NCBI RefSeq assembly: GCF_016862635.1
Contig: NZ_BONI01000002.1
Coordinates: 186,001 to 250,000, forward strand
DNA length: 64,000 nt
From: Catellatospora coxensis
GTDB lineage: Bacteria > Actinomycetota > Actinomycetes > Mycobacteriales > Micromonosporaceae
Reading direction: 5' to 3'
This document shows, in pieces, positions 1 through 64,000 of this stretch. Below the pieces are notes generated by a model. The model worked only from the letters and a program-made list of their open reading frames with translations, did not search any database and was not told where the DNA came from. Each line of letters begins with the position of its first letter. Positions within the stretch are counted from its first letter, which is position 1. A program made the translations under genes and the position numbers.

Positions 1-2
1 AA

Positions 3-374
3 ACACCGGAGGCGACCGCGGCCGGGATCGCCGCGGCCCTGGTCGAGTGGCGCGAGTGGCTCGACGATCTGGCGGAGCGGTTCGACCGGTTCCTGCCGTT
101 GCCCGCCGATGACGTGGACGGCTGGGAGCGCGCGGTCGCGCATCTGGTGACCGCGGTCGGTGACCGCACGCAGTACGAGTCCGGCTGGTACGACTGCTGC
201 AAGACCGTGCTCGGCTGGTTGCTCGAAGCGGCCGGCATCGAACCCGAGCGCCGGAAGGACCTGCTCGAACACGCGGTCTCCGGCCGCTTCGCCAGCTGGG
301 TGGAGCCGGCGCGGGCGGTCGTGGAGTCGGTGGCCGAGGACCTGGCCCGGCGGGTGGCCGTTGACCACGCCTGA
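3..374 (+). CDS. Conserved hypothetical protein, 5' end outside window; partner of the Fic-like gene
   Basis: The frame is open from base 3, so the true start lies upstream of the window; 123 residues are visible. The product looks soluble and mostly helical, rich in Trp, Arg and Glu, with no signal peptide or membrane segment. I do not recognise the family. The stop lies inside the following Fic-like gene, which begins at the TTG at 361, giving a 14-base overlap that implies translational coupling. That pairing suggests the two proteins act together, possibly as regulator and effector; this is inference from position only. Confidence 0.65.
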   Translation, partial: TPEATAAGIAAALVEWREWLDDLAERFDRFLPLPADDVDGWERAVAHLVTAVGDRTQYESGWYDCCKTVLGWLLEAAGIEPERRKDLLEHAVSGRFASWVEPARAVVESVAEDLARRVAVDHA

Positions 375-999
375 CCATCTGGCGGTGTGGCAGCGGGTGC
401 GGGAGGGCGTGGGCTGGCGGGATGTCGTCGCGCACCCGGCAGCGCCGGTGTCGGCGGCGCGTGACGGCTTCGCCGTTTTCGTCCACGGGTCGGCCGGGCG
501 TGACCCGCAACGGGCGAGCCGCCTGCTGGCCGCGTACGCCGAGGTGCGGCTCGAAGCCGCGGCCGGCGCCGACCTCACCGTGGACCTGCTGGCCCGCTGG
601 AATGGGACCTGTCGTGGTGTCCCGGCCGCGTCGTTTCGCCGGGCGGCGGCGTACGCGAAGAACGGCCGGGAACGGTACGGGCTGCACGCCGACACCGAGG
701 ACCGGTTCGTCTCGTGTCTGGCGCAGGCCGCCGACCGGCAGACTCCGGTGACGGCCCGCGCGGCGCGGGCCTACCTCGACGTGGCGTTCTTCCACCCGTA
801 CGACGACGGCAACGCCCGCCTGGCCGGGCTGGTGCTGCAGTTCGTGCTGCTGCGCGAGCGCGTCGAGCTCGACGAGGTCGCGCCGATCCTCACGACGGTG
901 CGCCGCGCCGACGACGCCGAGGGGGCCGCGGACCTGGCCCGGCTGGTCCACGGGATCGCGGCGGCCACCCGTCGCCGCCGGCTGCGGGCGGACGGGTGA
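361..999 (+). CDS. Fic/Doc-like protein
   Basis: This encodes 212 aa from the TTG at 361; GTG at 385 is an alternative. Near residue 145 it carries HPYDDGNAR, a close match to the Fic signature HPFxxGN(G/K)R that holds the catalytic His and binds nucleotide phosphates. Known Fic and Doc proteins transfer AMP or phosphate to target proteins, and many are toxins. Here the second Gly of the signature is Ala, so the exact chemistry cannot be called. I see no clear (S/T)xxxE(G/N) inhibitory helix. It is coupled to the gene before it. Assignment to the Fic fold rests on one motif in a mostly helical context. Confidence 0.7.
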   Translation: MTTPDHLAVWQRVREGVGWRDVVAHPAAPVSAARDGFAVFVHGSAGRDPQRASRLLAAYAEVRLEAAAGADLTVDLLARWNGTCRGVPAASFRRAAAYAKNGRERYGLHADTEDRFVSCLAQAADRQTPVTARAARAYLDVAFFHPYDDGNARLAGLVLQFVLLRERVELDEVAPILTTVRRADDAEGAADLARLVHGIAAATRRRRLRADG

Positions 1000-1040
1000 C
1001 CTCACCTCGCTCCCCGCGCATCCCCGCCGAGCGCGCCACC

Positions 1041-1070
1041 TTGACAGGCAAGCGGATACTTGCCTAACGT
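1041..1070 (+). promoter_or_regulatory. Promoter with operator in the spacer, leaderless start
   Basis: TTGACA at 1041-1046 and TAACGT at 1065-1070 form a sigma-A-like promoter with an 18-bp spacer. The spacer is almost filled by a perfect inverted repeat, AGGCAAG-N6-CTTGCCT (1046-1052 and 1059-1065). The ATG of the next gene is only 7 bases after the -10 element, so the transcript is probably leaderless. A repressor bound here would block RNA polymerase directly. The regulator is not identifiable in the window. Confidence 0.75.
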
Positions 1071-1076
1071 TCGGTC

Positions 1077-1469
1077 ATGAACACCGACGACCCCGCGATC
1101 ACCCCGTTCCTGATGTTCGAAGGCGCCGCCACCGACGCCATGAACTTCTACGTCTCGCTGTTCGACGACGGCGAGATCCTCTCCGTGACGCCGCACCAGG
1201 GCGAGCACACCGGCGTGCAGCTCGCCGAATTCAAGGTGGCCGGGCAGCGGCTGCTGTGCAGCGACAGCTACGTCAAGCACGCCTTCACGTTCACGCCGTC
1301 ACTGTCGCTGTTCGTCAAATGCAGGGACGAGGCCGAACTCACCCGCCTGCACGCGGCGCTGTCCGACGGCGGCCACGACCTCATGCCACCGTCGAACTAC
1401 GGCTTCAGCACCCGGTTCGCCTGGGTCAGCGACCGCTTCGGAGTGTCCTGGCAGCTCAACCTGCCCTGA
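1077..1469 (+). CDS. VOC-superfamily protein, PhnB/3-dmu-9_3-mt type
   Basis: This 130-aa protein is the usual length for the PhnB-like branch of the vicinal oxygen chelate superfamily. It opens with the typical TPFLMFEG strand and ends FGVSWQLN, which closes the glyoxalase-like beta-alpha-beta-beta-beta fold. Members are cytoplasmic dimers often annotated as 3-demethylubiquinone methyltransferase-like, but most lack a proven reaction and are controlled by stress-responsive repressors. No ribosome binding site precedes the ATG, which fits the leaderless promoter directly upstream. The gene stands alone between the Fic pair and a convergent subtilase fusion. Function beyond the family is unknown. 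Confidence 0.85.
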   Translation: MNTDDPAITPFLMFEGAATDAMNFYVSLFDDGEILSVTPHQGEHTGVQLAEFKVAGQRLLCSDSYVKHAFTFTPSLSLFVKCRDEAELTRLHAALSDGGHDLMPPSNYGFSTRFAWVSDRFGVSWQLNLP

Positions 1470-1520
1470 CCGGCGGCCGCGGACCTCACGGCGTCGCCGC
1501 GGAGCTGCCGCGTCGGCGGT

Positions 1521-4295
1521 TCAGGCCCAGCCGTTGCGGGCGGCCGCCCAGCCGAGCTGGATGCGGCTCTCGACGCCGGCCTTGGTCATGAGCTGCCGGA
1601 TCCGGCGGTGGACGGTGCGCAGCGACAGGCACAGCTGGTTGGCCACGGCGTGGACGGTCAGACCCGACAGCAGCAGGGCCAGCACCTGCCGGTCCAGGTC
1701 GTCGAGCTGGTTCTCGGTGACCGTGTCGTCGGCGTCGGCCGGTTCGAGCGGGAACGCCCGCGCCCATTCGGCCTCGAAGAAGGCGATCAGGACCGCGAGC
1801 AGGCCGCTGCGGTGGACCAGCACCGACGTCGGCGAGGCCGACGAGTGCAGCGGCAGCAGCGCGGTATGCCCGTCGACGATCATCATCTTGACCGGTACCT
1901 CGTCGACGACCCGGATCTCCTGCCCGGCCGCCAGCGATGCGCGCACGTCGGCCTGCATGTCCTGGGCGAGCAGCGCCTCGCGGTCGAGCAGCGCCCGGTA
2001 GCGTACGCCGCGTTTCATACCGGCGATCTCGGCGACGTTCTCCCGGTGCGGGACGACCCGCAGGTTCGGCACGACCATGGACAGCACCTCGTGGCGGGCC
2101 GCCTCCTGGATCTGGAAGAACCGCCGCCGGACGTCGGCGACGTCGGTGAGCACCTCGATCACGTCGTGGCGCAGGTCCGGGGAGCGGAACTGGTCGACCA
2201 GGTCGGTCACGGCCCGTTCGGCGTCGCGCAAGTCGTCCTGGCGCTGCCTGAGCAGCGCGGCCAGGGTGACGCCGGGCGGCGCGGGCACGTACACGGGATC
2301 GGGCTCCGTGCCCGGTGTGCCCAGCAGCCCCTGCTCGCCGAGCCGCTGCACCTCCAGCCACACCGACAGGTGCTCGCCGTTGGTGTCCTTGACCGAGAAC
2401 GTCAGGTCGTGGCGCTCCTCCTCCAGGAACATGCCGAGCGTGGTGCGCGTCGCCGCGCCCGCGCCGCCGGTCGCGGCGATCTCGCCGAGATAGCGGCGGC
2501 CGGGCGCCCCGAGCTGCGGGTGCGCGGTGGCGGTCACCGACGCGGTGCCGTGGGCCGGGACGACGAGCGTGGACGCCGACAGGGTGAACATGCCCGGCGC
2601 CGGGGTCCCCTCGTCGGCGTGCGGGTCGCTGTCGTACGGGCCGCCGGCGACGTGGCCGGTCACGTCCAGCTGCAGCGACACCGGGCTGTCGCCGGTGTTG
2701 GTGTAGGTGACGGTCCGGTCGATCGGGGTCGGGCTGACCCGGCCCCACTCCTGGAACCCGAAGTACGCCGAACCCGTCGCGGTCACGGCGGCGTTCAGCC
2801 CGGCCGGGATGTCCACCCGCCCCGACCCCACCTGGTATGCCGTGTAGCCGTCCAGGCGCGCGGCGGTGCTCATGAGCGCGTCCTTGAGCTGCCCGGCCCG
2901 CCACTCGGGATGCCGCTGGGCGAGGATCGCCGCCGCTCCCGCCACATGCGGGGTCGCCATCGAGGTGCCGCTCATCGACGTGTAGTAGCCGTCGGCGGCG
3001 TTGCCGCCCGACCGGGCGGCGAGGATGTCCACGCCGGGTGCGGCGAGGTCGGGCTTGAGCGAGTAGTCGCCGAAACGGGGGCCGCGGCTGGCGAAGTCGG
3101 CGAGCCGGTCGGCCGAGTCGATCGCGGTGACCGTCAGGGCCGCGTCGGCCGCACCCGGCGGCGTGATCCACGCCTCGCCCCAGGAGTTGCCCGCGGCGAC
3201 CACGAACAGCGTGCCCTTGTCGGCGGTGAGCTGGTCGACCGCGGCGCTCATCGGGTCGGAGCCGTCGGTCGGCTGGTTGCTGCCCAGGCTCATGTTGACC
3301 ACGCGGGCGCCCTGCGCGGCCGCCCACTCCATGCCCGCGATGATCCAGGAGTCCTCGCCGTAGCCGCCGTCGGCGAGCACCTTTCCGACGATGAGGTCCG
3401 CGCCGGGCGCGACGCCCTTCTCCTGTCCGCCGGAGGCGGCGCCGCTGCCGGCGACGGTCGAGGCGACGTGGGTGCCGTGGCCGTGCCCGTCGGCGACGGT
3501 CTCGCCCGGCACGAAGCTGGCCGTGGTGGCGACCCGGCCCGCGAGGTCGGGGTGGTTCAGGTCGACGCCGGTGTCCAGGACCGCGACCTTCACGCCCTTG
3601 CCGTCGTATCCGGCCGACCACGCCTGCGGCGCGCCGATGTGGGCGGTGCTGTCGGCCAGGTTCACCCGCACCTTGCCGTCGAGCCAGACCTTCGCGATCC
3701 CGTCGGCGAGCACCGGTTTCGGGTTCACGTCGAAGGTGACCGCGCGCGGGGTGAGGGCTTCCCAGACGTGGCGCATCTTCTGCTTGGCGGCCTTGACGGC
3801 CGAGCCGCGCACGCTGGTCAGCGGCCGCAGCTTCGTCGTGCCGACCGGGGCGGGTTTCGCGGCGCCCTTGGCGTCGGCGTAGCCGACGATCAGCGGGATG
3901 CCGTCGGAGTGCTGGTCGTCGTACCCGTTCTCGATCAGCAGCGTGACGTCGAACAGCCTGCGGTCTAGCGTGCCCGCCGCGACGTAGGGCATGACCTCGG
4001 CGGGGAAGACGAACAGGTCGTCGCCGATCGTCTGCACGTGCACGCCGCCCCGGGCGCCGCCGGGACGCCGGACGTCGGTGGCGTACTCGCCCTTGGCCGT
4101 CTCGGTCACCGAGACGACGTCACCGGTGATGAGCGTGACCGTGGTGGTGGGGCCCGGGCGCGCCGGTGCCGCCATCGCGGCGTCGGCGGCGGATCGCGCC
4201 AGCGGGCCGACGAGCAGCGTCGAGGCGAGCGCGCCGACCGCGAACGCGGCCAGCAGGCGGCGCCCGCTGCGGCGGAGCAGTAGGTGAGGGGACAT
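1521..4295 (-). CDS. In-frame fusion of a secreted S8 subtilase and a LuxR-type regulator
   Basis: The first part of this 924-aa frame is a secreted subtilisin-like protease. It has a signal peptide over residues 1-42 ending in a hydrophobic Ala/Leu stretch, a propeptide to about 215, and the catalytic triad Asp241 (VAVLDTG), His273 (GHGTH) and Ser445 (SGTSMATPH). Around residue 650-660 the protease beta-domain stops abruptly. The sequence becomes a cytoplasmic regulator of the TrmB-like/LuxR class: YVPAPPG, a coiled PHP-like helix region, then a LuxR helix-turn-helix at about 862-920 (SLRTVHRRIRQLMTKAGV). The wing domain that normally starts such regulators is missing, as is the protease C-terminus. 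The frame is continuous, so either a chimaera is made or this is the scar of a deletion joining two neighbours. A secreted DNA-binding domain makes little sense, so the regulator half is probably not functional. Confidence 0.85.
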   Translation of the reverse strand: MSPHLLLRRSGRRLLAAFAVGALASTLLVGPLARSAADAAMAAPARPGPTTTVTLITGDVVSVTETAKGEYATDVRRPGGARGGVHVQTIGDDLFVFPAEVMPYVAAGTLDRRLFDVTLLIENGYDDQHSDGIPLIVGYADAKGAAKPAPVGTTKLRPLTSVRGSAVKAAKQKMRHVWEALTPRAVTFDVNPKPVLADGIAKVWLDGKVRVNLADSTAHIGAPQAWSAGYDGKGVKVAVLDTGVDLNHPDLAGRVATTASFVPGETVADGHGHGTHVASTVAGSGAASGGQEKGVAPGADLIVGKVLADGGYGEDSWIIAGMEWAAAQGARVVNMSLGSNQPTDGSDPMSAAVDQLTADKGTLFVVAAGNSWGEAWITPPGAADAALTVTAIDSADRLADFASRGPRFGDYSLKPDLAAPGVDILAARSGGNAADGYYTSMSGTSMATPHVAGAAAILAQRHPEWRAGQLKDALMSTAARLDGYTAYQVGSGRVDIPAGLNAAVTATGSAYFGFQEWGRVSPTPIDRTVTYTNTGDSPVSLQLDVTGHVAGGPYDSDPHADEGTPAPGMFTLSASTLVVPAHGTASVTATAHPQLGAPGRRYLGEIAATGGAGAATRTTLGMFLEEERHDLTFSVKDTNGEHLSVWLEVQRLGEQGLLGTPGTEPDPVYVPAPPGVTLAALLRQRQDDLRDAERAVTDLVDQFRSPDLRHDVIEVLTDVADVRRRFFQIQEAARHEVLSMVVPNLRVVPHRENVAEIAGMKRGVRYRALLDREALLAQDMQADVRASLAAGQEIRVVDEVPVKMMIVDGHTALLPLHSSASPTSVLVHRSGLLAVLIAFFEAEWARAFPLEPADADDTVTENQLDDLDRQVLALLLSGLTVHAVANQLCLSLRTVHRRIRQLMTKAGVESRIQLGWAAARNGWA

Positions 4296-4491
4296 GCACG
4301 GATCTCACCGGCCGGCGGCGGGTTCCCGGAAGGCGTCGGCGCTGGCGGCGTACTGCCATGGCAGGGATCAGCCACCAGCGTTCCTCGTCCTTGAACCGAT
4401 CCAGAAAGCGTGTCGATCGGTTTGCGTCCGGTGGAAGCGAGAGAATCCACCTTGGTATTCGGTGGCGACTGTCTTGCAACCGGGAGCGCAG

Positions 4492-5325
4492 ATGGCCGAC
4501 TGGGACGGCGCCGGTTACGCGCACATCAGCGGGCTGCAGCGCGCCATGGCGACGGCCTCGCTGGAGTCCGTCGCGGTCACGGGCACCGAGCAGGTGCTCG
4601 ACGTCGGCTGCGGCGACGGGTATGTGACCCGGCTGATCGCGTCCCGGGTGCCCGACGGAGCCGTGCTCGGCGTGGATCCGTCACCCCGGATGATCGAGGT
4701 GGCGCGCACCGCCGACGACCAGCTGGCCAACGTGTCGTTCGAGGTCGGCGACGTCGTCACCATGACGTTCGGGCCCGACTTCGACCTCGTCGTCTCGTTC
4801 AACGCGCTGCACTGGGTGGCCGAGCAGGAGACCGCCTACCGCAACATCGCGGCGGCGCTCAAACCCACCGGGCGGGTGCTGGTGCAGTTCGTCTGCCAGG
4901 GTCCCCGGCGCAGTGTCGAACGCGTCGCGATGGACACGGCGCACGATCCGCGCTGGGCGCACGCGTTCGACGGCTTCACGCAGCCGTACGTGCACATCGA
5001 GCCCGACGCACTGTCCGCGATCGCGGGACGTGCGGGCCTGGAGGTCGTACAGCGGTCGGTCGTCGACCGCGAATGGGACTTCGGCTCGCGTGAGCAGTTC
5101 GCGCAGTGGTGCACGGTCGGGTTCGCGGACTGGACCTCACGGCTGCCGGCCGCGGACGTCCCCGCGTTCGTCGACGCCGTCGTCGACGGATACCAGACGG
5201 TCACCGGTGAACCGGGGGTGTTCCGGTTCCTGCAGTTGCGGGCCGAGCTGCGGCCGCGACAGTCGCGGCCCGTTTCGCCCGGCGGGCTTCCCGGACCGTG
5301 TCAGGCGTCTGAACGCCAGGGCTGA
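4492..5325 (+). CDS. Class I SAM-dependent methyltransferase
   Basis: This encodes 277 aa from the ATG at 4492; the frame is open further upstream, but the methyltransferase homology begins here. Motif I is VLDVGCGDGY near residue 38, followed by an acidic residue after the second strand (GVDPS) that would bind the ribose of SAM. Motif II-like FDLVVSFNALHW matches the trans-aconitate methyltransferase and UbiE-like group. The C-terminal half (DREWDFGSREQFAQW) resembles the substrate cap of that group. It is cytoplasmic, divergent from the subtilase fusion, and 40 bases from the following hypothetical gene. Substrate unknown. Confidence 0.88.
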   Translation: MADWDGAGYAHISGLQRAMATASLESVAVTGTEQVLDVGCGDGYVTRLIASRVPDGAVLGVDPSPRMIEVARTADDQLANVSFEVGDVVTMTFGPDFDLVVSFNALHWVAEQETAYRNIAAALKPTGRVLVQFVCQGPRRSVERVAMDTAHDPRWAHAFDGFTQPYVHIEPDALSAIAGRAGLEVVQRSVVDREWDFGSREQFAQWCTVGFADWTSRLPAADVPAFVDAVVDGYQTVTGEPGVFRFLQLRAELRPRQSRPVSPGGLPGPCQASERQG

Positions 5326-5364
5326 GAAATCGCCGGTGCGCTGCGGTGACTACAGTGCGCGCCC

Positions 5365-5937
5365 ATGGGACACGTTCTGGCCCGCGTCGCCGGCTATGGC
5401 ATGGTGCTGACGCCGTACTGGCCGTACAAGTTCGAACGGTCCGACGCCGCGCCCGACGCCGTGGTGGTGACGAACCGGGGTGCAGCCGGCCCGGCGAAGG
5501 CGCTCCTCGACCCGGCGGACGCGCACTCCGTACCCGGCGTCGTCGACGTGGAACCCGGCCCGGACCATCCGTTCTGGGTCATCGAGACCAGCGCCTTCAT
5601 CGCGGCCTGGCCGGCAGGCTTCAGCGTCGAGTCGACCAGCGAGCCGTACTGCCTCGCCGGCGAGCACGACGCGTCGATCTCCGTGCAGGGCCCGGTGCGC
5701 ATCGCCGACCCGGACGTGATGATCACCCCCGGTCAGACGGTCGTCGCCCGCCGCACGATGGGCCCTGACGTGCAGGTCATCGAGCTGGCGTACGAGCACG
5801 ACGGCGAACCGTGGTGGCAGGGCGTTTACCTGTATCCGCGCAAGGACGGCCGCGTGCTCGTCGTCACCGCCCAGTCCCGCGAGCCGGGCATCGCCACGGC
5901 CCGCCGGGGCGTGGAGTGGATGCTGGCCCTGACGTGA
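5365..5937 (+). CDS. Conserved hypothetical protein
   Basis: This 190-aa soluble protein has no signal peptide, no membrane segment and no motif I recognise. It has alternating beta-strand-like stretches (VVVTNRG, FWVIETSAF, GVYLYPRKDGRVLVVTAQS), which suggest a compact beta-rich fold. It follows the methyltransferase by 40 bases on the same strand and is closed by a strong terminator hairpin starting right after its stop, so the two may share a transcript. Codon use is typical of the region and supports a real gene. Confidence 0.7.
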   Translation: MGHVLARVAGYGMVLTPYWPYKFERSDAAPDAVVVTNRGAAGPAKALLDPADAHSVPGVVDVEPGPDHPFWVIETSAFIAAWPAGFSVESTSEPYCLAGEHDASISVQGPVRIADPDVMITPGQTVVARRTMGPDVQVIELAYEHDGEPWWQGVYLYPRKDGRVLVVTAQSREPGIATARRGVEWMLALT

Positions 5938-5972
5938 GGGGCGGCGCGACTCTGCTGGAGTCGCGCCGCCCC
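5938..5972 (+). terminator. Intrinsic terminator
   Basis: A perfect 14-bp stem (GGGGCGGCGCGACT at 5938-5951 pairing with 5959-5972) with a 7-base loop begins one base after the stop of the upstream gene and is followed by a short T-rich run. It probably ends the methyltransferase/hypothetical transcript. Symmetry means it could also serve the convergent serine hydrolase gene. Confidence 0.85.
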
Positions 5973-6051
5973 TGTCTTCGATCCCTGCGTTCGACGCCGA
6001 CCGCCACGTCACGGTGGCCGTCGTCCGTGTCTGCTGGATGCGGGCCTGCTG

Positions 6052-7281
6052 TCAGTCGTCGAGCGACTGGTAGACCGTGGTCCAGAAGTCGTGCATCGCC
6101 CGGATGGAGTCCGGGACCGACGCCCCGACCTGGGTGAGCAGGATGCCGGTGAGCTGCTCGTTCGGGTCGGCGTAGGTCGAGGTGCCGCTGCCGCCGTCCC
6201 AGCCGAACTGGCCGATGTTGGCGTAGTCGCCGCGGTAGGTGCGCACCGCCATCCCGTAGCCCCAGCCGCCGTGCTGGCCCTGACCGAACGAGATGTGGAC
6301 GTTGTCGCGGGCCATGGCGTTGCGGGCGGCGTTCTGCTCGGGTGTGAGCTGGTTGGTGGTCATCAGCTGGACGGCGGGCCGGGACAGGATCCGTTCGGAG
6401 CCGTGCATGCCGTCGTTGAGCAGCATCCGGAAGTAGGCGTGGTAGTCGTCGACGGTGGAGACCAGCCCGCCACCGCCGCCGGCGAACGCCGGAGCCTGGC
6501 TCCACCTCCCGCTCTCCGAGTCGTCCCACACGTGGAACTCCCCGGTCTGCGGGTCGGGGGCGTACAGCGGCGGCAGCCGGTCGATCTTGTCGTCGGGCAC
6601 GTGGAAACCGGTGTCGTTCATCCCCAGCGGCTCGAAGAGCCGTTCGGCCAGGAACGACTCGAACGGCTGGCCCGACGCCCGGGCGACGAGCACGCCGAGC
6701 AGGTCGTTGCTGATGTGGTACTGCCACTGCTCGCCGGGCTGGTGCATCAGCGGCAGCGCGCCGAGCCAGCGCAGCCACTCGTCCGGCTCGGGCATCGGCT
6801 CGGGCAGGTTCGGGGTGAGCCCCTGCTCGAAGATCGCGCCCATGATCGGGGTGCCGAGCGCTGTCATGTCCATGCCGATCCCGAACGTGGAGGTCAGCAC
6901 GTCCCGTACGGTGATCGGCCGCCGGGCAGGGACGGTGTCGTCCAGGGGGCTGTCGATCCGGGTCAGCACCCTCCGGTCGGCGAGTTCGGGCAGCCACTGC
7001 TGCACCGGGTCGTCCAGCCGCAGCCGGCACTCGTCGAGCAGGATCATGGCCGCGGCGACGGTGACCGGCTTGGAGGTCGAGGCCATCCGGAAGATCGTGT
7101 CGCGGCTCATCGGCGGGCCGCCGTCGTGGCGCATCGTTCCGATCGTCTCGACATGGGTCTGGTCGCCGCGGCTGACCAGTGCGACCAGGCCGGGGATCTT
7201 GCCGGAGTCGACGTGCCGTGCCAGCACGTCGTGCAGCTTGTGCAGCCCCGTCTTGGAGAAACCGCCGTTGCTGTTGTTCAT
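6052..7281 (-). CDS. Serine hydrolase of the beta-lactamase/class C family
   Basis: This 409-aa cytoplasmic protein starts with ATG and has an AGGAG-type site just upstream. The SxxK motif STSK lies near residue 72 in FRMASTSKPVT, with the Tyr of the second motif in WQYHISNDLLG. These are the nucleophile, general base and Tyr-x-Asn elements of class C beta-lactamase-like esterases and peptidases. There is no signal peptide, which favours an intracellular esterase or peptidase over an antibiotic-hydrolysing enzyme. Substrate cannot be told from sequence. It lies 155 bases downstream of a convergently terminated small gene, with two hairpins between. Confidence 0.88.
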   Translation of the reverse strand: MNNSNGGFSKTGLHKLHDVLARHVDSGKIPGLVALVSRGDQTHVETIGTMRHDGGPPMSRDTIFRMASTSKPVTVAAAMILLDECRLRLDDPVQQWLPELADRRVLTRIDSPLDDTVPARRPITVRDVLTSTFGIGMDMTALGTPIMGAIFEQGLTPNLPEPMPEPDEWLRWLGALPLMHQPGEQWQYHISNDLLGVLVARASGQPFESFLAERLFEPLGMNDTGFHVPDDKIDRLPPLYAPDPQTGEFHVWDDSESGRWSQAPAFAGGGGGLVSTVDDYHAYFRMLLNDGMHGSERILSRPAVQLMTTNQLTPEQNAARNAMARDNVHISFGQGQHGGWGYGMAVRTYRGDYANIGQFGWDGGSGTSTYADPNEQLTGILLTQVGASVPDSIRAMHDFWTTVYQSLDD

Positions 7282-7369
7282 GATGAATCTCCTCGTGTAC
7301 GCGTTCGGTCTGTTGGATCGGTTCCGGTTTGTCGTGGTGTTCGATGAGCGGTGCGCGGGATCGGGGTGG

Positions 7370-7394
7370 GCGACGCCGGTGTGACCGGCGTCGC
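7370..7394. terminator. Hairpin, first of a tandem pair
   Basis: GCGACGCCGGT pairs perfectly with ACCGGCGTCGC across a 3-base loop. Together with the neighbouring hairpin at 7400-7429 it separates the small gene at 7436-7840 from the serine hydrolase and probably stops transcription on the minus strand. Confidence 0.6.
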
Positions 7395-7399
7395 CCGGG

Positions 7400-7429
7400 G
7401 CCCCGGGGTCCGTGCCTGGACCCCGGGGC
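7400..7429 (-). terminator. Intrinsic terminator downstream of the small gene
   Basis: A 12-bp perfect stem built on CCCCGGGGTCC (7401-7411) and its complement (7418-7428), closed by a G-C pair, sits 6 bases past the stop of the minus-strand gene at 7436-7840. Confidence 0.75.
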
Positions 7430-7435
7430 AGGAGG

Positions 7436-7840
7436 TCACGCTGCGTCGAGCGCCGCGGTGATCTTGCGGATCATGTCCGCGACGGTGGGGCTGACGCCGT
7501 CCTTGCGGGTGGCTGCTTCGACGGCGACCAGGACGGTGCCGCGGAAGTTGTCGGCCTCGGCCGGGTCCTGCTTCTTGAGCAGGCTCATCGCCTCGGTGAG
7601 CGCCGGGAGCACCTGGTCGGCGATCGCGGCCACCGAGCTGCCCTTCAGCTTCACGGCCGTCGACTTCTCGGCGAGCACGTGCCCGACCGGGCCGGTGGCC
7701 GAGGCCAGGGCGATGGAGCCGTCGGTGGCGATCCGGTGCGGGGAGCCGCCGGCGGCGCCGGCTGCCGACAGGAGCGTCACGGCGCCGTACGCGGCGGTGC
7801 GCAGGGTGAGCTTGTCCTGGTGGTTGAGGGTGAGGGACAT
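7436..7840 (-). CDS. Conserved hypothetical protein, actinobacterial
   Basis: This 134-aa soluble protein starts with ATG preceded by AAGGAG. It opens MSLTLNHQDKLTLRTAAYGAV and has a central Gly/Ala/Ser-rich segment followed by amphipathic helices. Nothing identifies a catalytic site or DNA-binding motif. It is monocistronic: a long upstream region, and its own terminator pair downstream. I judge it real from the ribosome site, codon use and terminator; function is unknown. Confidence 0.75.
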   Translation of the reverse strand: MSLTLNHQDKLTLRTAAYGAVTLLSAAGAAGGSPHRIATDGSIALASATGPVGHVLAEKSTAVKLKGSSVAAIADQVLPALTEAMSLLKKQDPAEADNFRGTVLVAVEAATRKDGVSPTVADMIRKITAALDAA

Positions 7841-7993
7841 GGTGGGGTGCTCCTTCGAAGCCGGTACGAGATCGGATGGGCCGGACGGACGGCGGCACAG
7901 GGTCCGGGCCAGAGGTGGTGCTGAGTCCCCTGCCAGAGCCTTGAGTTCGTGTCGCCGAACCGCTCATGGCACCTACCGTCGTCGACCGTCCTG

Positions 7994-8470
7994 TCACCGA
8001 CCCGTCGCCGGCCTGACACGGCCACTGACATACCGGCGCGGCATCCGCTCCGGCGGCCTCCGCAGAGCGTGCAGCGCACGACCGGGCATGGTGCCGAGGA
8101 GGAGATCGCTGTGCCGACCAGCGGACACGGTGCAGATGTATTTCTCACTGAGGCGTGCCGCCCACGGCGGGACGCCAGTGGTTTCCTGAATGAGGTTCGA
8201 GAGGGTCCCACGGCACCTGTCAGGCGTGCACGCGGCGATCTTCCAGGTGAGCCGTCGCCGTCTGGTTGGCCGCCCATCGGGGATCTGACCGGCTGCCCAC
8301 GGTGTACCGGCTCGCTCGACGGGATGCGCGTCGAGCAGCTCCCGGATGCCGGCCCGGGCCACCATCACGCACGCGTGACGGTGCCGGAAGGCGAGCACGC
8401 ACAGCCGTCCCGGCTCCAGATGGAACACTGCCGCGTTGCTTGACGCCAGACGCGGGGCGTCGGCGCTCAC
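7994..8470 (-). CDS. Doubtful ORF, possibly remnant
   Basis: A 158-codon open frame in an otherwise gene-poor 720-base stretch. The middle (VFHLEPGRLCVLAFRHRHACVMVARAGIRELLDAHP) looks protein-like, but the second half is Arg/Pro-rich in the way of chance frames in GC-rich DNA. No ribosome site or family is recognisable. Best read as a low-confidence ORF or an eroded gene. Confidence 0.25.
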   Translation of the reverse strand: MSADAPRLASSNAAVFHLEPGRLCVLAFRHRHACVMVARAGIRELLDAHPVERAGTPWAAGQIPDGRPTRRRRLTWKIAACTPDRCRGTLSNLIQETTGVPPWAARLSEKYICTVSAGRHSDLLLGTMPGRALHALRRPPERMPRRYVSGRVRPATGR

Positions 8471-8563
8471 ATGGCGGGCATCCTCACGGTCGGCTCCGTT
8501 CGAGCCGCAATTCGCGCATGACGCGAGGTGATCCGCAGTCTTGATCGGCTTGCCAGGTCGGGT

Positions 8564-9124
8564 TCAGCGCAGGGCGGTGTGTGCGTCGGCCAGGAAGCGG
8601 TCCCGTTCGTCTCCGTGGGCGATCGCCGCGTTGTAGACGGCGTCGATCGCCGCGGCCAGCGGATCTTCGATCGCCAAGGCGATCAGTGCGGGGAATGCGG
8701 CGGCCTGCTGAAGCATCTCCGTGATCTCTTGGGTCCGGAACACTCGTGGATCGGGGTAAAAAGCCACGGTGGTACGCGGCACTTCGGGATCGGATAGCAG
8801 CCGGTTGAACGCCGCGGCACCGCCCTGCTCGGTGAGCAAAGGGCGCAGCGGGCGGGCGGCGTCGGCGGCGGCAGGCGCTTCGGCGATCCAGCCGACCTGC
8901 TCGAGCCCGGCCACGCGCATCGCGTGGCGGGCGGCCCAGCAGGCGGTTTCTCGCTGGCGGGCGGCAGGCAGCGCTTCGATGCGGTCAAGCAGCGGGCGGT
9001 CGATCCGCGCCAGGGACTGTGCCTGACCGGGGAGCCCGCGGACACGGTCGGACGGCGGTGTGCCTCCCCACCGCTCGGCTTCGCGCTCAGCCTGCCGGCG
9101 GCGGGCCCTTGTCGGCGAGTGCAT
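8564..9124 (-). CDS. Hypothetical protein, second gene of a coupled pair
   Basis: This encodes about 186 aa, helical and Ala/Arg-rich, with no transmembrane segment. Visible blocks are DRIEALPAARQRETACWAARHAMR and FNRLLSDPEVPRTTVAFYPDPRVFRTQEI. The start overlaps the end of the upstream gene by 38 bases, so a start further inside is possible. The long overlap and shared strand imply co-expression with the 9087-10127 gene. Family not recognised. Confidence 0.6.
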   Translation of the reverse strand: MHSPTRARRRQAEREAERWGGTPPSDRVRGLPGQAQSLARIDRPLLDRIEALPAARQRETACWAARHAMRVAGLEQVGWIAEAPAAADAARPLRPLLTEQGGAAAFNRLLSDPEVPRTTVAFYPDPRVFRTQEITEMLQQAAAFPALIALAIEDPLAAAIDAVYNAAIAHGDERDRFLADAHTALR

Positions 9125-10127
9125 GTGCCTGCGCGGCCTGCTCGCGGAGCGTGTCCATCCACGGATACCGGCCGGCGGTGTCGAGCAGGTGGTCCCAAAG
9201 CACGCCGAGGGCGAAGGCGTGCCGGCCGAGCACTGCCTCGTGCCGCAGCGTGAAGCCGTCCGGGCCGCGAGTCAGCCGCACCGTGCTCTGTTCGTCGTCC
9301 GGCAGCGCAACGAGTGGCTGAGGAAAGATCGGCTCGTCGGCGGTGGCCCAAGTCCAGCTGAAGGTCTCGCCGTCGACCGGCTCCAGCCGGACCTCCAGGT
9401 CACCTGCGGGCAGCACGCCCACCGGGACCTCCACCGGTGCAGGCCGGTGGCGGACCACCGTCACCCGCGACAGGCCGGAGTCGTCCTGGTAAGGGTCGTC
9501 TGGCAGCGGTGGCAGGATCGCCGGGCGGCCTGACGGGCGCGGTGCCAGTGACAGCATCGCCCACTCAGCGGCCTTCGCCGGTTTCTGCTGCCAGCCCCGG
9601 CGTTGCGGGTCTGCCAGCAGAGTGCGTGATGGCGTCTGTTCGGATACCGCCCAGATGTGCAGCGCATGCCGCTCCGGCGGGTCGCCGTCGCTGTGTACGG
9701 CCTCATGCAGGCGGCCGCGCGCGTGCACCCGAACCCGGATCAGCCCTCGCGGAACGGCGACACCGGCGAGGCCCGCCTCGGTGCCGCCCATCAGACCGAT
9801 GACCGAAAGCCTGCCGCTCGGGCTCCAGAGCGTCGCCTCACTGATCGCATCCCAGCCCGTGTCGACCTGTTCGGGAGGCTCAGACAGGATGTGAGCCCGT
9901 GCCTCGATCCAGCCGGTGTGCACACCGCAGAAGCCGGTGAACGTGTTCGGCCCGCCGACGTGCAGCAGCCCGTCACCGAGGTTGTAGATCGCCATCCCGG
10001 ACGCACCGGGCACAGTCGATACCTCGTACTGGTTGTAGCTGATGAACAGCCGCGTCCAGCCGGTCACGTAGGTTCGATGATCTGCGGCAGGCAATCGTCC
10101 ACGGCGTGATCCTAGGGTTGTCGTCAT
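9087..10127 (-). CDS. Hypothetical protein, first gene of a coupled pair
   Basis: This encodes 346 aa from the ATG at 10127; an upstream in-frame start at 10163 exists, but the MTTTLGSRRG start is more natural. The N-terminal half is beta-rich (FISYNQYEVST, GMAIYNLGDGLLHVGGPNTF, GWIEARAHIL, GRLSVIGLMGGTEAG). The C-terminal half has a second beta-like block (GDLEVRLEPVDGETFSWTWATADEP) and ends helical. No signal peptide, no catalytic motif and no family I can name. It lies at the edge of a defence-like island next to a truncated helicase, so a role in that setting is conceivable but unsupported. Confidence 0.65.
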   Translation of the reverse strand: MTTTLGSRRGRLPAADHRTYVTGWTRLFISYNQYEVSTVPGASGMAIYNLGDGLLHVGGPNTFTGFCGVHTGWIEARAHILSEPPEQVDTGWDAISEATLWSPSGRLSVIGLMGGTEAGLAGVAVPRGLIRVRVHARGRLHEAVHSDGDPPERHALHIWAVSEQTPSRTLLADPQRRGWQQKPAKAAEWAMLSLAPRPSGRPAILPPLPDDPYQDDSGLSRVTVVRHRPAPVEVPVGVLPAGDLEVRLEPVDGETFSWTWATADEPIFPQPLVALPDDEQSTVRLTRGPDGFTLRHEAVLGRHAFALGVLWDHLLDTAGRYPWMDTLREQAAQAHALADKGPPPAG

Positions 10128-10619
10128 GGGGCAGCAGAGGGCGAAATCGACGGGATCCTGCACCGGCGATGTCCAGGACGGCTGGTGCCAAGTTGGACGC
10201 CGCCAGGGTCGTCGAATGCGGCCCGGCTACCTCTGATGAACAGGCAGCGGTCGTCCCTCGCGTGCACGGAGGTCACGACCGACCTGCCTTGCCCGTTCGA
10301 AGGCGTCACCTGATGGGGTGAGGCGGAACGGCGAAGTGACGTGCCCGGATGTATAGCTGCGACCATCGACCGGGCCGCACATCCCCTCGCCTGGCCCGAG
10401 TTGACAACGGAATACAGACTTTCACATTCGGTTTTCATATGGTCACGCCATGTGGTCAACAAGAGAATCCGATCAAGGTGTCGCATCGTCCCGCGCTGTG
10501 CGGTCACGCCGTCTCCCGGGCCGGCGAATGGCGGCATTCGCCACTGCCGCCGCGACAATCGCGAGCGTGCTACTGGCCCCCGAGCCGGGGCACGCAGCCG
10601 CACCAAGGTGCAGCGAAGC
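10128..10619. other. Intergenic region ending at the helicase breakpoint
   Basis: No gene supported. A TTGACA at 10401-10406 lies in an AT-richer patch (10401-10475) without a convincing -10. The region ends where recognisable helicase sequence begins abruptly, so it probably contains the left end of the deletion that removed the helicase N-terminus. Confidence 0.4.
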
Positions 10620-11752
10620 GCTGTTCGTCGACCGTGGCGTCGTTCCTGCAGCGCCTCGGCCGCACCGGACGGCGGCCCGGCAGCACCCGCAACTGCCTGT
10701 TCCTGGCAGTCGACACCGGCTCGCTGGTCGAGGCGGCCGCGCTGCTGCTGCTGTGGGGCCGGCACTGGGTAGAGCCGGTGGTGGCGCCGCCCGAGCCCCG
10801 CCACATCGTCGCCCAGCAGATCCTCGCCCTGTGCTTGCAAGATCACCGTATCGGCGACCGGAGTTGGCAGCAGTCTTGGAACGCGCTCGCGCCCTTCGAC
10901 ACGAGCGCCGCTCCGATCGTCCGCTACCTCGTGGACAACGGCTACCTCGAGGATGACCAGGGCATGCTGTTCATCGGCCCCGCGGCGGAGCTGCGTTTCG
11001 GCCGTCGCAACTTCATGGAAATGACTGCGGTCTTCACCGGGCCGCCTGAGTTCACGGTGCTCACGGGCCGTACTGAGCTCGGTCGCATCGACCCCGGCCT
11101 GCTCACCGAGGAGGTCCAGGGCGAGCGTCGACTCTTGCTGGGCGGGCGGAGCTGGGCCGTCACCTACATCGACTGGCGTCGCCGTCGCTGCTTCGTCGAA
11201 CCGGCCGACGGCGGCGGCCGTGCCCGCTGGACAAACCTGGGCTGGGCCGGGCTGTCCTTCGCACTCACCCGCGCCATGCGCGATGTGCTGCTGGGTGCAG
11301 ACCCGCCGGTACGGCTGACGAAACGTGCCGTGGACCGGATCGCGCGCGCACGCGATGAGCAGTCGTCGGTGGTGCACCCGGGCGGCAACGTCATCGTGCG
11401 GGACCACCGCGGCGACGACGTCCGCTGGTGGACCTGGGCCGGTTATCGGGCCAACGCGACGCTGGCCGCCACGCTCGGCGGCATCGCCGACCCCATGCAG
11501 CGCTTCGACGACCGGCACATCCGCCTGCGAGGAGACCTCACCCCCGTGATGTGGCGCGAAGGGATCGCCGACGCGATGGAGCGGATCTGCCTGCCGGAGG
11601 TCAGCGACAGGGCGCTGGTGGGTCTGAAGTTCAGCGATGCGCTGCCGAAGCAGTTGGCGATGGCGACGCTCGCCGCCCGGCTGGCAAGCACCGACAAAGC
11701 CATGGACGTGCTCGCTGAAACCCACCGGTTCCTCGTCAAACATGCTGACTGA
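10620..11752 (+). pseudogene. 3' remnant of a large DEAD/DEAH (Lhr-like) helicase
   Basis: Recognisable sequence starts at helicase motif VI, TVASFLQRLGRTGRR, which normally lies more than 400 residues into such proteins. It continues through the C-terminal region typical of Lhr-type helicases (YLVDNGYLEDDQGMLFIGP, FGRRNFMEMTAVF, RWTNLGWAGLSF). Motifs I, Ia, II, III and IV are absent, and the frame upstream of about 10620 is unrelated, Arg/Pro-rich sequence. Without the ATPase core the product cannot be a helicase. The C-terminal half is intact to its stop, so the deletion may be recent. It converges on the DUF262 gene with a shared terminator. Confidence 0.8.
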
Positions 11753-11771
11753 CCCGTTCGGGTCCGAGCAT

Positions 11772-11802
11772 CGCCTCAAGGCAGCCTGACTGCCTTGAGG
11801 CG
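11772..11802. terminator. Bidirectional terminator
   Basis: CGCCTCAAGGCAG (11772-11784) pairs perfectly with 11790-11802 across a 5-base loop. It lies between the convergent stops of the helicase remnant and the DUF262 gene. Confidence 0.75.
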
Positions 11803-11825
11803 GCGGATCAGCAACAGCCGATCAA

Positions 11826-14150
11826 TCACGCGGGATAGTCGAACTGGCGCAGCCGTTCCCGAGCGGTCTCCATCTCTTCCGCGGTGAACAGCCGAGCGAA
11901 CTCTGCCCTGGTCACCAGCGCTTCAACAGTCAGGTCCAACCGGCCGCGTTCCCACAGTGCAACGAAACCATCCGACACGACGGCACTGGCCAGGAGCTTC
12001 TTCGCGGTCGTGATGCCTCCGTGCTCAGCGAGCATGCCCAGGAACAGCGAGGCGTTGTGGCCGGCCTCGGTGCGTGCGGCCTCATAGATTCCACGCATGG
12101 CCTGGTCGAAGTCAGCTCCGCTCGCTGCACCTGTACCAGCCTGCTCAACGGCCGTCGGCGACTCCGGCATCACCGCGATGGAGGACTCGCCGGCTTCGAG
12201 GCCGTCAGCGGGCTCCTCACCGTCGGCGAGCCCCGCGGCCTCCTCATTACGGCGCGCTACGTAACCCAGCAGCGCGTCGACGGAGGTGAAGACCTCGTAG
12301 CCGAGCTCCTCCATCCGCGGCAGGTCGGAATTGAGGTCCAGTTCCAGCACGACGGGGCGGCCCAGTCCTGGCTGCAGGCCGTCCGGCCAGAACGCCTCGG
12401 CGACCGCCAGCACCCGCCCGGTCGCAGGATCGGCGATCTCGCTGTCCAGCGCCGGCTCGGCACAGCCCGCCGCTGTCAGCTCACCGACCAGCGCCTTGAT
12501 CTGAACGTTGCGGACGTCGTCGGCGTCGTCCTCGCGAACCTCGACCCGCTGCAGTGGCTCCGCCGCAGGCTTCGTGCCGTCGCGCAGGCTGGTGAGCAGG
12601 CCGTTGGCGGCCGCCGCCAGCAGTTCCCGCCGAGCCGCGAGGAAGTCTCGGTAGCGGTCGAGGCGCCAGAGCGCGGGATCGGTCGGGATCCACTGGGATT
12701 CCAGAGCGCCTGGGTGCTTCTGCTGCGTCTCGGCGAAGTAGTCGTCCGGCTGCCGCTTGCCGATCGCCAGGTTCGTCTGCTGCGTCAGAAAGCAGAAGTT
12801 GGCTACGGCGTTGACCTCGGGCCGCTTGTAGTCGTGCTTGTAGAGCAGCGCCTTGGGGAAGATGTGGTGCACCTGCAGCGAGGTCAGATTGCCGAGCATC
12901 TCCGCCTTCAGCTCCAGACCCGAGCCGAAGTCGCGGGCACCCTGAGCCCGGGTGAGGAGGTAGAGCAGTGGGTAGAACCGCGACCCCCGGCCGAAGCCCT
13001 CGAAGTCCTGCCCGTCGATCGTGAGGTTGCCGCCACGCCACCGGGTCAGACTGGCGATGAGCCCGTCGATGCCACCGCGGGCCAGCGTCTCGTAGTCCTG
13101 GGACAGGACCGTCTCGGTCGAGCCGGCGAAGCGTCCCCACAGGGCAGCATGGACATACCAGTAGAGCATCCGATCGCGCTCGGCGGCGTCCGTGAACGAG
13201 CCCCCGTTCAGGTGCAGGAATCTGGAGACCACCGGGAAGGCATAGCGGCCCATCAGCACCCGGTCGTGGTCGAGGCCGAGCCGCCCGGAAATGACGTCGA
13301 GAAAGCCACTGACATAGTTCTTGCTCAAGGTCAGCGCCTTGGCGAAGGCGGCCGAATCCACACCGTCAAGCGATTCGAACTGTGCTCGGCCGGTGGCCAC
13401 GGCGTTGACGTTGCGCAGCAACCAATCGAGGTTGAACTGGAAGCCAGCCGATGACCAGGCGCTGAGGTGCTTGCGCATCCTCGAGCGGACGTCGGGTGCC
13501 TCAGCACAGATCTTGGCCAGGGCCAGGTCGCCCTTCGACAGCTTGGTACCACCCGAATTGACGCGGTTGAAGATGTCGACGACGACATCAACACCCTTGT
13601 CCGCCCCGGTGATCTTCTCCTGGTGGAACTGCCGATCGAGAATAGTCCGCAGGCGGTTCAGACGGGTCATATACGAAACGATCTTCGGGGCCGTCTCAGG
13701 ATGCCCGCTCAGCTTATGGATCTGTGCTTCCAGACCTCCGACGAAGAGAGCCGTCACATCAATCCACGTCGGATCACCCTTCATTTTCGCCGGCGCGAAG
13801 AACTCGAAGGTCTCCTCTTCGACGTTGAACCTCAGGTTGGTGAACGCGGTCTGGTCACCCTCGAAGAAGGCCGGCGGCTTGCCGCGCGCGACTCCATACA
13901 ACGACGTGATCCGCTGCTGTCCGTCTAGCAGCATGAGCTTTACCCCGTTGCCCACCTCGCCGGTCCCACGCACCGAACCCGGGTTCGTTTCGGTCTCCCA
14001 CACGAGCAGCGCACCGACCGGGTAGCCCAGATAGAGCGAACGCATCAGTCCACGCACCTGGTCCCGGTTCCAGACGTATCCACGCTGGAACTCGGGAAGC
14101 AGCATCGTGCCGGAATCGATCTGGTCAAGAATCGTGCTCAACTTGCTCAT
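11826..14150 (-). CDS. DUF262/HNH-like protein of GmrSD type
   Basis: This encodes 774 aa from the ATG at 14150 (MSKLSTIL); another ATG lies 18 bases upstream. Residues 17-27 (LLPEFQRGYVW) and 76-85 (DGQQRITSLY) are the hallmark of the DUF262 ParB-like NTPase domain, followed by FNRVNSGGTKLSKGDLA near 194. HHIFPK at 428-433 with NFCFLTQQTN downstream resembles the DUF1524-type HNH nuclease partner. The last 85 residues form a winged-helix-like module (WERGRLDLTVEALV). In the GmrSD family, these two domains make a nucleotide-dependent type IV restriction enzyme against modified phage DNA. The combination here suggests anti-phage nuclease activity; this is inference. Confidence 0.87.
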   Translation of the reverse strand: MSKLSTILDQIDSGTMLLPEFQRGYVWNRDQVRGLMRSLYLGYPVGALLVWETETNPGSVRGTGEVGNGVKLMLLDGQQRITSLYGVARGKPPAFFEGDQTAFTNLRFNVEEETFEFFAPAKMKGDPTWIDVTALFVGGLEAQIHKLSGHPETAPKIVSYMTRLNRLRTILDRQFHQEKITGADKGVDVVVDIFNRVNSGGTKLSKGDLALAKICAEAPDVRSRMRKHLSAWSSAGFQFNLDWLLRNVNAVATGRAQFESLDGVDSAAFAKALTLSKNYVSGFLDVISGRLGLDHDRVLMGRYAFPVVSRFLHLNGGSFTDAAERDRMLYWYVHAALWGRFAGSTETVLSQDYETLARGGIDGLIASLTRWRGGNLTIDGQDFEGFGRGSRFYPLLYLLTRAQGARDFGSGLELKAEMLGNLTSLQVHHIFPKALLYKHDYKRPEVNAVANFCFLTQQTNLAIGKRQPDDYFAETQQKHPGALESQWIPTDPALWRLDRYRDFLAARRELLAAAANGLLTSLRDGTKPAAEPLQRVEVREDDADDVRNVQIKALVGELTAAGCAEPALDSEIADPATGRVLAVAEAFWPDGLQPGLGRPVVLELDLNSDLPRMEELGYEVFTSVDALLGYVARRNEEAAGLADGEEPADGLEAGESSIAVMPESPTAVEQAGTGAASGADFDQAMRGIYEAARTEAGHNASLFLGMLAEHGGITTAKKLLASAVVSDGFVALWERGRLDLTVEALVTRAEFARLFTAEEMETARERLRQFDYPA

Positions 14151-14458
14151 ATCGACGCTCCCACACATCTCGGCTGTGGCTACTATCTCAGCCCTGGCCC
14201 CGCTGCAACGTTCTGGAACCGCCAGGAATGCACGTGGTGACCTTTGTCGATCAATACTTGTGGCCCGCTCAATCTTCGACGAGTCACCGGAACGCGCCCC
14301 GAGGCGCGGCCTGGAGACCGCCTCCGAGCAGGACGAACGACCCCACAACGAAGCCTGGGGTCTCCGAACTACATGCGCCCTGGGTACATGATCACGATGG
14401 CCGGCGAACTAGGCCCTAGAACACACCACCACGCTCGCCGGAACGCTCACCTCGCCCG
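14151..14458. other. Intergenic region upstream of the DUF262 gene
   Basis: These 308 bases separate the NTPase gene from the DUF262 gene. No open frame is convincing, no strong hairpin was found, and no clear promoter could be assigned, though the minus-strand promoter of the DUF262 gene must lie here if it is not read from the NTPase transcript. Confidence 0.4.
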
Positions 14459-17191
14459 TTATGGTCGGATGAGTCGCCGCAGGTGGACGTCCAGGGCTCC
14501 GTCATAAATCAGCAGGTCGTCGGGTCTACCGGCAAGGCAGCGGTGCGCGAACGGCTCCGACACGCGCCGGACCGCGCGGATGCTCAGCTCCGGCCCGCAA
14601 AGGCCTAGATCGCACCCGCACCGGCCGGATTCGGCACCGTAGGCCATGACCCGGCTCCGCAGACACCCCGGCACCGCATCCGCGCTCAACGCGCGCACGC
14701 GCAGCTGGGTGCCGGTCTGCCCAGCTTCGATCACGCGCAGTCGGGCCTCGACAAGATTGAGCACCAGCGTGACCGCCGCAAGGGTGCGCGCTGCCCTGTC
14801 GTCCAGGTCGTCACCGGCAGCGGCGAGCGCGTCGGTGTCGTCGACCCAGACGACGGCGTATACATGCCGACTCAGCGGCTCATGACCCAGCCCGACGAAG
14901 TCCCGAAGCAGCCGGGCGTAGCTGGCGGTTATCGGGTGTCGGTCGTCGACTTGTTGCGCCACCAGCACCGAGAACGCGTCCCGGCGCGCCGGATCACCAG
15001 CCGTCGCCAGCAGGGCGGCTTGCAGGGCGAGCAGGCGCGACACCCAGGATGTCGCTGCGGCAGCCGTCAGCGCTATCGAACTCCAGACCGGATCGGGCAG
15101 GAGGCGGCTCGCGCTCATGGCATGGTGTGCCGCATCCTTGAGTCCCTCCGCCAGCGAGATCTCGATACCCAGATCGGGCCGTCCGTTTGTGGCCAAATCA
15201 CCGCCTGGAACCGTAGCGGCGACCAGGCGGTCGAGAAGCCGCTGCACCTTGGCCGCCACGCCGCCTGTGGCCGTGACTGCAACGGTAGGCAGAATCCAGC
15301 ACAGCGAGGCTGCGGCGTTGCCATGTTCGCCCCAGACAGCACCGCGGCGCCCCTGCCAGGCCAGATCACCCGATTCCGCGGCCCGCACATGCTTCTCCCA
15401 CGACTGGTGTAGTCGCCGCCACGCCAGATCCCCCCGCCCGCAGATTGCTGCCGCGATGTCGCGGCGCAGCTCGTGTGACGTCCGATTGAACAGAGGGGAT
15501 CGCAGCCGGCTCCAGAGCAGGTCGAGCGCGATGGCTGTGAGAACCTGAGGCAGCCGGTTGACATACATCGTCCGGTCGAAGTCGTCGGCCTTCTCCCAGA
15601 GGCGCTCAAGCTGCCCGGCCGTGAGCATCGGCGGCTCCTCACCCAGCGCCCGGATTGCCCGGTCCGCGTCGCCCATCGCGCTGAGATACCCGTTCCGCAA
15701 TGCCACCTCGTAAGCCTGCCTCCAGACCAGGTCACGCTCGGCAATCCCATCCGCCATCAGCGTGCGCTGGATGAGTTCGCCGGCGAACGCGCCTCCGCCG
15801 CGCGCGCCCGAATGCCGAAAGGCGTTTCTCGACATCGCCAGACGCATTCCGACCGCAAGCTCCCGCAGTTCCGGGTCCAGGAAGCGGATCACCAGGTCAC
15901 CCGCGTGCTCCCGCCGCTCAACGATCACCTTGCGCTCCAGTTCGGCAAGGCCGAGCATGAATTCATCGATCCTCGACCAGTCCAGGCGCGCGACCACCTC
16001 GGTCCAGGGCACCTGCGTTCCGTCACCCAGCAGCAGGAACTCGAGGATCTGCCCCAGCGTCTCCCCTGCCATGGACCGGTCATCGATACCAGGGCCGGGC
16101 GAGGTCTGCGGTAGGAGACCCACGGCGTGAAGGCGGCGCATGAGCAAAGCCGTCGGACCGTCAGCGGCAATGTGCTCGTGTAGGGCGACCAGCAGCGCCT
16201 CTTCGTCGCGAGCGGCCTGCCGCACTTCATCAGCCATGGCCCGCAGGGTGTGCAGTCCCAGACGAAGGTGTGCCAGCTGAGAACCGAGCCTCCGCGACGG
16301 CGTGTGGAACCCTTCCAGCGCCACAGCGGCCGTCCCGGCCACCAGACGCGCGAGAGCGTCGCTGCCGATGGGGGTCAAACGCAGGCGCGACCGCAACAGT
16401 TCCGGCGGCGTCGAGTTGGCGTCGACGATCACGACATGGGCCAGTCTCGCCGCGCCAAGCTCCTCCAGCCGCCTGCGCGTCGTATCGACTGCTGTTGCAC
16501 GACGGGCCGCGTGGGGAGACGAATCGATCCCGTCGACCAATACGACGATCTCCCTCCGTCTCGCCAGGAGTTCCATGGTTCGCACAAGCGGTGCGTCGAC
16601 ACCCGCACGAGCCATAAGTCGCCGGAAGGCGTCGGTTGCGGCCTGTACCACGGCGGTGCCGCTCAGATCCCACTCGTTCAGCTCGATTGCCACGACCCCC
16701 TCATCGCTGAGGATGTCGACCAGCTGGCGCAGGAACGTGGTGCGGCCACTGCCCGCCGGCGCCTCGATCACGATGGATCCTGATTGCTTCGGATCCACTA
16801 ACTGCGCCGCGACCGCCCTCGCCTGCCGCACACGGTCGGGAGTACGCTCTCCAGGGCCTTGACCTGCGCGATGCGCCTCCAACAGCCGTCTCAGCGACTG
16901 CCTGCGCGACGTCACTACGAACGCGGCGACCGCGGCCGCGCCTACCATGACTGAAGCCGCCGCGTTGACCGCCAGGTCGGCAACCGTCGCAAGCCATCCT
17001 TCGGTGTAAACCGCTACAGCGACACCAGCGAGAACCACAGCGGCGAACACGGCGCCCAACGCCCAGGAGAAGACGTAAGCGCTCGCTCGACGTCCGAGTT
17101 CTGTCGACGTCTGCCGCACATAAAGCACTGCCCCGCGTGTCCTGGCGCGCCAGCGGTCTAGGTCAACGGCGCGCCAAGTGTTGTCCGGCAT
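14459..17191 (-). CDS. Two-transmembrane P-loop NTPase with C-terminal helical region
   Basis: This encodes 910 aa from the ATG at 17191 (MPDNTWRAV). Two hydrophobic helices at about 38-62 and 70-93 anchor the protein in the membrane. Walker A is EAPAGSGRTT at 143-152 and Walker B is VVLVDGID at 216-223, in a STAND/AAA-like arrangement with a following helical domain. The remaining 500 residues are mostly helical, as in sensor or scaffold regions of STAND proteins. A Cys cluster (CGCDLGLC, later a single C) lies near the C-terminus. It overlaps the SDR gene by 29 bases and is probably translated with it. Large membrane NTPases of this kind are frequent in defence islands, but no specific family could be assigned. 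Confidence 0.75.
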   Translation of the reverse strand: MPDNTWRAVDLDRWRARTRGAVLYVRQTSTELGRRASAYVFSWALGAVFAAVVLAGVAVAVYTEGWLATVADLAVNAAASVMVGAAAVAAFVVTSRRQSLRRLLEAHRAGQGPGERTPDRVRQARAVAAQLVDPKQSGSIVIEAPAGSGRTTFLRQLVDILSDEGVVAIELNEWDLSGTAVVQAATDAFRRLMARAGVDAPLVRTMELLARRREIVVLVDGIDSSPHAARRATAVDTTRRRLEELGAARLAHVVIVDANSTPPELLRSRLRLTPIGSDALARLVAGTAAVALEGFHTPSRRLGSQLAHLRLGLHTLRAMADEVRQAARDEEALLVALHEHIAADGPTALLMRRLHAVGLLPQTSPGPGIDDRSMAGETLGQILEFLLLGDGTQVPWTEVVARLDWSRIDEFMLGLAELERKVIVERREHAGDLVIRFLDPELRELAVGMRLAMSRNAFRHSGARGGGAFAGELIQRTLMADGIAERDLVWRQAYEVALRNGYLSAMGDADRAIRALGEEPPMLTAGQLERLWEKADDFDRTMYVNRLPQVLTAIALDLLWSRLRSPLFNRTSHELRRDIAAAICGRGDLAWRRLHQSWEKHVRAAESGDLAWQGRRGAVWGEHGNAAASLCWILPTVAVTATGGVAAKVQRLLDRLVAATVPGGDLATNGRPDLGIEISLAEGLKDAAHHAMSASRLLPDPVWSSIALTAAAATSWVSRLLALQAALLATAGDPARRDAFSVLVAQQVDDRHPITASYARLLRDFVGLGHEPLSRHVYAVVWVDDTDALAAAGDDLDDRAARTLAAVTLVLNLVEARLRVIEAGQTGTQLRVRALSADAVPGCLRSRVMAYGAESGRCGCDLGLCGPELSIRAVRRVSEPFAHRCLAGRPDDLLIYDGALDVHLRRLIRP

Positions 17192-17915
17192 CTGCGATGA
17201 CCACCTCACCCGATATGGCGGGATTCGCAATGCCAATGGCGACCAGTGCCGCCGCTGCTTCATCCGGACTAAGCACTGCGCCGCGTAGCGTACGGCTGCC
17301 GATGCTATCGAAGTTCGTTTCTCTCCCCATCAGCCGCCCGATCCGCACATAGTTGGCCGTTCGGGTCGTGCCGAGGGCAACGGCGTTGATCCGGATCCCA
17401 CCACGTGCAAGGCTTCCGGCCAGCGCCCCGACCAGGCCGTGAAGCCCGGCCTTAGCGGCGGAGTATCCCGGAGCACCGTACCCGCCGATGGCATTGGTCG
17501 AGGAGGTGAACGTGTACGAACGATCCCCTTCTGACTCTCTCATCAAACCCACGGTTGCCTGTAACACGGTGTGAGCACTGAACAGGTTCACAGCAACCAC
17601 CCGACGGAAGACATCCGCCGGCACTAGCGCGGAGTCTTCACAACGCAGTTCGTCGACATCGGCGCCGCCGACCACATGAATGACGTACCTCAGCGGGCCG
17701 ACGGCGGCCAGACCGGCCACGACGTCGTGCGGAACCTCGGGCGCGGTGAGATCCACCTGGCTGAACCAGGCCAGGGCATTGTCGGCCGGAGGCTGCGCCA
17801 GATCCCAGCCCGCGACGGTATAACCGTCGTCGTGGAGCCGACGGCAGACCGCTGCACCGATGTCACCCGAGCAACCAGTCACCAAGGCGACACCCGCTCC
17901 ACGTCCCTCGCGCAT
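17163..17915 (-). CDS. Short-chain dehydrogenase/reductase
   Basis: This encodes 250 aa from the ATG at 17915 (MREGRGAG); longer starts exist at 17960 and 18008. The cofactor loop VTGCSGDIGAAV fits TGxxxGxG, and the catalytic Ser-Tyr-Lys set is in FTSSTNAIGG and GYSAAKAG. Length matches classical NAD(P)H-dependent SDRs. Its last codons overlap the start of the membrane NTPase, so the two are likely made together. That is an odd partnership for an oxidoreductase and the main reason to look at this operon. Substrate unknown. Confidence 0.88.
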   Translation of the reverse strand: MREGRGAGVALVTGCSGDIGAAVCRRLHDDGYTVAGWDLAQPPADNALAWFSQVDLTAPEVPHDVVAGLAAVGPLRYVIHVVGGADVDELRCEDSALVPADVFRRVVAVNLFSAHTVLQATVGLMRESEGDRSYTFTSSTNAIGGYGAPGYSAAKAGLHGLVGALAGSLARGGIRINAVALGTTRTANYVRIGRLMGRETNFDSIGSRTLRGAVLSPDEAAAALVAIGIANPAISGEVVIADAGQHLARR

Positions 17916-18504
17916 GAAGTGAGCATATGAGCTAGGCGAGCCAAGCCGGTTACCAGACATGCGAGAGCAGCCATACGCCAGTTGACCGAGGGATGTATAT
18001 CGGGCCACCCGCCCGGCGAAGCCTGCTATGGGTCTACGCCATCAGCGCGCTCCGCCAGTCATGGTAGGCGGTGTGGGCCGGCTGAGAGATCTCTGAGTCC
18101 GGCTGGTGAACACGAGATCACCTGAGGCCGGGACCGACTTTGGGAACCTCCTCGCTCGGAACTTGATCGCGAATCCGGGTGGGGGATTCTTCACCATCAT
18201 GCTCACTCCCACGTTTCGGAGTTCCGCGACCTGTCAGTGTGGAGCTGTCCACATCGCAAGAATCACCATCGCGAACTGGAGTCCGCCCAACGGGTGCCGA
18301 ACCCGGGACGTGGCGCTCTCTCGACAGAGTCGGCAACATACCGCTAACGGACCAATGTCATGATCACCACGGTCGGGTGGTGACGGCAATGGTGCGGTTG
18401 CGCCTCCCGGATGAGCTGGCTTCCCTCCCAGGCACAGCATCGCGGTCAAGGCGGCCCCTCTGGGCCGGCACCGGCTGGCGCACCTGCTCCCAGTGCGGCA
18501 GCGG
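17916..18504. other. Intergenic region
   Basis: About 590 bases between the SDR and the GH16 promoter region hold no gene I can support. A short perfect palindrome, AGAGATCTCT, occurs near 18086 flanked by two CCGGCTG copies. The open frame running from 18179 into the GH16 gene is not coding before 18680. Confidence 0.4.
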
Positions 18505-18540
18505 ATCGAAGTCAGACGTTCTATCGAAGTCAGACGTTCT
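18505..18540 (+). repeat. Perfect tandem 18-bp direct repeat
   Basis: ATCGAAGTCAGACGTTCT occurs twice in succession (18505-18522 and 18523-18540) without mismatch. Each unit has a GAAGTC...GACTTC-like dyad character (GAAGTCAGACGTTC), so it may be a paired protein-binding site 20 bases upstream of the -35 element of the glucanase gene. Confidence 0.8.
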
Positions 18541-18557
18541 TTGGCATTGGCAAGTTA

Positions 18558-18605
18558 TTGACAACAAGGTTTCCAGTCACTCACCATGTGAGAGCGCTCT
18601 CACAT
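18558..18605 (+). promoter_or_regulatory. Glucanase promoter with LacI-family operator
   Basis: TTGACA at 18558-18563 is a good -35 element. A perfect 20-bp palindrome centred on GAGAGCGCTCTC occupies 18586-18605, where the transcription start would be. The central GAGCGCTC is the pattern of LacI-family sugar repressors such as CebR in actinomycetes. Repression relieved by a glucan-derived oligosaccharide is the expected mode; the regulator gene is not in this window. Confidence 0.75.
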
Positions 18606-18679
18606 CCGTGGAGGGGACTCGACCAGGCACTTCCGCCGATCGCACCACCTCCGCCCTGCTCGAGAAGGGCACATTCGCT

Positions 18680-20047
18680 GTGGAGATTCAACAAGAACCC
18701 GCACCCCGCATGCCTCGTGGCCGCGCCGTGAACCGGGCGCTGTCACGCGGCCGGCGTCTCCTGATCCTCCTTGCTGCGGCCGTCACTGCACTCGTCGGCA
18801 GCGCGGTCGTCCAGCAGCAGCCCGCACATGCCGCGTGGAACCTCGTGTGGGCCGACGAGTTCAACGGGTCCGGCGCGCCCAGCAGCGCCAACTGGAACTA
18901 CAACGTCGGCAACGGCCTCAACCCCGGCCTCAACACTTTCGACGGCTGGGGCAACGGCGAGTGGGAGTGGTACCGCCCCGAGAACTGCACGCAGTCCGGC
19001 GGCAACCTCGTGATGCGCGCCAACTGGCTCACGACGCCCATCACGGTCAACGGCCGCAACTTCTACCAGACGTCGTGCCGCATGACGACGGACACGAAGA
19101 GGTCCTTCCAGTACGGCCGAATCGAGGCGCGCATGGCGCTCCCCACCGCCACCGGCTCGTGGCCGGCTTTCTGGATGCTCGGTGACGCGTGCGACGAGAC
19201 GTCCACGAGCTCCTACAACCCGGCGCAGACCTACTACGACCGCCTGCCCACCAACTGGGCCAGTTGCGGCGAGGTCGACATCATGGAACACGCGAACGCG
19301 AACGCGACCGTCACCAACAACATCTTCTGGGATGTGCGGACCGGCGTGTTCCCGTGGACAGCGGGTCAGAACGCCAACTACGTCGCGAACCCCGCCGTCA
19401 ACAACCCCGCGGCCTTCCACGTCTATGCGATCGAGTGGACGCCCGCGCAGATCCGCTGGTACATCGACGGTACGCAGACACACGTGATCGACACGACACC
19501 GGCGACCTTGGAGGAATTCCGCAAGCCGTTCCACCTCATCTTCAACCTGGCGCTGGGCGGCACCTACCCCGGACAGAACCCCGTGCAGGGCCAGTTCCCG
19601 CTCACCGCATTGATCGACTACGTGCGCTACTACCAGGACGGCGGGGGCACGGGCGGATCCGCGACACAGATCAACGGGCCGGGTGGCAAGTGCGTGGACG
19701 TGGCCGGAAACGACACGGGCGGCAATGGCGCGGCCGTGCAGCTGTGGACGTGCCAGGGGTCTGCTGTTTCGCAGGACCAGCAGTGGAGCCGGGACGGCCA
19801 GACCCTGCGGACGCTGGGCCGGTGCCTCGACGTCAACGGCGCGGGTACGGCCAACGGCACGAAGGTTCAGCTCTGGGACTGCAACGGCAGCGGCGCACAG
19901 AACTGGGTCCAGGAAGGTAACCGGTTGCGCAACCCGAACTCCAACAAGTGCCTGGACTCCCCGGGAGGCTCGACAGCGGACGGCGCGCGACTGCAGATCT
20001 GGGATTGCAACGGATCGGCCGCACAGTACTTCGTGAAGGCCGCGTGA
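18680..20047 (+). CDS. Secreted GH16 beta-glucanase with ricin-B lectin domain
   Basis: This encodes 455 aa from the GTG at 18680, preceded by AGAAGGG; an internal ATG at 18710 is possible. A signal peptide with a long Arg-rich start ends at AHA/AWNLVW. The GH16 domain follows, with the catalytic signature GEVDIMEH holding nucleophile and acid/base Glu, typical of endo-beta-1,3-glucanases. After a Gly-rich linker comes a ricin-type beta-trefoil with repeated CVDVAGND, CLDVNGAG and CLDSPGG blocks and QxW-like motifs, which binds carbohydrate. It would be exported and cut laminarin-type glucan. Control by a LacI-type repressor is indicated upstream; two hairpins terminate it. Confidence 0.93.
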   Translation: MEIQQEPAPRMPRGRAVNRALSRGRRLLILLAAAVTALVGSAVVQQQPAHAAWNLVWADEFNGSGAPSSANWNYNVGNGLNPGLNTFDGWGNGEWEWYRPENCTQSGGNLVMRANWLTTPITVNGRNFYQTSCRMTTDTKRSFQYGRIEARMALPTATGSWPAFWMLGDACDETSTSSYNPAQTYYDRLPTNWASCGEVDIMEHANANATVTNNIFWDVRTGVFPWTAGQNANYVANPAVNNPAAFHVYAIEWTPAQIRWYIDGTQTHVIDTTPATLEEFRKPFHLIFNLALGGTYPGQNPVQGQFPLTALIDYVRYYQDGGGTGGSATQINGPGGKCVDVAGNDTGGNGAAVQLWTCQGSAVSQDQQWSRDGQTLRTLGRCLDVNGAGTANGTKVQLWDCNGSGAQNWVQEGNRLRNPNSNKCLDSPGGSTADGARLQIWDCNGSAAQYFVKAA

Positions 20048-20076
20048 CGGCCGGCCGAGGGGCACGCTGACGGTCA

Positions 20077-20109
20077 GGGCGCGGGAGCGGACAGGCTCCC
20101 GCGCCCTTT
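20077..20109 (+). terminator. Intrinsic terminator of the glucanase gene
   Basis: GGGCGCGGGAGC (20077-20088) pairs perfectly with 20095-20106 over a 6-base loop and is followed by TTT. Confidence 0.85.
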
Positions 20110-20125
20110 CCTCGCGTTCCGGGAT

Positions 20126-20160
20126 ACGACCCGCGCCGGGGTTTGTCCGGCGCGGGTCGT
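20126..20160. terminator. Second hairpin downstream of the glucanase gene
   Basis: ACGACCCGCGCCGG (20126-20139) pairs perfectly with 20147-20160 over a 7-base loop. It forms a tandem pair with the terminator 20 bases upstream. Confidence 0.7.
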
Positions 20161-20217
20161 GGAACGGTGGCCGGGCGGACCCGCCCGTGGCACCATCGGC
20201 CCGCGACCAGCGGACCC

Positions 20218-20435
<218 letters not shown>

Positions 20436-20704
20436 TGTTCCGCTGCCGAACAACATCGCCTTCAAGCAGACACTGGAGTCGTACCGCCTTTACCTTGCGA
20501 GTGAGTACCGGGTCGGCGCCCTGATCGGCGTCCCTGCGGGCGCGCTCGCGGGCACCACGTTCCGCGCTGTGCTCCTGGTGATCGACCGCGCCGAGCCAGC
20601 GGAGACGTTTGTCGCCCAGCTTGGCGAGGATTGGGCGACCGCGCCGTCTGCCACTACGTCGACGAAAAAGCCCAAGCCAGCTGGCACGCCAGGGATCCCG
20701 GAGG

Positions 20705-21091
20705 TCATGGCTGGCGGTTCCACGTCGCCTTGATAAGGCCGGTGACGAAGATCCCGCCGTCGTGGGTCAAGGTCGCCACATCCAGATACACCTCGAAATC
20801 GTCCTGGCGGAGACGGTGTGCGGCGCGGTGGTGGTAGCGAAGCTTGTCCTGCCAGATATCAACGAGTGCTTCGCCGACCACGGTCGGAGTCTTGCCGTGG
20901 TCGACGGTGCACGATGCGATGAGCATGCAGTCCAGGTCGCCGGTCTGGTGAACCGCGACGTGCTCGAACAACTCCGCCATAAAGAGGTAAGCGTCGAAGT
21001 CGATGCTCATGCCGTCCAGGTTCGGACCGTCACTAGGGCTGCCGACAGTCATCATCTGTCGCTTGGCCTCGTCGAACGGTTCCTCAGTCAT
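20705..21091 (-). CDS. Hypothetical protein, partner of the DUF2716 gene
   Basis: This 128-aa soluble, acidic protein has the look of a small alpha/beta fold (DFDAYLFMAELFEHVAV, DDFEVYLDVATLTHDGG). The start overlaps the stop of the DUF2716 gene by 4 bases (ATGA), so it is translationally coupled. DUF2716 proteins are often small cytoplasmic proteins in polymorphic-toxin or immunity-type neighbourhoods, which hints at an immunity-like role; no toxin is visible here. Family not recognised. Confidence 0.6.
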   Translation of the reverse strand: MTEEPFDEAKRQMMTVGSPSDGPNLDGMSIDFDAYLFMAELFEHVAVHQTGDLDCMLIASCTVDHGKTPTVVGEALVDIWQDKLRYHHRAAHRLRQDDFEVYLDVATLTHDGGIFVTGLIKATWNRQP

Positions 21092-21606
21092 ACCGTCACC
21101 TGTCGGCCGTCTCGTCTCATGGCCCTACCGAGGACCTCATGCAGATCGGCCTCGACCAGGCCCAGGAGGTCGCTGCCGAACACGCACAGCGACGGCTCCC
21201 AGGGGTGGCCGAAGGTGCCGAACCGGAAGTCCTCCGCAAGGTTGATGAAGTAGTCACCGTCGGGATACGGCGACAACGGCCAGCCCGGCTGTCCGGGCGG
21301 GTCGATGTTCTCCGGCCCGATGAGGCTGGGCCAGACTCGGTAGCACGGGTGCTGCCAGTCCAGGCACAAGATCGAGCCCTCGCCCGCCAGCGCAGTGAAT
21401 CCGGCGTGCACGAACCCGACCAGGCGATCCAGGCGCACGTATCCGGGATCGTCGTCGAGGCCGCTCAAACTCCAGGTGACCGACGGGGTCGGCTCGGTGA
21501 TCGCCGGGAAACGGCGCATGCTGGGCCGGAAGTCGAACTCCACGTCGAACCGGTCCCAGACCGCTTTCTCGTCACCGGACAACTCGCGGTATGCCCTCAT
21601 AGCCAC
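21088..21606 (-). CDS. DUF2716 domain protein
   Basis: This 172-aa cytoplasmic protein matches the DUF2716 pattern: an opening ELSGDEKAVWDRFDVEFDFRPS, then EPTPSVTWSLSGLDDD, and a late block YPDGDYFINLAEDFRFGTFGHPWEPSLCVFG. Function of the family is unknown. First gene of a two-gene unit with the preceding entry. Confidence 0.8.
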   Translation of the reverse strand: MAMRAYRELSGDEKAVWDRFDVEFDFRPSMRRFPAITEPTPSVTWSLSGLDDDPGYVRLDRLVGFVHAGFTALAGEGSILCLDWQHPCYRVWPSLIGPENIDPPGQPGWPLSPYPDGDYFINLAEDFRFGTFGHPWEPSLCVFGSDLLGLVEADLHEVLGRAMRRDGRQVTV

Positions 21607-22384
21607 CGACGCACCCTACTCGATCAACTGCGGTGCCACAGCGCGATATCGCTGCTGGTGACGACCACGAGCGTGCACCCAGAAGCCGAGAAGCTCGCAG
21701 CGCGAAGCTCCGAGTCGTGGGAGTCAAAGATGTGCCACCCGTGCGTACCGGCTGACCACGCGACAGACCGCCAACCTGCAACTACGCCAGGAGGTCATCA
21801 TCGCCCGGGTCATCGCACAACTTCCACAGATCAGCAGTGAGAACCCACAGGCCCGGCACCACCTCATGCACATCCAAGCCTCGAACGAAGCAGGCGAGGT
21901 CGCCCGATTCTTTCGCGACTACGCGATCACGATCATTTGCGACGAGCCGAGCGTCACTCTGGAGACCGACTCGACAGAAATCATGATCAACCGCCATACT
22001 CGGCAGGCGATCTCAGCGGGAAGAATTTCCGGCAGCGCTCGTACGCGGCAGGAAAGCGAAGCAATCGACAATCAAAATGCTTCGCAGGGGCTTGCGTGTC
22101 CGAGGGGGCACACGGCCCAAAACCCAACCAGGCCTGACGCTGGCAACGTCGATCCAGTTGATCTAGGGGGCCACGCTCCCCAAAGCTGTCCTAGCGGACC
22201 TGCCGACTCCTCTGACGGCAGGTCCGCTGGCGTACGTCGAGCGCCACAGTGCGCCTCAGCTCACGGCGAGGCGTGGTCTGGTCGGAATTTCACCATGTCA
22301 CCGCCCATACCGTTCCTCTGAGGCTTTGACCCAGAGACGACCCGCTTCGCGAGCCTCGTCGCCGGGGACGCTGCGCGGCTGCAG
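21607..22384. other. Gene-poor interval with a strong hairpin
   Basis: A plus-strand frame from about 21690 to 22110 (for example EVIIARVIAQLPQI and GEVARFFRDYAITI) looks weakly protein-like but lacks a credible start and family, so it is not called. A perfect 13-bp hairpin, AGCGGACCTGCCG with its complement, at 22193-22228 looks like a terminator. Base composition is lower in GC than the surroundings, which may mark an insertion or remnant. Confidence 0.4.
22193..22228. terminator. Hairpin terminator in a gene-poor interval
   Basis: A perfect 13-bp stem (22193-22205 with 22216-22228) and a 10-base loop, about 150 bases beyond the stop of the minus-strand YnfA gene. It is symmetric, so direction is not certain. 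Confidence 0.65.
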
Positions 22385-22717
22385 TCAATTGCCGCGCGGG
22401 GCATACATGATCACGGCGACGCCGACCAGGCAGATCGCGGCACCTATGATGTCGTAGCGGTCGGGCCGGAACCTGTCCACGACCATGCCCCACGCCAGTG
22501 ACCCGGCGACGAACACACCGCCGTAGGCGGCCAGGATGCGACCGAAGTTCGCGTCGGGCTGGAAGGTGGCGACAAACCCGTATGCCCCGAGGGCGATGAC
22601 GCCGGCGGCGATCCACCACAGGCCGCGGTGCTCGCGCCAGCCCTGCCAGACCAGCCACGCCCCGCCGATCTCCAGGAGGGCGGCCAGGGCGAACAGGATG
22701 ACAGAGCGGGCGATCAT
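22385..22717 (-). CDS. YnfA/UPF0060 family membrane protein
   Basis: This encodes 110 aa from the ATG at 22717 (MIARSV); a second ATG lies one codon upstream. It shows the four-helix pattern and conserved blocks of the family: [46 protein letters not shown] and [15 protein letters not shown]. YnfA proteins resemble small multidrug-resistance transporters and sit in the inner membrane. It is often found in metal-resistance neighbourhoods, as here, 20 bases after the mercury-type operon. Transported substrate unproven. Confidence 0.9.
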
Positions 22718-22739
22718 CATGCGCGCAGCCTAGCCATCC

Positions 22740-23006
22740 TCATGACGGCCGAGAGCAGGAGCAGTCGCCACCGGAGCAGCCGCCGACATGCGCGGCGCGC
22801 CGCCGGGTTGACCGCCACCATGCCAGCGCGGTCAGCGCGGCGAGCACGACGGCGATACCGGGCATGATCTGCCCGAGTGCGGCCCAGCCTGCGCCGCCGA
22901 CGATGCCTGCTGCGATGAGTAGCGGAATGGCGCAGCACAGCGCGCAAGCGAGGCCGGTGAGTCCGCCGAGTCCGCCGGGAAGGAGCGCGCGCAGTTTGTT
23001 GATCAT
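22740..23006 (-). CDS. Small Cys-rich membrane protein, mercury-transport-like
   Basis: This 88-aa protein has two hydrophobic helices. The first contains CALCCAIP, resembling the paired Cys in the first helix of MerT/MerF/MerC-type mercury carriers, and the tail is GGCSGGDCSCS. The start overlaps the MerR-type gene by 4 bases (ATGA). Binding and moving Hg(II) or a similar soft metal across the membrane is the likely role. No mercuric reductase is present, so the metal may differ. Confidence 0.7.
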   Translation of the reverse strand: MINKLRALLPGGLGGLTGLACALCCAIPLLIAAGIVGGAGWAALGQIMPGIAVVLAALTALAWWRSTRRRAAHVGGCSGGDCSCSRPS

Positions 23007-23437
23007 TTGTTGTCTCCGTGGTCGAGTCCGGCGAGCGGGATCGGGCAGCAGTCGGTGGTGGCGCAGGTTGTCAGGTCGTCGCAGCCGGCGTCGAGGGCGG
23101 TGCGCAGGCTTTCGGCGATCGTCTGCAGGTCGGCGATCTTCGTCTCGATCTCGGCGAGCTTGGTCGCGGCGCGTCGTTGCAGACTGGTGTCGCGGCGGCG
23201 GCCGTGGCGGTGGGTGCCGAGGTCGACGAGTTCGGCGACCTCGTCGAGGGTGAAGCCGAGTCGTTGCGCCGTCTTGATGACTCTGAGCAGGGTCAGGGCC
23301 TCGGCGGGGTAGAGGCGGTGTCCGCCGGGGCTGCGGGTCGGTTCGGCCAGCAGACCGCGGCGTTCGTAGTAGCGCAGAGTTTGCAGGTTCACTCCCGCCG
23401 CCTGGGCTAGTTCCCCGCTACGCAGGCCGGGGTTCAC
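23003..23437 (-). CDS. MerR-family metal-responsive regulator
   Basis: This encodes 144 aa from the GTG at 23437. The N-terminal winged helix has the family signature RSGELAQAAGVNLQTLRYYERRGLL, followed by the long dimerisation helix. The metal-binding region ends CDDLTTCATTDCCPIP, so several thiols are available, as in Hg(II), Pb(II) or Cu(I) sensors. It overlaps both neighbours by 4 bases and should be autoregulated from the divergent-type promoter at 23795-23825. Exact metal cannot be told. Confidence 0.88.
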   Translation of the reverse strand: MNPGLRSGELAQAAGVNLQTLRYYERRGLLAEPTRSPGGHRLYPAEALTLLRVIKTAQRLGFTLDEVAELVDLGTHRHGRRRDTSLQRRAATKLAEIETKIADLQTIAESLRTALDAGCDDLTTCATTDCCPIPLAGLDHGDNK

Positions 23438-23787
23438 GGTCGGCCATGCATGGTGTCGGCCCGGTCGGCCAGTGCGGCAAGGACGTCGGTGTGGGCGGGT
23501 GGAACCTCGACGTCGAGCGTGACGTGCCCGGGTGCGCCGGTGACGGTGATGGCGAAGGTGAAGAACGAGCAGCAGTCGCTTTCGCGGGCGGCGAGGTCGC
23601 GTACGGTCGGCTCCAGGTCGGGTCCGCCGGTGAGGGTGAGGCGCAGGTGCGTGGCGCTGATGCGTTCGGCGGCGCGGACGGCGGTCGTGAACAGGGCGTC
23701 GAACTCGGCGAGGCGTAGTGGCTGCTGCGCTGTCGGCAGGGTGCACGCCTGCGGCACCCAGGCCAGGCTGGGGGTCAGTTCGGTCAT
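23434..23787 (-). CDS. Conserved protein of a MerR operon, first gene
   Basis: This 117-aa soluble protein has a mid-protein ESDCCSFFTFAITV motif, with a Cys pair between helices, and a C-terminal alpha-helix. Proteins of this type occur directly upstream of MerR regulators in actinomycetes and may bind metal through the CC pair. It is translated from the ATG at 23787, almost immediately after the MerR-type promoter, so the message is leaderless or nearly so. No enzymatic motif seen. Confidence 0.7.
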   Translation of the reverse strand: MTELTPSLAWVPQACTLPTAQQPLRLAEFDALFTTAVRAAERISATHLRLTLTGGPDLEPTVRDLAARESDCCSFFTFAITVTGAPGHVTLDVEVPPAHTDVLAALADRADTMHGRP

Positions 23788-23794
23788 GACCTCA

Positions 23795-23825
23795 CGGTAA
23801 GCCTGTACCCGGGTACCGGATGCAA
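23795..23825 (-). promoter_or_regulatory. MerR-type promoter with long spacer
   Basis: On the minus strand, TTGCAT (23820-23825) and TTACCG (23795-23800) are separated by 19 bp, the over-long spacer typical of MerR-activated promoters. The spacer contains the palindrome GTACCCGGGTAC (23805-23816), the expected operator. It drives the three-gene operon 23787-22740. Confidence 0.85.
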
Positions 23826-23916
23826 GTCCTGTGGCCCACCCTCGATGGAGCGCCGATTCGGCCGGCTCAGATCCGTCCCGCCCAGCGCGGCGGGCTTGAC
23901 GGCGGACTCAGGGGTG

Positions 23917-24519
23917 TCATCTTTCTGGCCGCTCGTCGTCGTAGCCGTGTGATGCACGGGCTCGGTACCTGCGGTTGACAGGCATCACGGCATTCCAGGG
24001 CCGGATGGACCGCGGTTGCACAGTGCGGGTGTGCTCGGCGGAGGGAGCGACGTCGCGCGTGGTTGCGCCTGTACGAGTGCCGATGACGCCGCCGAACTGA
24101 AGGCCGAGGTCGGCCGCGTGTTCGCGCAGCAGCTCGCGAACGTGCCGTGATGGCAGTGTGTCGGCCTGGGCCAGGTCGTGCGCCGCCCAGAGCGACTGCC
24201 TGGCCCGTGGTTCGACGGCAGGGTGATCTGGCTGGCGCGCCCACCGGCTCCAGCAAGCGAGGTAGGCGGCCAGCAGGCCGTGCTCGGCTTCGTGCAGCGG
24301 TTCGGTCGCTGCCACGATGTCGGTGGCTGTCAAGGTGGCATGTCTGAGATCCCCCGTGCGATGTGCAGGCGTATGGGTGGCCACGCTCAGGACCGGTGTA
24401 CCGCGCTTCGAGGCCGCCAGTTGCACCCGGGACCAGCTCGTACTCGGATGCAGTGGGATCGCGGCGGACACGCGGTCTTCCGGTCCGGCGTCCACGATCA
24501 GATAGTGCCTGGTTGTCAT
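23917..24519 (-). CDS. Hypothetical protein, third gene of the Cys-rich/M28 operon
   Basis: This 200-aa soluble protein starts at an ATG that overlaps the peptidase stop by 4 bases. It has a helical centre (LHEAEHGLLAAYLACWSRWARQPDHP, SLWAAHDLAQADTLPSRHVRELLREHAADLGLQFGGVIGTRTGATTRD) and a beta-like opening. I do not recognise the family. Coupling to the M28 peptidase and the Cys-rich peptide implies a common pathway. Confidence 0.65.
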   Translation of the reverse strand: MTTRHYLIVDAGPEDRVSAAIPLHPSTSWSRVQLAASKRGTPVLSVATHTPAHRTGDLRHATLTATDIVAATEPLHEAEHGLLAAYLACWSRWARQPDHPAVEPRARQSLWAAHDLAQADTLPSRHVRELLREHAADLGLQFGGVIGTRTGATTRDVAPSAEHTRTVQPRSIRPWNAVMPVNRRYRARASHGYDDERPER

Positions 24520-25757
24520 CGCTGGGAAGATTCGTGTCCGGCAACGTGGTGCTTCACGGTCGCCGTAAGCAGTCGGGTCGCAGCGAGCAGCGTGGCAGGC
24601 TGGACGCGATCGGGGGTTTCGGCGGGCGTCTGGTAGCCGGGCATGCCCATGCCGATCCCCACGGCGGCGAGGCCTGCGGCGGCGTAGCGGCGGTTGTCGG
24701 AGGGCATGGCTTGCCCGCGCAGCGGGACGCCGGTGTCGCGGCCGGCCCGGTCGAGTGCCGCGAGCAGCGCGTGTGCTGGTCCGGCGGCCTCGACGGCGGC
24801 GGCTTCGTGCAGAGCCGCTGCCCCGTCAAGGTTGATCACGATGGTGTCTTCGGGTACCTGCGGGGCGTGGTGGGCGGATCCGTGGGCGCCGGCTTCCTCT
24901 GCGTCGAGCAGGGCGACCGTCAGGGTGAAGGCGGTGTGGTCGGCGATGAGCTGGCGGGCGGTTTCGATCACGGCGGCCACGCCGGATGCGTTGTCGGCGG
25001 CTGCGGGGAATCGCTGTTCGGGATCGTCGCCGACGCCGTCGTAATGTGCGGTGAGCAGCACTTTGGGGCCTGATCTGCCGACGGTGGCGAAGGTGGCGTA
25101 GACGTTGACGGCTTCGGCGTCGACAGTCCGCAGCGGCGCGCTGGCGGTGATCTGGCCACGACTGGCCCGCATGCGGTGGTGCCAGTCGGTGTGTACGGCG
25201 AGCACGGGCAGCGGTCCGGTGGCTGGCCCGGCGATCATCTTGGGCATCCAGCCGTCGGCGTCGGTGCCGCGGGAGACGAGCAGCCCGAGTGCGCCGTGCT
25301 TGGCCGCGGCCTGGGCGAGGGTGAGGTCGTAGCCGTCGTCGAGCAGGATCCAGGCACCGCGTGGGTCGTCCTCAGGCCTGGTGATCGGTCCGGTCACGGG
25401 CTGCGGTAGGTCGGTGGTGGCGAGGTGCTCGCAGAAGTCGCGCCGGTGGATGAGTGCGTGGGTTCTGGTGGTGTCGGTGTAACGCAGGTGCGGGGTTGCG
25501 TGCAGTTCCCGGATGGAGCCTCGGACGGGGAACGGGTCAAGCGTGACGGTGGCTCCGGCTTGGCGCAGCTGTTGTGCGAGCCAAGCTGCTGCGGCATGGC
25601 CGCCGGGGGTGCCGGTGCGGCGGCCGGTGAATTCAGCGGCCGCCAGCCGGTTGACGATGGCGAGCATCCGGTTGAGGGCCGGGCTTTCGTCGCTCAGAAG
25701 CGCGGGGTCGGCTGGTGTGGCCGACCCCGCGTGTGGTGCCGTGGTCACTGGCAACAT
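24516..25757 (-). CDS. M28-family metallopeptidase, cytoplasmic and missing one zinc ligand
   Basis: This encodes 413 aa from the ATG at 25757. It shows the PA-like insert followed by the co-catalytic zinc core: HYDG in LLTAHYDGVG, AADNASG, and the Glu pair in LLDAEEAG, with NLDG later. The fifth ligand position, usually His in YHTPxDT, is Gln in GYQTPAETPD. It has no signal peptide, whereas most actinobacterial M28 aminopeptidases are secreted, so it probably works inside the cell. It overlaps the Cys-rich peptide gene by 13 bases and the next gene by 4. It may process that peptide or a conjugate; the altered ligand leaves activity open. Confidence 0.85.
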   Translation of the reverse strand: MLPVTTAPHAGSATPADPALLSDESPALNRMLAIVNRLAAAEFTGRRTGTPGGHAAAAWLAQQLRQAGATVTLDPFPVRGSIRELHATPHLRYTDTTRTHALIHRRDFCEHLATTDLPQPVTGPITRPEDDPRGAWILLDDGYDLTLAQAAAKHGALGLLVSRGTDADGWMPKMIAGPATGPLPVLAVHTDWHHRMRASRGQITASAPLRTVDAEAVNVYATFATVGRSGPKVLLTAHYDGVGDDPEQRFPAAADNASGVAAVIETARQLIADHTAFTLTVALLDAEEAGAHGSAHHAPQVPEDTIVINLDGAAALHEAAAVEAAGPAHALLAALDRAGRDTGVPLRGQAMPSDNRRYAAAGLAAVGIGMGMPGYQTPAETPDRVQPATLLAATRLLTATVKHHVAGHESSQR

Positions 25758-25975
25758 CCCGTGCCGGCGGCAACGGCTTCGGTCTTGGCTTGCTGGCCGC
25801 AGCAGCTGTTGGACGCGGTGGCCTCTGCGGTGGTGCCGCAGCACGGCTCTGCCGTTGCGGTCTGCTGCTCGGTGGTGCTGGGTGCGCTGCCACAGCAGCC
25901 GCCCTGCGCGGGCGGCGTGAACGCCTGTGCGGCGTCGCCGCTGAATCCGCCCGTTGCTGCGGTATTGGTGGTCAT
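25745..25975 (-). CDS. Small Cys-rich protein with CCG repeats
   Basis: This 76-aa protein has a plain N-terminus (MTTNTAATGGFSGDAAQAF) and then four Cys pairs spaced through a Thr/Ala/Gln-rich tail: GGCCGS, PCCGT, SCCGQ and GCCQ. The pattern resembles the CC-rich tail of the ArsO-like flavoprotein at 42492-43895. It could chelate arsenite or a soft metal, or be the precursor of a modified peptide trimmed by the M28 enzyme encoded next. It starts the three-gene operon and lies beside the ArsR gene and a motif shared with another arsenic promoter. Confidence 0.8.
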   Translation of the reverse strand: MTTNTAATGGFSGDAAQAFTPPAQGGCCGSAPSTTEQQTATAEPCCGTTAEATASNSCCGQQAKTEAVAAGTGCCQ

Positions 25976-26001
25976 GTCGAGCCCCTAACTGTCCGACTGC
26001 C

Positions 26002-26073
26002 TTGATAGATCTCTAATCAAGTTCATGCTTCCACTTGTTTCGAGATTCGTCAACCTAGACAGAAATCTAAACA
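26002..26073. promoter_or_regulatory. Operator region of the Cys-rich peptide operon
   Basis: TTGATAGATCTCTAA at 26002-26016 matches TTGACAGATCTCTAA at 42205-42219, upstream of the second arsenic operon, in 14 of 15 positions. A further TCTAAACA (26066-26073) also recurs there. The core is flanked by CTTGAT/ATCAAG inverted arms. Likely an ArsR-class binding site; the regulator is inferred. Confidence 0.6.
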
Positions 26074-26116
26074 GCGCGACCCGGGCTTGTCGCCAAGGAT
26101 CGCCTGGCCGGGGCAG

Positions 26117-26431
26117 TCAGATCGGGCAGCACGAGCGCAGGTGGTCCTGCAGTTCGGCCAGCGACGCGCTGATGCCGACGGGATCGGCGCGGTAGTAGAC
26201 GGCCTTGCCTTCACGCCGGGCCGCGAGCAGGCCGCCGTCGCGCAACTGGGCGAGCTGTTCGGAGGCGGTGGACTGCCCGATGCCCAACCTTGCCGCGACG
26301 TCGCCGACGCTGAGTTCGCCGCCGGCGGCGAACGCCATGAGGACCTGCTGTCGGCTTTCGCTGGCCAGCGCTTTGAGGAAGGCGCGTACGGCGGGACTGA
26401 ACTGCTGGGGCGCTTCGGTCACATCCACCAT
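26117..26431 (-). CDS. arsR: ArsR-family regulator with C-terminal Cys pair
   Basis: This encodes 104 aa from the ATG at 26431. The winged helix runs from FLKALASESRQQVL to GLLAARREGKAVYYR. There is no CVCDL motif in the recognition region; instead the chain ends LRSCCPI, an alternative As(III) or metal thiolate site used by other ArsR proteins. It is divergent from an ArsO-like gene, and the palindromes between them are its probable operator. Repression relieved by arsenite or another soft metal is expected. Confidence 0.88.
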   Translation of the reverse strand: MVDVTEAPQQFSPAVRAFLKALASESRQQVLMAFAAGGELSVGDVAARLGIGQSTASEQLAQLRDGGLLAARREGKAVYYRADPVGISASLAELQDHLRSCCPI

Positions 26432-26437
26432 TCCATC

Positions 26438-26465
26438 ATATCGCGATTTCGCGAAATGACGATAT
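26438..26465. promoter_or_regulatory. Nested palindromic operator between divergent arsR and flavoprotein genes
   Basis: ATTTCGCGAAAT (26446-26457) is a perfect 12-bp palindrome enclosed by ATATCG (26438-26443) and CGATAT (26460-26465). It fills the short gap between the divergent genes and resembles operators of ArsR/SmtB repressors. Confidence 0.75.
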
Positions 26466-26475
26466 GATCCGGCGC

Positions 26476-27546
26476 ATGACCCTCTTCGACGCGGTGGTGA
26501 TCGGCGGTGGCCAGTCCGGCCTTGCCGCAGCAGGCGCCCTGCAAGCACACGGCCGACACCCGCTCGTCCTGGAAGCCGGTGGCGCACCGACCGGTTCATG
26601 GGCGCGTTACTACGACAGCCTCACCCTGTTCTCCCCCGCCCGCCACAGCGCTCTACCCGGCATGCCGTTTCCCGGCGACCCCGACCGCTACCCGCACCGG
26701 GACGAGGTCGTGGCCTACCTCGCGGCCTACGCCGAACACCTCGGCGTGCCGATCCGCACGCGCAGCCGGGTCACCTCCGTCCAGCAGGCATCGGACGGCT
26801 TCACCGTCCACACCGACGCCGACACCCTGCACACCCCGATCATCGTCGCCGCCACCGGCGGATTCGGCCGGCCGCACCGCCCCGACCTGCCCGGCCTCGC
26901 CACGTACACCGGCACGGTGCTGCACGCCGCCGACTACCGCTCCCCCACCCCGTTCTCCGGCCAGCACGTGATCGTGGTGGGCGCCGGCAACTCCGCCGTG
27001 CAGATCGCCACCGAACTGGCCACAGTTGCGACGGTCACCCTGGCCACGCGGCAACCGGTGCGGTGGTTCCCCCAGCGTCCACTGGGCCGGGACCTGCACT
27101 GGTGGCTGAAGACCACCGGCCTGGACACCTCCCCGCTCGGGCGGCTGCTCGCAGGCGGCCACCGAGGCGCGCCGGTGCTCGACGACGGCCGCTACCGAGC
27201 CGCCGTGGCGGCGGGAGCGCCGCGCCACCGACTCATGTTCACCGGCCTTCACGGCAACACCGCCACCTGGACCGACGGCAGCCGCGAGGACGTCCACGCG
27301 ATCGTGCTGGCGACCGGCTACCGTCCCGACCTCGGCTACCTGCACGAGCTGGGGGCTCTGGACGCCGACGGACGGCCACGCCATCGTGGTGGTGTGTCGA
27401 TCACGCATCCCGGCCTGGGTTATGTCGGACTGGAACTGCAGCGCAGCTTCGCCTCCGCGACGCTTCGCGGCGTCGGTGCCGATGCCGCCCGGGTCGTGGC
27501 CCGGCTGACCGCGCGACGGACCAGCCAGGTGGAGCCGGCACGTTGA
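26476..27546 (+). CDS. ArsO-like flavin monooxygenase
   Basis: This encodes 356 aa from the ATG at 26476; an upstream ATG at 26464 overlaps the operator. It has two dinucleotide folds: VVIGGGQSGLAAAG at the N-terminus for FAD and VVGAGNSAVQIATEL in the middle for NADPH. It also has the FMO-like FSPARHSALPGMPF block and a final ATGYRPDLG. This is the pattern of flavoproteins found in ars operons, which are thought to act on arsenical compounds. Its stop overlaps the damaged carrier gene by 4 bases (TTGA). One of three such enzymes in the window. Confidence 0.88.
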   Translation: MTLFDAVVIGGGQSGLAAAGALQAHGRHPLVLEAGGAPTGSWARYYDSLTLFSPARHSALPGMPFPGDPDRYPHRDEVVAYLAAYAEHLGVPIRTRSRVTSVQQASDGFTVHTDADTLHTPIIVAATGGFGRPHRPDLPGLATYTGTVLHAADYRSPTPFSGQHVIVVGAGNSAVQIATELATVATVTLATRQPVRWFPQRPLGRDLHWWLKTTGLDTSPLGRLLAGGHRGAPVLDDGRYRAAVAAGAPRHRLMFTGLHGNTATWTDGSREDVHAIVLATGYRPDLGYLHELGALDADGRPRHRGGVSITHPGLGYVGLELQRSFASATLRGVGADAARVVARLTARRTSQVEPAR

Positions 27547-28105
27547 GCGCCGACATCCTCGCTCTGGCGGTGCTGCTCATCGCGAGCATGCTCGCCGTCG
27601 GCACCACCCTGGACCTACCCGCGTTCACCGCGCTGCTCGCACGGCCGGCACCGCTGCTGGTCGCATTGGGAGTCAACGTGCTGGCAGTACCAGCTGTGGC
27701 GGTCGCCGTGGGATGGGCACTGCACCTGCCGACGCCGGTGGCCGCAGGAATCGTCCTGGCATCCGCCGCCGCCGGAGGCAGCTCAGGACCGCTGCTGGCC
27801 CTCTGATCACCGCGTCGGATCAGCTGTTGGAGCTGACCACCCCGACGCTCGCAGCGCTGGCGGCAGTGGTGGTGTGCAGCGTGGGTGCGTACTGGTCACC
27901 GCGACTGGCCGGACAGAGCCAGCGAGCCTCCGTCACGATGATCACGGTGGTGCGCAACTTGACCCTCGCCTTGATGCTCGCCGGCCTGATGGGCGATGCG
28001 GGCACCACGACCACGGTTCTTGCGTACGGGCTGCTCATGTACCTGGCCGGAGTCGGGGCGGCCGTCGTCATACGCTCAAGGTCATTGCCGGGCGCCGTCG
28101 GCTGA
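27543..28105 (+). pseudogene. Disrupted bile acid:sodium symporter/ACR3-type carrier
   Basis: The first 88 codons (27543-27806) encode the N-terminal helices of a BASS-type carrier: MLAVGTTLDLPAFTALLARPAPLLVALGVN and AAGIVLASAAAGGSSGPLLAL. A stop then intervenes, and the C-terminal helices continue in another frame (TLAALAAVVVCSVGAYW through VRNLTLALMLAGLMGD). The two parts together are about 180 residues, while family members are near 300, so roughly 100 internal residues are lost as well as the frame. ACR3-like arsenite pumps belong to this fold, so this may be the lost arsenite exporter of the operon; an ordinary BASS carrier is the alternative. Confidence 0.8.
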
Positions 28106-28154
28106 GCCGTACCGGCGAAGACGGGTGTCGCGATGGCGAACCGTTTGACGACCA

Positions 28155-28167
28155 GTAGCATTGCTAC
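28155..28167. promoter_or_regulatory. GTAGC inverted repeat in front of padR
   Basis: GTAGC-N3-GCTAC lies just before the PadR start codon. The same half-sites recur in front of the 29139-29705 gene, so this is a candidate PadR autoregulatory operator. Confidence 0.6.
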
Positions 28168-28169
28168 GC

Positions 28170-28514
28170 ATGACGGCTGAGGCGCTGAAAGGTCACCTGG
28201 ACGGGCTGCTGCTGGCAGTGCTGGAACGTGGCCCGGCGCACGGCTACGCGCTGATCGAAGCGCTGCGCACCAGCAGCGGCGGCACGTTCGACCTACCGAC
28301 GGGCACCGTGTACCCGGCCCTGCGAAGGCTTGAGACCGCAGGGCTCGTCGCCAGCACCTGGGAGAAAGGCGACGGCCGTCAACGCCGGACATACGAACTG
28401 ACCGGCGCGGGCCGCCGTCACCTGGCCCAGCAGCGCGAGTCGTGGCACCAGTTCTCCGGGGCGGTCACCGCCGTCATGGACGGCGGTGACATCACATGGA
28501 GGCCTTCGACCTGA
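28170..28514 (+). CDS. PadR-family transcriptional regulator
   Basis: This encodes 114 aa from the ATG at 28170. It shows the family winged helix (LLAVLERGPAHGYALIEALR, TGTVYPALRRLETAGLV) and the short C-terminal helix used for dimerisation. PadR proteins repress small efflux or stress genes in response to hydrophobic or phenolic ligands. It overlaps the following permease-prefix gene by 19 bases, so they form one unit. Likely controls itself and the convergent membrane gene through the GTAGC sites. Confidence 0.9.
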   Translation: MTAEALKGHLDGLLLAVLERGPAHGYALIEALRTSSGGTFDLPTGTVYPALRRLETAGLVASTWEKGDGRQRRTYELTGAGRRHLAQQRESWHQFSGAVTAVMDGGDITWRPST

Positions 28515-29191
28515 TCCCCGCCCACGGGGATCCGCAGGCCCGAGCCACGATCGCGGACTACCTGCAGGAGCTCGCCGCGGGCCTGCCACTGAGCCACCGC
28601 GCTCGCGCCGAGGTGATGGCCGAGATCGCCGACGGGCTCGCATGTGCGTTCGAAGCACACGTCGCTGCCGGTGCGACGCCCGCGGCTGCCGTGAGGCTGG
28701 CGGTCGCGGAGTTCGGCGATCCGCGCGAGCTGTCGGCGGCGCTGGCCGCTGAGATCGGCCGGGCGCACGCCCGGCGCATCGGCGCGGGCCTGGTGGCCAC
28801 GGGACCGCTGGTAGGGGTTGCGTGGATAGGCGCGTTCGCGCAGGCCACCGGCACCGCGTGGTGGACGCAGATCGGTGCGTTGATGGCGTCGGCGCCGATC
28901 TATGCGCTTGTTCTCGCGGTGAGCGTGCCGGCAGCCCTGGTCGCGGCGAGTGGCGTGCGTCTCGCGGTCCGGCTGGGACTCGGTGCGCGTACTGCGGTGG
29001 ACGCGGCGGCACTTGCCTCCGTGGCTTGCGTCATCGGTGATGTCGCGCTGGTGAGCGGGCTTGCCTTCGCACCAAGCGACCCCGCATGGTCGGCCGCGCT
29101 GGCGTGCGCGGTCTCGATCAGCCTGGTTCGTTTGAGCGTCACGGTAGGTGCGGGGCGCCGGGTTCTTCTGCTGCGCGCGGCCGCGCGCTGA
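28496..29191 (+). CDS. Permease-prefix-domain membrane protein
   Basis: This encodes 231 aa. The N-terminal ~70 residues (ADYLQELAAGLPLSHRARAEVMAEIADGL...EFGDPRELSAALAAE) form the soluble permease-prefix domain normally found before ABC transporter membrane parts. Four to five hydrophobic helices follow, from about residue 100. Such genes often accompany PadR regulators, as here. The usual ABC partner is not adjacent. Its 3' end overlaps the convergent gene by 53 bases. Confidence 0.8.
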   Translation: MEAFDLIPAHGDPQARATIADYLQELAAGLPLSHRARAEVMAEIADGLACAFEAHVAAGATPAAAVRLAVAEFGDPRELSAALAAEIGRAHARRIGAGLVATGPLVGVAWIGAFAQATGTAWWTQIGALMASAPIYALVLAVSVPAALVAASGVRLAVRLGLGARTAVDAAALASVACVIGDVALVSGLAFAPSDPAWSAALACAVSISLVRLSVTVGAGRRVLLLRAAAR

Positions 29192-29705
29192 TCCCGGTGC
29201 GGAAACGCCGCAGCGCCCACCAGATCAGCGGTATGCCTACAGCGGTGGGCAGCGTCCAGTAAGCCAGGTGCGGCAGCCGGTCCCAGAGCGGCAGCTGGCT
29301 GCCGTTGTCCACGTAGAAGCCGGTAAGCAGCGCGATGTACGACCCTCCCATCCCGATGGCGTGACGAGTCGGCCAGTCCTTGCCCCGACGTCGGCGCGCT
29401 GCCCGGCCGAACAGCGCCAGCGAGAACGCGATCACCGCAATTGCCAGCAGGTGGATGTCCTCGCGGGGACGGAACGCCGTCATCATCGCAGCGGTCGCGG
29501 CGACGACACCGAGCGCCCACAGGTAGGCGGTGCCGGTACGCGGATGCCGGCCGGGACGTTTACGGGCACTCGCTGCGACGCCACCTGCGACGACAGCAGC
29601 CATGCCAGCCGTCACGTGGACAGCCAGGGCGGCGTAGAAGACCGCGCCTTCATCCGGGATGAGCAGACCGAGGATCTCCCGCACAACCATGACAGCCTCC
29701 AGCAA
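29139..29705 (-). CDS. DUF2306-like membrane protein
   Basis: This encodes 188 aa with about five transmembrane helices (AALAVHVTAGMAAVVAGG, AYLWALGVVAATAAMMTAF, IHLLAIAVIAFSLALFGR, IGMGGSYIALLTGFYV, LPTAVGIPLIWWALRRF). Conserved His at the ends of helices may bind a cofactor or metal. It is related to small integral membrane proteins of unknown function. Convergent with the permease-prefix gene and preceded by several GTAGC sites, so it may be in the same PadR regulon. Confidence 0.7.
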   Translation of the reverse strand: MLEAVMVVREILGLLIPDEGAVFYAALAVHVTAGMAAVVAGGVAASARKRPGRHPRTGTAYLWALGVVAATAAMMTAFRPREDIHLLAIAVIAFSLALFGRAARRRRGKDWPTRHAIGMGGSYIALLTGFYVDNGSQLPLWDRLPHLAYWTLPTAVGIPLIWWALRRFRTGISARPRAAEEPGAPHLP

Positions 29706-29708
29706 AGC

Positions 29709-29748
29709 GTAGCCACACTACATGTAGCAATCCTACTTATCTTGCTAC
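29709..29748 (-). promoter_or_regulatory. Cluster of GTAGC half-sites upstream of the membrane gene
   Basis: GTAGC occurs at 29709-29713 and 29724-29728, with the inverted GCTAC at 29744-29748. The same half-sites form the inverted repeat before padR at 28155-28167, suggesting common control. Confidence 0.55.
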
Positions 29749-29831
29749 GCGGAGACCATACCCACGTGCTGTGAACGCGCGAGTGCTCTGGGCCGTGGAT
29801 CACACGGCTTGCCGGCGCGGAGAAGGATGGG

Positions 29832-29865
29832 CTGGCAGAAGTCTTCCGGTGAGATCTTCTGCCGG
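29832..29865 (-). terminator. Terminator of the MFS gene
   Basis: CTGGCAGAAG at 29832-29841 pairs with CTTCTGCCGG at 29856-29865 (one G-U pair) across a 14-base loop, directly downstream of the minus-strand MFS stop at 29869. Confidence 0.65.
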
Positions 29866-29868
29866 TGT

Positions 29869-31152
29869 TTAGGCGGCAGAACCTTCCTGCGCAGCGCGCG
29901 ATGTGCCGCCCAGCCCCGCGAACAACAGGCACAGCAGTGCCAGGACCATCCAGGCGGCGAGGTAGACGAACGCGGCGTGCGGCGACACGATCGTCCACAG
30001 CAAGCCGGCGATCGCGCTCGCCGCGAGGTTGCCCGCGGCTTGGACGGCAGCAAGCAGCCCGAATGCCGATCCGCGGATGCCCGCCGGTGCCAAGGCGGCC
30101 ACTGCGGAGTGCTGTGCCGTCTCCACACAGCCGATAGCGACACCGGCGGCGGCGAACGGCAGTGCCAGCAACACGATGCCGGTGGAATCGACCGCGAAGC
30201 CGAGGTACGCCGCCAGGAACAGCGCGACACCGGCGGCCAGTACCCGGACCGGCCCACGTGACCCCAGACGATCGGCGACATGACCCGCCGGCAGTGACGC
30301 GATCGTCGCGGCGAGGTTGTACAGCGCGTACAGCGCCAAGGCGATGGTGGTGGCCGTCGTCGCACCGTGCTGCGGGGTGAGCTGCTCGGTGGCGCGCAGG
30401 ATCAGCAGGGTCGCCGCGACGTTGCCGACCTCGAACGCGGTGATCGCCGCCATGAGCCTGCCGAGGTCTCCGCGCAGCACGGGCCGTATCCGGATGCGCA
30501 ACGGTGTGCGCTCGGCCGGGGCGGGGCGGGGCGTGTTGCGGATGGCGTAGACGATCGCGGCGGCGGCCAGCAGCCCGGGGATCACCGACAGTGCGATGGC
30601 CCAGCGGATCCCGACAGCGGCGACCAGTGCCAGGGCGAGCAGCGGGCCGAAGATCGCGCCGAGGTTGTCCATCATGCGTTCGAACCCGTAGGCGCGTCCG
30701 TACGCGGCCGGGTGCACCACGTCGGCCAGCAACGCGTTGCGGGCTGGCACGCGCAGGCCGCGGGCGGTCCAGGCACCGGCGCGAAGGAGACCGACCTGCC
30801 ACACGGTGGTCGCCACCGAGGTGAGCGACGCGAGCACGGCCGTCGCGGTGTAGCCGCCCACGGCTACGCGCTGTCGGCGGACCGGATCGTCGGCCAGGGC
30901 TCCGCCGGCCAGACGGGCGGCGCCGGCGAGAGCGTCGCTGACACCCTCCACCAGGCCCAGGGCCGCCGCAGGCGCGCCCAGAGTGCTGGTGAGCAGGCTC
31001 GGCAGCAGCGAGGTGGGGACTTCGTGGCCGACATCGGCGAGCAGGCTGGCGGTTCCGATACCCCCGACACCGCGGGTGAGCCACTGCCGCGGTGGGGTTG
31101 GAGCGCTATCGCCTGCGGCTTCGGTCACGACCGCCAGTCTGCCGTGTCTCAC
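29869..31152 (-). CDS. MFS transporter
   Basis: This encodes 427 aa from the GTG at 31152; GTG at 31128 is an alternative. About twelve hydrophobic helices are present, and the cytoplasmic loop between helices 2 and 3 (GGALADDPVRRQRVAVGG) is the MFS signature region. Loop 8-9 (AGHVADRLGSRGPVR) repeats it. It belongs to the drug or small-molecule exporter type often found beside ArsR regulators, one of which follows divergently. Substrate could be an organoarsenical; not demonstrable from sequence. Confidence 0.85.
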   Translation of the reverse strand: MRHGRLAVVTEAAGDSAPTPPRQWLTRGVGGIGTASLLADVGHEVPTSLLPSLLTSTLGAPAAALGLVEGVSDALAGAARLAGGALADDPVRRQRVAVGGYTATAVLASLTSVATTVWQVGLLRAGAWTARGLRVPARNALLADVVHPAAYGRAYGFERMMDNLGAIFGPLLALALVAAVGIRWAIALSVIPGLLAAAAIVYAIRNTPRPAPAERTPLRIRIRPVLRGDLGRLMAAITAFEVGNVAATLLILRATEQLTPQHGATTATTIALALYALYNLAATIASLPAGHVADRLGSRGPVRVLAAGVALFLAAYLGFAVDSTGIVLLALPFAAAGVAIGCVETAQHSAVAALAPAGIRGSAFGLLAAVQAAGNLAASAIAGLLWTIVSPHAAFVYLAAWMVLALLCLLFAGLGGTSRAAQEGSAA

Positions 31153-31275
31153 AGCGGATCGACAGTGGCGGCCTGTGGAGCTGTCGTCCCGCAGTGATCG
31201 AGCAGGAGGGCCAGCGGCCGCGGCGGCAGGCTACATAAGCCGCCGGGTCGATCGGTTCAGCGGGCAGTCTGCACC

Positions 31276-31665
31276 CTACCGCGGCTCAGCGGGTGACACC
31301 TGCAGGAACGCAGGTCCGGGCATCAGTTGGCGCAGCGGTTCGAGCCGAGCGGGGTTGATCGAGTACCAGGCCCAGGCACCGCGTTTGTCGCGGTTGAGCA
31401 CGCCGGCGTTGACGAGGATCTTCAGGTGGTGGCTGATCGCGGGCTGGCTCATGTCGAACGGTTCCGCGAGGTCGCACACGCACGCCTCTCCCGCCGCCGA
31501 GTTCTCGATCATGGCTAGCAGCTGCAGCCGGGTCGGGTCGGACAGCGCTTTGAGTAGAACGGCGAGGTCTTCGGCGTGGGCCCGGGGCAGCATGGGCCCG
31601 ACCGTGGCGGTCTGGCAGCCGGCTTCTGCTGCGGCAGCTGCTGGCACGGTCGGGGCGGCGATCAC
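31276..31665 (-). CDS. arsR: ArsR-family arsenite sensor with Cys-x-Cys
   Basis: This encodes 129 aa. The winged helix includes LKALSDPTRLQLLAMIENSAAGEACVCDLAEPF, and the CVC at the start of the recognition region is the classic As(III)/Sb(III) site of ArsR. DMSQPAISHHLKIL is the recognition helix. It follows the pst operon on the same strand, and a Pho-box-like repeat lies just upstream, so both phosphate and arsenite may act on it. Confidence 0.92.
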   Translation of the reverse strand: MIAAPTVPAAAAAEAGCQTATVGPMLPRAHAEDLAVLLKALSDPTRLQLLAMIENSAAGEACVCDLAEPFDMSQPAISHHLKILVNAGVLNRDKRGAWAWYSINPARLEPLRQLMPGPAFLQVSPAEPR

Positions 31666-31682
31666 GCGGCGAGCATAGGTGC

Positions 31683-31704
31683 GCCAGGTGAACGGTTGGG
31701 GAAC
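31683..31704 (-). promoter_or_regulatory. Pho-box-like direct repeat before arsR
   Basis: On the minus strand, GTTCCCCAACC and GTTCACCTGGC stand end to end with the 11-bp period of actinobacterial PhoP boxes; the second unit fits the consensus closely. It lies between the response-regulator stop and the ArsR start. Confidence 0.5.
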
Positions 31705-31745
31705 TGGGCGCGCAGCGTTGGTGACATGGGGCGTTCATGGGCTGG

Positions 31746-32504
31746 TCATGGGGCTCCGGGGGCGATCAGGCGGTAACCCATGCCGCGGACGGTGACGATG
31801 ATGGCGGGGTTCTGCAGGTCATCGCCGAGATGGGCACGAAGTCTGCGGATGTGGACGTTGACGGTGTTGGAGGCTTCGTCGCCGTTCCACAGCAGCCGCA
31901 CGATCTGCTGGCGGGTCACGACCCGGCCTTCGTGGCTGGCGAGCAGGTGCAGCAAGGCGAATTCCCGCATGGGCAAACTCACGGGAGTGCCGTGCAGGTG
32001 GACCTGCATCGCGGCGGGGTCGACGCGCAGCGCGCCGACCTGCAGGGGCGCGCCGAAATCGGCGGCGGTGTCGGGTCGGATCGAGCGCAGCAGTGGCAGC
32101 AACTCCGCTAGGCGGTAGGGACGGGCGATGCACGCGGTCGCGCCGGCGGCCAGGGCGGTGGCGGCCTGGCCGCCGTCGTCGCCACCGAGGCCGACGAGGG
32201 TGGGTACGCAGGTGCGCCGCTGCAGCGCGGCAATGATCGCCGTGCCCGTCATCGGGGGCAGGTGCGCGGCGGTGAGCACGGCGTCGGGCAGGTGGATGCC
32301 TGCCTGCAGCAGTGCGTCGGCGGCGTCGAGTGCGGTGACGACGTCGATCTGATGGTCGCCGAGCAATTCGCGCAGGTTGTCGGCGGTGGCAGGGTCGGGA
32401 TCCGCGACGAGCAGCAGGAACCGCGGGCGGGTGGAGCGGGCCGGCGGGGCGCAGCTGGGCTCGCCCCTTGCGGTCTCGATAGTGGCGGGGGCTGGGGTGT
32501 TCAT
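31746..32504 (-). CDS. Orphan OmpR-type response regulator with degenerate receiver
   Basis: This encodes 252 aa; its ATG shares a base with the pstB stop (TGATG). After a low-complexity N-terminus, the receiver runs from FLLLVADPDPA to about residue 150. The phospho-acceptor Asp (LLDLxLP in active proteins) is Ala in VLTAAHLPPM, the switch Thr is Gly, and the conserved Lys is Arg in CIARPYR, so it cannot be phosphorylated in the usual way. The C-terminal winged helix (LPMREFALLHLLASHEGRVVTRQQI through VRGMGYRL) is intact. This resembles GlnR-type orphan regulators that work without a kinase. Placed as the last pst gene, it may sense phosphate status by protein contact. Confidence 0.88.
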   Translation of the reverse strand: MNTPAPATIETARGEPSCAPPARSTRPRFLLLVADPDPATADNLRELLGDHQIDVVTALDAADALLQAGIHLPDAVLTAAHLPPMTGTAIIAALQRRTCVPTLVGLGGDDGGQAATALAAGATACIARPYRLAELLPLLRSIRPDTAADFGAPLQVGALRVDPAAMQVHLHGTPVSLPMREFALLHLLASHEGRVVTRQQIVRLLWNGDEASNTVNVHIRRLRAHLGDDLQNPAIIVTVRGMGYRLIAPGAP

Positions 32505-33361
32505 CAGCCGAACCGTCCGGTGATGTAGTCCTCGGTGCGCTTGTCGGCGGGGTTGGTGAAGATCCGGCCGGTGTCGTTGAACTCGACCAGGCGGCCGTGA
32601 CGTACGCCGGCGTCGTCGAGTTCGGCGGTGAAGAACGCGGTGCGGTGGGAGACGCGGGCGGCCTGCTGCATGTTGTGGGTGACGATGACGATGGTGTAGC
32701 TGGCTGCGAGTTCGTGCATCAGGTCTTCGATCTTGCCGGTGGCGATCGGGTCCAGGGCCGAGCACGGCTCGTCCATGAGGATGACCTCGGGCCGTACGGC
32801 GATGGTGCGGGCGATGCACAGCCGCTGCTGCTGCCCGCCGGACAACGCGAGGGCGGAGGTCTTGAGCTTGTCCTTGACCTCGTCCCACAGTGCGGCGCCG
32901 CGCAGGGCCTGCTCGACGAGGTCGTCGGTGCGGCCGGTGTCCATCTTGTTGACCTTGAGGCCGTAGGTGACGTTGTCGTAGATGGACTTGGGGAAGGGAT
33001 TGGGTTTCTGGAACACCATGCCGATACGGCGGCGGACCTCGATCGGGTCGACGTCGCGGGCGTATAGGTCCTGGCCGTGGTAGCTGACCACGCCGGTGAC
33101 CCGGGCGCCGCCGATGAGGTCGTTCATCCGGTTGAGCGAGCGCAGCACGGTGGACTTGCCGCACCCGGACGGGCCGATCATGGCGGTGATCTGGTTGCGG
33201 GCGACCGGCATGCTGACGCCGCGCACGGCCTGGTAGTCGCCGTACCAGACGGCGACGTCGGCCAGGTCGATGACCGGGGTGTTCTCACCGCCGTGGGTGG
33301 CTCCGGAGGGGTGCAGGGACAGGCCGGCGGACAGGCGCGGCGGGACGATCGTGGTGTCCAT
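32504..33361 (-). CDS. pstB: Phosphate ABC transporter ATPase
   Basis: This encodes 285 aa from the ATG at 33361 preceded by GAGGA; a start at 33382 is possible. Walker A is GPSGCGKST, signature [16 protein letters not shown], Walker [13 protein letters not shown] and the H-loop VTHNM. Strongest similarity is to PstB ([20 protein letters not shown]). It energises high-affinity uptake of phosphate, and unavoidably arsenate. Fourth gene of pstSCAB. Confidence 0.97.
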
Positions 33362-33387
33362 GGGGTCCTCGGGGTAGGTCATCGGGT

Positions 33388-34302
33388 TCACCAGCGCTTG
33401 GTGAAGCGGTTGCGGACGAAGATCGCGATGGAGTTCATGGCCAGGAGCACGACGAGCATCAGGACGATCGCGGCGGCGGCGAGTTCCTGGAACTCGGCCT
33501 GCGGTTCTTTGATCAGGTTGTAGATCTGGATCGGCAGGGTGGTGTAGGCCGACAGGAGGCTGTCGGGGTTGAACCGGATGAACGTGACCGCGCCAAGCAG
33601 GATCAGCGGCGCGGCCTCCCCGATGGCCCGGGACAGCGCCAGGATCGACCCGGTGGCGATGCCCGGGACGGCGGCGGGCAGGACCTGCCGGGACACGGTC
33701 TGCCATCTGGTGGCGCCGAGGGCGTAGGAGGCGTGGCGGATCGACTGCGGCACGGCCCGGATCGCCTCCCGGCTGGCGATGATCACTGTCGGCAGGACGA
33801 GCAGCGACAGGACGACCGCGGCCGTGGCGACGGTGAAACCGAGGCCGATGACGCGGGCGATCAACCCGAGGCCGAGGATGCCGAACACGATCGAGGGCAC
33901 CCCGGCCAGGTTCTGGATGTTGAGCTCCAGGAGGCGGTTGTACCAGCGGGTGTTGTCGGCGTATTCCTCGAGGTAGATGGCGGCGAGTACGCCGGTGGGC
34001 AGGCAGATCGCGGCGGTCAGGGAGATGACCCAGACGGTGCCCCAGATCGCCGACTGCACGCCGGCTTCGCCGGCTCGGGAGACGCGGCCGGTGGGCATGT
34101 TCTCCCACAGACGCGCGTCGAGGCGGTGCCAGCCCTTGGTGACGGCGAAGGCGAGCAGCGCGACGAGGAACGCCAACCCGATGGCGAGGCACGCCTGCAG
34201 GGCGAGTTTGAACGCGGTCTCGGCGGGCCGGAAGCGGCGGCGGGTCAGTTCGGCGCGCACGTCCGCGCTGCTCGGGCCGCGGGGGTTGGTCGTGGTGGTC
34301 AT
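33388..34302 (-). CDS. pstA: Phosphate ABC transporter permease PstA
   Basis: This encodes 304 aa and overlaps pstC by 4 bases. Six membrane helices are visible, and the EAA-like loop ([26 protein letters not shown]) contacts Pst[27 protein letters not shown] is typical of PstA. It forms the channel with PstC in the cytoplasmic membrane. Confidence 0.97.
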
Positions 34303-35249
34303 TCGTAGACCTCCCGGAAGCGGCGCACCATGCGGATCGACAGGGCGTTGAGGGCGAGGGTGAACAGGAAAAGGGTGCTGCCGACGGCGAAGATGGTCAG
34401 GTAGTCCAGGGAGTCGACGGGCAGGTCGCCCTGGCCGGCGCCGGCGATGTAGGCGGTCATGGTCGCTGCGCCGTCGATCGGGTTGACGATGATCCCGTCG
34501 GTCTTGAGCCCGGCAGCGATCGTCACGATCATGGTTTCGCCCAGCGCGCGCGAGATGCCGAGCACGATGGCGGCGACGATGCCCGACAGCGCGGCGGGCA
34601 GTACGACACGGGTGGAGACCTGCATCTTCGTCGAGGCGAGGGCGTAGGCGCCTTCGCGTAGCGAGCGGGGTACGGCGGTCATGGCGTCCTCGGCAAGGCT
34701 CGCGACCGTCGGCACGATCATGAGGCCCATCGCGATGCCGGCCACGAGCATGTTCTGGAACTCGGGTTTGGTCTGGCTCGGCCAGATGTCGCGCAGCCAC
34801 GGGTTGACCGCCAGCAGCGCGAAGAAGCCGTACACGACGGTCGGGATGCCGGCGAGGATCTCCAGGATCGGCTTGAGGAAGGCGCGGGTGCGGTTGCCTG
34901 CGTACTCCGACAGGTAGATCGCCGAGCCGAGCCCGACCGGGATCGCGATCGTCACGGCGATCGCGGTGACGATCAGGGTGGCGACCAGCAGCGGCAGCAC
35001 GCCGTAGTGCTTCTCGGCGAACAGCGGCGTCCACAGCGTCTCGGTGACGAACTCACCGAGGCTGACGGTGCCGAAGAACTCCACGGTCGGCACGGCCAGG
35101 CTGATGACGATGCCGACGGTGGTCGCCACCGACACGATCGCAGCGAGGACGAGCAGCGCCTCGATCGCTTTCTCCCCCAGGCGCGGGCGTCCCCGCCGCA
35201 CCGACGGTGCGGCGGGGATCCCGGCGACCTTTTGTGAGGTCGACGTCAT
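34299..35249 (-). CDS. pstC: Phosphate ABC transporter permease PstC
   Basis: This encodes 316 aa with six helices after a cytoplasmic Arg-rich start. Typical blocks are [40 protein letters not shown] and the EAA loop [24 protein letters not shown]. It starts 5 bases after the pstS stop and overlaps pstA. Confidence 0.97.
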
Positions 35250-35254
35250 GTGTC

Positions 35255-36223
35255 TCAGCCCTTCTTGAAGGCTTCGAACTCGGCGGCCAGAGTCGTCTTC
35301 TGCGCCGCGGTCAGCGGCACGTACTTGGCCTCCTTGACGACCTCGTCGATGTTGGCGATGTAGAAGTCGACGAAGGTCCGCACGTGCTCCTTGGCCGCCG
35401 AGGCCTTGGCCACGTACACGAACAGCGGACGGGCGAGGGGCTTGTAGGTGCCGTCCTGGGCGGTGGCGGTGGACGGCGCGACGCAGCCGGCGCCGCCGTC
35501 GATCTTCAGGGCCTTGAGCTTGTCGGCGTTCTCCTCGAAGTAGGTGTAGCCGAAGTAGCCCATGCCGCCCTTGGACGCGGCCACGCCCTGCACGAGGACG
35601 TTGTCGTCCTCGGACGGGGTGTAGTTGGTGCGGCTGGCCTTCTCCTTGCCGTTGATCGCGGCGGTGAAGTAGTCGAAGGTGCCCGAGTCGGTGCCGGCGC
35701 CGTAGAGCTTGAGCGGCTCGTTGGGGAACTTCGGGTCGATCTGGTTCCAGTTGTCGACCTTCGAGTCCGGTTCCCAGACCGCTTTGAGCTGCGCGACGGT
35801 CAGGCAGTCGACCCAGGTCGCCTCCTTGTTGACCACGACGGTGAGCGCGTCGTTGGCCACGATCAGCTCGGTGAACGTGATGCCCTTGTCGGCGCAGGCC
35901 TTCTTCTCCTCGTCCTTGATCGGACGGGAGGCGTCGGAGATGTCGGTCTCGCCGTTGCAGAACTTCTTGAACCCGCCGCCGGTGCCGGAGATACCGACGG
36001 TCACGTTCACCTTCGGCTGCTCGTCGGCGAAGATGTCGGCCGCGGCCTTGGACAGCGGACCGACCGTCGACGAACCGTCGATCTTGATGTCGCCCGACAG
36101 CTGCGCCGCGCCACTGGGCTCGCCGCTGCTCTCACCCGAACCGCCACAGGCGGCCAGGGCCATGACAACCGTCAGCGCGGCCAGCGTGCCGATCAGCCGC
36201 TTGCGTCCTGACTTGATCACCAT
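35255..36223 (-). CDS. pstS: Phosphate-binding lipoprotein PstS
   Basis: This encodes 322 aa from the ATG at 36223 (MVIKSGRK); ATG at 36226 is the neighbour, both after GAGGA. Signal peptide II ends in a lipobox LAAC, so the protein is anchored outside the cell. Phosphate contacts of the family are present: DGSSTVGPL, SGTGGGFKKF, DASRPIK and GTDSGTFDYF. First gene of pstSCAB, with a Pho box on the minus strand at 36341-36362. PstS usually discriminates poorly enough that arsenate is also bound. Confidence 0.96.
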   Translation of the reverse strand: MVIKSGRKRLIGTLAALTVVMALAACGGSGESSGEPSGAAQLSGDIKIDGSSTVGPLSKAAADIFADEQPKVNVTVGISGTGGGFKKFCNGETDISDASRPIKDEEKKACADKGITFTELIVANDALTVVVNKEATWVDCLTVAQLKAVWEPDSKVDNWNQIDPKFPNEPLKLYGAGTDSGTFDYFTAAINGKEKASRTNYTPSEDDNVLVQGVAASKGGMGYFGYTYFEENADKLKALKIDGGAGCVAPSTATAQDGTYKPLARPLFVYVAKASAAKEHVRTFVDFYIANIDEVVKEAKYVPLTAAQKTTLAAEFEAFKKG

Positions 36224-36340
36224 CATGTCCTCTTCAGACAGGCCGCCCCCTGGATCCCCCGGCGGCGGCGCTTGCGATGCCGGAGGTGTGCACCACCGAC
36301 ACCGCACATAAGAGAGTCCTCATGTGATGTGGACAGAGCC

Positions 36341-36362
36341 GTTCGGTGAACGGAGTCTGAAC
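36341..36362 (-). promoter_or_regulatory. Pho box of pstS
   Basis: On the minus strand GTTCAGACTCC and GTTCACCGAAC form an 11-bp direct repeat, the arrangement bound by PhoP in actinomycetes. It is about 120 bases upstream of the pstS start. Confidence 0.8.
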
Positions 36363-36411
36363 ATAAGCAAAGTTTTATAACCGCAGGTCATATCACATGG
36401 AGCAACTATCA

Positions 36412-36433
36412 GTTCATGATCAGTTCACAATGT
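36412..36433 (+). promoter_or_regulatory. Pho box of the divergent PhoX-like gene
   Basis: GTTCATGATCA and GTTCACAATGT stand in tandem with an 11-bp period on the plus strand; a further GTTCACCC lies at 36457. The intergenic region therefore carries outward-facing sites for both genes. Confidence 0.7.
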
Positions 36434-36556
36434 GGGGTGCGCTGCGGAGATACACAGTTCACCCATTGGCCGTCGGTCGTACATCGTCGATTGCCGCACG
36501 CGAACACTGTGCGGCAATGGCTGCGCGTGCCTGCGACATGAACATGCGAGAGGCCG

Positions 36557-37846
36557 ATGATGACCAGACCGTTCACAACAGACCGACGCCCCTCGCTGCC
36601 CGCGACCGCCTGGCCGCTCGTCGGCCCGACCGATCACGACGGCACCGCGGTGATCGTGGGTTGGGGCGACGCGGTCCTGCCCGCCACACCGTCTTCGGGC
36701 CTCACCGAGCTCGACCCCTTGCTGCAGGAGGGCCAGTGCGGCTTCGACAGCGCGGTGTTGGCGGTGCTGCCGCTGCGGGGTCGGGGCCGGGCGCTTCTGG
36801 TGCTCGGCCACGCGAGCGCTGGTCTGGCCGCCGCGTCGGCGGCCGTCGGCGGCCTGTCGTCCACTCAGCGCGCGAGGCTCCTGCAGGCTGCCCAGGGCGT
36901 CAGCGTCATCGAAGTCGAGCAGGCCGGGCCTGACCGGCGGTGGCGGATGCGTCACCCGCGCAACCACGGCTACAACCGCCGCCTGGGCACCACCACTGCC
37001 ATCGCGTGCACCGGCCCAGTGCCGGAACTGGCCGCTTCGCCCGGCGTGGGTCCTGCCGGGGTATGGGCCCCGGCGGGCGGCACCGCCACCGCGTGGGGCA
37101 CGGTCCTGCTCGCCGAGAGCCCAGCCTGCAACGTGCACCGCGGCGTCGGCCCGCCGCCAGGCCGGAGTTGCTGCGGGTGGGTCGTCGAGATCGACCCGTT
37201 CGACCCGCACAGCGTCCCGCGCAGGCACACCGCACTGGGCCGAGCCAGATATGCCGGCGTGCTGGCGGCCACGACCGCCGCTGGCCGTCCGGTGGTGCAC
37301 CTGCGTGAGCGTGGCGGCCTGCTGCTGCGGTTCACCTCCTGCCGCCGAGCCAGCCGCGGCATTGGCGCCACCGACCGCGCCCGCAATGCTGGCCTGCTGC
37401 ACGACGGCACCCTCGCCGTAGCCCGCCTCGACAGGCCCCCGACCTCCAGGGCAAACGGCGGCGGAACGTGGCTGCCGCTGGTCAGCGTCGGCGTGAGCGC
37501 CGTGGCCGGGATGAGCGCGGCGCAGGTCCTGGCCGACACCTCCGGCGCGGCTCGCGCCGTCGGCGCCACGACGATCACCGAAGCGGTCCAGCTGCCGATT
37601 GTCGGCCTGCGCCGTAGCCCTGGCGGCGCAGAACATGAGGAACAGGTCATCGAACTCGACGACACCGGTGCCTCTTCGTTCACCTGGCGTGTCCGGCACG
37701 CCGTCGATCCGCTCACGCCGGTGCTCAGCAACCGCCGACCAGCCGGGCTGTTTCACGCCGCCAGTGGTACCGCGTTCCTGAGTTCCGTCCCGCCAGCTGC
37801 CACGTCCATGACCACACGTGTGGGCGTACGCGCAGTCCCGCTCTGA
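36557..37846 (+). CDS. PhoX-like (DUF839) protein, likely pseudo-enzyme, no signal peptide
   Basis: This 429-aa protein follows the PhoX/DUF839 architecture almost end to end: a WGDAVLP-type opening, GVSVIEVEQAG, the NRRLG block, GWVVEIDPFDP, PRRHTALGRARYAG, NAGLLHDGTLAVARL and GATTITEAVQLP. Active PhoX is a Tat-exported phosphatase with Ca and Fe ligands in NHEY, CEEN and GRFGHE motifs. Here these read GHAS, AESP and GRARYAG, so the metal ligands are lost, and no signal peptide is present. It is preceded by its own Pho box and divergent from pst. It probably binds a phosphate ester or another ligand in the cytoplasm rather than hydrolysing it. Confidence 0.8.
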   Translation: MMTRPFTTDRRPSLPATAWPLVGPTDHDGTAVIVGWGDAVLPATPSSGLTELDPLLQEGQCGFDSAVLAVLPLRGRGRALLVLGHASAGLAAASAAVGGLSSTQRARLLQAAQGVSVIEVEQAGPDRRWRMRHPRNHGYNRRLGTTTAIACTGPVPELAASPGVGPAGVWAPAGGTATAWGTVLLAESPACNVHRGVGPPPGRSCCGWVVEIDPFDPHSVPRRHTALGRARYAGVLAATTAAGRPVVHLRERGGLLLRFTSCRRASRGIGATDRARNAGLLHDGTLAVARLDRPPTSRANGGGTWLPLVSVGVSAVAGMSAAQVLADTSGAARAVGATTITEAVQLPIVGLRRSPGGAEHEEQVIELDDTGASSFTWRVRHAVDPLTPVLSNRRPAGLFHAASGTAFLSSVPPAATSMTTRVGVRAVPL

Positions 37847-37902
37847 CGGCGGCCGAGTCGGCGCGCAGTTGTCGGTCCGCCGCAGCAGGGCCGCGCTGTT
37901 CA

Positions 37903-38583
37903 TCACCGCCTCCCGGCGGGCAGCGCTGGTGCCAGGCGGTCCACACGCGCAGCGAGGTCGCCGAACGCCGCTTCGAACGCCTCGTCGGTGTCGGACACCG
38001 CCGGATCGGGCACCGACCAGTGCAACCGTCGTGTCGGCTCGCGCAGCTGCTCGTGGGCGATGTCGCAGACGGCCACGACCAGGTCGTCGTCGCGCAGCAC
38101 GTCACGGACGTCGGCAGTGCCCGCCCCAGCCAAGTCCAGGCCGTGACGAGCAGCGGCGGCGATCGCCTTCGGATGTACACCCGTGGCGGGCATCGTTCCA
38201 GCCGACGCCGCAGGTATTGCGCTGCAGCGCGCCCACAGCGCCGCGGCCAGCTGCGAGCGGGCCGAGTTGTGGGTGCAGACGAACAGCACCCGCCGGGCCG
38301 GGCCTGGCGCAGCAGGGGTCAGCAAGTCGAGGGTGCCGCGGCGTAGCCGCAGGTAGGTGCGGCGCCGGTCGCCCTCGGATCGGACCCGGTCCACCAACCC
38401 GGCGCCGGACAGCACGTTGAGGTGGTGGGCCAGCAGGTTGGTGGTCATGTCGAGCTGGCGGCCGAGTTCGCCTGGTGAGGCGTCGCCGAGCAGCAGGGCG
38501 TCGACGATCGCCAGCCGTGCGGGTTCGCCGAGGGCGGCGTGCACGCGTGCTCGCCCCACCAGACTCATTGGCTCAGTACTCAT
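37903..38583 (-). CDS. ArsR-ArsC fusion protein
   Basis: This encodes 226 aa. Residues 1-90 form an ArsR-type winged helix (ALGEPARLAIVDALLLGDASPGELGRQL, TNLLAHHLNVLSGAGLV) and 95-226 a low-molecular-weight phosphatase/arsenate-reductase domain with the P-loop CTHNSARS (Cys-x5-Arg). A regulator joined to arsenate reductase is known in actinomycetes and couples sensing to reduction. A later Cys (AVCDIAHEQL) may take part in the thiol relay. Alternative start at residue 6. A palindrome covers the first codon. Confidence 0.9.
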   Translation of the reverse strand: MSTEPMSLVGRARVHAALGEPARLAIVDALLLGDASPGELGRQLDMTTNLLAHHLNVLSGAGLVDRVRSEGDRRRTYLRLRRGTLDLLTPAAPGPARRVLFVCTHNSARSQLAAALWARCSAIPAASAGTMPATGVHPKAIAAAARHGLDLAGAGTADVRDVLRDDDLVVAVCDIAHEQLREPTRRLHWSVPDPAVSDTDEAFEAAFGDLAARVDRLAPALPAGRR

Positions 38584-38593
38584 TGAGTCAATG
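38581..38593 (-). promoter_or_regulatory. Operator over the start codon of the ArsR-ArsC gene
   Basis: CATTGA-G-TCAATG is a near-perfect palindrome whose left arm contains the start codon complement. Binding here would block initiation of a leaderless or short-leader message. Confidence 0.6.
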
Positions 38594-38650
38594 ATCGCTG
38601 AGTGGTCTTCGAGATGTCAATCCCTCTGCCCGGGGGCCTGACATGCAGAT

Positions 38651-38690
38651 GGGGTGCTGCGCCTGCCGATGTCGGCAGGCGCAGCACCCC
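38651..38690 (-). terminator. Strong terminator at the end of the aqp-arsC operon
   Basis: A 19-bp perfect stem beginning GGGGTGCTGCGCC (38651-38669 with 38672-38690) sits 16 bases past the arsC stop. Confidence 0.85.
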
Positions 38691-38706
38691 AGTTAGAACA
38701 AAGGGC

Positions 38707-39123
38707 TCAGGTCAGCGGCTGGGGCACCAGATCTTCGACCAGCGCCTGCACCCGGTCGCGGATCTCGTCGCGGATCGGGCGGACCGCGTCGATGCCCTGC
38801 CCGGCGGGGTCGTCGAGCTTCCAGTCCTCGTGGCGCTGTCCCGGGAAGTACGGGCAGACATCGCCGCAGCCCATGGTGATGACCACGCTGGACGCCTCGG
38901 ACGCCTCGGGGGTGAGGATCTTCGGGGTCTGGTCGGTGATGTCGATGCCGACCTCGGCCATGGCCTCGACGGCGACGGGGTTGATCCGGTCGGCGGGGGC
39001 GGAGCCGGCGGAGCGGACCTCGACGGCGTCACCGGCGAGGTGTCGCAGCCATCCGGCGGCCATCTGGGAGCGTCCGGCGTTGTGCACGCACACGAACAGA
39101 ACACTGGGCTTGGTATCGGTCAT
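38707..39123 (-). CDS. arsC: Arsenate reductase, low-molecular-weight phosphatase fold
   Basis: This encodes 138 aa. The P-loop is CVHNAGRSQMAAG and the late motif MGCGDVCPYFPG supplies a second Cys, the pattern of thioredoxin- or mycothiol/mycoredoxin-linked ArsC. It reduces arsenate to arsenite in the cytoplasm. The ATG overlaps the preceding gene by 4 bases; it is the last gene of the arsR-aqp-arsC-arsC operon. Confidence 0.95.
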   Translation of the reverse strand: MTDTKPSVLFVCVHNAGRSQMAAGWLRHLAGDAVEVRSAGSAPADRINPVAVEAMAEVGIDITDQTPKILTPEASEASSVVITMGCGDVCPYFPGQRHEDWKLDDPAGQGIDAVRPIRDEIRDRVQALVEDLVPQPLT

Positions 39124-39758
39124 CGCTGCTCTCCTGCAGTCAGTTCGTCGATCAGTTGTCTCACTCGGACGTCGATGTCGTCGCGGATGGCGCGCACCGT
39201 CGCCAGGCTGGCGCCGGCGGGGTCGGGAAGGTCCCAGTCCAGGTAGCGCTTACCTGGCAGGACCGGGCAGGCGTCACCACAGCCCATCGTCACGATCACG
39301 TCTGCGGCTTGCAGGGCGCCATCGGTCAGCGGCTTGGGGAACGCCCCGTCGGCCGGAATCCCAGCCTCGGCCAGGACCGCCACAACGTGCGGGTCAAGGA
39401 CGCTGGCCGGATGCGATCCAGCGCTGGCCACTGCGACCCGGCCCGCGCCGTGACGTTCGGCCAGCGCTGCCGCCAGCTGGGACCGGCCGGCGTTGTAGGC
39501 ACACATGAACAGCACCCGTGGCACCGTCACCACAGGCGGCGCGCCTGCGGCCTCGGCCATGGCCTCCAGCCGCTGGGCCGCGGCGTGACCGGCCAGTGGG
39601 AGCAGGTGGGTACGGACCCGGGCGGTGCGTTCGAGTTCCAGGTAGGCCTCGAAGACGCAGCGCTCGACGGTCTGCGGGCTGAACACGCCGTGGAAACGCT
39701 CGACCAGGCGTGCGGACTCCCGCGCCAGGGCCGCATCCACGGATGCGTTGGTGCTCAC
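39120..39758 (-). CDS. Arsenate reductase with N-terminal three-helix dimerisation domain
   Basis: This encodes 212 aa from the GTG at 39758. The first ~75 residues (ESARLVERFHGVFSPQTVERCVFEAYLELERTARV) are the helical bundle added to some actinobacterial ArsC proteins. The reductase domain has CAYNAGRSQLAAA and MGCGDACPVLPGKRYLDW. It overlaps both neighbours by 4 bases. Together with the second ArsC it gives two reductases in one transcript. Confidence 0.92.
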   Translation of the reverse strand: MSTNASVDAALARESARLVERFHGVFSPQTVERCVFEAYLELERTARVRTHLLPLAGHAAAQRLEAMAEAAGAPPVVTVPRVLFMCAYNAGRSQLAAALAERHGAGRVAVASAGSHPASVLDPHVVAVLAEAGIPADGAFPKPLTDGALQAADVIVTMGCGDACPVLPGKRYLDWDLPDPAGASLATVRAIRDDIDVRVRQLIDELTAGEQR

Positions 39759-40507
39759 GGGGCTGCTCCGACGGCCTCGGGCTCGATCGCTTGCTGCGAC
39801 GAGGGCCGAGTCACCGTTTCCGCGGAACCGGTCGCCTTCGGGTAGAGCGCGGCGACCAGGGCAACGCCGATCAGCGCGCCGATGATCTGGGCCCCGATGA
39901 ACGCCGGGACGGAGGTGGGCGTGATTCCGGCGAAGGTGTCGGTGAACGCACGGCCGATGGTCACGGCGGGGTTGGCGAAGCTGGTCGAGCTGGTGAACCA
40001 GTACGCCGCCCCGATGTACGCCGCGACAGCGGGCGCCGCCAGCGCCGCGCGGCCACTGCGGACGAGGGCGAAGATGAGCAGCAGCAGGCCGGCGGTCGCG
40101 ACGATCTCGCCCAGCCACAGTTGCGGCTTGTCGCGGGCGGTCGCCGACATGCCTTGTGCGACCCCGAACATCGCGTTCGCGAGCACTGATCCGGCGATCG
40201 CGCCGAGCGTCTGGGCGGCGATGTAGGGGGCGATGTCCTTGGCGGACAGGCCTGTGGGGTCGTGGCGGTCGGACCACCATGCGGCGACGGTGACGACGGG
40301 GTTGAAGTGTGCGCCGGACACCGGGCCGAGGATCAGGACCAGCACGGCGAGGGCGAACACGGTGGCGGTGGAGTTCTCCAGCAACTGCAGGCCGACGTCG
40401 TCTGGTGACAACCGGGTGGCCATGATGCCGGAGCCGACGACCGTGGTGACCAGCAGCATGGTGCCGAGCAGTTCGGCGAGCAGGCGGCGGGGCAGGGTGG
40501 CGGGCAT
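39755..40507 (-). CDS. Aquaglyceroporin (MIP family) of an ars operon
   Basis: This encodes 250 aa from the ATG at 40507; GTG at 40513 is an alternative. Six helices and the two NPA-type half-helices FNPVVTV and FANPAVTI are present, the first NPA altered to NPV. Aquaporins in ars operons (AqpS type) let arsenite flow out after ArsC has reduced arsenate, replacing an active pump. No intact pump accompanies it here. It shares overlaps with arsR and arsC. Confidence 0.92.
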   Translation of the reverse strand: MPATLPRRLLAELLGTMLLVTTVVGSGIMATRLSPDDVGLQLLENSTATVFALAVLVLILGPVSGAHFNPVVTVAAWWSDRHDPTGLSAKDIAPYIAAQTLGAIAGSVLANAMFGVAQGMSATARDKPQLWLGEIVATAGLLLLIFALVRSGRAALAAPAVAAYIGAAYWFTSSTSFANPAVTIGRAFTDTFAGITPTSVPAFIGAQIIGALIGVALVAALYPKATGSAETVTRPSSQQAIEPEAVGAAP

Positions 40508-40824
40508 CAGCACTCCCGGCGGTTGTCGGAGGTCGCGCGCGCTCGTGCGGCCAGGGCGGTGAGGTGTGCCGCCGCGGCGTCGAGGGCGTCGGCGTTGAGG
40601 TGGTAGTAGGTGTAGCGGCCGTACGGTTCGGCCTTCACCAGGCCTGCGTGACGCAGTGCGCGCAGGTGGTTGGACACGTTCGGCTGCGACAGGCCGAGGT
40701 CCTCGACGAGGTGGCAGGTGCAGGCGGGGCCTGCGGCGAGGGCGTCGACGATGGCGGCGCGGGCGGGGTCGGCCAGCAGCCGTACCACCTCGGCCGGGGC
40801 ATCACGAGAAACTGATATCACCAC
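40507..40824 (-). CDS. arsR: ArsR-family regulator, first gene of the aqp-arsC operon
   Basis: This encodes 105 aa from a GTG at 40824 (a second GTG follows). The winged helix carries ACTCHLVEDLGLSQPNVSNHLRAL: the Cys-x-Cys at its start is an arsenite site. The stop shares bases with the aquaporin start. It should repress the four-gene operon. Confidence 0.93.
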   Translation of the reverse strand: MVISVSRDAPAEVVRLLADPARAAIVDALAAGPACTCHLVEDLGLSQPNVSNHLRALRHAGLVKAEPYGRYTYYHLNADALDAAAAHLTALAARARATSDNRREC

Positions 40825-40914
40825 GCGGTAATCAAACAGTCCGGCTGGTCAGTGCCGCAACTTCGTGATCATGAACATTGGGTGACGTGGCCGTGCACGG
40901 CGTGCGGCAACGTC

Positions 40915-41268
40915 TCAGGCCGTGGGGGCGATGTCCAGGACGGCGGACAGGGAGGCCATGCGTGGGCGGTTGGCCCGGTACCAGACCCAGGTGCCACGGC
41001 GGTCTGACTCGACGAGGCCTGCTTCGCGCAGCACCTTCAGGTGGTGCGAGATCGTGGGCCCGGTCAGGTCGAAGGCGGGGGTCAGGTCGCAGACGCAGGC
41101 CTCTCCCCCGTCGGCGGAGGCGATCATCGACAGCAGCTGCAGGCGCACTGGGTCGCCGAGGGCCTTGAACGCAAGCGCGAGATCGGCGGCGGCCTCGGCC
41201 GGCACGGTGGCGGTGGCCAGGGGTGCGCAGCACACCTCGGGTTCGAGCACGGTCAGCTGCTTCGACAT
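40915..41268 (-). CDS. arsR: ArsR-family regulator with CVCDL
   Basis: This encodes 117 aa, with a Cys pair near the N-terminus (PEVCCAPLA) plus the classic ACVCDLTPAF arsenite motif and recognition helix TGPTISHHLKVLREAGLV. It is divergent from another arsR; the intergenic palindromes are candidate operators for both. It has no partner gene of its own downstream before the next operon. Confidence 0.92.
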   Translation of the reverse strand: MSKQLTVLEPEVCCAPLATATVPAEAAADLALAFKALGDPVRLQLLSMIASADGGEACVCDLTPAFDLTGPTISHHLKVLREAGLVESDRRGTWVWYRANRPRMASLSAVLDIAPTA

Positions 41269-41334
41269 GCCCCTAGGTTGACAGGTTTCGAAGCAGCTGG
41301 CAACGCCGGTTGTCCTAGCTCACTGTTACCGACT

Positions 41335-41363
41335 ATCATCGTTTATCGGCGATAGGCGATGAT
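41335..41363. promoter_or_regulatory. Double palindromic operator between divergent arsR genes
   Basis: ATCATCG (41335-41341) and CGATGAT (41357-41363) form a 7-bp inverted repeat around a second palindrome, TATCG-G-CGATA (41344-41354). It overlaps the start of the plus-strand gene. Confidence 0.7.
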
Positions 41364-41706
41364 GTTGGAGGATGGGGTGGAAGAGCTGCTCGACCGCGAG
41401 GTCGCCCAGCGGTACGCGTCGTGGTTCCGGGCCTTGGCCGACCCGACCCGGGTACAGATCGCGGAACTGCTGGCCCGCAAGCGCGAGCCGATGAGCGTCG
41501 GGCAGATCACCGCGGCGGTCGGCATGGCGCAGTCGACGATCTCCCAGCATTTGAAGATCCTCGCGGAGGTGCGCTTCGTACTGGTCGAGGCATCAGGCAA
41601 CGCGAACCTGTACCGGATCAACGAGAACTGCCTGAGCTGCTTCCCGACCGCCGCCGACGTCGTGATGGGCCGTCCGGTCGCCGCGCCGGGAGACACGCCG
41701 TGCTGA
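41359..41706 (+). CDS. arsR: ArsR-family regulator with C-terminal Cys
   Basis: This encodes 115 aa. The winged helix runs ALADPTRVQIAELLARKREPMSVGQITAAVGMAQSTISQHLKIL. Instead of CVCDL it has NENCLSC and a final Cys, another thiolate arrangement. It overlaps the acetyltransferase gene by 7 bases, so the pair is coupled. Probably senses a trivalent arsenical different from inorganic As(III). Confidence 0.9.
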   Translation: MMLEDGVEELLDREVAQRYASWFRALADPTRVQIAELLARKREPMSVGQITAAVGMAQSTISQHLKILAEVRFVLVEASGNANLYRINENCLSCFPTAADVVMGRPVAAPGDTPC

Positions 41707-42203
41707 GCATCCGACCGATGGCCGAGACCGACGCCGAGGCGGTGCTGGCGATCTACCAGTACGGGATCGACACCGGCAACGCGACCTTCGATACCACCGC
41801 CCCCACCTGGTCCGCGTTCGACGCCGGCCGGATGCCCGAACACCGCCTCGTCGCCTGCGACCACATCAGGCAGGTACTCGGCTGGGTCGCCGCGAGCCGG
41901 GTGTCGAGCCGCCCCGCGTACGCGGGCGTGGTCGAGCACAGCGTGTACATCCATCCCGAGGCGCGCGGCCGCGGCGTGGGCCTGGCGCTCATGCGGGCGC
42001 TGATCGCGTCCACCGAGGCGGCCGGGATCTGGACGATCCAGTCCGGGATCTTCCCCGAGAACACCGCCAGCCTGGCCCTGCACCGGGCGGTCGGATTCCG
42101 GGAGGTGGGCGTTCGCGAGCGGCCCGGGTGCCTGCATGGGCAGTGGCGGGACGTGGTCGCGGTCGAGCGGCGCAGCACGGTGGCAGGCACCACAGCAGGC
42201 TGA
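41700..42203 (+). CDS. GNAT acetyltransferase, ArsN type
   Basis: This encodes 167 aa from the GTG at 41700. The acetyl-CoA site is HPEARGRGVGLALMRAL, and the phosphinothricin-acetyltransferase-like blocks (MAETDAEAVLAIYQYGIDTGNATFDTTAP and VEHSVYIHPEARG) are complete. Enzymes of this type N-acetylate phosphinothricin and the arsenic antibiotic arsinothricin. Coupling to an arsR makes the arsenical the likely substrate (ArsN); phosphinothricin is the alternative. Confidence 0.85.
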   Translation: MLSIRPMAETDAEAVLAIYQYGIDTGNATFDTTAPTWSAFDAGRMPEHRLVACDHIRQVLGWVAASRVSSRPAYAGVVEHSVYIHPEARGRGVGLALMRALIASTEAAGIWTIQSGIFPENTASLALHRAVGFREVGVRERPGCLHGQWRDVVAVERRSTVAGTTAG

Positions 42204-42204
42204 G

Positions 42205-42260
42205 TTGACAGATCTCTAAGTAGGCGGCACTCTAAACACGTCGCTTAGAGAAACTTCTAA
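42205..42260 (+). promoter_or_regulatory. Operator region of the second arsenic operon
   Basis: It contains TTGACAGATCTCTAA (42205-42219), shared with the 26002-26016 site, then TCTAAACA (42231-42238) and the perfect inverted repeat TTAGA-N6-TCTAA (42245-42260). Likely ArsR binding sites in front of the 55-aa gene and the flavoprotein. Confidence 0.65.
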
Positions 42261-42276
42261 ACAAGGAGCCGCAGCC

Positions 42277-42444
42277 ATGATCGCCCTGATCCGCCGGATC
42301 GCCGCCGCCCGGACCGCTCACGTCGTGCAGACCACCTCGTTCTGTGAGGGCTGCACCGAGCCGGTGTGCACCGCCGCGTGCCGCGCCGAGGCCGCCCGCA
42401 CCCGCGGCTACGAGCGCGTCGCCACCGCCGGCATCCGCTTCTGA
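42277..42444 (+). CDS. 55-aa Cys-containing protein upstream of the ArsO-like gene
   Basis: This short gene starts with ATG after AAGGAG at ideal spacing and ends in TGA at 42442-42444. The product is basic, with a middle SFCEGCTEPVCTAACR that carries four Cys, followed by a helical tail GYERVATAGIRF. Similar tiny proteins precede ArsO-type flavoproteins in other actinomycetes as far as I recall. A role as metal or arsenite carrier for the enzyme is reasonable inference. The operator region and the 47-base gap to the next gene indicate co-transcription. Confidence 0.75.
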   Translation: MIALIRRIAAARTAHVVQTTSFCEGCTEPVCTAACRAEAARTRGYERVATAGIRF

Positions 42445-42491
42445 CCCAGACCGCCCTCACCGACCTGAGCCCGAGCTAGAGGAGAACGACG

Positions 42492-43895
42492 ATGAGCACG
42501 CAGGACAACCACCCGATCGTGGTGGTCGGCGCCGGCCCGGTCGGCCTCGCCGCCGCCGCCCACCTGGCCGAGCGCGGCCTGGACTTCCTGGTCCTGGAGG
42601 CCGGCACCGGCCCCGCCGCGGCGATGGCGAGCTGGGGGCATGTGCGGGTGTTCAGCCCGTGGCGGTTCAACCTCGACCACGCGGCCCGCCGCCTGCTGGA
42701 GGCCGACGGCTGGATCGCACCCAACCTCGAGGACCTGCCCCTCGGCTCCCAGATCGTCACCGACTACCTCGAGCCGCTGACGAAGCTGCCTGCCCTGGCC
42801 GGCCGGGTCCGCTACGGCGCGAAGGTGGTGGCGATCAGCCGCGACGGCCTCGACCGGGTCCGCACGACCGGCCGTGACATCGCTCCGTTCCTGATCCGGC
42901 TCGCCGACGGCACAGAACTCACCGCCTCCGCCGTCGTCGACGCGTCCGGCACCTGGCCGACGCCCAACGTCCTGGGCGGCTCCGGCCTGCCTGCACACGG
43001 AGAGCCCGAGGCCGCGGCGTTCATCGAGACCGCACTGCCCGACGTGCTCGGCGCCGACCGCGAGCGGTTTGCCGGACGTCGCACCCTGGTCGTCGGCGCG
43101 GGCCACTCCGCCGCCAACACCCTGCTCGCCCTGGCACAGCTCGCGTCCGAAGTGCCGGGCACCACGGTGAGCTGGGCGATCCGCACCGGCGCGGCCACCC
43201 GCACCTACGGTGGCGGCGACGCCGACGCCCTGCCCGCCCGCGGCGCACTCGGCAGCCGGGTTCGCGCACTGGTCGAGTCCGGAGCGATCACCCTGCACTC
43301 CGGCTTCTCCGTACGCGCCGTCGCCATCGACGGGGGTCAGGTCACCGTGACGTCGCGCAGCGGCGCGAGCGTGACCGCGGACCGGATCGTGTCGGCCACC
43401 GGCTTCCGGCCCGACCACACGATCGCATCCGAGCTGCGACTGGACCTCGACCCGATCATGGGCTCGACCCGTGCCCTGGCACCGCTGATCGACCCCAACC
43501 AGCACTCCTGCGGCACCGTGCCGCCGCACGGCGTCGACGAGCTGACCCAGCCGGAGGCGAACTACTTCGCCGTCGGCGCGAAGTCCTACGGCCGCGCGCC
43601 CACGTTCCTCATGGCCACCGGCTACGAGCAGGTCCGCTCGGTGGTCGCCGCGCTCGCCGGAGACTGGGACGCCGCGCGCGACGTGCAGCTCGAGCTGCCT
43701 GAGACGGGCGTGTGTTCCTCGTCGGCGGCGCTGGGCGCCGACGACGAAGCATCGTGCTGCGGTACGCCGGAGCCGGCGGACGTCTCGGCCGCTCGCGGCC
43801 TGGCCACCGGAATCGCCGGTGGGCTGCTCACCCTGCCCGTGGTGCAGGCCGTCACGACCGAGGCCAAGACCAGCGGCGGATGCTGCGGCAGCTGA
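42492..43895 (+). CDS. ArsO-like flavoprotein with CCG tail
   Basis: This encodes 467 aa. The FAD motif is VVVGAGPVGLAAAAHL, the NADPH motif LVVGAGHSAANTLLAL, and SATGFRPDHTI closes the fold. The chain continues into a Cys-rich tail, ASCCGTPEPAD and SGGCCGS, not needed for oxidoreductase activity and resembling the 25745-25975 peptide. The tail may hold arsenite for the enzyme or pass it on. It follows the 55-aa gene and is followed closely by an MFS gene. Confidence 0.9.
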   Translation: MSTQDNHPIVVVGAGPVGLAAAAHLAERGLDFLVLEAGTGPAAAMASWGHVRVFSPWRFNLDHAARRLLEADGWIAPNLEDLPLGSQIVTDYLEPLTKLPALAGRVRYGAKVVAISRDGLDRVRTTGRDIAPFLIRLADGTELTASAVVDASGTWPTPNVLGGSGLPAHGEPEAAAFIETALPDVLGADRERFAGRRTLVVGAGHSAANTLLALAQLASEVPGTTVSWAIRTGAATRTYGGGDADALPARGALGSRVRALVESGAITLHSGFSVRAVAIDGGQVTVTSRSGASVTADRIVSATGFRPDHTIASELRLDLDPIMGSTRALAPLIDPNQHSCGTVPPHGVDELTQPEANYFAVGAKSYGRAPTFLMATGYEQVRSVVAALAGDWDAARDVQLELPETGVCSSSAALGADDEASCCGTPEPADVSAARGLATGIAGGLLTLPVVQAVTTEAKTSGGCCGS

Positions 43896-43896
43896 C

Positions 43897-45132
43897 GTGA
43901 CCGCCACCGCGCAACGTGCCGCCGCCCCCACACAGGGCGGCGGCACCCCCACGCATCCCGGCGCGCGGCGCATGATCGCGGTCCTCGCGATCACCCAGAC
44001 CGTCGGCTACGGGGTGCTGTTCTACACCTTCTCGGTCGTCCTGCACCCCATCGCCGCCACCCTGCGCGCGAGCACAGCAGCGATCACCGGCGCGTACACC
44101 CTCAGCGTCCTGGTCGCCGCAGCGGCCGCGATCCCCGTCGGCCGCTACCTCGACCGCCGACCCGGCCGCGGCCTCATGACCGCCGGGTCCGCCCTGGGCA
44201 CCCTCGCCGTCGTCGCCCTGTCACAGGCGAACGCGGTCTGGCAGGTCTACGCCGCCTTCGTCCTGATCGGGCTGGCCGGCGCGGCCGCGCTCTACGAGGC
44301 CGCGTTCACCGTCGTCGTCCACCAGCTCGGCGCGGCCCGCCGCGCCAGCGCCGTGCTCACCATCACCGTCGTCGCGGGATTCGCCAGCACCATCTTCATC
44401 CCGACCACCGGCTGGCTCACCGCCGAACACGGCTGGCGCACCGCGCTGCTGATCCTCGCCGTGCTGCACGGCGCGATCACCATCCCGGCCCACCTGCTGA
44501 CCATCCCCGGCACCGCGCCCGGCACAGCGATTTCGCCCGCCCCACACCATGACCGGCGCGCCAACCGCCGAGTTCTCCGCGACCGGGGGTTCTGGCTGCT
44601 GGTCATCGCGTTCGTCGCCCACGGCACCGCCGTGTCTGCCATCAGCGTTCACCTCGTCGGCTACCTCACCGCACTGGGGCACCCTGTCACGGTCGCGGCA
44701 GGAATCGCGGGAATGCTCGGTGCGCTGTCGGTCACCGGCCGCGTCGTCACGACTCGTCTTACCCGCCGGCGTCCGATCGCCGCCGTCACCGCCGCGGTGT
44801 TCGCCGTGCAGGCCGTCGCGGCTGCGCTGCTTCCCCTGGTCGGAGCGAACCGTGCGGCAGCGGTCGCGTGCGTGGCCGCTTTCGGGTTGGGTTTCGGTGT
44901 CGGCACCATCGCCCGGCCCGCCATCGTCGTCGACCGCTACGGCACCGCCAGCTATGGCTCGGTGTCGGGCACCCTGGCCGTCCCGATCACCGTCGCCAAA
45001 GCAGCAGCGCCCTTGGCCGCCGCGACCCTGGCTGGTACGCGTCTCATGGCGGCGGTGGCGGTGCTGTGCGTGGTGGGGGCAATCGCCCTCAGCCGTCAGG
45101 CAAACCGCCAGGCCTCGTCACCGAGCGGGTGA
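43897..45132 (+). CDS. MFS transporter of the arsenic operon
   Basis: This encodes 411 aa from the GTG at 43897, one base after the flavoprotein stop. About twelve helices, with the MFS loop 2-3 motif PVGRYLDRRPGRGLM, are visible. It belongs to the group of MFS proteins found next to ArsO-like flavoproteins and may export their product. Alternatively a general multidrug exporter. Confidence 0.85.
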   Translation: MTATAQRAAAPTQGGGTPTHPGARRMIAVLAITQTVGYGVLFYTFSVVLHPIAATLRASTAAITGAYTLSVLVAAAAAIPVGRYLDRRPGRGLMTAGSALGTLAVVALSQANAVWQVYAAFVLIGLAGAAALYEAAFTVVVHQLGAARRASAVLTITVVAGFASTIFIPTTGWLTAEHGWRTALLILAVLHGAITIPAHLLTIPGTAPGTAISPAPHHDRRANRRVLRDRGFWLLVIAFVAHGTAVSAISVHLVGYLTALGHPVTVAAGIAGMLGALSVTGRVVTTRLTRRRPIAAVTAAVFAVQAVAAALLPLVGANRAAAVACVAAFGLGFGVGTIARPAIVVDRYGTASYGSVSGTLAVPITVAKAAAPLAAATLAGTRLMAAVAVLCVVGAIALSRQANRQASSPSG

Positions 45133-45245
45133 CGCGGACCGGTTCAAGCATGGTCGCTGCAACGACTCCGGCGTTCGTGCACCGCTGCCCGCGCACGCCT
45201 TGGGACCGGCCCACCGAGCCTTTCCAGCGTGCCGGCAAGGACCGG

Positions 45246-46319
45246 TCATCGTCTTCCGGTGAGGGTGTCGCGGATCTGCGCGGCCATGTCCCGCGCGGCA
45301 GGCCCCACGCCGATGAGCGTCGCGCTCGCGGGCCCCGTCCAGTCGCCGTAGCCCAGCAGGTGCAGATGCCGATCGTGCCGGTAGCGAGTGCCGTCGGTGA
45401 CCACGTAGCCGTTGTCGCGCCGTAGGCGCAGGGGTGCCAGGTGCGCGAGCGCCGGGCGGAAGCCCGTGGCCCAGATGACCGTGTCGCACGCCCAGCTGGT
45501 GCCGTCCGGCCAGCGCGGGCCTTCGGTTCCCAGCTCCGTGAACATCGGCGTGGCATGCAGCTGTCCGCCGTCGCGGGCTTGCCGCACCGGCGGCACCGCC
45601 ACGATGTCGCCGAAGTCGCCGATCCCCGGCGGCGCGGGCTGCCCGGCGATCAGCGCCCGGTACCGGCGGTTGGCCAGCTCGAACAGAACCCGCCCATCCA
45701 CATCGTCGGGTAGAAACCGCGGCGCTCGGGTCGTCATCCACCGCACCTCGCGAGCATGACCCGCCAGGTCTGCGGCGATCTGCGCACCGGAATTGCCCGC
45801 ACCGACCACCGCAACGCGCTCACCGGCGAAGTCCTGCGGTCTGCGGTAGCCGACTGTGTGAATCTGCCGCCCCCTGTACGCCCCAGCGCGTGCCAGCGCC
45901 GGTAGGAATGGCCGCCACCACGTGCCCGTGGCGCTGACCACGACCCGGGCCGTCCACGTTCCTCGGTCATCGGTGTCCAGCCGGAATCCACCGTCGGCGC
46001 GATGAACCGCCTCGACCCGCACACCTCGAAACACGGGCAGGCTGTAGCGCTGCTCGTAGGCGGTGAGGTAGGAGATCACGTGTGCGGCGTCGGGGTAGCC
46101 CGCGTTCGTCGCAGGCATCGACCAGCCTGGCAGCGAGCTGTACTGGGCTGGAGAGAAGAGGCGCAGTGACTCCCACACGTGCTGCCAGGCACCGCCGTGG
46201 GTGTGCTGTGCGTCAAGGATCGCGAAGTCGATCCCTTGGCGTCGTAGGTAGAAGCCGGCGGCGAGCCCGGCTTGCCCACCGCCGACAACGAGCACGTCAC
46301 GATGGCGCAGGTCGTTCAC
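45246..46319 (-). CDS. Third ArsO-like flavin monooxygenase
   Basis: This encodes 357 aa. FAD motif VLVVGGGQAGLAAGFYL, FMO block LFSPAQYSSLPGWSMP, NADPH motif VAVVGAGNSGAQIAADL and final WATGFRPAL. It is convergent with the MFS gene. It lacks the CCG tail of the 42492 enzyme. Three homologous flavoproteins with different tails and operons may act on different arsenicals. Confidence 0.87.
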   Translation of the reverse strand: MNDLRHRDVLVVGGGQAGLAAGFYLRRQGIDFAILDAQHTHGGAWQHVWESLRLFSPAQYSSLPGWSMPATNAGYPDAAHVISYLTAYEQRYSLPVFRGVRVEAVHRADGGFRLDTDDRGTWTARVVVSATGTWWRPFLPALARAGAYRGRQIHTVGYRRPQDFAGERVAVVGAGNSGAQIAADLAGHAREVRWMTTRAPRFLPDDVDGRVLFELANRRYRALIAGQPAPPGIGDFGDIVAVPPVRQARDGGQLHATPMFTELGTEGPRWPDGTSWACDTVIWATGFRPALAHLAPLRLRRDNGYVVTDGTRYRHDRHLHLLGYGDWTGPASATLIGVGPAARDMAAQIRDTLTGRR

Positions 46320-46518
46320 ATCCGCGACTCTACGACCCGTGGATCAACCCGTGAGGCGGCACCTGCCGACAACGCGCCAGCGAGTGGACGGTGCTACGTC
46401 TTATGCCGGAGACATAGTCGTGCGGCAATAGCACCGGACGCGTGCGGTGGACCCTTGCGGGGGATGCCGGCCGAGGCATGTTGCGCGTTGCCGGGATTGC
46501 AGTCCAGGTGTCGTGCCG

Positions 46519-46559
46519 CGCTGCGGCCGCACACCGCTGTTGGGCCTGCGGCCGCAGCG
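46519..46559 (-). terminator. Terminator downstream of the PHP-domain gene
   Basis: CGCTGCGGCCGC (46519-46530) pairs perfectly with 46548-46559 over a 17-base loop, ending 8 bases before the stop of the minus-strand gene at 46568. Confidence 0.7.
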
Positions 46560-46567
46560 CATGCAGG

Positions 46568-48316
46568 TCAGCCGCGTGTGGCGTTCCAGTGCTGGTTGTT
46601 GAACGGCTTGCGGCCCTCGACAGCGACGAAGACAGGGTTGCTGTAGAACCACAGGTCGGTCCACGGGTCGACAGCGCCGGCCGGGTCGAGACGCGGCTCG
46701 ATCGAACCCGTGGCGGAGAATCGCCCGTCGGTGCCGCGCAGCCGCAGGTAGAACGGCTCGTCGACCTTGCGGAACCGGTAGGTCAGCTCGACCGTGCCGG
46801 TGCGCTGGCTGACCTCGAACGACTTCACCACCCGCGTCTGGGGCGCGGTGAGGGTGTTGCGGTCGGCTACAGCACCGGTGACCGGCCCGGCGATCAGGTC
46901 GACGCGGCGCGGCCGCGGCGTGTCGCCGTTGTGGTTGGGGCGGGTCGGCAGGCCGATGCGAACGCTCACCTCGACGCTGTCACCGCGGCTGGCGGTGACG
47001 ACCTCGCCCAGCGTGCCGCGCGGGTGACGGCGGCTGCCGCCGACGCTGACGTCGAGGCTGTCGATGAGCTGCCCGTGATCGACCCAGATCCGTCCGGCAC
47101 GCAGCGCCTTCATCACCGACAGGTAGCTGAAGTCACGAAGCCCGAGGTGGGTGCGCGAGTACTGGCCGGGCCAGTAGTCGCCGCGGCCCGCGATCGGGGT
47201 CCGGGTGAACACGGGATCGGGGTACACGCCCTCGGCGGTGGGGGCGCCGCCGTACTCCCAGGTGTCGCCGAAGACCCGGTGCGAGTCCGACGTGGCCGTG
47301 ACCCAGTACGGCAGGCCCTCGGCCAGCATCGAGTCCCACACCCCGCCGACCTTCGCCGTCAGCCAGTCGAATCCGCCGAACGTGCTGTACGACTCGGCCG
47401 GGTAGCCGGCGAACGAGTCAGCGCCCGGCCCGCCGCCGTAGCCGCCGCGTCCGCCGCCGGCCCCGCCGACGGAGGTGGGCAGCCCTGCGGCCTGGTGGCC
47501 CGGAGCGCCCTCCATGCCGATCGCGACAGACGGGTCGGCGTCGCGCATCGCCCGCAGCTCCGACGGTGCGTAGGCGCCCGCCCGAGACGGGTGGTTGAGC
47601 ACGGTCAAGCCCATGTCGACCCGTCCGGCCCGCACCTGCGCACCCAGCCACCGCACGGCCTCGACGGCCTTCGCCTCGTTCGCGGGGCTACTCGGCCGGG
47701 TGCCGTTGATCGCCGAGTCGAACAGCGCCTCGAATTCCGTGAGCACCGTGGCCTCGTTGGAGCCGGGCGCGACGAACATCGTGCAGTGCTCACCGGCCGG
47801 GACGTTCCACTCCATGCCCTGGAAGACGAGCATGTCCGGGTTCTGCGCCCGCGAGAGCTTCACGTCGGCCAGCGACTGGTGCAGGCCGAACTTCTGGTGC
47901 AGCGCACCGCCGTGGTCGGTCACGACCAGCCAGCCCAGGCCGTAGCGGGCGGCGGCGGTCACGTGCTGGTCGACGCGGTACGGGGCGTCCGAGCCGGCGC
48001 TGTACTTGGTGTGGGTGTGATGGTCGCCGGCGCTCCACAGGAACTGCCCTCCGCCGGCCGGCGGCGGGGTCGCCGCAGCCGGACCCTGGGTCACCGCCTG
48101 CAGCGCGCCGGTCGCTCCACCCGCGCCGGCGAGTCCGACACCCAGCAGTCCCGCACCGCGCAGGAACGACCGACGGCTGCGGTCGGACGGGGACAGCTCG
48201 CTGTCGGGCACCGACGTGTCGGCGAACGCCGACACCGGACCGTCGTGGTGATGGTGATGGTGGCCGTGATCGTGGTCATGGGGGTGGTCATGACCTGGGT
48301 GGTGGTGCGCGCCCAT
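46568..48316 (-). CDS. Tat-exported PHP-domain protein with His-rich N-terminus
   Basis: This encodes 582 aa from the ATG at 48316. The first 26 residues are mostly His and Asp (GAHHHPGHDHPHDHDHG). About 20 residues later comes a twin-arginine motif RRSFLRGAGLLG. The PHP fold follows, with metal-binding DHHTHTKYS, VTDHGG, NHPS and ATSDSH. The central segment has a Gly/Tyr-rich insert (AGGGRGGYGGGPG). PHP proteins are metal-dependent phosphoesterases. A metal-binding extension ahead of the export signal is unusual, as it would precede the signal helix. Substrate unknown. Confidence 0.85.
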   Translation of the reverse strand: MGAHHHPGHDHPHDHDHGHHHHHHDGPVSAFADTSVPDSELSPSDRSRRSFLRGAGLLGVGLAGAGGATGALQAVTQGPAAATPPPAGGGQFLWSAGDHHTHTKYSAGSDAPYRVDQHVTAAARYGLGWLVVTDHGGALHQKFGLHQSLADVKLSRAQNPDMLVFQGMEWNVPAGEHCTMFVAPGSNEATVLTEFEALFDSAINGTRPSSPANEAKAVEAVRWLGAQVRAGRVDMGLTVLNHPSRAGAYAPSELRAMRDADPSVAIGMEGAPGHQAAGLPTSVGGAGGGRGGYGGGPGADSFAGYPAESYSTFGGFDWLTAKVGGVWDSMLAEGLPYWVTATSDSHRVFGDTWEYGGAPTAEGVYPDPVFTRTPIAGRGDYWPGQYSRTHLGLRDFSYLSVMKALRAGRIWVDHGQLIDSLDVSVGGSRRHPRGTLGEVVTASRGDSVEVSVRIGLPTRPNHNGDTPRPRRVDLIAGPVTGAVADRNTLTAPQTRVVKSFEVSQRTGTVELTYRFRKVDEPFYLRLRGTDGRFSATGSIEPRLDPAGAVDPWTDLWFYSNPVFVAVEGRKPFNNQHWNATRG

Positions 48317-48643
48317 GGTGCATCCCTTCGAGAACCTGAGCAGACGCGCCTGATCGTCATTGGGCGGCATGAATGCCAGATGGCAGGCGGAGGAAGCGGT
48401 GATGGCGGCGGGCGAGCCGAATGAACACGCGGTCGTTCGCCGGCAGCCGTGCTGCCGCTCGCGTTCGGCCGCAGAAACTTGCTTCGAGATGCGGCGACGA
48501 CGCTCGTGACCAGCAACGGTCAGATCGAGCGGTGAGTAGGTGGTTCTGAGCGCCTGGCACCGGGGCGGGCGGATCCCGATCGGTGCACGCACGCTGCGTG
48601 ACGGTTACCGTGGAGGTCGGGACGGCCTGATGCGGAGGCTGGC
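48317..48643. other. Intergenic region
   Basis: The 327 bases between the divergent PHP and methyltransferase genes hold no gene, no strong hairpin and no clear promoter motif that I could define. Confidence 0.4.
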
Positions 48644-49300
48644 ATGGCTGATCGTCAGATTCAGGACCTGCAACATCCGAGGTTTGCGCGGTTCTACACC
48701 GCCGTCAGCAACCGCGCCGAAGCCCATGGCGGGGGCGCCCACCGGGCCTGGCTGCTCGCCGGACTCACAGGCGCGGTGATCGAGGTCGGGGCGGGCAACG
48801 GCCTCAACTTCGTCCACTATCCGCCCGGAGTGTCCCGAGTGCTGGCCGTGGAACCCGACGACACGTTGCGCGAGCTGGCGCTGCGGGCCGCGCGACAGGC
48901 GCCTGTTCCGGTCGAGGTCATTGCAGGGCAGGCCGATGCGCTACCCCTACCCGACGATGCCTTCGACGCGGCTGTGACCTCCCTCGTGCTGTGCACCGTG
49001 CCCGATCCCGCCCACGCGCTTGCCGAGATCAGCCGGGTGCTGCGACCCGGCGGCCAGCTTCGCTTCTACGAGCACGTCCGCTCCGAAAAGCCCGCGCTGG
49101 CACTGCTGCAGGACCTGGCCGCACCGCTGTGGGCGCGACTGGCCGGAGGCTGTCGACCCAACCACGACACCGCCGCCGTCATCGCCGCCAACGGATTCAC
49201 CATCACGAGCTGCCAGCGGTTCGGGTTCAGCCCCGCCCGGTTCGTGCCACGATTCGCCCACATCATCGGCACGGCCAGTCCACTGGCCCGGTCCCGGTGA
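48644..49300 (+). CDS. Class I SAM-dependent methyltransferase
   Basis: This encodes 218 aa. Motif I is VIEVGAGNGLNF, followed by VLAVEPDD and a third motif ALPLPDDAFDAAVTSLVLCTV. The late RVLRPGGQLRFYEHV is typical of UbiE/phospholipid-methyltransferase-like enzymes. A link with arsenic methylation is not supported: the Cys triad of ArsM is missing. Confidence 0.87.
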   Translation: MADRQIQDLQHPRFARFYTAVSNRAEAHGGGAHRAWLLAGLTGAVIEVGAGNGLNFVHYPPGVSRVLAVEPDDTLRELALRAARQAPVPVEVIAGQADALPLPDDAFDAAVTSLVLCTVPDPAHALAEISRVLRPGGQLRFYEHVRSEKPALALLQDLAAPLWARLAGGCRPNHDTAAVIAANGFTITSCQRFGFSPARFVPRFAHIIGTASPLARSR

Positions 49301-49595
49301 CCTGACGATCTCCGAGGCTGGCTGGCGTCGGGTGGTTGGTAAGTCGTAGTACTCGTTCGCCGTCTCACTGAGTGGCCTCGTCACGGGCACGGCGGACGGA
49401 CCTGACTCGAAACATGATTGTGTCTCGTGCGGATTCTTCCGGTACGAGCGTTCACGCCACTCGGCACGCCCGAACCCGTTAGGCAGACCTGTCGCGCCGG
49501 CAACATCCACCCGGCCGGACATTTATCTCGATCACTTACCTAGTGCCTGCGGGTCGGCTGATGACACCACTGGCCCCCGCCATCAGACTCGTGCC

Positions 49596-50330
49596 ATGGC
49601 GTCGAACCGCTTGAACAGGTGGCGTATGACAAGTCGGGGCCTGCGCACCGCGGCCGCTGCGCTCCTGACCGTCGCGGCGGTGGCGATACTGCCGACGCCT
49701 GCCTACGCCGACGACCTCGTTTCCGGCCAGTGGGTCGCCATCGAGGAGGGCAGCGGCTGGTCCTGGCTCTTCGAGATCCGGATTGTCGGCCCCGACCGGT
49801 ACGCCGGCCGAGTCGCCGAGAAAGACACCGACAGCCCGCTGTGCTGGCCCGTCGGCGAGGACGTCATGCAACTGTCCGGACGAGACCGCACCTACACGGG
49901 CACAGTCAAGCTCTACGCCGACGGATGCACCGACACGGGCCGCACCGGAAAGATCACCTTCGACGTCGACGCCGCCGGGCAGAACGCCGAGATCGGCATC
50001 AGCGGCTGCGAGCTGTGCCAGACCCAACTGTGGACCAGGCCGCAACCGGCATCGCCGCCGCTGCTGGAAGTCGCGCGCACCTGGCTGCTGCGCGCGGCCG
50101 GGGCTGTCGGGGCACTGACCGTGCTCATCATCGTGCTGGTACTGCTGGCCCGCTCACGCAGGCGGGCACGCCGGCGCGCGGCGGCCGCCGCAGTTCCCGC
50201 CGTCAGCGTGCTGCCACGGGCTGGAGCAGGGCCGTACGTCGTGGGCTCGGATTCGCCGCCGACGACCACCATCACCGTCACACCCAGGATCACGCTCGGC
50301 CGGCCCACCCTGCAGGAGGACGTTCGATGA
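49596..50330 (+). CDS. Secreted, C-terminally anchored protein
   Basis: This encodes 244 aa. The signal peptide with hydrophobic AAAALLTVAAVAILP ends near AYA/DD. The extracellular domain has beta strands and three Cys (SPLCWP, ADGCTD, CELCQTQ). A single membrane helix near residue 170 (AVGALTVLIIVLVLLARS) is followed by an Arg-rich cytoplasmic tail. Family not recognised; it overlaps the next gene by 4 bases. Confidence 0.7.
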   Translation: MASNRLNRWRMTSRGLRTAAAALLTVAAVAILPTPAYADDLVSGQWVAIEEGSGWSWLFEIRIVGPDRYAGRVAEKDTDSPLCWPVGEDVMQLSGRDRTYTGTVKLYADGCTDTGRTGKITFDVDAAGQNAEIGISGCELCQTQLWTRPQPASPPLLEVARTWLLRAAGAVGALTVLIIVLVLLARSRRRARRRAAAAAVPAVSVLPRAGAGPYVVGSDSPPTTTITVTPRITLGRPTLQEDVR

Positions 50331-50944
50331 CCGCCACCGCCCCACCGTCGGCCTACACCGCGAGCTGGCTGCTGTCCGGCAACCGCGAGGAGACCAGGCG
50401 CAACCTGGCGAGCATCGCCACGGGAATGGCCCGCAACGGCATCCTCGGCCAACTGTCCGACCAGATCATCGCCGCACTCAGCGACGAGCTGGCGCGAGCC
50501 ACCGACGGGCTGCTCGACTTCGACCTCGGTCCCCTGCTGCAGCACGGGCTGCAGGTCAGCCAGGCGCTGGCCGCAGCGGGCCGCGCCACCGCCGACAACC
50601 CCGGCACGGTCGAACTCGTCGAGCTCGCCGGACATACCGTGTCGGTGGCCCACGAGCCCGCCGTCGACATCGCGGTCAACGGAGTCGTGCTGGCCACCCT
50701 CGCCCTGCAGCTGAGCGTGGTGATCGAGCTGAAGGCCTTGCTGGGCCGGGTCACGGAAGGCAAACTGGTCGAGCTGCAGGTCGCGTCCTGCACCGCGACC
50801 GCCGATCTGCACTGCGAGGGCGTGCGGCTGGCCGGCGGCCGGGCCGAGATGGCTCCGGCGTACACGAAGACTCTGGGACGCGGCCTGACGCTGGCGCGAG
50901 CAGCGTCACTCAGCCCGCAGGCAGAAGATCACGCTGACGCTTGA
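50327..50944 (+). CDS. Hypothetical protein
   Basis: This encodes 205 aa, soluble, with a helical start (GNREETRRNLASIATGMARNGILGQLSDQI) and a later beta-like region (ALQLSVVIELKALLGRVTEGKLVELQVASCTATADL). No family recognised. The start overlaps the stop of the anchored protein gene, and the 3' end overlaps the convergent gene by 39 bases. A partner of the membrane protein by position. Confidence 0.65.
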   Translation: MTATAPPSAYTASWLLSGNREETRRNLASIATGMARNGILGQLSDQIIAALSDELARATDGLLDFDLGPLLQHGLQVSQALAAAGRATADNPGTVELVELAGHTVSVAHEPAVDIAVNGVVLATLALQLSVVIELKALLGRVTEGKLVELQVASCTATADLHCEGVRLAGGRAEMAPAYTKTLGRGLTLARAASLSPQAEDHADA

Positions 50945-51340
50945 CTCGGCGGTCCAGTCCGAGAAGTGGTAGTCGGTGAAGTCAGGCACCTGCTGCCTGC
51001 ACAGCGCATCGGCGTCGGGCTCCGGGTCGGCATTCTGCTCGATCCGAGCGGCGACACGCATGGCCCCGCCGGAGGCGCAATCGGCGATCTTCATCAGCGG
51101 CGCCTGGGCATCGCCGAGGTTACGCACGCATTGCCCGACCTGAAGGAACCTGTCGTCTGGGGTGAGACCGACCGAAGCAGCCGGGCTGGCGGGCGCGTTG
51201 CCGCCGGGGCGCGACTCGGCCCACTGCACTGCGGTGATCACCGTCCCGACGACGGTGGCAATGGCCACCGCGATGCCCAGCCAGCGCGGGATCGTCGAAC
51301 CTCCGCCACGGCCGGCGGGCTCCTCCGCGCCGTCTGTCAC
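50906..51340 (-). CDS. Membrane-anchored LppU-like protein
   Basis: This encodes 144 aa: a Gly/Arg cytoplasmic start, one helix (WLGIAVAIATVVGTVITAVQW), then an extracellular part with VGQCVRN, IADCASGG, CRQQVPDF and VIFCLR, the Cys spacing of the LppU/SCO3897-type secreted domain. Function unknown; found in membranes of actinomycetes. Confidence 0.75.
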   Translation of the reverse strand: MTDGAEEPAGRGGGSTIPRWLGIAVAIATVVGTVITAVQWAESRPGGNAPASPAASVGLTPDDRFLQVGQCVRNLGDAQAPLMKIADCASGGAMRVAARIEQNADPEPDADALCRQQVPDFTDYHFSDWTAESSVSVIFCLRAE

Positions 51341-51499
51341 GTCGGCACGGTATCAGCGCGCACCGCAGATGCTTCGTCAGTGATGCGAACATGACACAGA
51401 GTTCGTAAGCCGCTGCCAATGGGGCCAGATGAGGATCTGCACTTTCATCTACGACGGCGATGTCCCCCACGAGCAGCGCCGCCTGCCGTGACTGAAGGG

Positions 51500-51640
51500 A
51501 AGGTCTCGTTCACCGCCTGCGCCGGCACCGCGACGGTCAGACCGTGGCCTTCTGTGACCTGTTCCGCCTCGAACGCGCGATGATCGCCGAGCACTGGAGT
51601 GTGCTGACCGACCCGCCTGGCGTGCCACACTCCGCAGTAC
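51500..51640 (+). pseudogene. Fragment of a SnoaL-like (NTF2-fold) protein
   Basis: The sequence reads LVHRLRRHRDGQTVAFCDLFRLERAMIAEHW in one frame, matching the C-terminal strands of SnoaL-like proteins (DGxTVAFxDLFRLExGxIxEHW). The N-terminal half is absent, and the following frame is unrelated. Remnant. Confidence 0.55.
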
Positions 51641-51837
51641 TGGCGGCACCGCGGCCGCTCGCGCGTCGGCATCCTGCCGGCGTTGCTCGACCCGCTCGTA
51701 TGACCGCACGGATCGGCACACCGCCGCCCACGAGGCCGGGCACCGCCGAGATAGTGACTTAGTACGTGCTTGATCGGCTCGAACATCACCCGGTTCGCAT
51801 GATGGACCCACTGGGCGGCGGTAAGCGATGGTGGGGT

Positions 51838-52356
51838 ATGTCCCCGATCGCGGCGCACGCCAGTGTGCACGTCGCCAACCTGCGCGGGCGATGCCTGGTG
51901 TCCATCTGCGGCGAGATCGATATGTGCTGCGCCGGCGCAGTTCAGGCGAGTCTGCGTCGGACCGTGCAGGGTCGTGCCTTGTCTGGTCTGGTGGTGGACC
52001 TGGCGATGCTGACGTTCATCGACGCCCGCGGCCTGGCGGCTCTGCTTGACGCGGCGGCCCACGCCCGCGTCCGACAGCTGTGCTTCGCAGTGATCAACGC
52101 CGGCCCTGTTTTGCATGATGCGGTGACCAGCGCGGCAGGCGCCAACGCGATCGAGACCGACTGCCAAGCGCTGAGCTTCTGCGACTCCAGCGGCGTGGCC
52201 GCGCTGATCAAGGCACGCCGTCTGGCCTTACAGCACGGCAAAATTCTGCGGCTGGTCAACGTCGACGGGCTCGTCCGCGACGTCCTGCAGGTCTGCGGCG
52301 TCCTCGACCATCTCACCGGCCATGACCGGCAGGCCGAAGGATCATCGCCTGCCTGA
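51838..52356 (+). CDS. Double STAS-domain anti-sigma-factor antagonist
   Basis: This encodes 172 aa from the ATG at 51838; a GTG at 51766 is possible. The first STAS domain runs VHVANLRGRCLVSICGEIDMCC...LTFIDARGLAALL, and a second, shorter one follows with LSFCDSSGVAALI. The Ser/Thr site is DARG in the first (Ser lost) and DSSG in the second (kept). The second copy lacks its N-terminal strand. Such proteins relieve anti-sigma factors of the SpoIIAA/RsbV type. The arrangement looks like a duplicated and trimmed gene. Confidence 0.85.
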   Translation: MSPIAAHASVHVANLRGRCLVSICGEIDMCCAGAVQASLRRTVQGRALSGLVVDLAMLTFIDARGLAALLDAAAHARVRQLCFAVINAGPVLHDAVTSAAGANAIETDCQALSFCDSSGVAALIKARRLALQHGKILRLVNVDGLVRDVLQVCGVLDHLTGHDRQAEGSSPA

Positions 52357-52762
52357 TCCGCCGCCGGAAGGCTGCCGCTTCCATCGCCCGCCTACGCCGC
52401 CGACGCAGCGCACGCCGACCTTGCAGCGCTCGCCCGGCACGGCAGGGCCTGACGCAACGTGAGCCACCGCCGTGACTCAATAGCTCAGGCGCCGCGGCGG
52501 TCAGGCTGTGTCTGGCCTCTGCGCTGTCTGCGCGCGGCCTCGACGGTGAGGGTTGCTCCGTTTGTGAGGGTGCGGTCACTGGCCTGGCGTGGTGGTGGCT
52601 CAACCGCCGCCAGAGCCAAGCAGTCCGGGCGAAAGTTGCCCCTGTACCGAGCCGGGCCACCATGGGCTGCGCCTGCACCCAGCGCCGGATCGCGGGACGC
52701 GCCGTGCTGGTTTTGCAGGCGCTGATCAGCGGAGGGTCGTGAATTGTCGGCACCGCGGCTGG
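52357..52762. other. Intergenic region
   Basis: No gene, terminator or operator was found in these 406 bases. Open frames here are Arg/Pro-rich and look like chance. Confidence 0.45.
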
Positions 52763-53353
52763 TCAGCGTCGCAGGGCCGCATCCACTCGGTCGACGTTGT
52801 CCGACCAGGGCCGCGCGGGAACGACCGGGACACCGATCCGTGCGGCCCGGATGGACAGTTCGGCATCGAAACGCGCGCTCACGAGGGCGCGCAACCGTTG
52901 CTCAGCCGCACCGGGCTCGCGGGACAGGTAGTTCGCGACGATCTGATCCTCGTCCGGCTCGGAGATCACCACCGTCCTGACCAGGTCGCCGAAGCCGGCC
53001 GCGACATCTGGCAGCAGGTAGTCGCCCTCCATGACAACCGGCGCCGCGGACTCGATGTGATCGGTGATGACGGCTTCGATCCCAGGCCGCATCGTCTCAG
53101 CGACGGCGATCGTGTGCTCGACGATCCGCGCCGGCGTCCACTGCCGCGCCGCGACGTTCGTGTCCCACAAGTGCAGCATCGGCGACTGCTCGGGCGTGGT
53201 CAGCGCCTTGACCACGGTCACCATGTCATCGACCTCGGCCAGCGGCACGCCGTACCGGCGGGCCAACGCGGTCGCGATGCGCGACTTACCGATGCCGGAC
53301 GCGCCGCAGATGAGCGTGACAGTCCAGGACGGAGCAGGGACAGGATTACCCAT
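52763..53353 (-). CDS. P-loop kinase-like ATPase
   Basis: This encodes 196 aa. Walker A GASGIGKSR is near the N-terminus, and a later Asp-rich pair (VDDM) and an Arg-rich lid (ANYLSREPGAAEQRLRALVSARF) fit the fold of small nucleotide or metabolite kinases. It resembles 2-phosphoglycerate kinase-like proteins but has no distinctive substrate motif. Single gene. Confidence 0.75.
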   Translation of the reverse strand: MGNPVPAPSWTVTLICGASGIGKSRIATALARRYGVPLAEVDDMVTVVKALTTPEQSPMLHLWDTNVAARQWTPARIVEHTIAVAETMRPGIEAVITDHIESAAPVVMEGDYLLPDVAAGFGDLVRTVVISEPDEDQIVANYLSREPGAAEQRLRALVSARFDAELSIRAARIGVPVVPARPWSDNVDRVDAALRR

Positions 53354-53426
53354 ACCAATGATCTTTGCCGATCACCGCAAGCCGACCCGGGTGACCCTGC
53401 TTGCCCTGCGGTCGGGCAGCAGCCGC

Positions 53427-53711
53427 TCACCCTGAAGCGATCCCCTGCGGTCGCGCGGTAGCGCGGGTTGACAGTGACCGGCTGTCGTCTGGAGCGTTCG
53501 GCGCCTTGGCAGGTCTAGGCATCGCCGGGTGACGTTCTCGGCCGTCCCGACGCTTAGCCATTGAAGCCGGTGGGTTGCTGCCTGCCGGCTTCACCACTTC
53601 ACCGGCTGGTGGCTCGGCTGCCTTCGGAGTGCACCCGGGCACGAGCAGAGCGATCAGGCAGGCGGCGATGGCGCCGCCTGCGATGAGTAGGACACTGGCT
53701 CCGATTCCCAT
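53427..53711 (-). CDS. Small lipoprotein-like membrane protein
   Basis: This encodes 94 aa from the ATG at 53711. MGIGASVLLIAGGAIAACLIALLVPGC is one helix ending in a Cys, like a shortened DUF6458 protein (compare 58214-58441). The tail is Pro/Lys/Arg-rich. It starts 25 bases after the DksA-like gene ends. Moderate confidence that it is a real gene. Confidence 0.5.
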   Translation of the reverse strand: MGIGASVLLIAGGAIAACLIALLVPGCTPKAAEPPAGEVVKPAGSNPPASMAKRRDGRERHPAMPRPAKAPNAPDDSRSLSTRATARPQGIASG

Positions 53712-53736
53712 TGTCGCCGCGCTTGCGGAGGCGATG

Positions 53737-54099
53737 TCAGCGGTGACGGTCCAGCACGCCCTGGCAAGGCACGCAGTGCGCGGCCCACGGCATCGCGGTG
53801 AGGCGGCCGACCGGGATCTGCTCACAGCAGCGTTCGCCGGTGCCGTGCAGGCCATTGTCGAGGCGCACGAGCGCGACCTGCAGCTGCTCCTGCAGCGCAG
53901 AAGCCACCATGGCCGGCTCGGCGGTTTCCGGCGCCGCCGTACCGGCGTCGGCAGCATCACCGGTGCCCAGATCATGGCGGCCGAGCGCAGCAGTGCTCTG
54001 CTCCCGTAGCCGCTGCAGCTGCTGCGCGCTCTGCTCGTAGCGCTGGCGCACCGTCTGCCCGACAACCGCCCTATCGACGCCCTCCACCACCGCGGTCAT
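53737..54099 (-). CDS. DksA/TraR-like protein with altered zinc finger
   Basis: This encodes 120 aa from the ATG at 54099: a long helix region followed by TGERCCEQIPVGRLTAMPWAAHCVPCQG. In DksA/TraR proteins the finger is CxRCGxxI...C(x2)C; here the first Cys is Gly, with a Cys after the second. One zinc ligand is displaced. Such proteins bind the RNA polymerase secondary channel and modulate initiation. Function may be retained through the extra Cys. Confidence 0.75.
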   Translation of the reverse strand: MTAVVEGVDRAVVGQTVRQRYEQSAQQLQRLREQSTAALGRHDLGTGDAADAGTAAPETAEPAMVASALQEQLQVALVRLDNGLHGTGERCCEQIPVGRLTAMPWAAHCVPCQGVLDRHR

Positions 54100-54367
54100 G
54101 GACTCCCCTTCGCATCGGCCGCTTGACCTGTCGCACACCTGCACAAGACGGGCCCCGGGCGCGACCTCAAGCACATCCCAAGATCTATGTCGATGGCGTA
54201 CCCGCGTATGGCGCTGACGCAAACTGACCGAACAACCCACGCTAACGTCACGGGTGATGACACTTGCTGAGGTGGCGCGGGTGGCTGAGCGCTCTTCGCT
54301 GGGGTGTCCTTCGTTCTTGCCGCGGCTCGCGGGCACGGCACAGCCGCCGCGCCCGCGAGCAGACGCG

Positions 54368-55321
54368 TCATGAGCTGCGGCGAGGCGACCTGGCGCCCGG
54401 AAGTACCTGGGTGGCGTCGGCGTCGTGGCCGTCGCGCTGCCCGGCGGGCGGTGTGGGTGCGACGATGGCGGCCCGCTGCCCGGTCTGGACATTCGCGGGC
54501 GTCACGGGAATGGCGATAGTGCGCTCGCCGTGGATCTGGGTGGCGTCGGCCTGGCCGGCGGTGTAGGCGCGGGTGTGGTCGTCCACGCGTGCCGACTCGG
54601 TGCCGGCGCGGTCCAGCCAGCCGTCCCAGCGCGACGGCATGGGGCGGATCAGTCCGCCGCCGACGCCGACGATGAGGATGCCGGCGGCCGTCGCCAGGGC
54701 GGTGATCAGGATGGGGGTGGTTACGGTGGTGGCCGCCGATCTGGTTGAGGGCCGCGATGACGCCCAGGCCGATGATGAACACCGACGCGATCCGGGCGAG
54801 GGTGCGGCCTTGGGACAGGCCGCCGAGTGCGGCGGTGACGATGTCCTTGACCCAGAGTAGAGCAGGATGTTGCCCGGGGCGATGTCGCGGTGCACGACGC
54901 CGCGGGAGTGTGCGGCGGCCAGCCCGTCGGCGGTCTGCGCGCCTACCTGCGCCGCCTGCTGCCACGGCAGGCTGCGCTGCCCGGCCAGCGGCTGCGTGAG
55001 CGGGTCGCCGTCGATCAGTTCCATGACCAGGTACGCCGCGCTCAGCCGCCCTCCCTTGTGGGCGGTGCCGAAGTCGTACACGTCGGCGATGTTGCGGTGG
55101 CGCAGCCTGGCCAGTGCTTGGGCTTCGACCTGCAGGCGGGTCAGGGCGGCGTCGTCGAGCAGTTCGGTCTTGAGGAGTTTGACGGCGACCATGCGCCCGA
55201 GTCGTTCGTCGCTGGCGTGCCAGACGGTGGCGCTGCCGCCGCGTCCGGCCGGTTCGGTGAGCAGGTAGCGCTCTTCCAGCAGGGTTCCTGCCTGCCACGG
55301 CGACGTTGCCGTGCCGGTCAT
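54368..55321 (-). pseudogene. Chimaera of a Ser/Thr kinase N-terminus and a TM-helix/MscS-like C-terminus
   Basis: From the ATG at 55321 (after AGGAGG), 153 codons encode a protein kinase: ERYLLTEPAGRGGSATVW glycine loop, AVKLL lysine, and VHRDIAPGNILL, where the usual HRDxK Lys is Ala. The domain then stops at about 54863, before DFG and the C-lobe. The following bases carry the end of a conserved TM-helix protein (VKDIVTAALGGLSQGRTLARIASVFIIGLGVIAALNQIG), out of frame. A small frameshift near 54735 brings its last part (TTVTTPILITALATAAGILIVGVGGGLIRP) back into the kinase frame. The frame stays open to 54368, about 317 aa. A deletion joined two neighbours. Confidence 0.75.
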
Positions 55322-55335
55322 TGGGTCCTCCTGGG

Positions 55336-57498
55336 TCAGGCGCGGGCGGCGACTTCGGCGGTGCGGTGCATCTTCTGCCAGCGCAGCCTGCGTCCGGCGA
55401 TGGCGGTGGTCGCTGATCGCAGCAGGACGGCGTACATGAGCTGCCTGTAGACCAACTGCTGCAGCGGCAGCACCCACAGCGGGCGCAGCGGCTCGCGGTC
55501 GAGGCGGAACGCCAGGATCGCCGTGGCGGTCTGCACGGCCAGGATCGCGAGCCAGCCGTAGAGGGTGCTGGCGCGGTCGAGGAAGAACCAGCCGTATACG
55601 GCCAGCAGGTCCAGGATCGGCCCGAACAGCGGCAGCAGCACGCTGAACGCGGCGATCAACGTGAGTCCGCGGCGGCCGAACCGGCCGGACGCGCCGGATT
55701 CGATGACGCTGCGGCGGTGCTTCCACATCGACTGCATGGTGCCGTAGCTCCACCGGTAGCGCTGCTGCCACAGCTGCCGCAGCGTCGTGGGCGCTTCGGT
55801 GTGGCAGCGGGCGTGCTGCTGGTAGACCACCCGCCAGCCGGCCCGCAGGATGCCCATGGTCAGGTCGGTGTCCTCGGCCAGGGTGTCGGTCGACAGCCCG
55901 CCCGTGTCGGTCAGGGCCTGCCGCCGGAACGCCCCCAGCGCGCCGGGGATCGTCGGGATGCAGCCCAGGGCGTCGTAGAGGCGCCGGTCGAGGTTGAACC
56001 CGATCACGTACTCGATGTGCTGGAACAGGGCCAGCAGTCGGCGGCGGTTGCCGACCTTCACGTTGCCGGCGACCGCACCCACAGTCGGGTCGGCGAACGG
56101 CTCGACCAGCCGGGCGAGCGCGTCGGGTTCGACGATGGTGTCGGCGTCGACCATCACGATCAGGTCGTGGCGGGCCAGGGCGATGCCGGTGTTGAGAGCG
56201 AGGGCCTTGCCGCCGTTGGGGACCCGTACGAGCCGGACGCTGTCCATGCCCAGCGCCTCGACCGCGGCGGCGGTGCCGTCGGTGGAGCCGTCGTCGACGA
56301 CGACGATCTCCAGCTGCGGGTACACCGACGCGGCCAGGGTCCGTACGGTCGCGGCGATGGTGTCCTGCTCGTTGTAGGCCGGCACGATGATCGACACCGG
56401 TGCGGTGACCGGCGGACCGGGCTGCCAGGACGGGCGGCGGCGGGTGCGCAGCGCGACGGCGAACATCAGCAGCGTGCGGGCCAGGGTGAGCACCCCGACG
56501 GCGATGAGGATCCACCACAGGCCGCCCATCATCGCGTCGGACGCGGCGATGGTCCAGACCAGGGCGTGCCCGCGCCACTGGTCCGCATCGCTGGCCGACT
56601 GGTGTGCGGGCACGGCCGGCGGGGTGGCCAGTGCCTGGGAGGCGGTGGTGAACCGGTAGCCGCGCTCGCGCATGGCCGGGATGTAGCGGCCCAGCGCGGC
56701 CAGGGTCTGTGCCCGGTCGCCGCCGGCGTCGTGCAGCAGCACGATCGCCCCGCCTTCACGGGGGGTGGCGTTGGCGACGATCGCCGCCTGACCGGGGCGG
56801 GCCCAGTCACGGCTGTCGGCGTTCTCCAGCACCGTCAGGTAGCCCGCAGCGCCGGCCTCCTGCAGCACCCGCCAGTCGGCGTCGCGCACGGCGTCGGGCG
56901 ACGACGAGTACGGGGGCCGGAACAGGGTCGTCTTGACGCCGGTCGCGTGCGCGATCGCGAGCTGGGTCAGGGAGTATTCGAGGCTGCGCCGCCACGGGCC
57001 GATCGCGGTCAGGTCGGGGTGGGTGAAGGTGTGCACGCCGACCTCGTGGCCTTCGGCGACGATGCGCCGCGTCAGGTCCGGGTAGCGGGCGGCCTGCGCG
57101 CCGACGACGAAGAACGTCGCCTGGACCCGGTGGTGGGCCAGCAGGTCCAGGATCTGCGGCGTCCAGACGGGGTCGGGGCCGTCGTCGAAGGTCAACGCGA
57201 TCCGGTCCCGGGCCGGCTGGGTGGTGGCGGGCCGGCCGGTGGTGGTGATCGCGGGACCGCCGTCGCGTACCTGTGCGGGCACGGCGGCGTCGCTGCCTGC
57301 CGCCACGGTGGTGCTGTCGGGCGCGAACGAGGCGTTGGTGTAGGCCTGTACCAGCAGCAGCGTGACGAACACGCCCACCAGCACCCCGGCCACCAGTCGG
57401 CGCAGCCACCGGCCCACCGGACGGCGGCCGCTGAGCCTGCTGGTCACCGCCAGCTCATCTTGCGTGGGGGCGCTGTTGCTGCTGAGGTAGACACTCAC
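55336..57498 (-). CDS. Bifunctional polysaccharide deacetylase/GT2 membrane protein
   Basis: This encodes 720 aa from the GTG at 57498, with a basic N-terminus and a helix (GVLVGVFVTLLLVQAY). Residues ~120-300 are a NodB deacetylase: TFDDGPD, HTFTHPD and RPPYSSS. After another helix comes a GT2 glycosyltransferase (VSIIVPAYNEQDT, VVDDGST, VDADT, QQRYRW), ending in several helices. This pairing is known in actinomycetes and polymerises an N-acetylated polysaccharide while deacetylating it outside. It probably makes a surface polymer of the PNAG type. Confidence 0.93.
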   Translation of the reverse strand: MSVYLSSNSAPTQDELAVTSRLSGRRPVGRWLRRLVAGVLVGVFVTLLLVQAYTNASFAPDSTTVAAGSDAAVPAQVRDGGPAITTTGRPATTQPARDRIALTFDDGPDPVWTPQILDLLAHHRVQATFFVVGAQAARYPDLTRRIVAEGHEVGVHTFTHPDLTAIGPWRRSLEYSLTQLAIAHATGVKTTLFRPPYSSSPDAVRDADWRVLQEAGAAGYLTVLENADSRDWARPGQAAIVANATPREGGAIVLLHDAGGDRAQTLAALGRYIPAMRERGYRFTTASQALATPPAVPAHQSASDADQWRGHALVWTIAASDAMMGGLWWILIAVGVLTLARTLLMFAVALRTRRRPSWQPGPPVTAPVSIIVPAYNEQDTIAATVRTLAASVYPQLEIVVVDDGSTDGTAAAVEALGMDSVRLVRVPNGGKALALNTGIALARHDLIVMVDADTIVEPDALARLVEPFADPTVGAVAGNVKVGNRRRLLALFQHIEYVIGFNLDRRLYDALGCIPTIPGALGAFRRQALTDTGGLSTDTLAEDTDLTMGILRAGWRVVYQQHARCHTEAPTTLRQLWQQRYRWSYGTMQSMWKHRRSVIESGASGRFGRRGLTLIAAFSVLLPLFGPILDLLAVYGWFFLDRASTLYGWLAILAVQTATAILAFRLDREPLRPLWVLPLQQLVYRQLMYAVLLRSATTAIAGRRLRWQKMHRTAEVAARA

Positions 57499-57830
57499 CG
57501 GGCACACCCCGGGGCCGACACCGCCGCGCAGGTGGCCGCCGGGACGGGGTCCGGGTGGACCGGTGCGACCGAGATGCTGAGCCACACCCCCGCCGCTGCG
57601 ACCGCCAGCAGCGCCGCTACGGCCAGCACGACGATGCGGATCCGGCCGCGGCGGCGGCCGGTGTCGTCGACGAACACCGGCGCGACCGGCGCGGGGGCGG
57701 GCATGCGCCTGGTCGGGTCAGCGGGCTCGGCGAGCGTGTCAGACGCAGGGGGCGGGTCGATGGTGGCGGGTCGGGCGCGGCCGATGTGGCGGGCGACGGT
57801 GGCGCGTCCGATGCGCCTGCTGGCAGTCAT
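57495..57830 (-). CDS. Small membrane protein coupled to the GT2 gene
   Basis: This encodes 111 aa with a Pro-rich cytoplasmic region and one membrane helix (IVVLAVAALLAVAAAGVWLSI). It overlaps the GT2 gene by 4 bases (GTGA), so it may help export or regulate synthesis. Family not recognised. Confidence 0.65.
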   Translation of the reverse strand: MTASRRIGRATVARHIGRARPATIDPPPASDTLAEPADPTRRMPAPAPVAPVFVDDTGRRRGRIRIVVLAVAALLAVAAAGVWLSISVAPVHPDPVPAATCAAVSAPGCAR

Positions 57831-57902
57831 TACCGCGGTCTCCGATGCGGCGAGCAGAAATGGGGGTGTGAGATGGCGCGGTGCCGCCGGGCGTCTGCGC
57901 CA

Positions 57903-58148
57903 TCAGCGGTCGGCTGATGGGACGCCGAAGGGTGGCCGCGACGTGGTGGTGCGGCTGGTCTGGAAGTCGGTGATGTTTTCGATGTGGCCGTCTGCGGCGA
58001 TGACCGACAGCCGGGCCGGGGCGTTGCTGCGGGCGGCGGCGATGGCCTGCCACACGGCCTCGGGTTTTCGCCGGTGGACACCTACCACCTGGTCGCCGTC
58101 GAGCACGTCCCAGACGTCGTGGTTGGCGACGACCTCGAAGTACCGCAA
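57903..58148 (-). CDS. Small DUF2188-like protein
   Basis: This encodes 81 aa, EVVANHDVWDVLDGDQVVGVHRRKPEAVWQAIAAARSN, then a beta pair and a disordered Arg/Thr tail. The pattern resembles DUF2188, small proteins of unknown role. It lies upstream of the GT2 operon on the same strand. Confidence 0.6.
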   Translation of the reverse strand: MRYFEVVANHDVWDVLDGDQVVGVHRRKPEAVWQAIAAARSNAPARLSVIAADGHIENITDFQTSRTTTSRPPFGVPSADR

Positions 58149-58213
58149 GCGCGCCTCCCCTGCCGTCGGCGGCGCCCGCCGGCCTCACCAGCCGGCGGGA
58201 TGCCGCCGAAGTA

Positions 58214-58441
58214 TCAGATCTCGGTGCGCTCCTCGACCCGGCGAACGTGCGTGGGTTCGCTGACGATCGTCGCGCGGCTGCGCGGCCCCCAGATCAGGGT
58301 CGTGAACAGCAGACCGAGCACACCACCGATCATGAAGATCCAGCCGATCACGTCGATGTCGATGCCCGCGACGTCGAAGTCGAGCGCGAACGTGAAGATC
58401 GCGCCGAGCACGATGAGGAAGATGCTTGCGCCGATACCCAT
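58214..58441 (-). CDS. DUF6458 membrane protein
   Basis: This encodes 75 aa with two helices (MGIGASIFLIVLGAIFTFALDF and VIGWIFMIGGVLGLLFTTLIW) and a charged tail ending VRRVEERTEI. These are the features of DUF6458, common in actinobacteria. Function unknown. Compare the shortened relative at 53427. Confidence 0.9.
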   Translation of the reverse strand: MGIGASIFLIVLGAIFTFALDFDVAGIDIDVIGWIFMIGGVLGLLFTTLIWGPRSRATIVSEPTHVRRVEERTEI

Positions 58442-58877
58442 TGGTGGTCACCTCCAAGGCTGGCCGCGGCGTCGCGGCTCTAGCGCGCCGATACCCTGGG
58501 GGTCTTGTTGAAAACCGTCGGCGGTAGACGGATGAGGTCCTGACCTGCGCCGATACGGCGAGCAGGGAGGGTCCGGGTTGGGTTTGTCACAACCCAGTGA
58601 CATCTTCGTGAGGCCCGGCGCTTCTCGTTTTCGCGCCTTGCCGACCGTGGGCAGCGTGTGTGGCCGTCGGCGGCTTCCACCGGTTGCCTCACCGATGGGG
58701 GCTGGCTCACTGGCGAGAGCTCGTACCCCGCGCAGGCCTGCTTCCGCCCCCGCGTTGGCAGCGCGGGGGCGCCTTCGAACCTTACGTCGAACCGGCAACC
58801 GGGCCGAAGAAGCATCAGGTGACCTATGTGCGCCCGCGCATCCCGACGGGGGACCTGCCGGGCCGCGCACGTCTCTG
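58442..58877. other. Intergenic region
   Basis: 436 bases with no supported gene. A GC-rich inverted repeat (GCCCCCGCG...CGCGGGGGC, about 58747-58770) is a possible terminator for either flank. Confidence 0.4.
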
Positions 58878-59501
58878 TCAGGCCACGTCGGTGAGGCCCG
58901 GGCCGGCGAGGCGGGACAGCGCGACCTTCCTGCCGGTCAGCAGCAGGAGCAGGGCGTCGATGGGTCCGGTCACCTCAGGGCCGGCGCCGACCGACCAGTC
59001 CACGTCGCTGGCCGTCAGCCGTACTGCGCGCAGGCGGCGGCGAGCCCAGAACGGCCAGCCCATGGTCCACACCCGGGTGGCGGCCGCGGCAGCGGCCCGG
59101 GGTGGTATGGGCAAGTGACGGCCCAGCGGCAGGGCGATGTCCTGAGCGTGCACCATCGTGTCGAAGAGGATGTTGCGGTAGTTGGTGACGACCGGCAGTC
59201 GCCGGGAGTGCGCGTGCCCGCGAAGCTGTGCGACGAGTTCCGAGACGGGGCGCTGTGCATGCCGGACCGCGATGTCATGGTTGAGACGGTGGAACCGGCC
59301 CCCGGCCCGCATCGCGGCTGCGGTCATCGCCCAGACGCCAGGCGGCTGTGGCACAAGGACCAGGTGGGCGACGACGTCACGCACCCGCCATCCGGCGCAC
59401 AGCGACGGCGTCTCCCACTCGACCTCGGACAGTCCTTCCAGCAGATCGGCCAGCTGATGCCGCTGTCCGGCGATGACCTGCCAGCTCTCGTCTTGATCCA
59501 T
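58878..59501 (-). CDS. DinB/maleylpyruvate-isomerase-fold mycothiol-type protein
   Basis: This encodes 207 aa. The opening helix (QRHQLADLLEGLSEVEWETPSLCAGWRVRDVVAHLV) is the conserved start of mycothiol-dependent maleylpyruvate isomerases (TIGR03083 type), with CxGW and a His for metal. It is divergent from a MarR gene, which probably controls both. Reaction unknown. Confidence 0.87.
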   Translation of the reverse strand: MDQDESWQVIAGQRHQLADLLEGLSEVEWETPSLCAGWRVRDVVAHLVLVPQPPGVWAMTAAAMRAGGRFHRLNHDIAVRHAQRPVSELVAQLRGHAHSRRLPVVTNYRNILFDTMVHAQDIALPLGRHLPIPPRAAAAAATRVWTMGWPFWARRRLRAVRLTASDVDWSVGAGPEVTGPIDALLLLLTGRKVALSRLAGPGLTDVA

Positions 59502-59527
59502 CGCCGACCCCTAACTGGTACGATGAT

Positions 59528-59544
59528 TTGACTAAATTCAGTCA
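59528..59544. promoter_or_regulatory. MarR-type operator
   Basis: TGACT-N6-AGTCA is a perfect inverted repeat between the divergent DinB-like and MarR genes. Confidence 0.6.
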
Positions 59545-59574
59545 GAGAATCTGACCACATGTCAAGGGGCGGCC

Positions 59575-60021
59575 ATGCCGGAGGAGCCGAACATCGGGCT
59601 GCTGATGTTCATCGCGCACCGCGCACTGGAGAAGCGGGTGCTCGACGCAGTCACCGACGCGGGCTTCGGCATCACGCTGGCGCAGGCGCGGATCTTTCAA
59701 CGCGTCGGACCCGACGGCACACGCCTGACCGAACTCGCCGAGCAGGCCCAGGTCACCAAGCAGACAGCAGGATTCCTCGTCGACCAGTTGGAGCGCGCCG
59801 GCTACGTGGAACGAGTGGCCGACCCCACCGACGCCCGCGCGCGCCTGGTACGCATCGCCGAACGGGGCCGCCGGGCGACGGTCGTCGCCGCGGCCGTCGT
59901 GGCGGAGGTCGAGGCGGAGTGGACAGCACACCTGGGCGTGCGGCGCATGGCAGACGTCCGCGACGCGCTGACCCGCCTACGCCAGATCACCGACCCCTAC
60001 GAGCGGAGGACAACAGGTTAG
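59575..60021 (+). CDS. MarR-family regulator
   Basis: This encodes 148 aa. The winged helix (TRLTELAEQAQVTKQTAGFLVDQLERAGYVERVADPTDARARLVRI) is typical, flanked by dimer helices. It is divergent from the DinB-fold gene and likely represses it. Confidence 0.92.
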   Translation: MPEEPNIGLLMFIAHRALEKRVLDAVTDAGFGITLAQARIFQRVGPDGTRLTELAEQAQVTKQTAGFLVDQLERAGYVERVADPTDARARLVRIAERGRRATVVAAAVVAEVEAEWTAHLGVRRMADVRDALTRLRQITDPYERRTTG

Positions 60022-60301
60022 ACGGGACGCCCGGCAGCCACCGATCTTCCGTACACGACAGCTGTGCACACGGTCGGCGATCGGATCTGGTCCAGATTCA
60101 TTGATCGAAGCCGACCACCGTCAAGGCGTCAGGTCGCAGGCAGGACTCGCTCGCCGGGCAGGCCGAAGCCCCGCGGCCGCACATCCGCCTTGGCGCAGCT
60201 TGATCCTGTTCACGCCACCTTCAAATGACGTTCTGCATGATGGGAACGCCGTGGATGCTGGTGCCTGGCCCGCCCGTGAGCTGATCCCCGGAGGCGGGCT
60301 G

Positions 60302-61276
60302 TTACTGGGGGTCCTGTCCGGTCAGTGGGCTGGTGTCCGGCCTTGCCCAGGTGCCATCCGGCTGCGGTGCGGCGTGTCGGACGCTGGGGTGGTCGGCGAT
60401 GAGCGACCCGCGGATCTCGCTCATGTGTGTCGCCCAGGTGATGCGGGGCAGCATGTAGGTCGATGCGGTGAAGGATGTCGGTAGCGGCGCGGGCGGACCG
60501 AACAGCCAGCCCTGTCCGAGGGATGCGCCGATCGCGATTGCCGTTTTCAGGTGATGCCGGGTTTCGATGCCCTCGGCGAGGATGGCCGCGTCGGTGCGCC
60601 GGGCCTGGGCACGCACGGTGTCGACCACCGCGGCGTGCCGGCCGGCGGACTGGACCACGTGGCGGTCGAGCTTGATTACGTCGGGGCTCACCAGTGGCAT
60701 GAGGGTCAGGGTCTGCGCCGCGGCGCCGACGTCGTCCAGCGCTATGCGCCCGCCCCGGCGGCGTATCCAGTCGATCGACGTCATGAGCGCGCCGATGTCC
60801 GGCGGATGGTGCTCGGTGAGCTCGAACACGATCTGGAGCCTGGCCATCGCGGACTTCACGTCATCGACGAATCCGGCGGGCGCGGGCATGCCAAGGGTGA
60901 CCTGATCCACGTTCATGAACAGCGGCAGCGAGAGGGGAAGGCCGGCTCGTAGGGCACCCTGGCAGGCTGCTGCCTGGCAGAGCCGGTCGAGTTCGGGAAC
61001 ACAGCCGGCGCGGACCGCGTAGGCGAACAAGGCGGCTGGGGAATGGAACTCGGTGCTTTCGGGACCCCTTGCCAGGGCTTCGTACGCCACCGTTTGGCCG
61101 TTGGACAGCGTGACGATCGGCTGGTAAACGCAATAAACCAGCCGATCGGAAAGGATCGACTCGAACAACTTTCGTCGGCTGCAAGACGTATCAAGTGGGG
61201 CCATATCGAGTCCCTGCATGGAAGTTTGAGCGTTAAAATGGCTCATCCATCTGCCCGGGTCATCCCGCCCGCTCAT
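60302..61276 (-). CDS. EAL-domain protein
   Basis: This encodes 324 aa. The EAL signature YEALARG, the Asn motif FMNVDQ, FELTEH, the altered DDxGxG loop (LDDVGAAAQ), IKLDRHVV, AEGIET and GQGWLFG are all present. It resembles cyclic-di-GMP phosphodiesterases; the loop change may lower catalysis. No GGDEF or sensor domain precedes it. Confidence 0.9.
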   Translation of the reverse strand: MSGRDDPGRWMSHFNAQTSMQGLDMAPLDTSCSRRKLFESILSDRLVYCVYQPIVTLSNGQTVAYEALARGPESTEFHSPAALFAYAVRAGCVPELDRLCQAAACQGALRAGLPLSLPLFMNVDQVTLGMPAPAGFVDDVKSAMARLQIVFELTEHHPPDIGALMTSIDWIRRRGGRIALDDVGAAAQTLTLMPLVSPDVIKLDRHVVQSAGRHAAVVDTVRAQARRTDAAILAEGIETRHHLKTAIAIGASLGQGWLFGPPAPLPTSFTASTYMLPRITWATHMSEIRGSLIADHPSVRHAAPQPDGTWARPDTSPLTGQDPQ

Positions 61277-61656
61277 CCGTCGCCCGCCGACCGGGGTCCG
61301 ATAGCTCGGCTATCCACAAAACAACAGGCACACGTAGAGGTCAACCAAGGTACAGGTCCCCGCCTTGACCGGCCGCTAAACACTCTCATGATCTTGGGTG
61401 CCCGGCAGTTGAGTCTGATCGCCTCGGGGTGCACTGGCTGGACGGAGGGCCGGTCAGGATTCAGCGAACCTGAGGAAGACCCCGGCTCGAGGTAAGTCGA
61501 TCCGGTCCGGCTGGGCGTTTCCAGTTCGGAGCAGGCCTCCCGGCGAAGCCGCGGCCAGGCGCAGCAGGGTGCGCCAGGCGAGATGCGCCCAGGTCCTGGC
61601 CGTTGCTACGCCTACCCTGCAATCGGCGGGCGTATCCTGCCCAAAGACCATCTGTA
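61277..61656. other. Intergenic region
   Basis: 380 bases without a supported gene, hairpin or recognisable operator. Confidence 0.4.
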
Positions 61657-61900
61657 CTAGTTTGGGCGGCGCGCACGTACCATCCGCACCCGCAGAGCAA
61701 CCGGGCTGACGCCGACGGCGGCCGCAGCCGCCCCGGCGGACAACCCGTCGACTGCCACCAGCTCCAGGGCCTGCCGGTCGGCCGGGCTCAGCCGCTGCAT
61801 TGCGGCATACACCCGGTGGGCTTCGGCCGCCGCGTCCAGGCGCTCCTCCACTTCAACGTGCGCGTCGGCGTCGAGGAACTCCCGCCCACCTGAGCTGCTG
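61657..61900 (-). pseudogene. Remnant of an ECF-type sigma factor
   Basis: A short frame reads VEERLDAAAEAHRVYAAMQRLSPADRQALELVAVDGLSAGAAAAAVGVSPVALRVRMVRARR: the linker and region 4 of a sigma factor, ending where the DNA-recognition helix would continue. Region 2 is absent. Remnant. Confidence 0.65.
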
Positions 61901-61935
61901 CGCGGTCTGGGTCTGGCGGACCTGGTCGCGGCGCA

Positions 61936-62505
61936 TCACATGGCCGCGAGAAATGCCCGGACCCGCTCCATGAGCAGCGCGGACGCCTCAGGGTCGTACG
62001 CATCGAGGGAGGAATCTGCGAAAAGGTGCTCGTCGCCCGGGTAGACGAACAGCTCGGCGGCGGCCGTGGAGCCGGCGAGCTCGCGTGCGGCCGGCAGGTC
62101 CTCGTCGAAGAACTCGTCGCCCTCCTTGCCGTGGATCTGCACCGGCACGCCCTCGGGCCACGTGTTCCCGAATTCCGCGACCGGAAGGCAGGAGTACATG
62201 AGCAGTGCCCCGCGGGCACCGGGCCGGGTTTGCGCGAGCCGCTGGGCGATCGTCACGCCGAAGGAGAAGCCGGCGTAGACGAGCCCGGAGCCGAGTTCGT
62301 CGGCCGCGGCGGCGCCGCGCTGGCGGATCGCGTCGAGCCCCAGCTTCCGAGCGAATCCGAACCCCTCCTCGATGCTGGCGAACGTGCGGCCGTCGAACAG
62401 GTCCGGCGTGTGCACGGTGTGCCCGGCCTCCCGCAGGCTCTCAGCGAAGCTCCGAACCCCGTCAGTCAGGCCTTGGATGTGGTGATACAGCAGCACGTCA
62501 GTCAT
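61936..62505 (-). CDS. Dienelactone-hydrolase-family protein
   Basis: This encodes 189 aa. The nucleophile elbow is GFSFG with Ser, where dienelactone hydrolases have Cys; the late His is in YPGDEHLF. The fold and length fit the family. It is divergent from an ArsR-like gene that likely controls it. Substrate unknown; carboxylesterase activity is plausible. Confidence 0.87.
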   Translation of the reverse strand: MTDVLLYHHIQGLTDGVRSFAESLREAGHTVHTPDLFDGRTFASIEEGFGFARKLGLDAIRQRGAAAADELGSGLVYAGFSFGVTIAQRLAQTRPGARGALLMYSCLPVAEFGNTWPEGVPVQIHGKEGDEFFDEDLPAARELAGSTAAAELFVYPGDEHLFADSSLDAYDPEASALLMERVRAFLAAM

Positions 62506-62571
62506 GACGTCGACCCCCTTTACGAACGATCCAACTTTCCGGAACGTTCGGCAATGCTAGTCTGCTGTGCC

Positions 62572-63135
62572 ATGGCGGACAACCCCCCGGACTACGAGCT
62601 GGCCGATCGCATGGCGCTGACCAGAGCGGACCAGGTCAAGGCCATCGGCCACCCGCTCCGGACGACGATCCTGCAGCTGCTCCACGAACGGGCCGCGACC
62701 GTGACCGAGCTGGCGGCCGCGGTCGACCGCCCCAAGAGCACGGTCGCGCACCATGTGGACGTACTTGCACGCAACGGCCTGCTCCAGGTGGTGCGCACGC
62801 GGAAGGTGCGGGCCGTCGAGGAGCGCTTCTACGGGCGCACCGCTCGCATCTTCCACGTGGCAACGGAGTCGTCATCGGCCGGCGAACAGGCGACGGGTGA
62901 CTTCAACGACTTCGAGGTGGCTGCACGGGAGTCCGCGACGGCGTTCGAGCAGGGAAAGCTCTGGGGCTTCATCCGGCATGCACGCATCTCGGAGGATCAG
63001 GCCTCTCAGTTCTGGAACCGGATGGCCGAACTGGTCGACGAGTTCGACCGGACGCCGCGGTCCGGCGAAACCATGTACGGGTTCGCGATCGGCATCTACC
63101 CCACCGACCACCCGACCCTACCGACAGCAGAGTGA
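62572..63135 (+). CDS. ArsR-like winged-helix regulator
   Basis: This encodes 187 aa from the ATG at 62572. The winged helix (DQVKAIGHPLRTTILQLLHERAATVTELAAAVDRPKSTVAHHVDVLARNGLL) is followed by a long helical effector region without Cys pairs, so metal sensing is unlikely. Divergent to the DLH gene; repeated AACG and TTCCGGAA dyads lie between them. Confidence 0.88.
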   Translation: MADNPPDYELADRMALTRADQVKAIGHPLRTTILQLLHERAATVTELAAAVDRPKSTVAHHVDVLARNGLLQVVRTRKVRAVEERFYGRTARIFHVATESSSAGEQATGDFNDFEVAARESATAFEQGKLWGFIRHARISEDQASQFWNRMAELVDEFDRTPRSGETMYGFAIGIYPTDHPTLPTAE

Positions 63136-63289
63136 GCACGGGGTCGACGATCCAACTCCGATGGCGCGCCGATCCGGCTGCGTTCATCCCTCCCCCGCCC
63201 AGGGCTCGAGGCCGCCGAGGCGTGAACCTTGCTCGGCCCTGTGCAGCAGATCGCGCCGTGGGGTGGCCCTGCCTCAGCTCCCATTACGG

Positions 63290-63333
63290 CAGCGTGATAC
63301 CTGCCGCGATTCCTCGCGGCAGGTATCACGCTG
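63290..63333. terminator. Long perfect hairpin
   Basis: A 19-bp perfect stem (CAGCGTGATACCTGCCGCG, 63290-63308, with 63315-63333) and a 6-base loop. It follows the regulator gene by about 155 bases. Likely terminator. Confidence 0.7.
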
Positions 63334-63701
63334 AGCGCGTCAACCAGACGATAACGTCATAAGCAGCTCGGTTCGGCGCTTTGTTCGCCGCGTGTCGAAT
63401 GAAATGGCACCGCGGGCGCGACGGGCGAGGCCGCCCGCCGCGGGTCCGCAGCGGCATTCACGTCATCGTCCTCACCGTTAGACGTTCGGCGACGTTGGTT
63501 CACGCGGGACCGCTCACCCGCTTGGGTCCCGCTCGACCCCGACACCCAGCAGCCGATCGAGCCTGAACAGCGCGGGTTCCGCCGACTCGCCTCCGAACCC
63601 GCTCAATCGGTGAGGGCCATCGAGTTCGGGGCCTTGATCGGTCCACCGCGGCCCCGCGGCTGTCTCGGCCCTTGCGCTGCGAGGCATCGAGTCCGGGCGG
63701 G
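63334..63701. other. Intergenic region
   Basis: No gene supported in these 368 bases. Confidence 0.4.
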
Positions 63702-63998
63702 CTACGGACCCGGCTTGCCCCACTGAGCAAGTACGCCGGCCAGGAACTGGTGACCGACGGCCGTCAGGCGCACCGTCAGGGCACGCTGGCCCGCGACGGG
63801 CTCCACGAACCCGTCGGCCAGCAGAAGGTAAATCACGGCGCGCACCGCCTCGGTGCCGACCACGGCGTCGCGCGGCAGCGCCTGGTGCAGTCCTCGAACC
63901 GTCCAGGACTGCTGAAGCCCACTGGCCAGGACTCCGTAGACCACAGCTCTGGAGGCGCTGTACACGGTCAACACCGGTGACGACACGAACCTCACCAA
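63702..63998 (-). CDS. Small winged-helix-like protein at the window edge
   Basis: This encodes up to 98 aa, reading from the TTG at 63998 or GTG at 63995; the real start may be outside the window. Helices ASRAVVYGVLASGLQQSWTVRGLHQALP and TEAVRAVIYLLLADGFVEPVAG look like a winged-helix regulator fold. Family not recognised. Confidence 0.5.
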   Translation of the reverse strand: MVRFVSSPVLTVYSASRAVVYGVLASGLQQSWTVRGLHQALPRDAVVGTEAVRAVIYLLLADGFVEPVAGQRALTVRLTAVGHQFLAGVLAQWGKPGP

Positions 63999-64000
63999 GC

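Follow-up and report, generated by a model that had tools for sequence, protein, structure and literature searches.

What does a small cysteine-rich peptide do when it is encoded directly ahead of a peptidase and among genes for arsenic resistance? The question is raised by a short operon in the window, a 64,000-nucleotide stretch of the Catellatospora coxensis genome, and we have approached it through the proteins themselves, their occurrence in other genomes and the genes and DNA sites that accompany them.

The peptide and its operon

The CCG peptide (25745..25975, minus strand) is 76 residues long, with a GGF motif near its N-terminus and eight cysteines, all paired as CC at residues 27/28, 45/46, 58/59 and 74/75. 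The first-pass annotation had placed a 76-residue protein with four Cys pairs ahead of an M28 peptidase gene and a 200-residue frame, all overlapping; the three frames are on the minus strand and the coordinates agree. The M28 frame (24516..25757, minus strand) overlaps that of the peptide by 13 nt if it starts at ATG 25757, or by 4 nt (GTGA, resembling the ATGA of many relatives) if it starts at GTG 25748, and the 200-residue frame (23917..24519, minus strand) overlaps that of M28 by a further 4 nt. In alignment A1, whose 33 sequences are the window peptide and 32 of 52 relatives kept after frame-broken rows and near relatives of kept rows were dropped, G9, F11 and six cysteines are invariant and the third CC pair is at least 90% conserved, while the linkers vary from one peptide to the next. 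The CCG peptide is probably an unfolded chain of three to six vicinal Cys pairs, with four in most members.

Metallothioneins and phytochelatins bind soft metals and are small thiol polymers rich in Cys, the former with Cys-x-Cys clusters and the latter made non-ribosomally. The CCG peptide differs from metallothioneins in carrying CC pairs on long variable linkers, in having a peptidase partner and in the absence of CxC from the window peptide and 50 of 52 relatives (L049 and L053 being the two that contain it), and from phytochelatins in being ribosomal and peptidase-paired. Neither Pfam nor NCBIfam gave a metallothionein match for it; no family was reached above cut-off, with Galaxin_repeat the single, sub-threshold match in Pfam and none in NCBIfam.

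The survey for the three-gene unit in other genomes, suggested with the first-pass annotation, returned the peptide and M28 pair without the third gene: none of the 54 loci encodes a homologue of the 200-residue protein (blastp E <= 1e-3), and a three-gene unit is therefore rejected. Weak matches occur in 8 of 60 other relatives; the six that were aligned are FMN-reductase-like, and the three scanned with Pfam match FMN_red (PF03358). A match in locus L071 was discarded as chance, lying inside a very long frame that reads like a peptide synthetase. The predicted structure of the protein has a pLDDT of 60.5, with 1rli as best PDB match. It is a degenerate flavodoxin/FMN-reductase-like protein without a recognisable FMN loop, accessory to the operon and not conserved with the pair.

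The M28 peptidase and its last zinc ligand

The second gene matches PF04389 (E 9.5e-22; 78.1 bits against a gathering score of 21.3) and carries a PA-type insert. Its AlphaFold model is predicted with a mean pLDDT of 90.1, and a Foldseek search with that model matched PaAP, AP-AM1 and BSAP and also listed transferrin receptor chains. The protein resembles the PA-domain M28 aminopeptidases (BSAP/YwaD, AP-AM1, PaAP) in its fold, its inserted domain and its ligand frame, whereas identity to them is 17-19%, no signal peptide is visible by eye, and the actinomycete type has Gln for the last His and is tied to a peptide gene and arsenic loci. Membership of the M28 fold stands, and the protein may be catalytically active.

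M28 enzymes have five metal ligands, His, Asp, Glu, Asp and His, and the window protein has four of the five, the last His being Gln376 (GYQTPAE). The first-pass annotation was right that one zinc ligand is Gln, yet this is no peculiarity of the window protein: among the 54 rows with a residue at this position Gln is found in 46 and His in eight, the latter from Chloroflexota, an archaeal MAG and the L053 MAG, and a divergent second copy in G614 (locus L130) has His as well. On this alignment the exchange of His for Gln characterises a clade, and it could weaken or abolish catalysis. The extreme case, in which the Gln-bearing type is a non-catalytic, peptide-binding chaperone or sensor comparable to the transferrin receptor with its inactive M28 fold, would draw on the prevalence of Gln and on the receptor chains among the Foldseek matches; we consider it very improbable, given that alignment A2 shows no variation at H238, D255, E287, E288 and D311, which comprise the remaining ligands and the presumed base, and that His is kept in the eight rows and the L130 copy. 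Alignment A2 comprises the window and 30 of 54 loci, with frame-broken rows and near relatives of kept rows again dropped.

Pairing of the two genes and their arsenic context

In a single scan, a CC-pair peptide lies directly upstream of M28 in 52 of 54 M28 relatives, while 250,755 bases of control DNA contained no stop-to-stop frame below 250 aa with three CCG motifs. An overlap of M28 start and peptide stop is possible in 46 of 53 pairs, a gap of 19-30 nt separates the two in six, and one could not be assigned. Distances among the peptides follow those among their M28 partners (r 0.79 over 29 loci; 0 of 5000 permutations). Three genome samples, each counted with its centre (61, 61 and 47 genomes), together gave 15 genomes with both genes, two with only the peptide and one with only a broken peptidase. 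Of these, the 61 relatives of the first sample account for six genomes with both and for all three exceptions, the 61 genomes from the family of G460 for four with both and 57 with neither, and the 47 from the class of G452 for five and 42. With the centre left out, co-occurrence in the first sample has a Fisher p of 3.8e-6 (2.2e-5 counting the broken M28), and in the second 2.9e-5. The pair is present in two phyla and in two copies in G663 and G665. Peptide and M28 are, from this overlap and co-inheritance, a genuine, recurring and arsenic-associated two-gene unit. As G012 and G036 have the peptide but no M28, the peptidase may be dispensable in some genomes; these two assemblies are fragmented, and in G036 the match does not include the GGF part.

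Wider scans with the peptide model found it in at least 1 of 396 Actinomycetota genomes, an under-count with 14 candidates scored per genome, and in 1 of 121 Chloroflexota genomes, in each case the centre genome. The sensitivity of the model is incomplete: in a trial on nine genomes it matched six and missed L045 (G455) and L049 (G453), where inspection by eye had revealed the peptide, as well as L036 (G458), whose frame is broken. L049, which supplies the archaeal case, consists of one 10.7-kb MAG contig and could be mis-binned. A plasmid origin was also considered and rejected: tblastn of M28 against PLSDB returned one record, which at 11.85 Mb is evidently a chromosome.

The arsenic context described in the first-pass annotation is borne out by neighbouring genes. 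Upstream of the peptide lie an ArsR-family regulator with a CC near its C-terminus (26117..26431, minus strand, start chosen by us; HTH_20, PF01022, NF033788) and, divergently, an ArsO-like flavin monooxygenase (26464..27546, plus strand; NF040505 at 254 bits, where the curated cut-off is 425). Ars-type genes are near 53 of 55 loci, and still 53 with flavoprotein and MFS genes left uncounted, against 0 of 20 controls; the flavoprotein, MFS, ArsO and ArsC queries were taken from the loci themselves and the controls only from the relatives of the window. The first-pass annotation had allowed that the M28 His might simply be replaced in homologues lacking an arsenic linkage, and with this neighbourhood no such case was seen. 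ArsR-type matches occur in 49 of 55 loci, and ACR3, ArsC or ArsN1 matches in 40; not all ArsR-type and LMW-phosphatase-type matches are arsenic-specific. The two loci without ars-type genes are L053, which has organoarsenic-type genes, and L036, which has none within 6 kb and whose peptide frame is broken. Arsenic specificity rests on this gene context, as CC motifs are common in many metal-handling proteins. The recurrent neighbours (ArsR, flavoproteins, MFS, ACR3, ArsC and ArsN1a, with ArsO-like and ArsK-like genes also adjoining) are those of ars operons with ACR3, ArsC, ArsO and ArsK; what sets the loci apart is the pair, the word "peptidase" not being found in the available portions of two accounts of ars clusters (PMC4435449, PMC6514093).

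One could suppose that the peptide is an arsenic sponge and that M28, merely co-regulated with it, acts on something else, for example an amide-bearing organoarsenical or stress-damaged peptides. Matches to ArsN1a-type acetyltransferases, the arsinothricin resistance family, in 26 of 55 loci would fit, as would the fact that the closest solved relatives of M28 are aminopeptidases. However, M28 stays with the peptide, in near-perfect pairing and overlap across two phyla and in the double-copy genomes, whereas ArsN1a is present at only about half of the loci, and we regard this explanation as improbable.

A second operon, 16 kb away, is linked to the first by an operator-like site. The palindrome TTAGA-N6-TCTA lies upstream of the peptide gene (26056..26070, minus strand) and again upstream of a flavoprotein operon (42245..42260, no strand assigned), and a different palindrome, TTGATTAGAGATCTATCAA (26002..26020, minus strand), lies between the first site and the peptide start codon. 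The palindrome, TTMGA-N6-TCTA in its general form, was derived by k-mer enrichment from the 53 peptide upstream regions that also supplied its first count: 31 of them contain it, against a mean of 0.06 and a largest value of 2 of 53 in shuffles. Those shuffles move adjacent bases in blocks of two, and dinucleotide counts are not preserved exactly. Two observations come from outside this discovery set: the site before the flavoprotein operon in the window, and the occurrence of the palindrome in front of the leading gene, one of the 55-residue type described below, in 11 of 11 additional operons. Overall it precedes 42 of 53 operons, 42 of 45 with the actinomycete-type M28, and was not found for 11, among them all eight with the His-type M28. 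In the window there are three matches at the two places, where 0.03 would be expected, and they precede only the peptide operon and that of the flavoprotein and ArsK-like exporter. The pattern TTGA..TCAA, to which the second palindrome belongs, is a weak signal, with 6 of 53 regions against a shuffled mean of 0.67 and a largest value of 4. An ArsR gene near 49 of 55 loci and a shared operator-like site before 42 of 53 operons are together what an ArsR-regulated operon should show.

The flavoprotein operon begins with a 55-residue protein (42277..42444, plus strand) bearing a C-x2-C-x4-C-x3-C-R motif and without a Pfam match; in 11 of 54 loci a relative of it is encoded immediately before the CCG peptide. 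It continues with an FAD/NAD(P) oxidoreductase (42492..43895, plus strand) ending in a CCG...GCCGS tail and an MFS transporter (43819..45132, plus strand; PF07690, with similarity from about 43912) that resembles the MFS neighbours of peptide loci. The transporter is 55% identical to that of L042, itself an ArsK-like NF033733 match below cut-off. An ArsR (40915..41268, minus strand), 66% identical to the type often adjoining the peptide in other genomes, is a candidate regulator of both operons. A CC lies within 60 residues of the C-terminus in 37 of 38 flavoprotein frames neighbouring peptide loci; since six of nine such tails examined in one set come from genomes without a peptide match, the flavoprotein link may be only one of shared regulation. 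MerA, the mercuric reductase, is likewise a flavoprotein with a C-terminal Cys pair, and the likeness to the CCG-tailed oxidoreductase is at the level of the Cys pair only.

Models for the peptide and peptidase

The conserved GGF segment, CCG repeats and adjoining M28 gene might also suit a RiPP-type layout, and with RiPP and LysW systems as models the CCG peptide could be a precursor or carrier: GGF would be its leader or the place where it docks, the CCG repeats would bear an attached arsenical or other group, and M28 would set the product free. A conserved N-terminal segment, repeated cores and a dedicated peptidase are all consistent with this, as is the presence of the pair in or near clusters like those for organoarsenic biosynthesis: in L053 and L130 it shares a cluster with EPSP-synthase- and iPGM-like genes and with genes for three ATP-grasp proteins and another short peptide rich in Cys, and in L016 it lies near EPSP-synthase/iPGM-like genes. 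Genes of this kind, bsnM and bsnN, are required for the organoarsenical bisenarsan according to the accessible part of PMC12159101. Unlike bsn-type clusters, however, most scanned peptide loci and the window contain no match to the L053 proteins; eight of these gave none in the window at E <= 1e-4, and among the scanned loci, in a scan that predates L130, they matched only L016 and L100, the latter from the same genome as L053. As no modifying enzyme recurs beside the pair (54 loci, flanks up to 6 kb) and two genomes have the peptide without M28, we hold the precursor or carrier role to be unlikely.

The favoured reading of the CCG peptide is a thiol peptide that would bind arsenite, vicinal cysteines acting as arsenic ligands according to the available part of PMC4661853. 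We propose a model in which arsenic, on entering the cell, would cause an ArsR repressor to leave the TTMGA-N6-TCTA operators, so that the peptide and M28 would be made together with the flavoprotein/MFS operon bearing the same operator. The CCG peptide would then catch trivalent arsenic, and the co-translated M28 would trim or degrade it, releasing arsenic-bearing or free thiol fragments. The flavoprotein, itself CCG-tailed, and the ArsK-like exporter would probably take over from there. The parts, their coupling and co-inheritance, the arsenic neighbourhood and the shared operator-like site are observed, and ArsR binding to the palindrome, arsenic binding by the peptide, its role as M28 substrate, hand-off and export are what we infer from them. 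Our tentative proposal, at slightly under an even chance, is of an arsenic-induced thiol peptide to which trivalent arsenic binds and which a co-made aminopeptidase-type enzyme processes.

In some soil bacteria the pair seems to represent a genetically encoded, so far undescribed route for capturing and processing arsenic, and no account of it was found in Pfam, NCBIfam or the portions of the literature searched. A bolder form of the model, which we think doubtful in its entirety, would give bacteria, and perhaps archaea, a ribosomal equivalent of detoxification by phytochelatins: M28 would clip the arsenic-loaded CCG peptide, the CCG-tailed flavoprotein and ArsK-like exporter would oxidise or expel the fragments, and in organoarsenic clusters the pair would supply or protect arsenic-peptide synthesis. 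Bacteria defend themselves against arsenic mainly by reducing, methylating, oxidising and exporting small arsenicals. If the model is true, a thiol peptide with its own peptidase would be a peptide-based branch of that defence, would be a source of new candidate sequences that bind arsenic and could serve in sensing and clean-up, and would suggest a function for the recurrent CC-bearing proteins of actinomycete arsenic islands.

The peptide family and its M28 partner

On the minus strand of the window, an ArsR regulator (26117-26431) accompanies the genes for the CCG peptide (25745-25975; 76 aa, four Cys-Cys pairs), the M28 peptidase (24516-25757, or from a GTG start at 25748) and a protein of 200 aa (23917-24519). 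The peptide, peptidase and 200-aa genes all overlap, as the first-pass annotation had claimed. Its reading of these as one arsenic-linked three-gene unit fails at the third gene, as no homologue of the 200-aa protein was found in the 54 loci (L002-L055) obtained by one scan of genome contigs with the M28 protein as query. Weak matches to it occur in 8 of 60 other relatives; the six that were aligned are FMN_red/flavodoxin-like, the GSxRxxGNTE loop of these relatives is absent from the window protein, and its structural model is of low confidence (60.5; best PDB match 1rli). We treat this gene as a local accessory. The same strand continues past the 3' end of the operon (22385-23787) with genes for a MerR-type regulator, a small membrane protein weakly matching MerT, YnfA and a 117-aa protein that matches no family; the last of these has homologues close to the pair in L006 and L007.

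The M28 loci come from Actinomycetota, Chloroflexota and one Thermoplasmata MAG (one 10.7-kb contig), and in 52 of the 54 the M28 gene is immediately preceded by an ORF with several CC pairs; in L036 the peptide is broken across two frames and the M28 is intact, and in L055 the M28 match is limited to residues 347-401 and no such peptide was seen. Four CC pairs are present in 47 of the 52 peptides, six in four and three in one, CxC is present in the peptides of two relatives, and GGF is found near the N-terminus in all except that of L010, which has GRF (51/52). Across 33 aligned peptides (the window's and 32 of the 52), G9, F11 and six Cys do not vary and conservation of the third CC pair is 90% or more, whereas the linkers between Cys pairs differ in both length and letters. 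The peptide matches no family above cut-off in Pfam or NCBIfam, and no description of the pair was found in the open literature, subscription papers lying mostly outside the search. The window genome (9.35 Mb, 222 contigs) holds one copy by peptide search. A third pair within one genome, L131 (G026:C1:842000-860000), is by coordinates the same place as L027, and the ars queries used gave a single ArsR-type match in the surrounding 18 kb.

The AlphaFold model of the M28 protein (mean pLDDT 90.1) retrieves the PA-domain aminopeptidases PaAP, AP-AM1 and BSAP with Foldseek, and a PDB profile search places 2ek8 and 6hc6 first. H238, D255, E287, E288 and D311 are invariant in an alignment of the window protein with those of 30 of the loci. 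The replacement of the last zinc-ligand His by Gln, reported in the first pass, is confirmed, but it is no peculiarity of the window protein: of the 56 alignment rows, two have a gap at position 376, 46 have Gln and 8 have His. The His loci are L045 and L047-L053, and L130, a divergent second copy in genome G614, also has His at this position. The distribution of Gln and His across rows indicates that Gln376 characterises one branch and does not mark a broken copy; the substitution may lower or abolish activity.

Co-inheritance of peptide and peptidase

Presence of the two genes was compared in three genome samples, the counts of which take in the centre genomes, picked because the pair is present. 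Among the 61 relatives of the first sample (centre G000), the peptide model matches 8 genomes and the M28 protein 7, with both genes in 6, the peptide alone in G012 and G036, and M28 pieces alone in G010; the assemblies of G012 and G036 are fragmented, and the gene after the peptide reads like an MFS in the former and like a flavoprotein in the latter. Both genes occur in the same four of 61 genomes from the family of G460 (the Nonomuraea antri genome of L022) and in the same five of 47 from the class of G452 (the Tengunoibacter genome of L047); G663 and G665 hold two copies of each. Fisher tests, which cover the first two samples with the centre genome removed, give p = 3.8e-6 (2.2e-5 if G010 is counted) and p = 2.9e-5. 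Distances between loci measured on the peptide follow those measured on M28 (r = 0.79 for 29 loci, r = 0.50 for 22 actinomycete loci), each value being reached in 0 of 5000 permutations. This shows that peptide and M28 travel together, although shared descent by itself would produce such a correlation too. As the peptide occurs without M28 in two genomes, and across the three samples each genome seen to hold an intact M28 of this family also had a peptide match, the pattern suggests a primary role for the peptide, with the M28 as its helper; among the scan loci, L036 has its intact M28 beside the frame-broken peptide.

Arsenic genes and a shared palindrome

Neighbours were surveyed at fixed thresholds in 55 loci (the 54 and a 16-kb window slice) with queries for ArsR, ACR3, LMW ArsC, ArsO-like protein, ArsK-like MFS, ArsN1a and flavoprotein. 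At least one matched in 53 of 55 loci and one besides ArsR in 48; with the flavoprotein and MFS queries excluded, which had been picked as recurrent neighbours, these counts are 53 and 47. ACR3, ArsC or ArsN1a matched in 40, and none of the arsenic-type queries matched in 20 control stretches from relatives (one of 3.7 kb). The loci without a match are L036 and L053. In L052, a methyltransferase that we read as ArsM-like adjoins an ArsR. The window has a second arsenic cluster (37903-46319) with an ArsR-ArsC fusion, two more ArsC-type genes, a MIP channel, three ArsR-type genes, an ArsN1-like acetyltransferase, a flavoprotein, an MFS and an ArsO-like protein.

K-mer enrichment upstream of the peptide yielded a palindrome, TTMGA-N6-TCTA. 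Of the 53 upstream regions (52 loci and the window), 31 contain it and 20 contain it at least twice; pair-shuffles average 0.06 and never exceed 2 of 53. In 11 of the 22 palindrome-less regions a small gene related to the window's 55-aa CxxC protein lies between promoter and peptide (11/54 loci), and the palindrome is upstream of that gene in all 11 (in L005 also at the assumed start; shuffles 0.01). This brings the operons with the palindrome to 42 of 53, all of them among the 45 whose M28 is of the actinomycete type; it was not found for L016, L027, L042 and the eight His-type loci. Five of the six Chloroflexota loci instead have an ECF sigma factor close to the peptide (L047 4398-5027; relatives in L045, L048, L050 and L051); the actinomycete palindrome was not found there. 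The C-terminus of the sigma factor is Cys-rich in L045 and L047, where the end is seen.

The palindrome occurs at only two places in the 64-kb window (0.03 matches expected), before the peptide (26056-26070) and before the genes for the 55-aa CxxC protein (42277-42444), flavoprotein (42492-43895) and ArsK-like MFS (43819-45132; palindrome at 42245-42260), and for this reason the two operons appear, from sequence, to form one regulon. Members of this regulon lie close together in other genomes: in the flanks retrieved, the flavoprotein matches in 43 and the MFS in 37 of 55 loci. Pfam gives no match for the 55-aa protein, whose family is about 50 aa long with the pattern C-x2-C-x3/4-C-x3-C-R. 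Among the 38 neighbouring flavoprotein ORFs of at least 380 aa, all but one (37) contain CC, and do so within the last 60 residues. CC tails are also present in nine of ten flavoprotein loci from relatives (L075-L084; the motif used to locate the tail was not seen in L076), six of the nine in genomes without a peptide match. This tail may resemble the C-terminal Cys pair of MerA. Arsenic can be bound by two vicinal cysteines, as reported in PMC4661853.

Organoarsenic-type clusters and a proposed mechanism

In L053, an EPSP synthase, iPGM and class-I GATase lie beside the pair. Formation of bisenarsan in Streptomyces, as reported in PMC12159101, requires the EPSP-synthase gene bsnM and the phosphoglycerate-mutase gene bsnN, whose products are proposed there as builders of its C-As bond; genes like these two lie beside the pair in L053. 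L016 has an EPSP synthase match and an iPGM match at the locus edge. L130 lies in a cluster of the L053 type. The clusters of L130 (2721-16973; G614:C47) and L053 (2024-13112) look like ones that serve an arsenic-containing peptide. In both, the CC-pair peptide and M28 are accompanied by bsnM- and bsnN-like genes, a GATase, three ATP-grasp proteins and a second short Cys-rich peptide of about 34 aa; L130 also has a FemAB/GNAT-like protein and an ABC transporter.

We propose a model in which arsenic would take an ArsR repressor off both operons of the window, so that the peptide would be produced as a flexible multi-dithiol trap, upon which the co-translated M28 enzyme would act, and the flavoprotein and MFS would handle the released species. 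Shared regulation of the two operons is supported by the palindrome; we infer that the peptide may bind arsenic, that the M28 may cleave it and that the arsenic may then be transferred onward.
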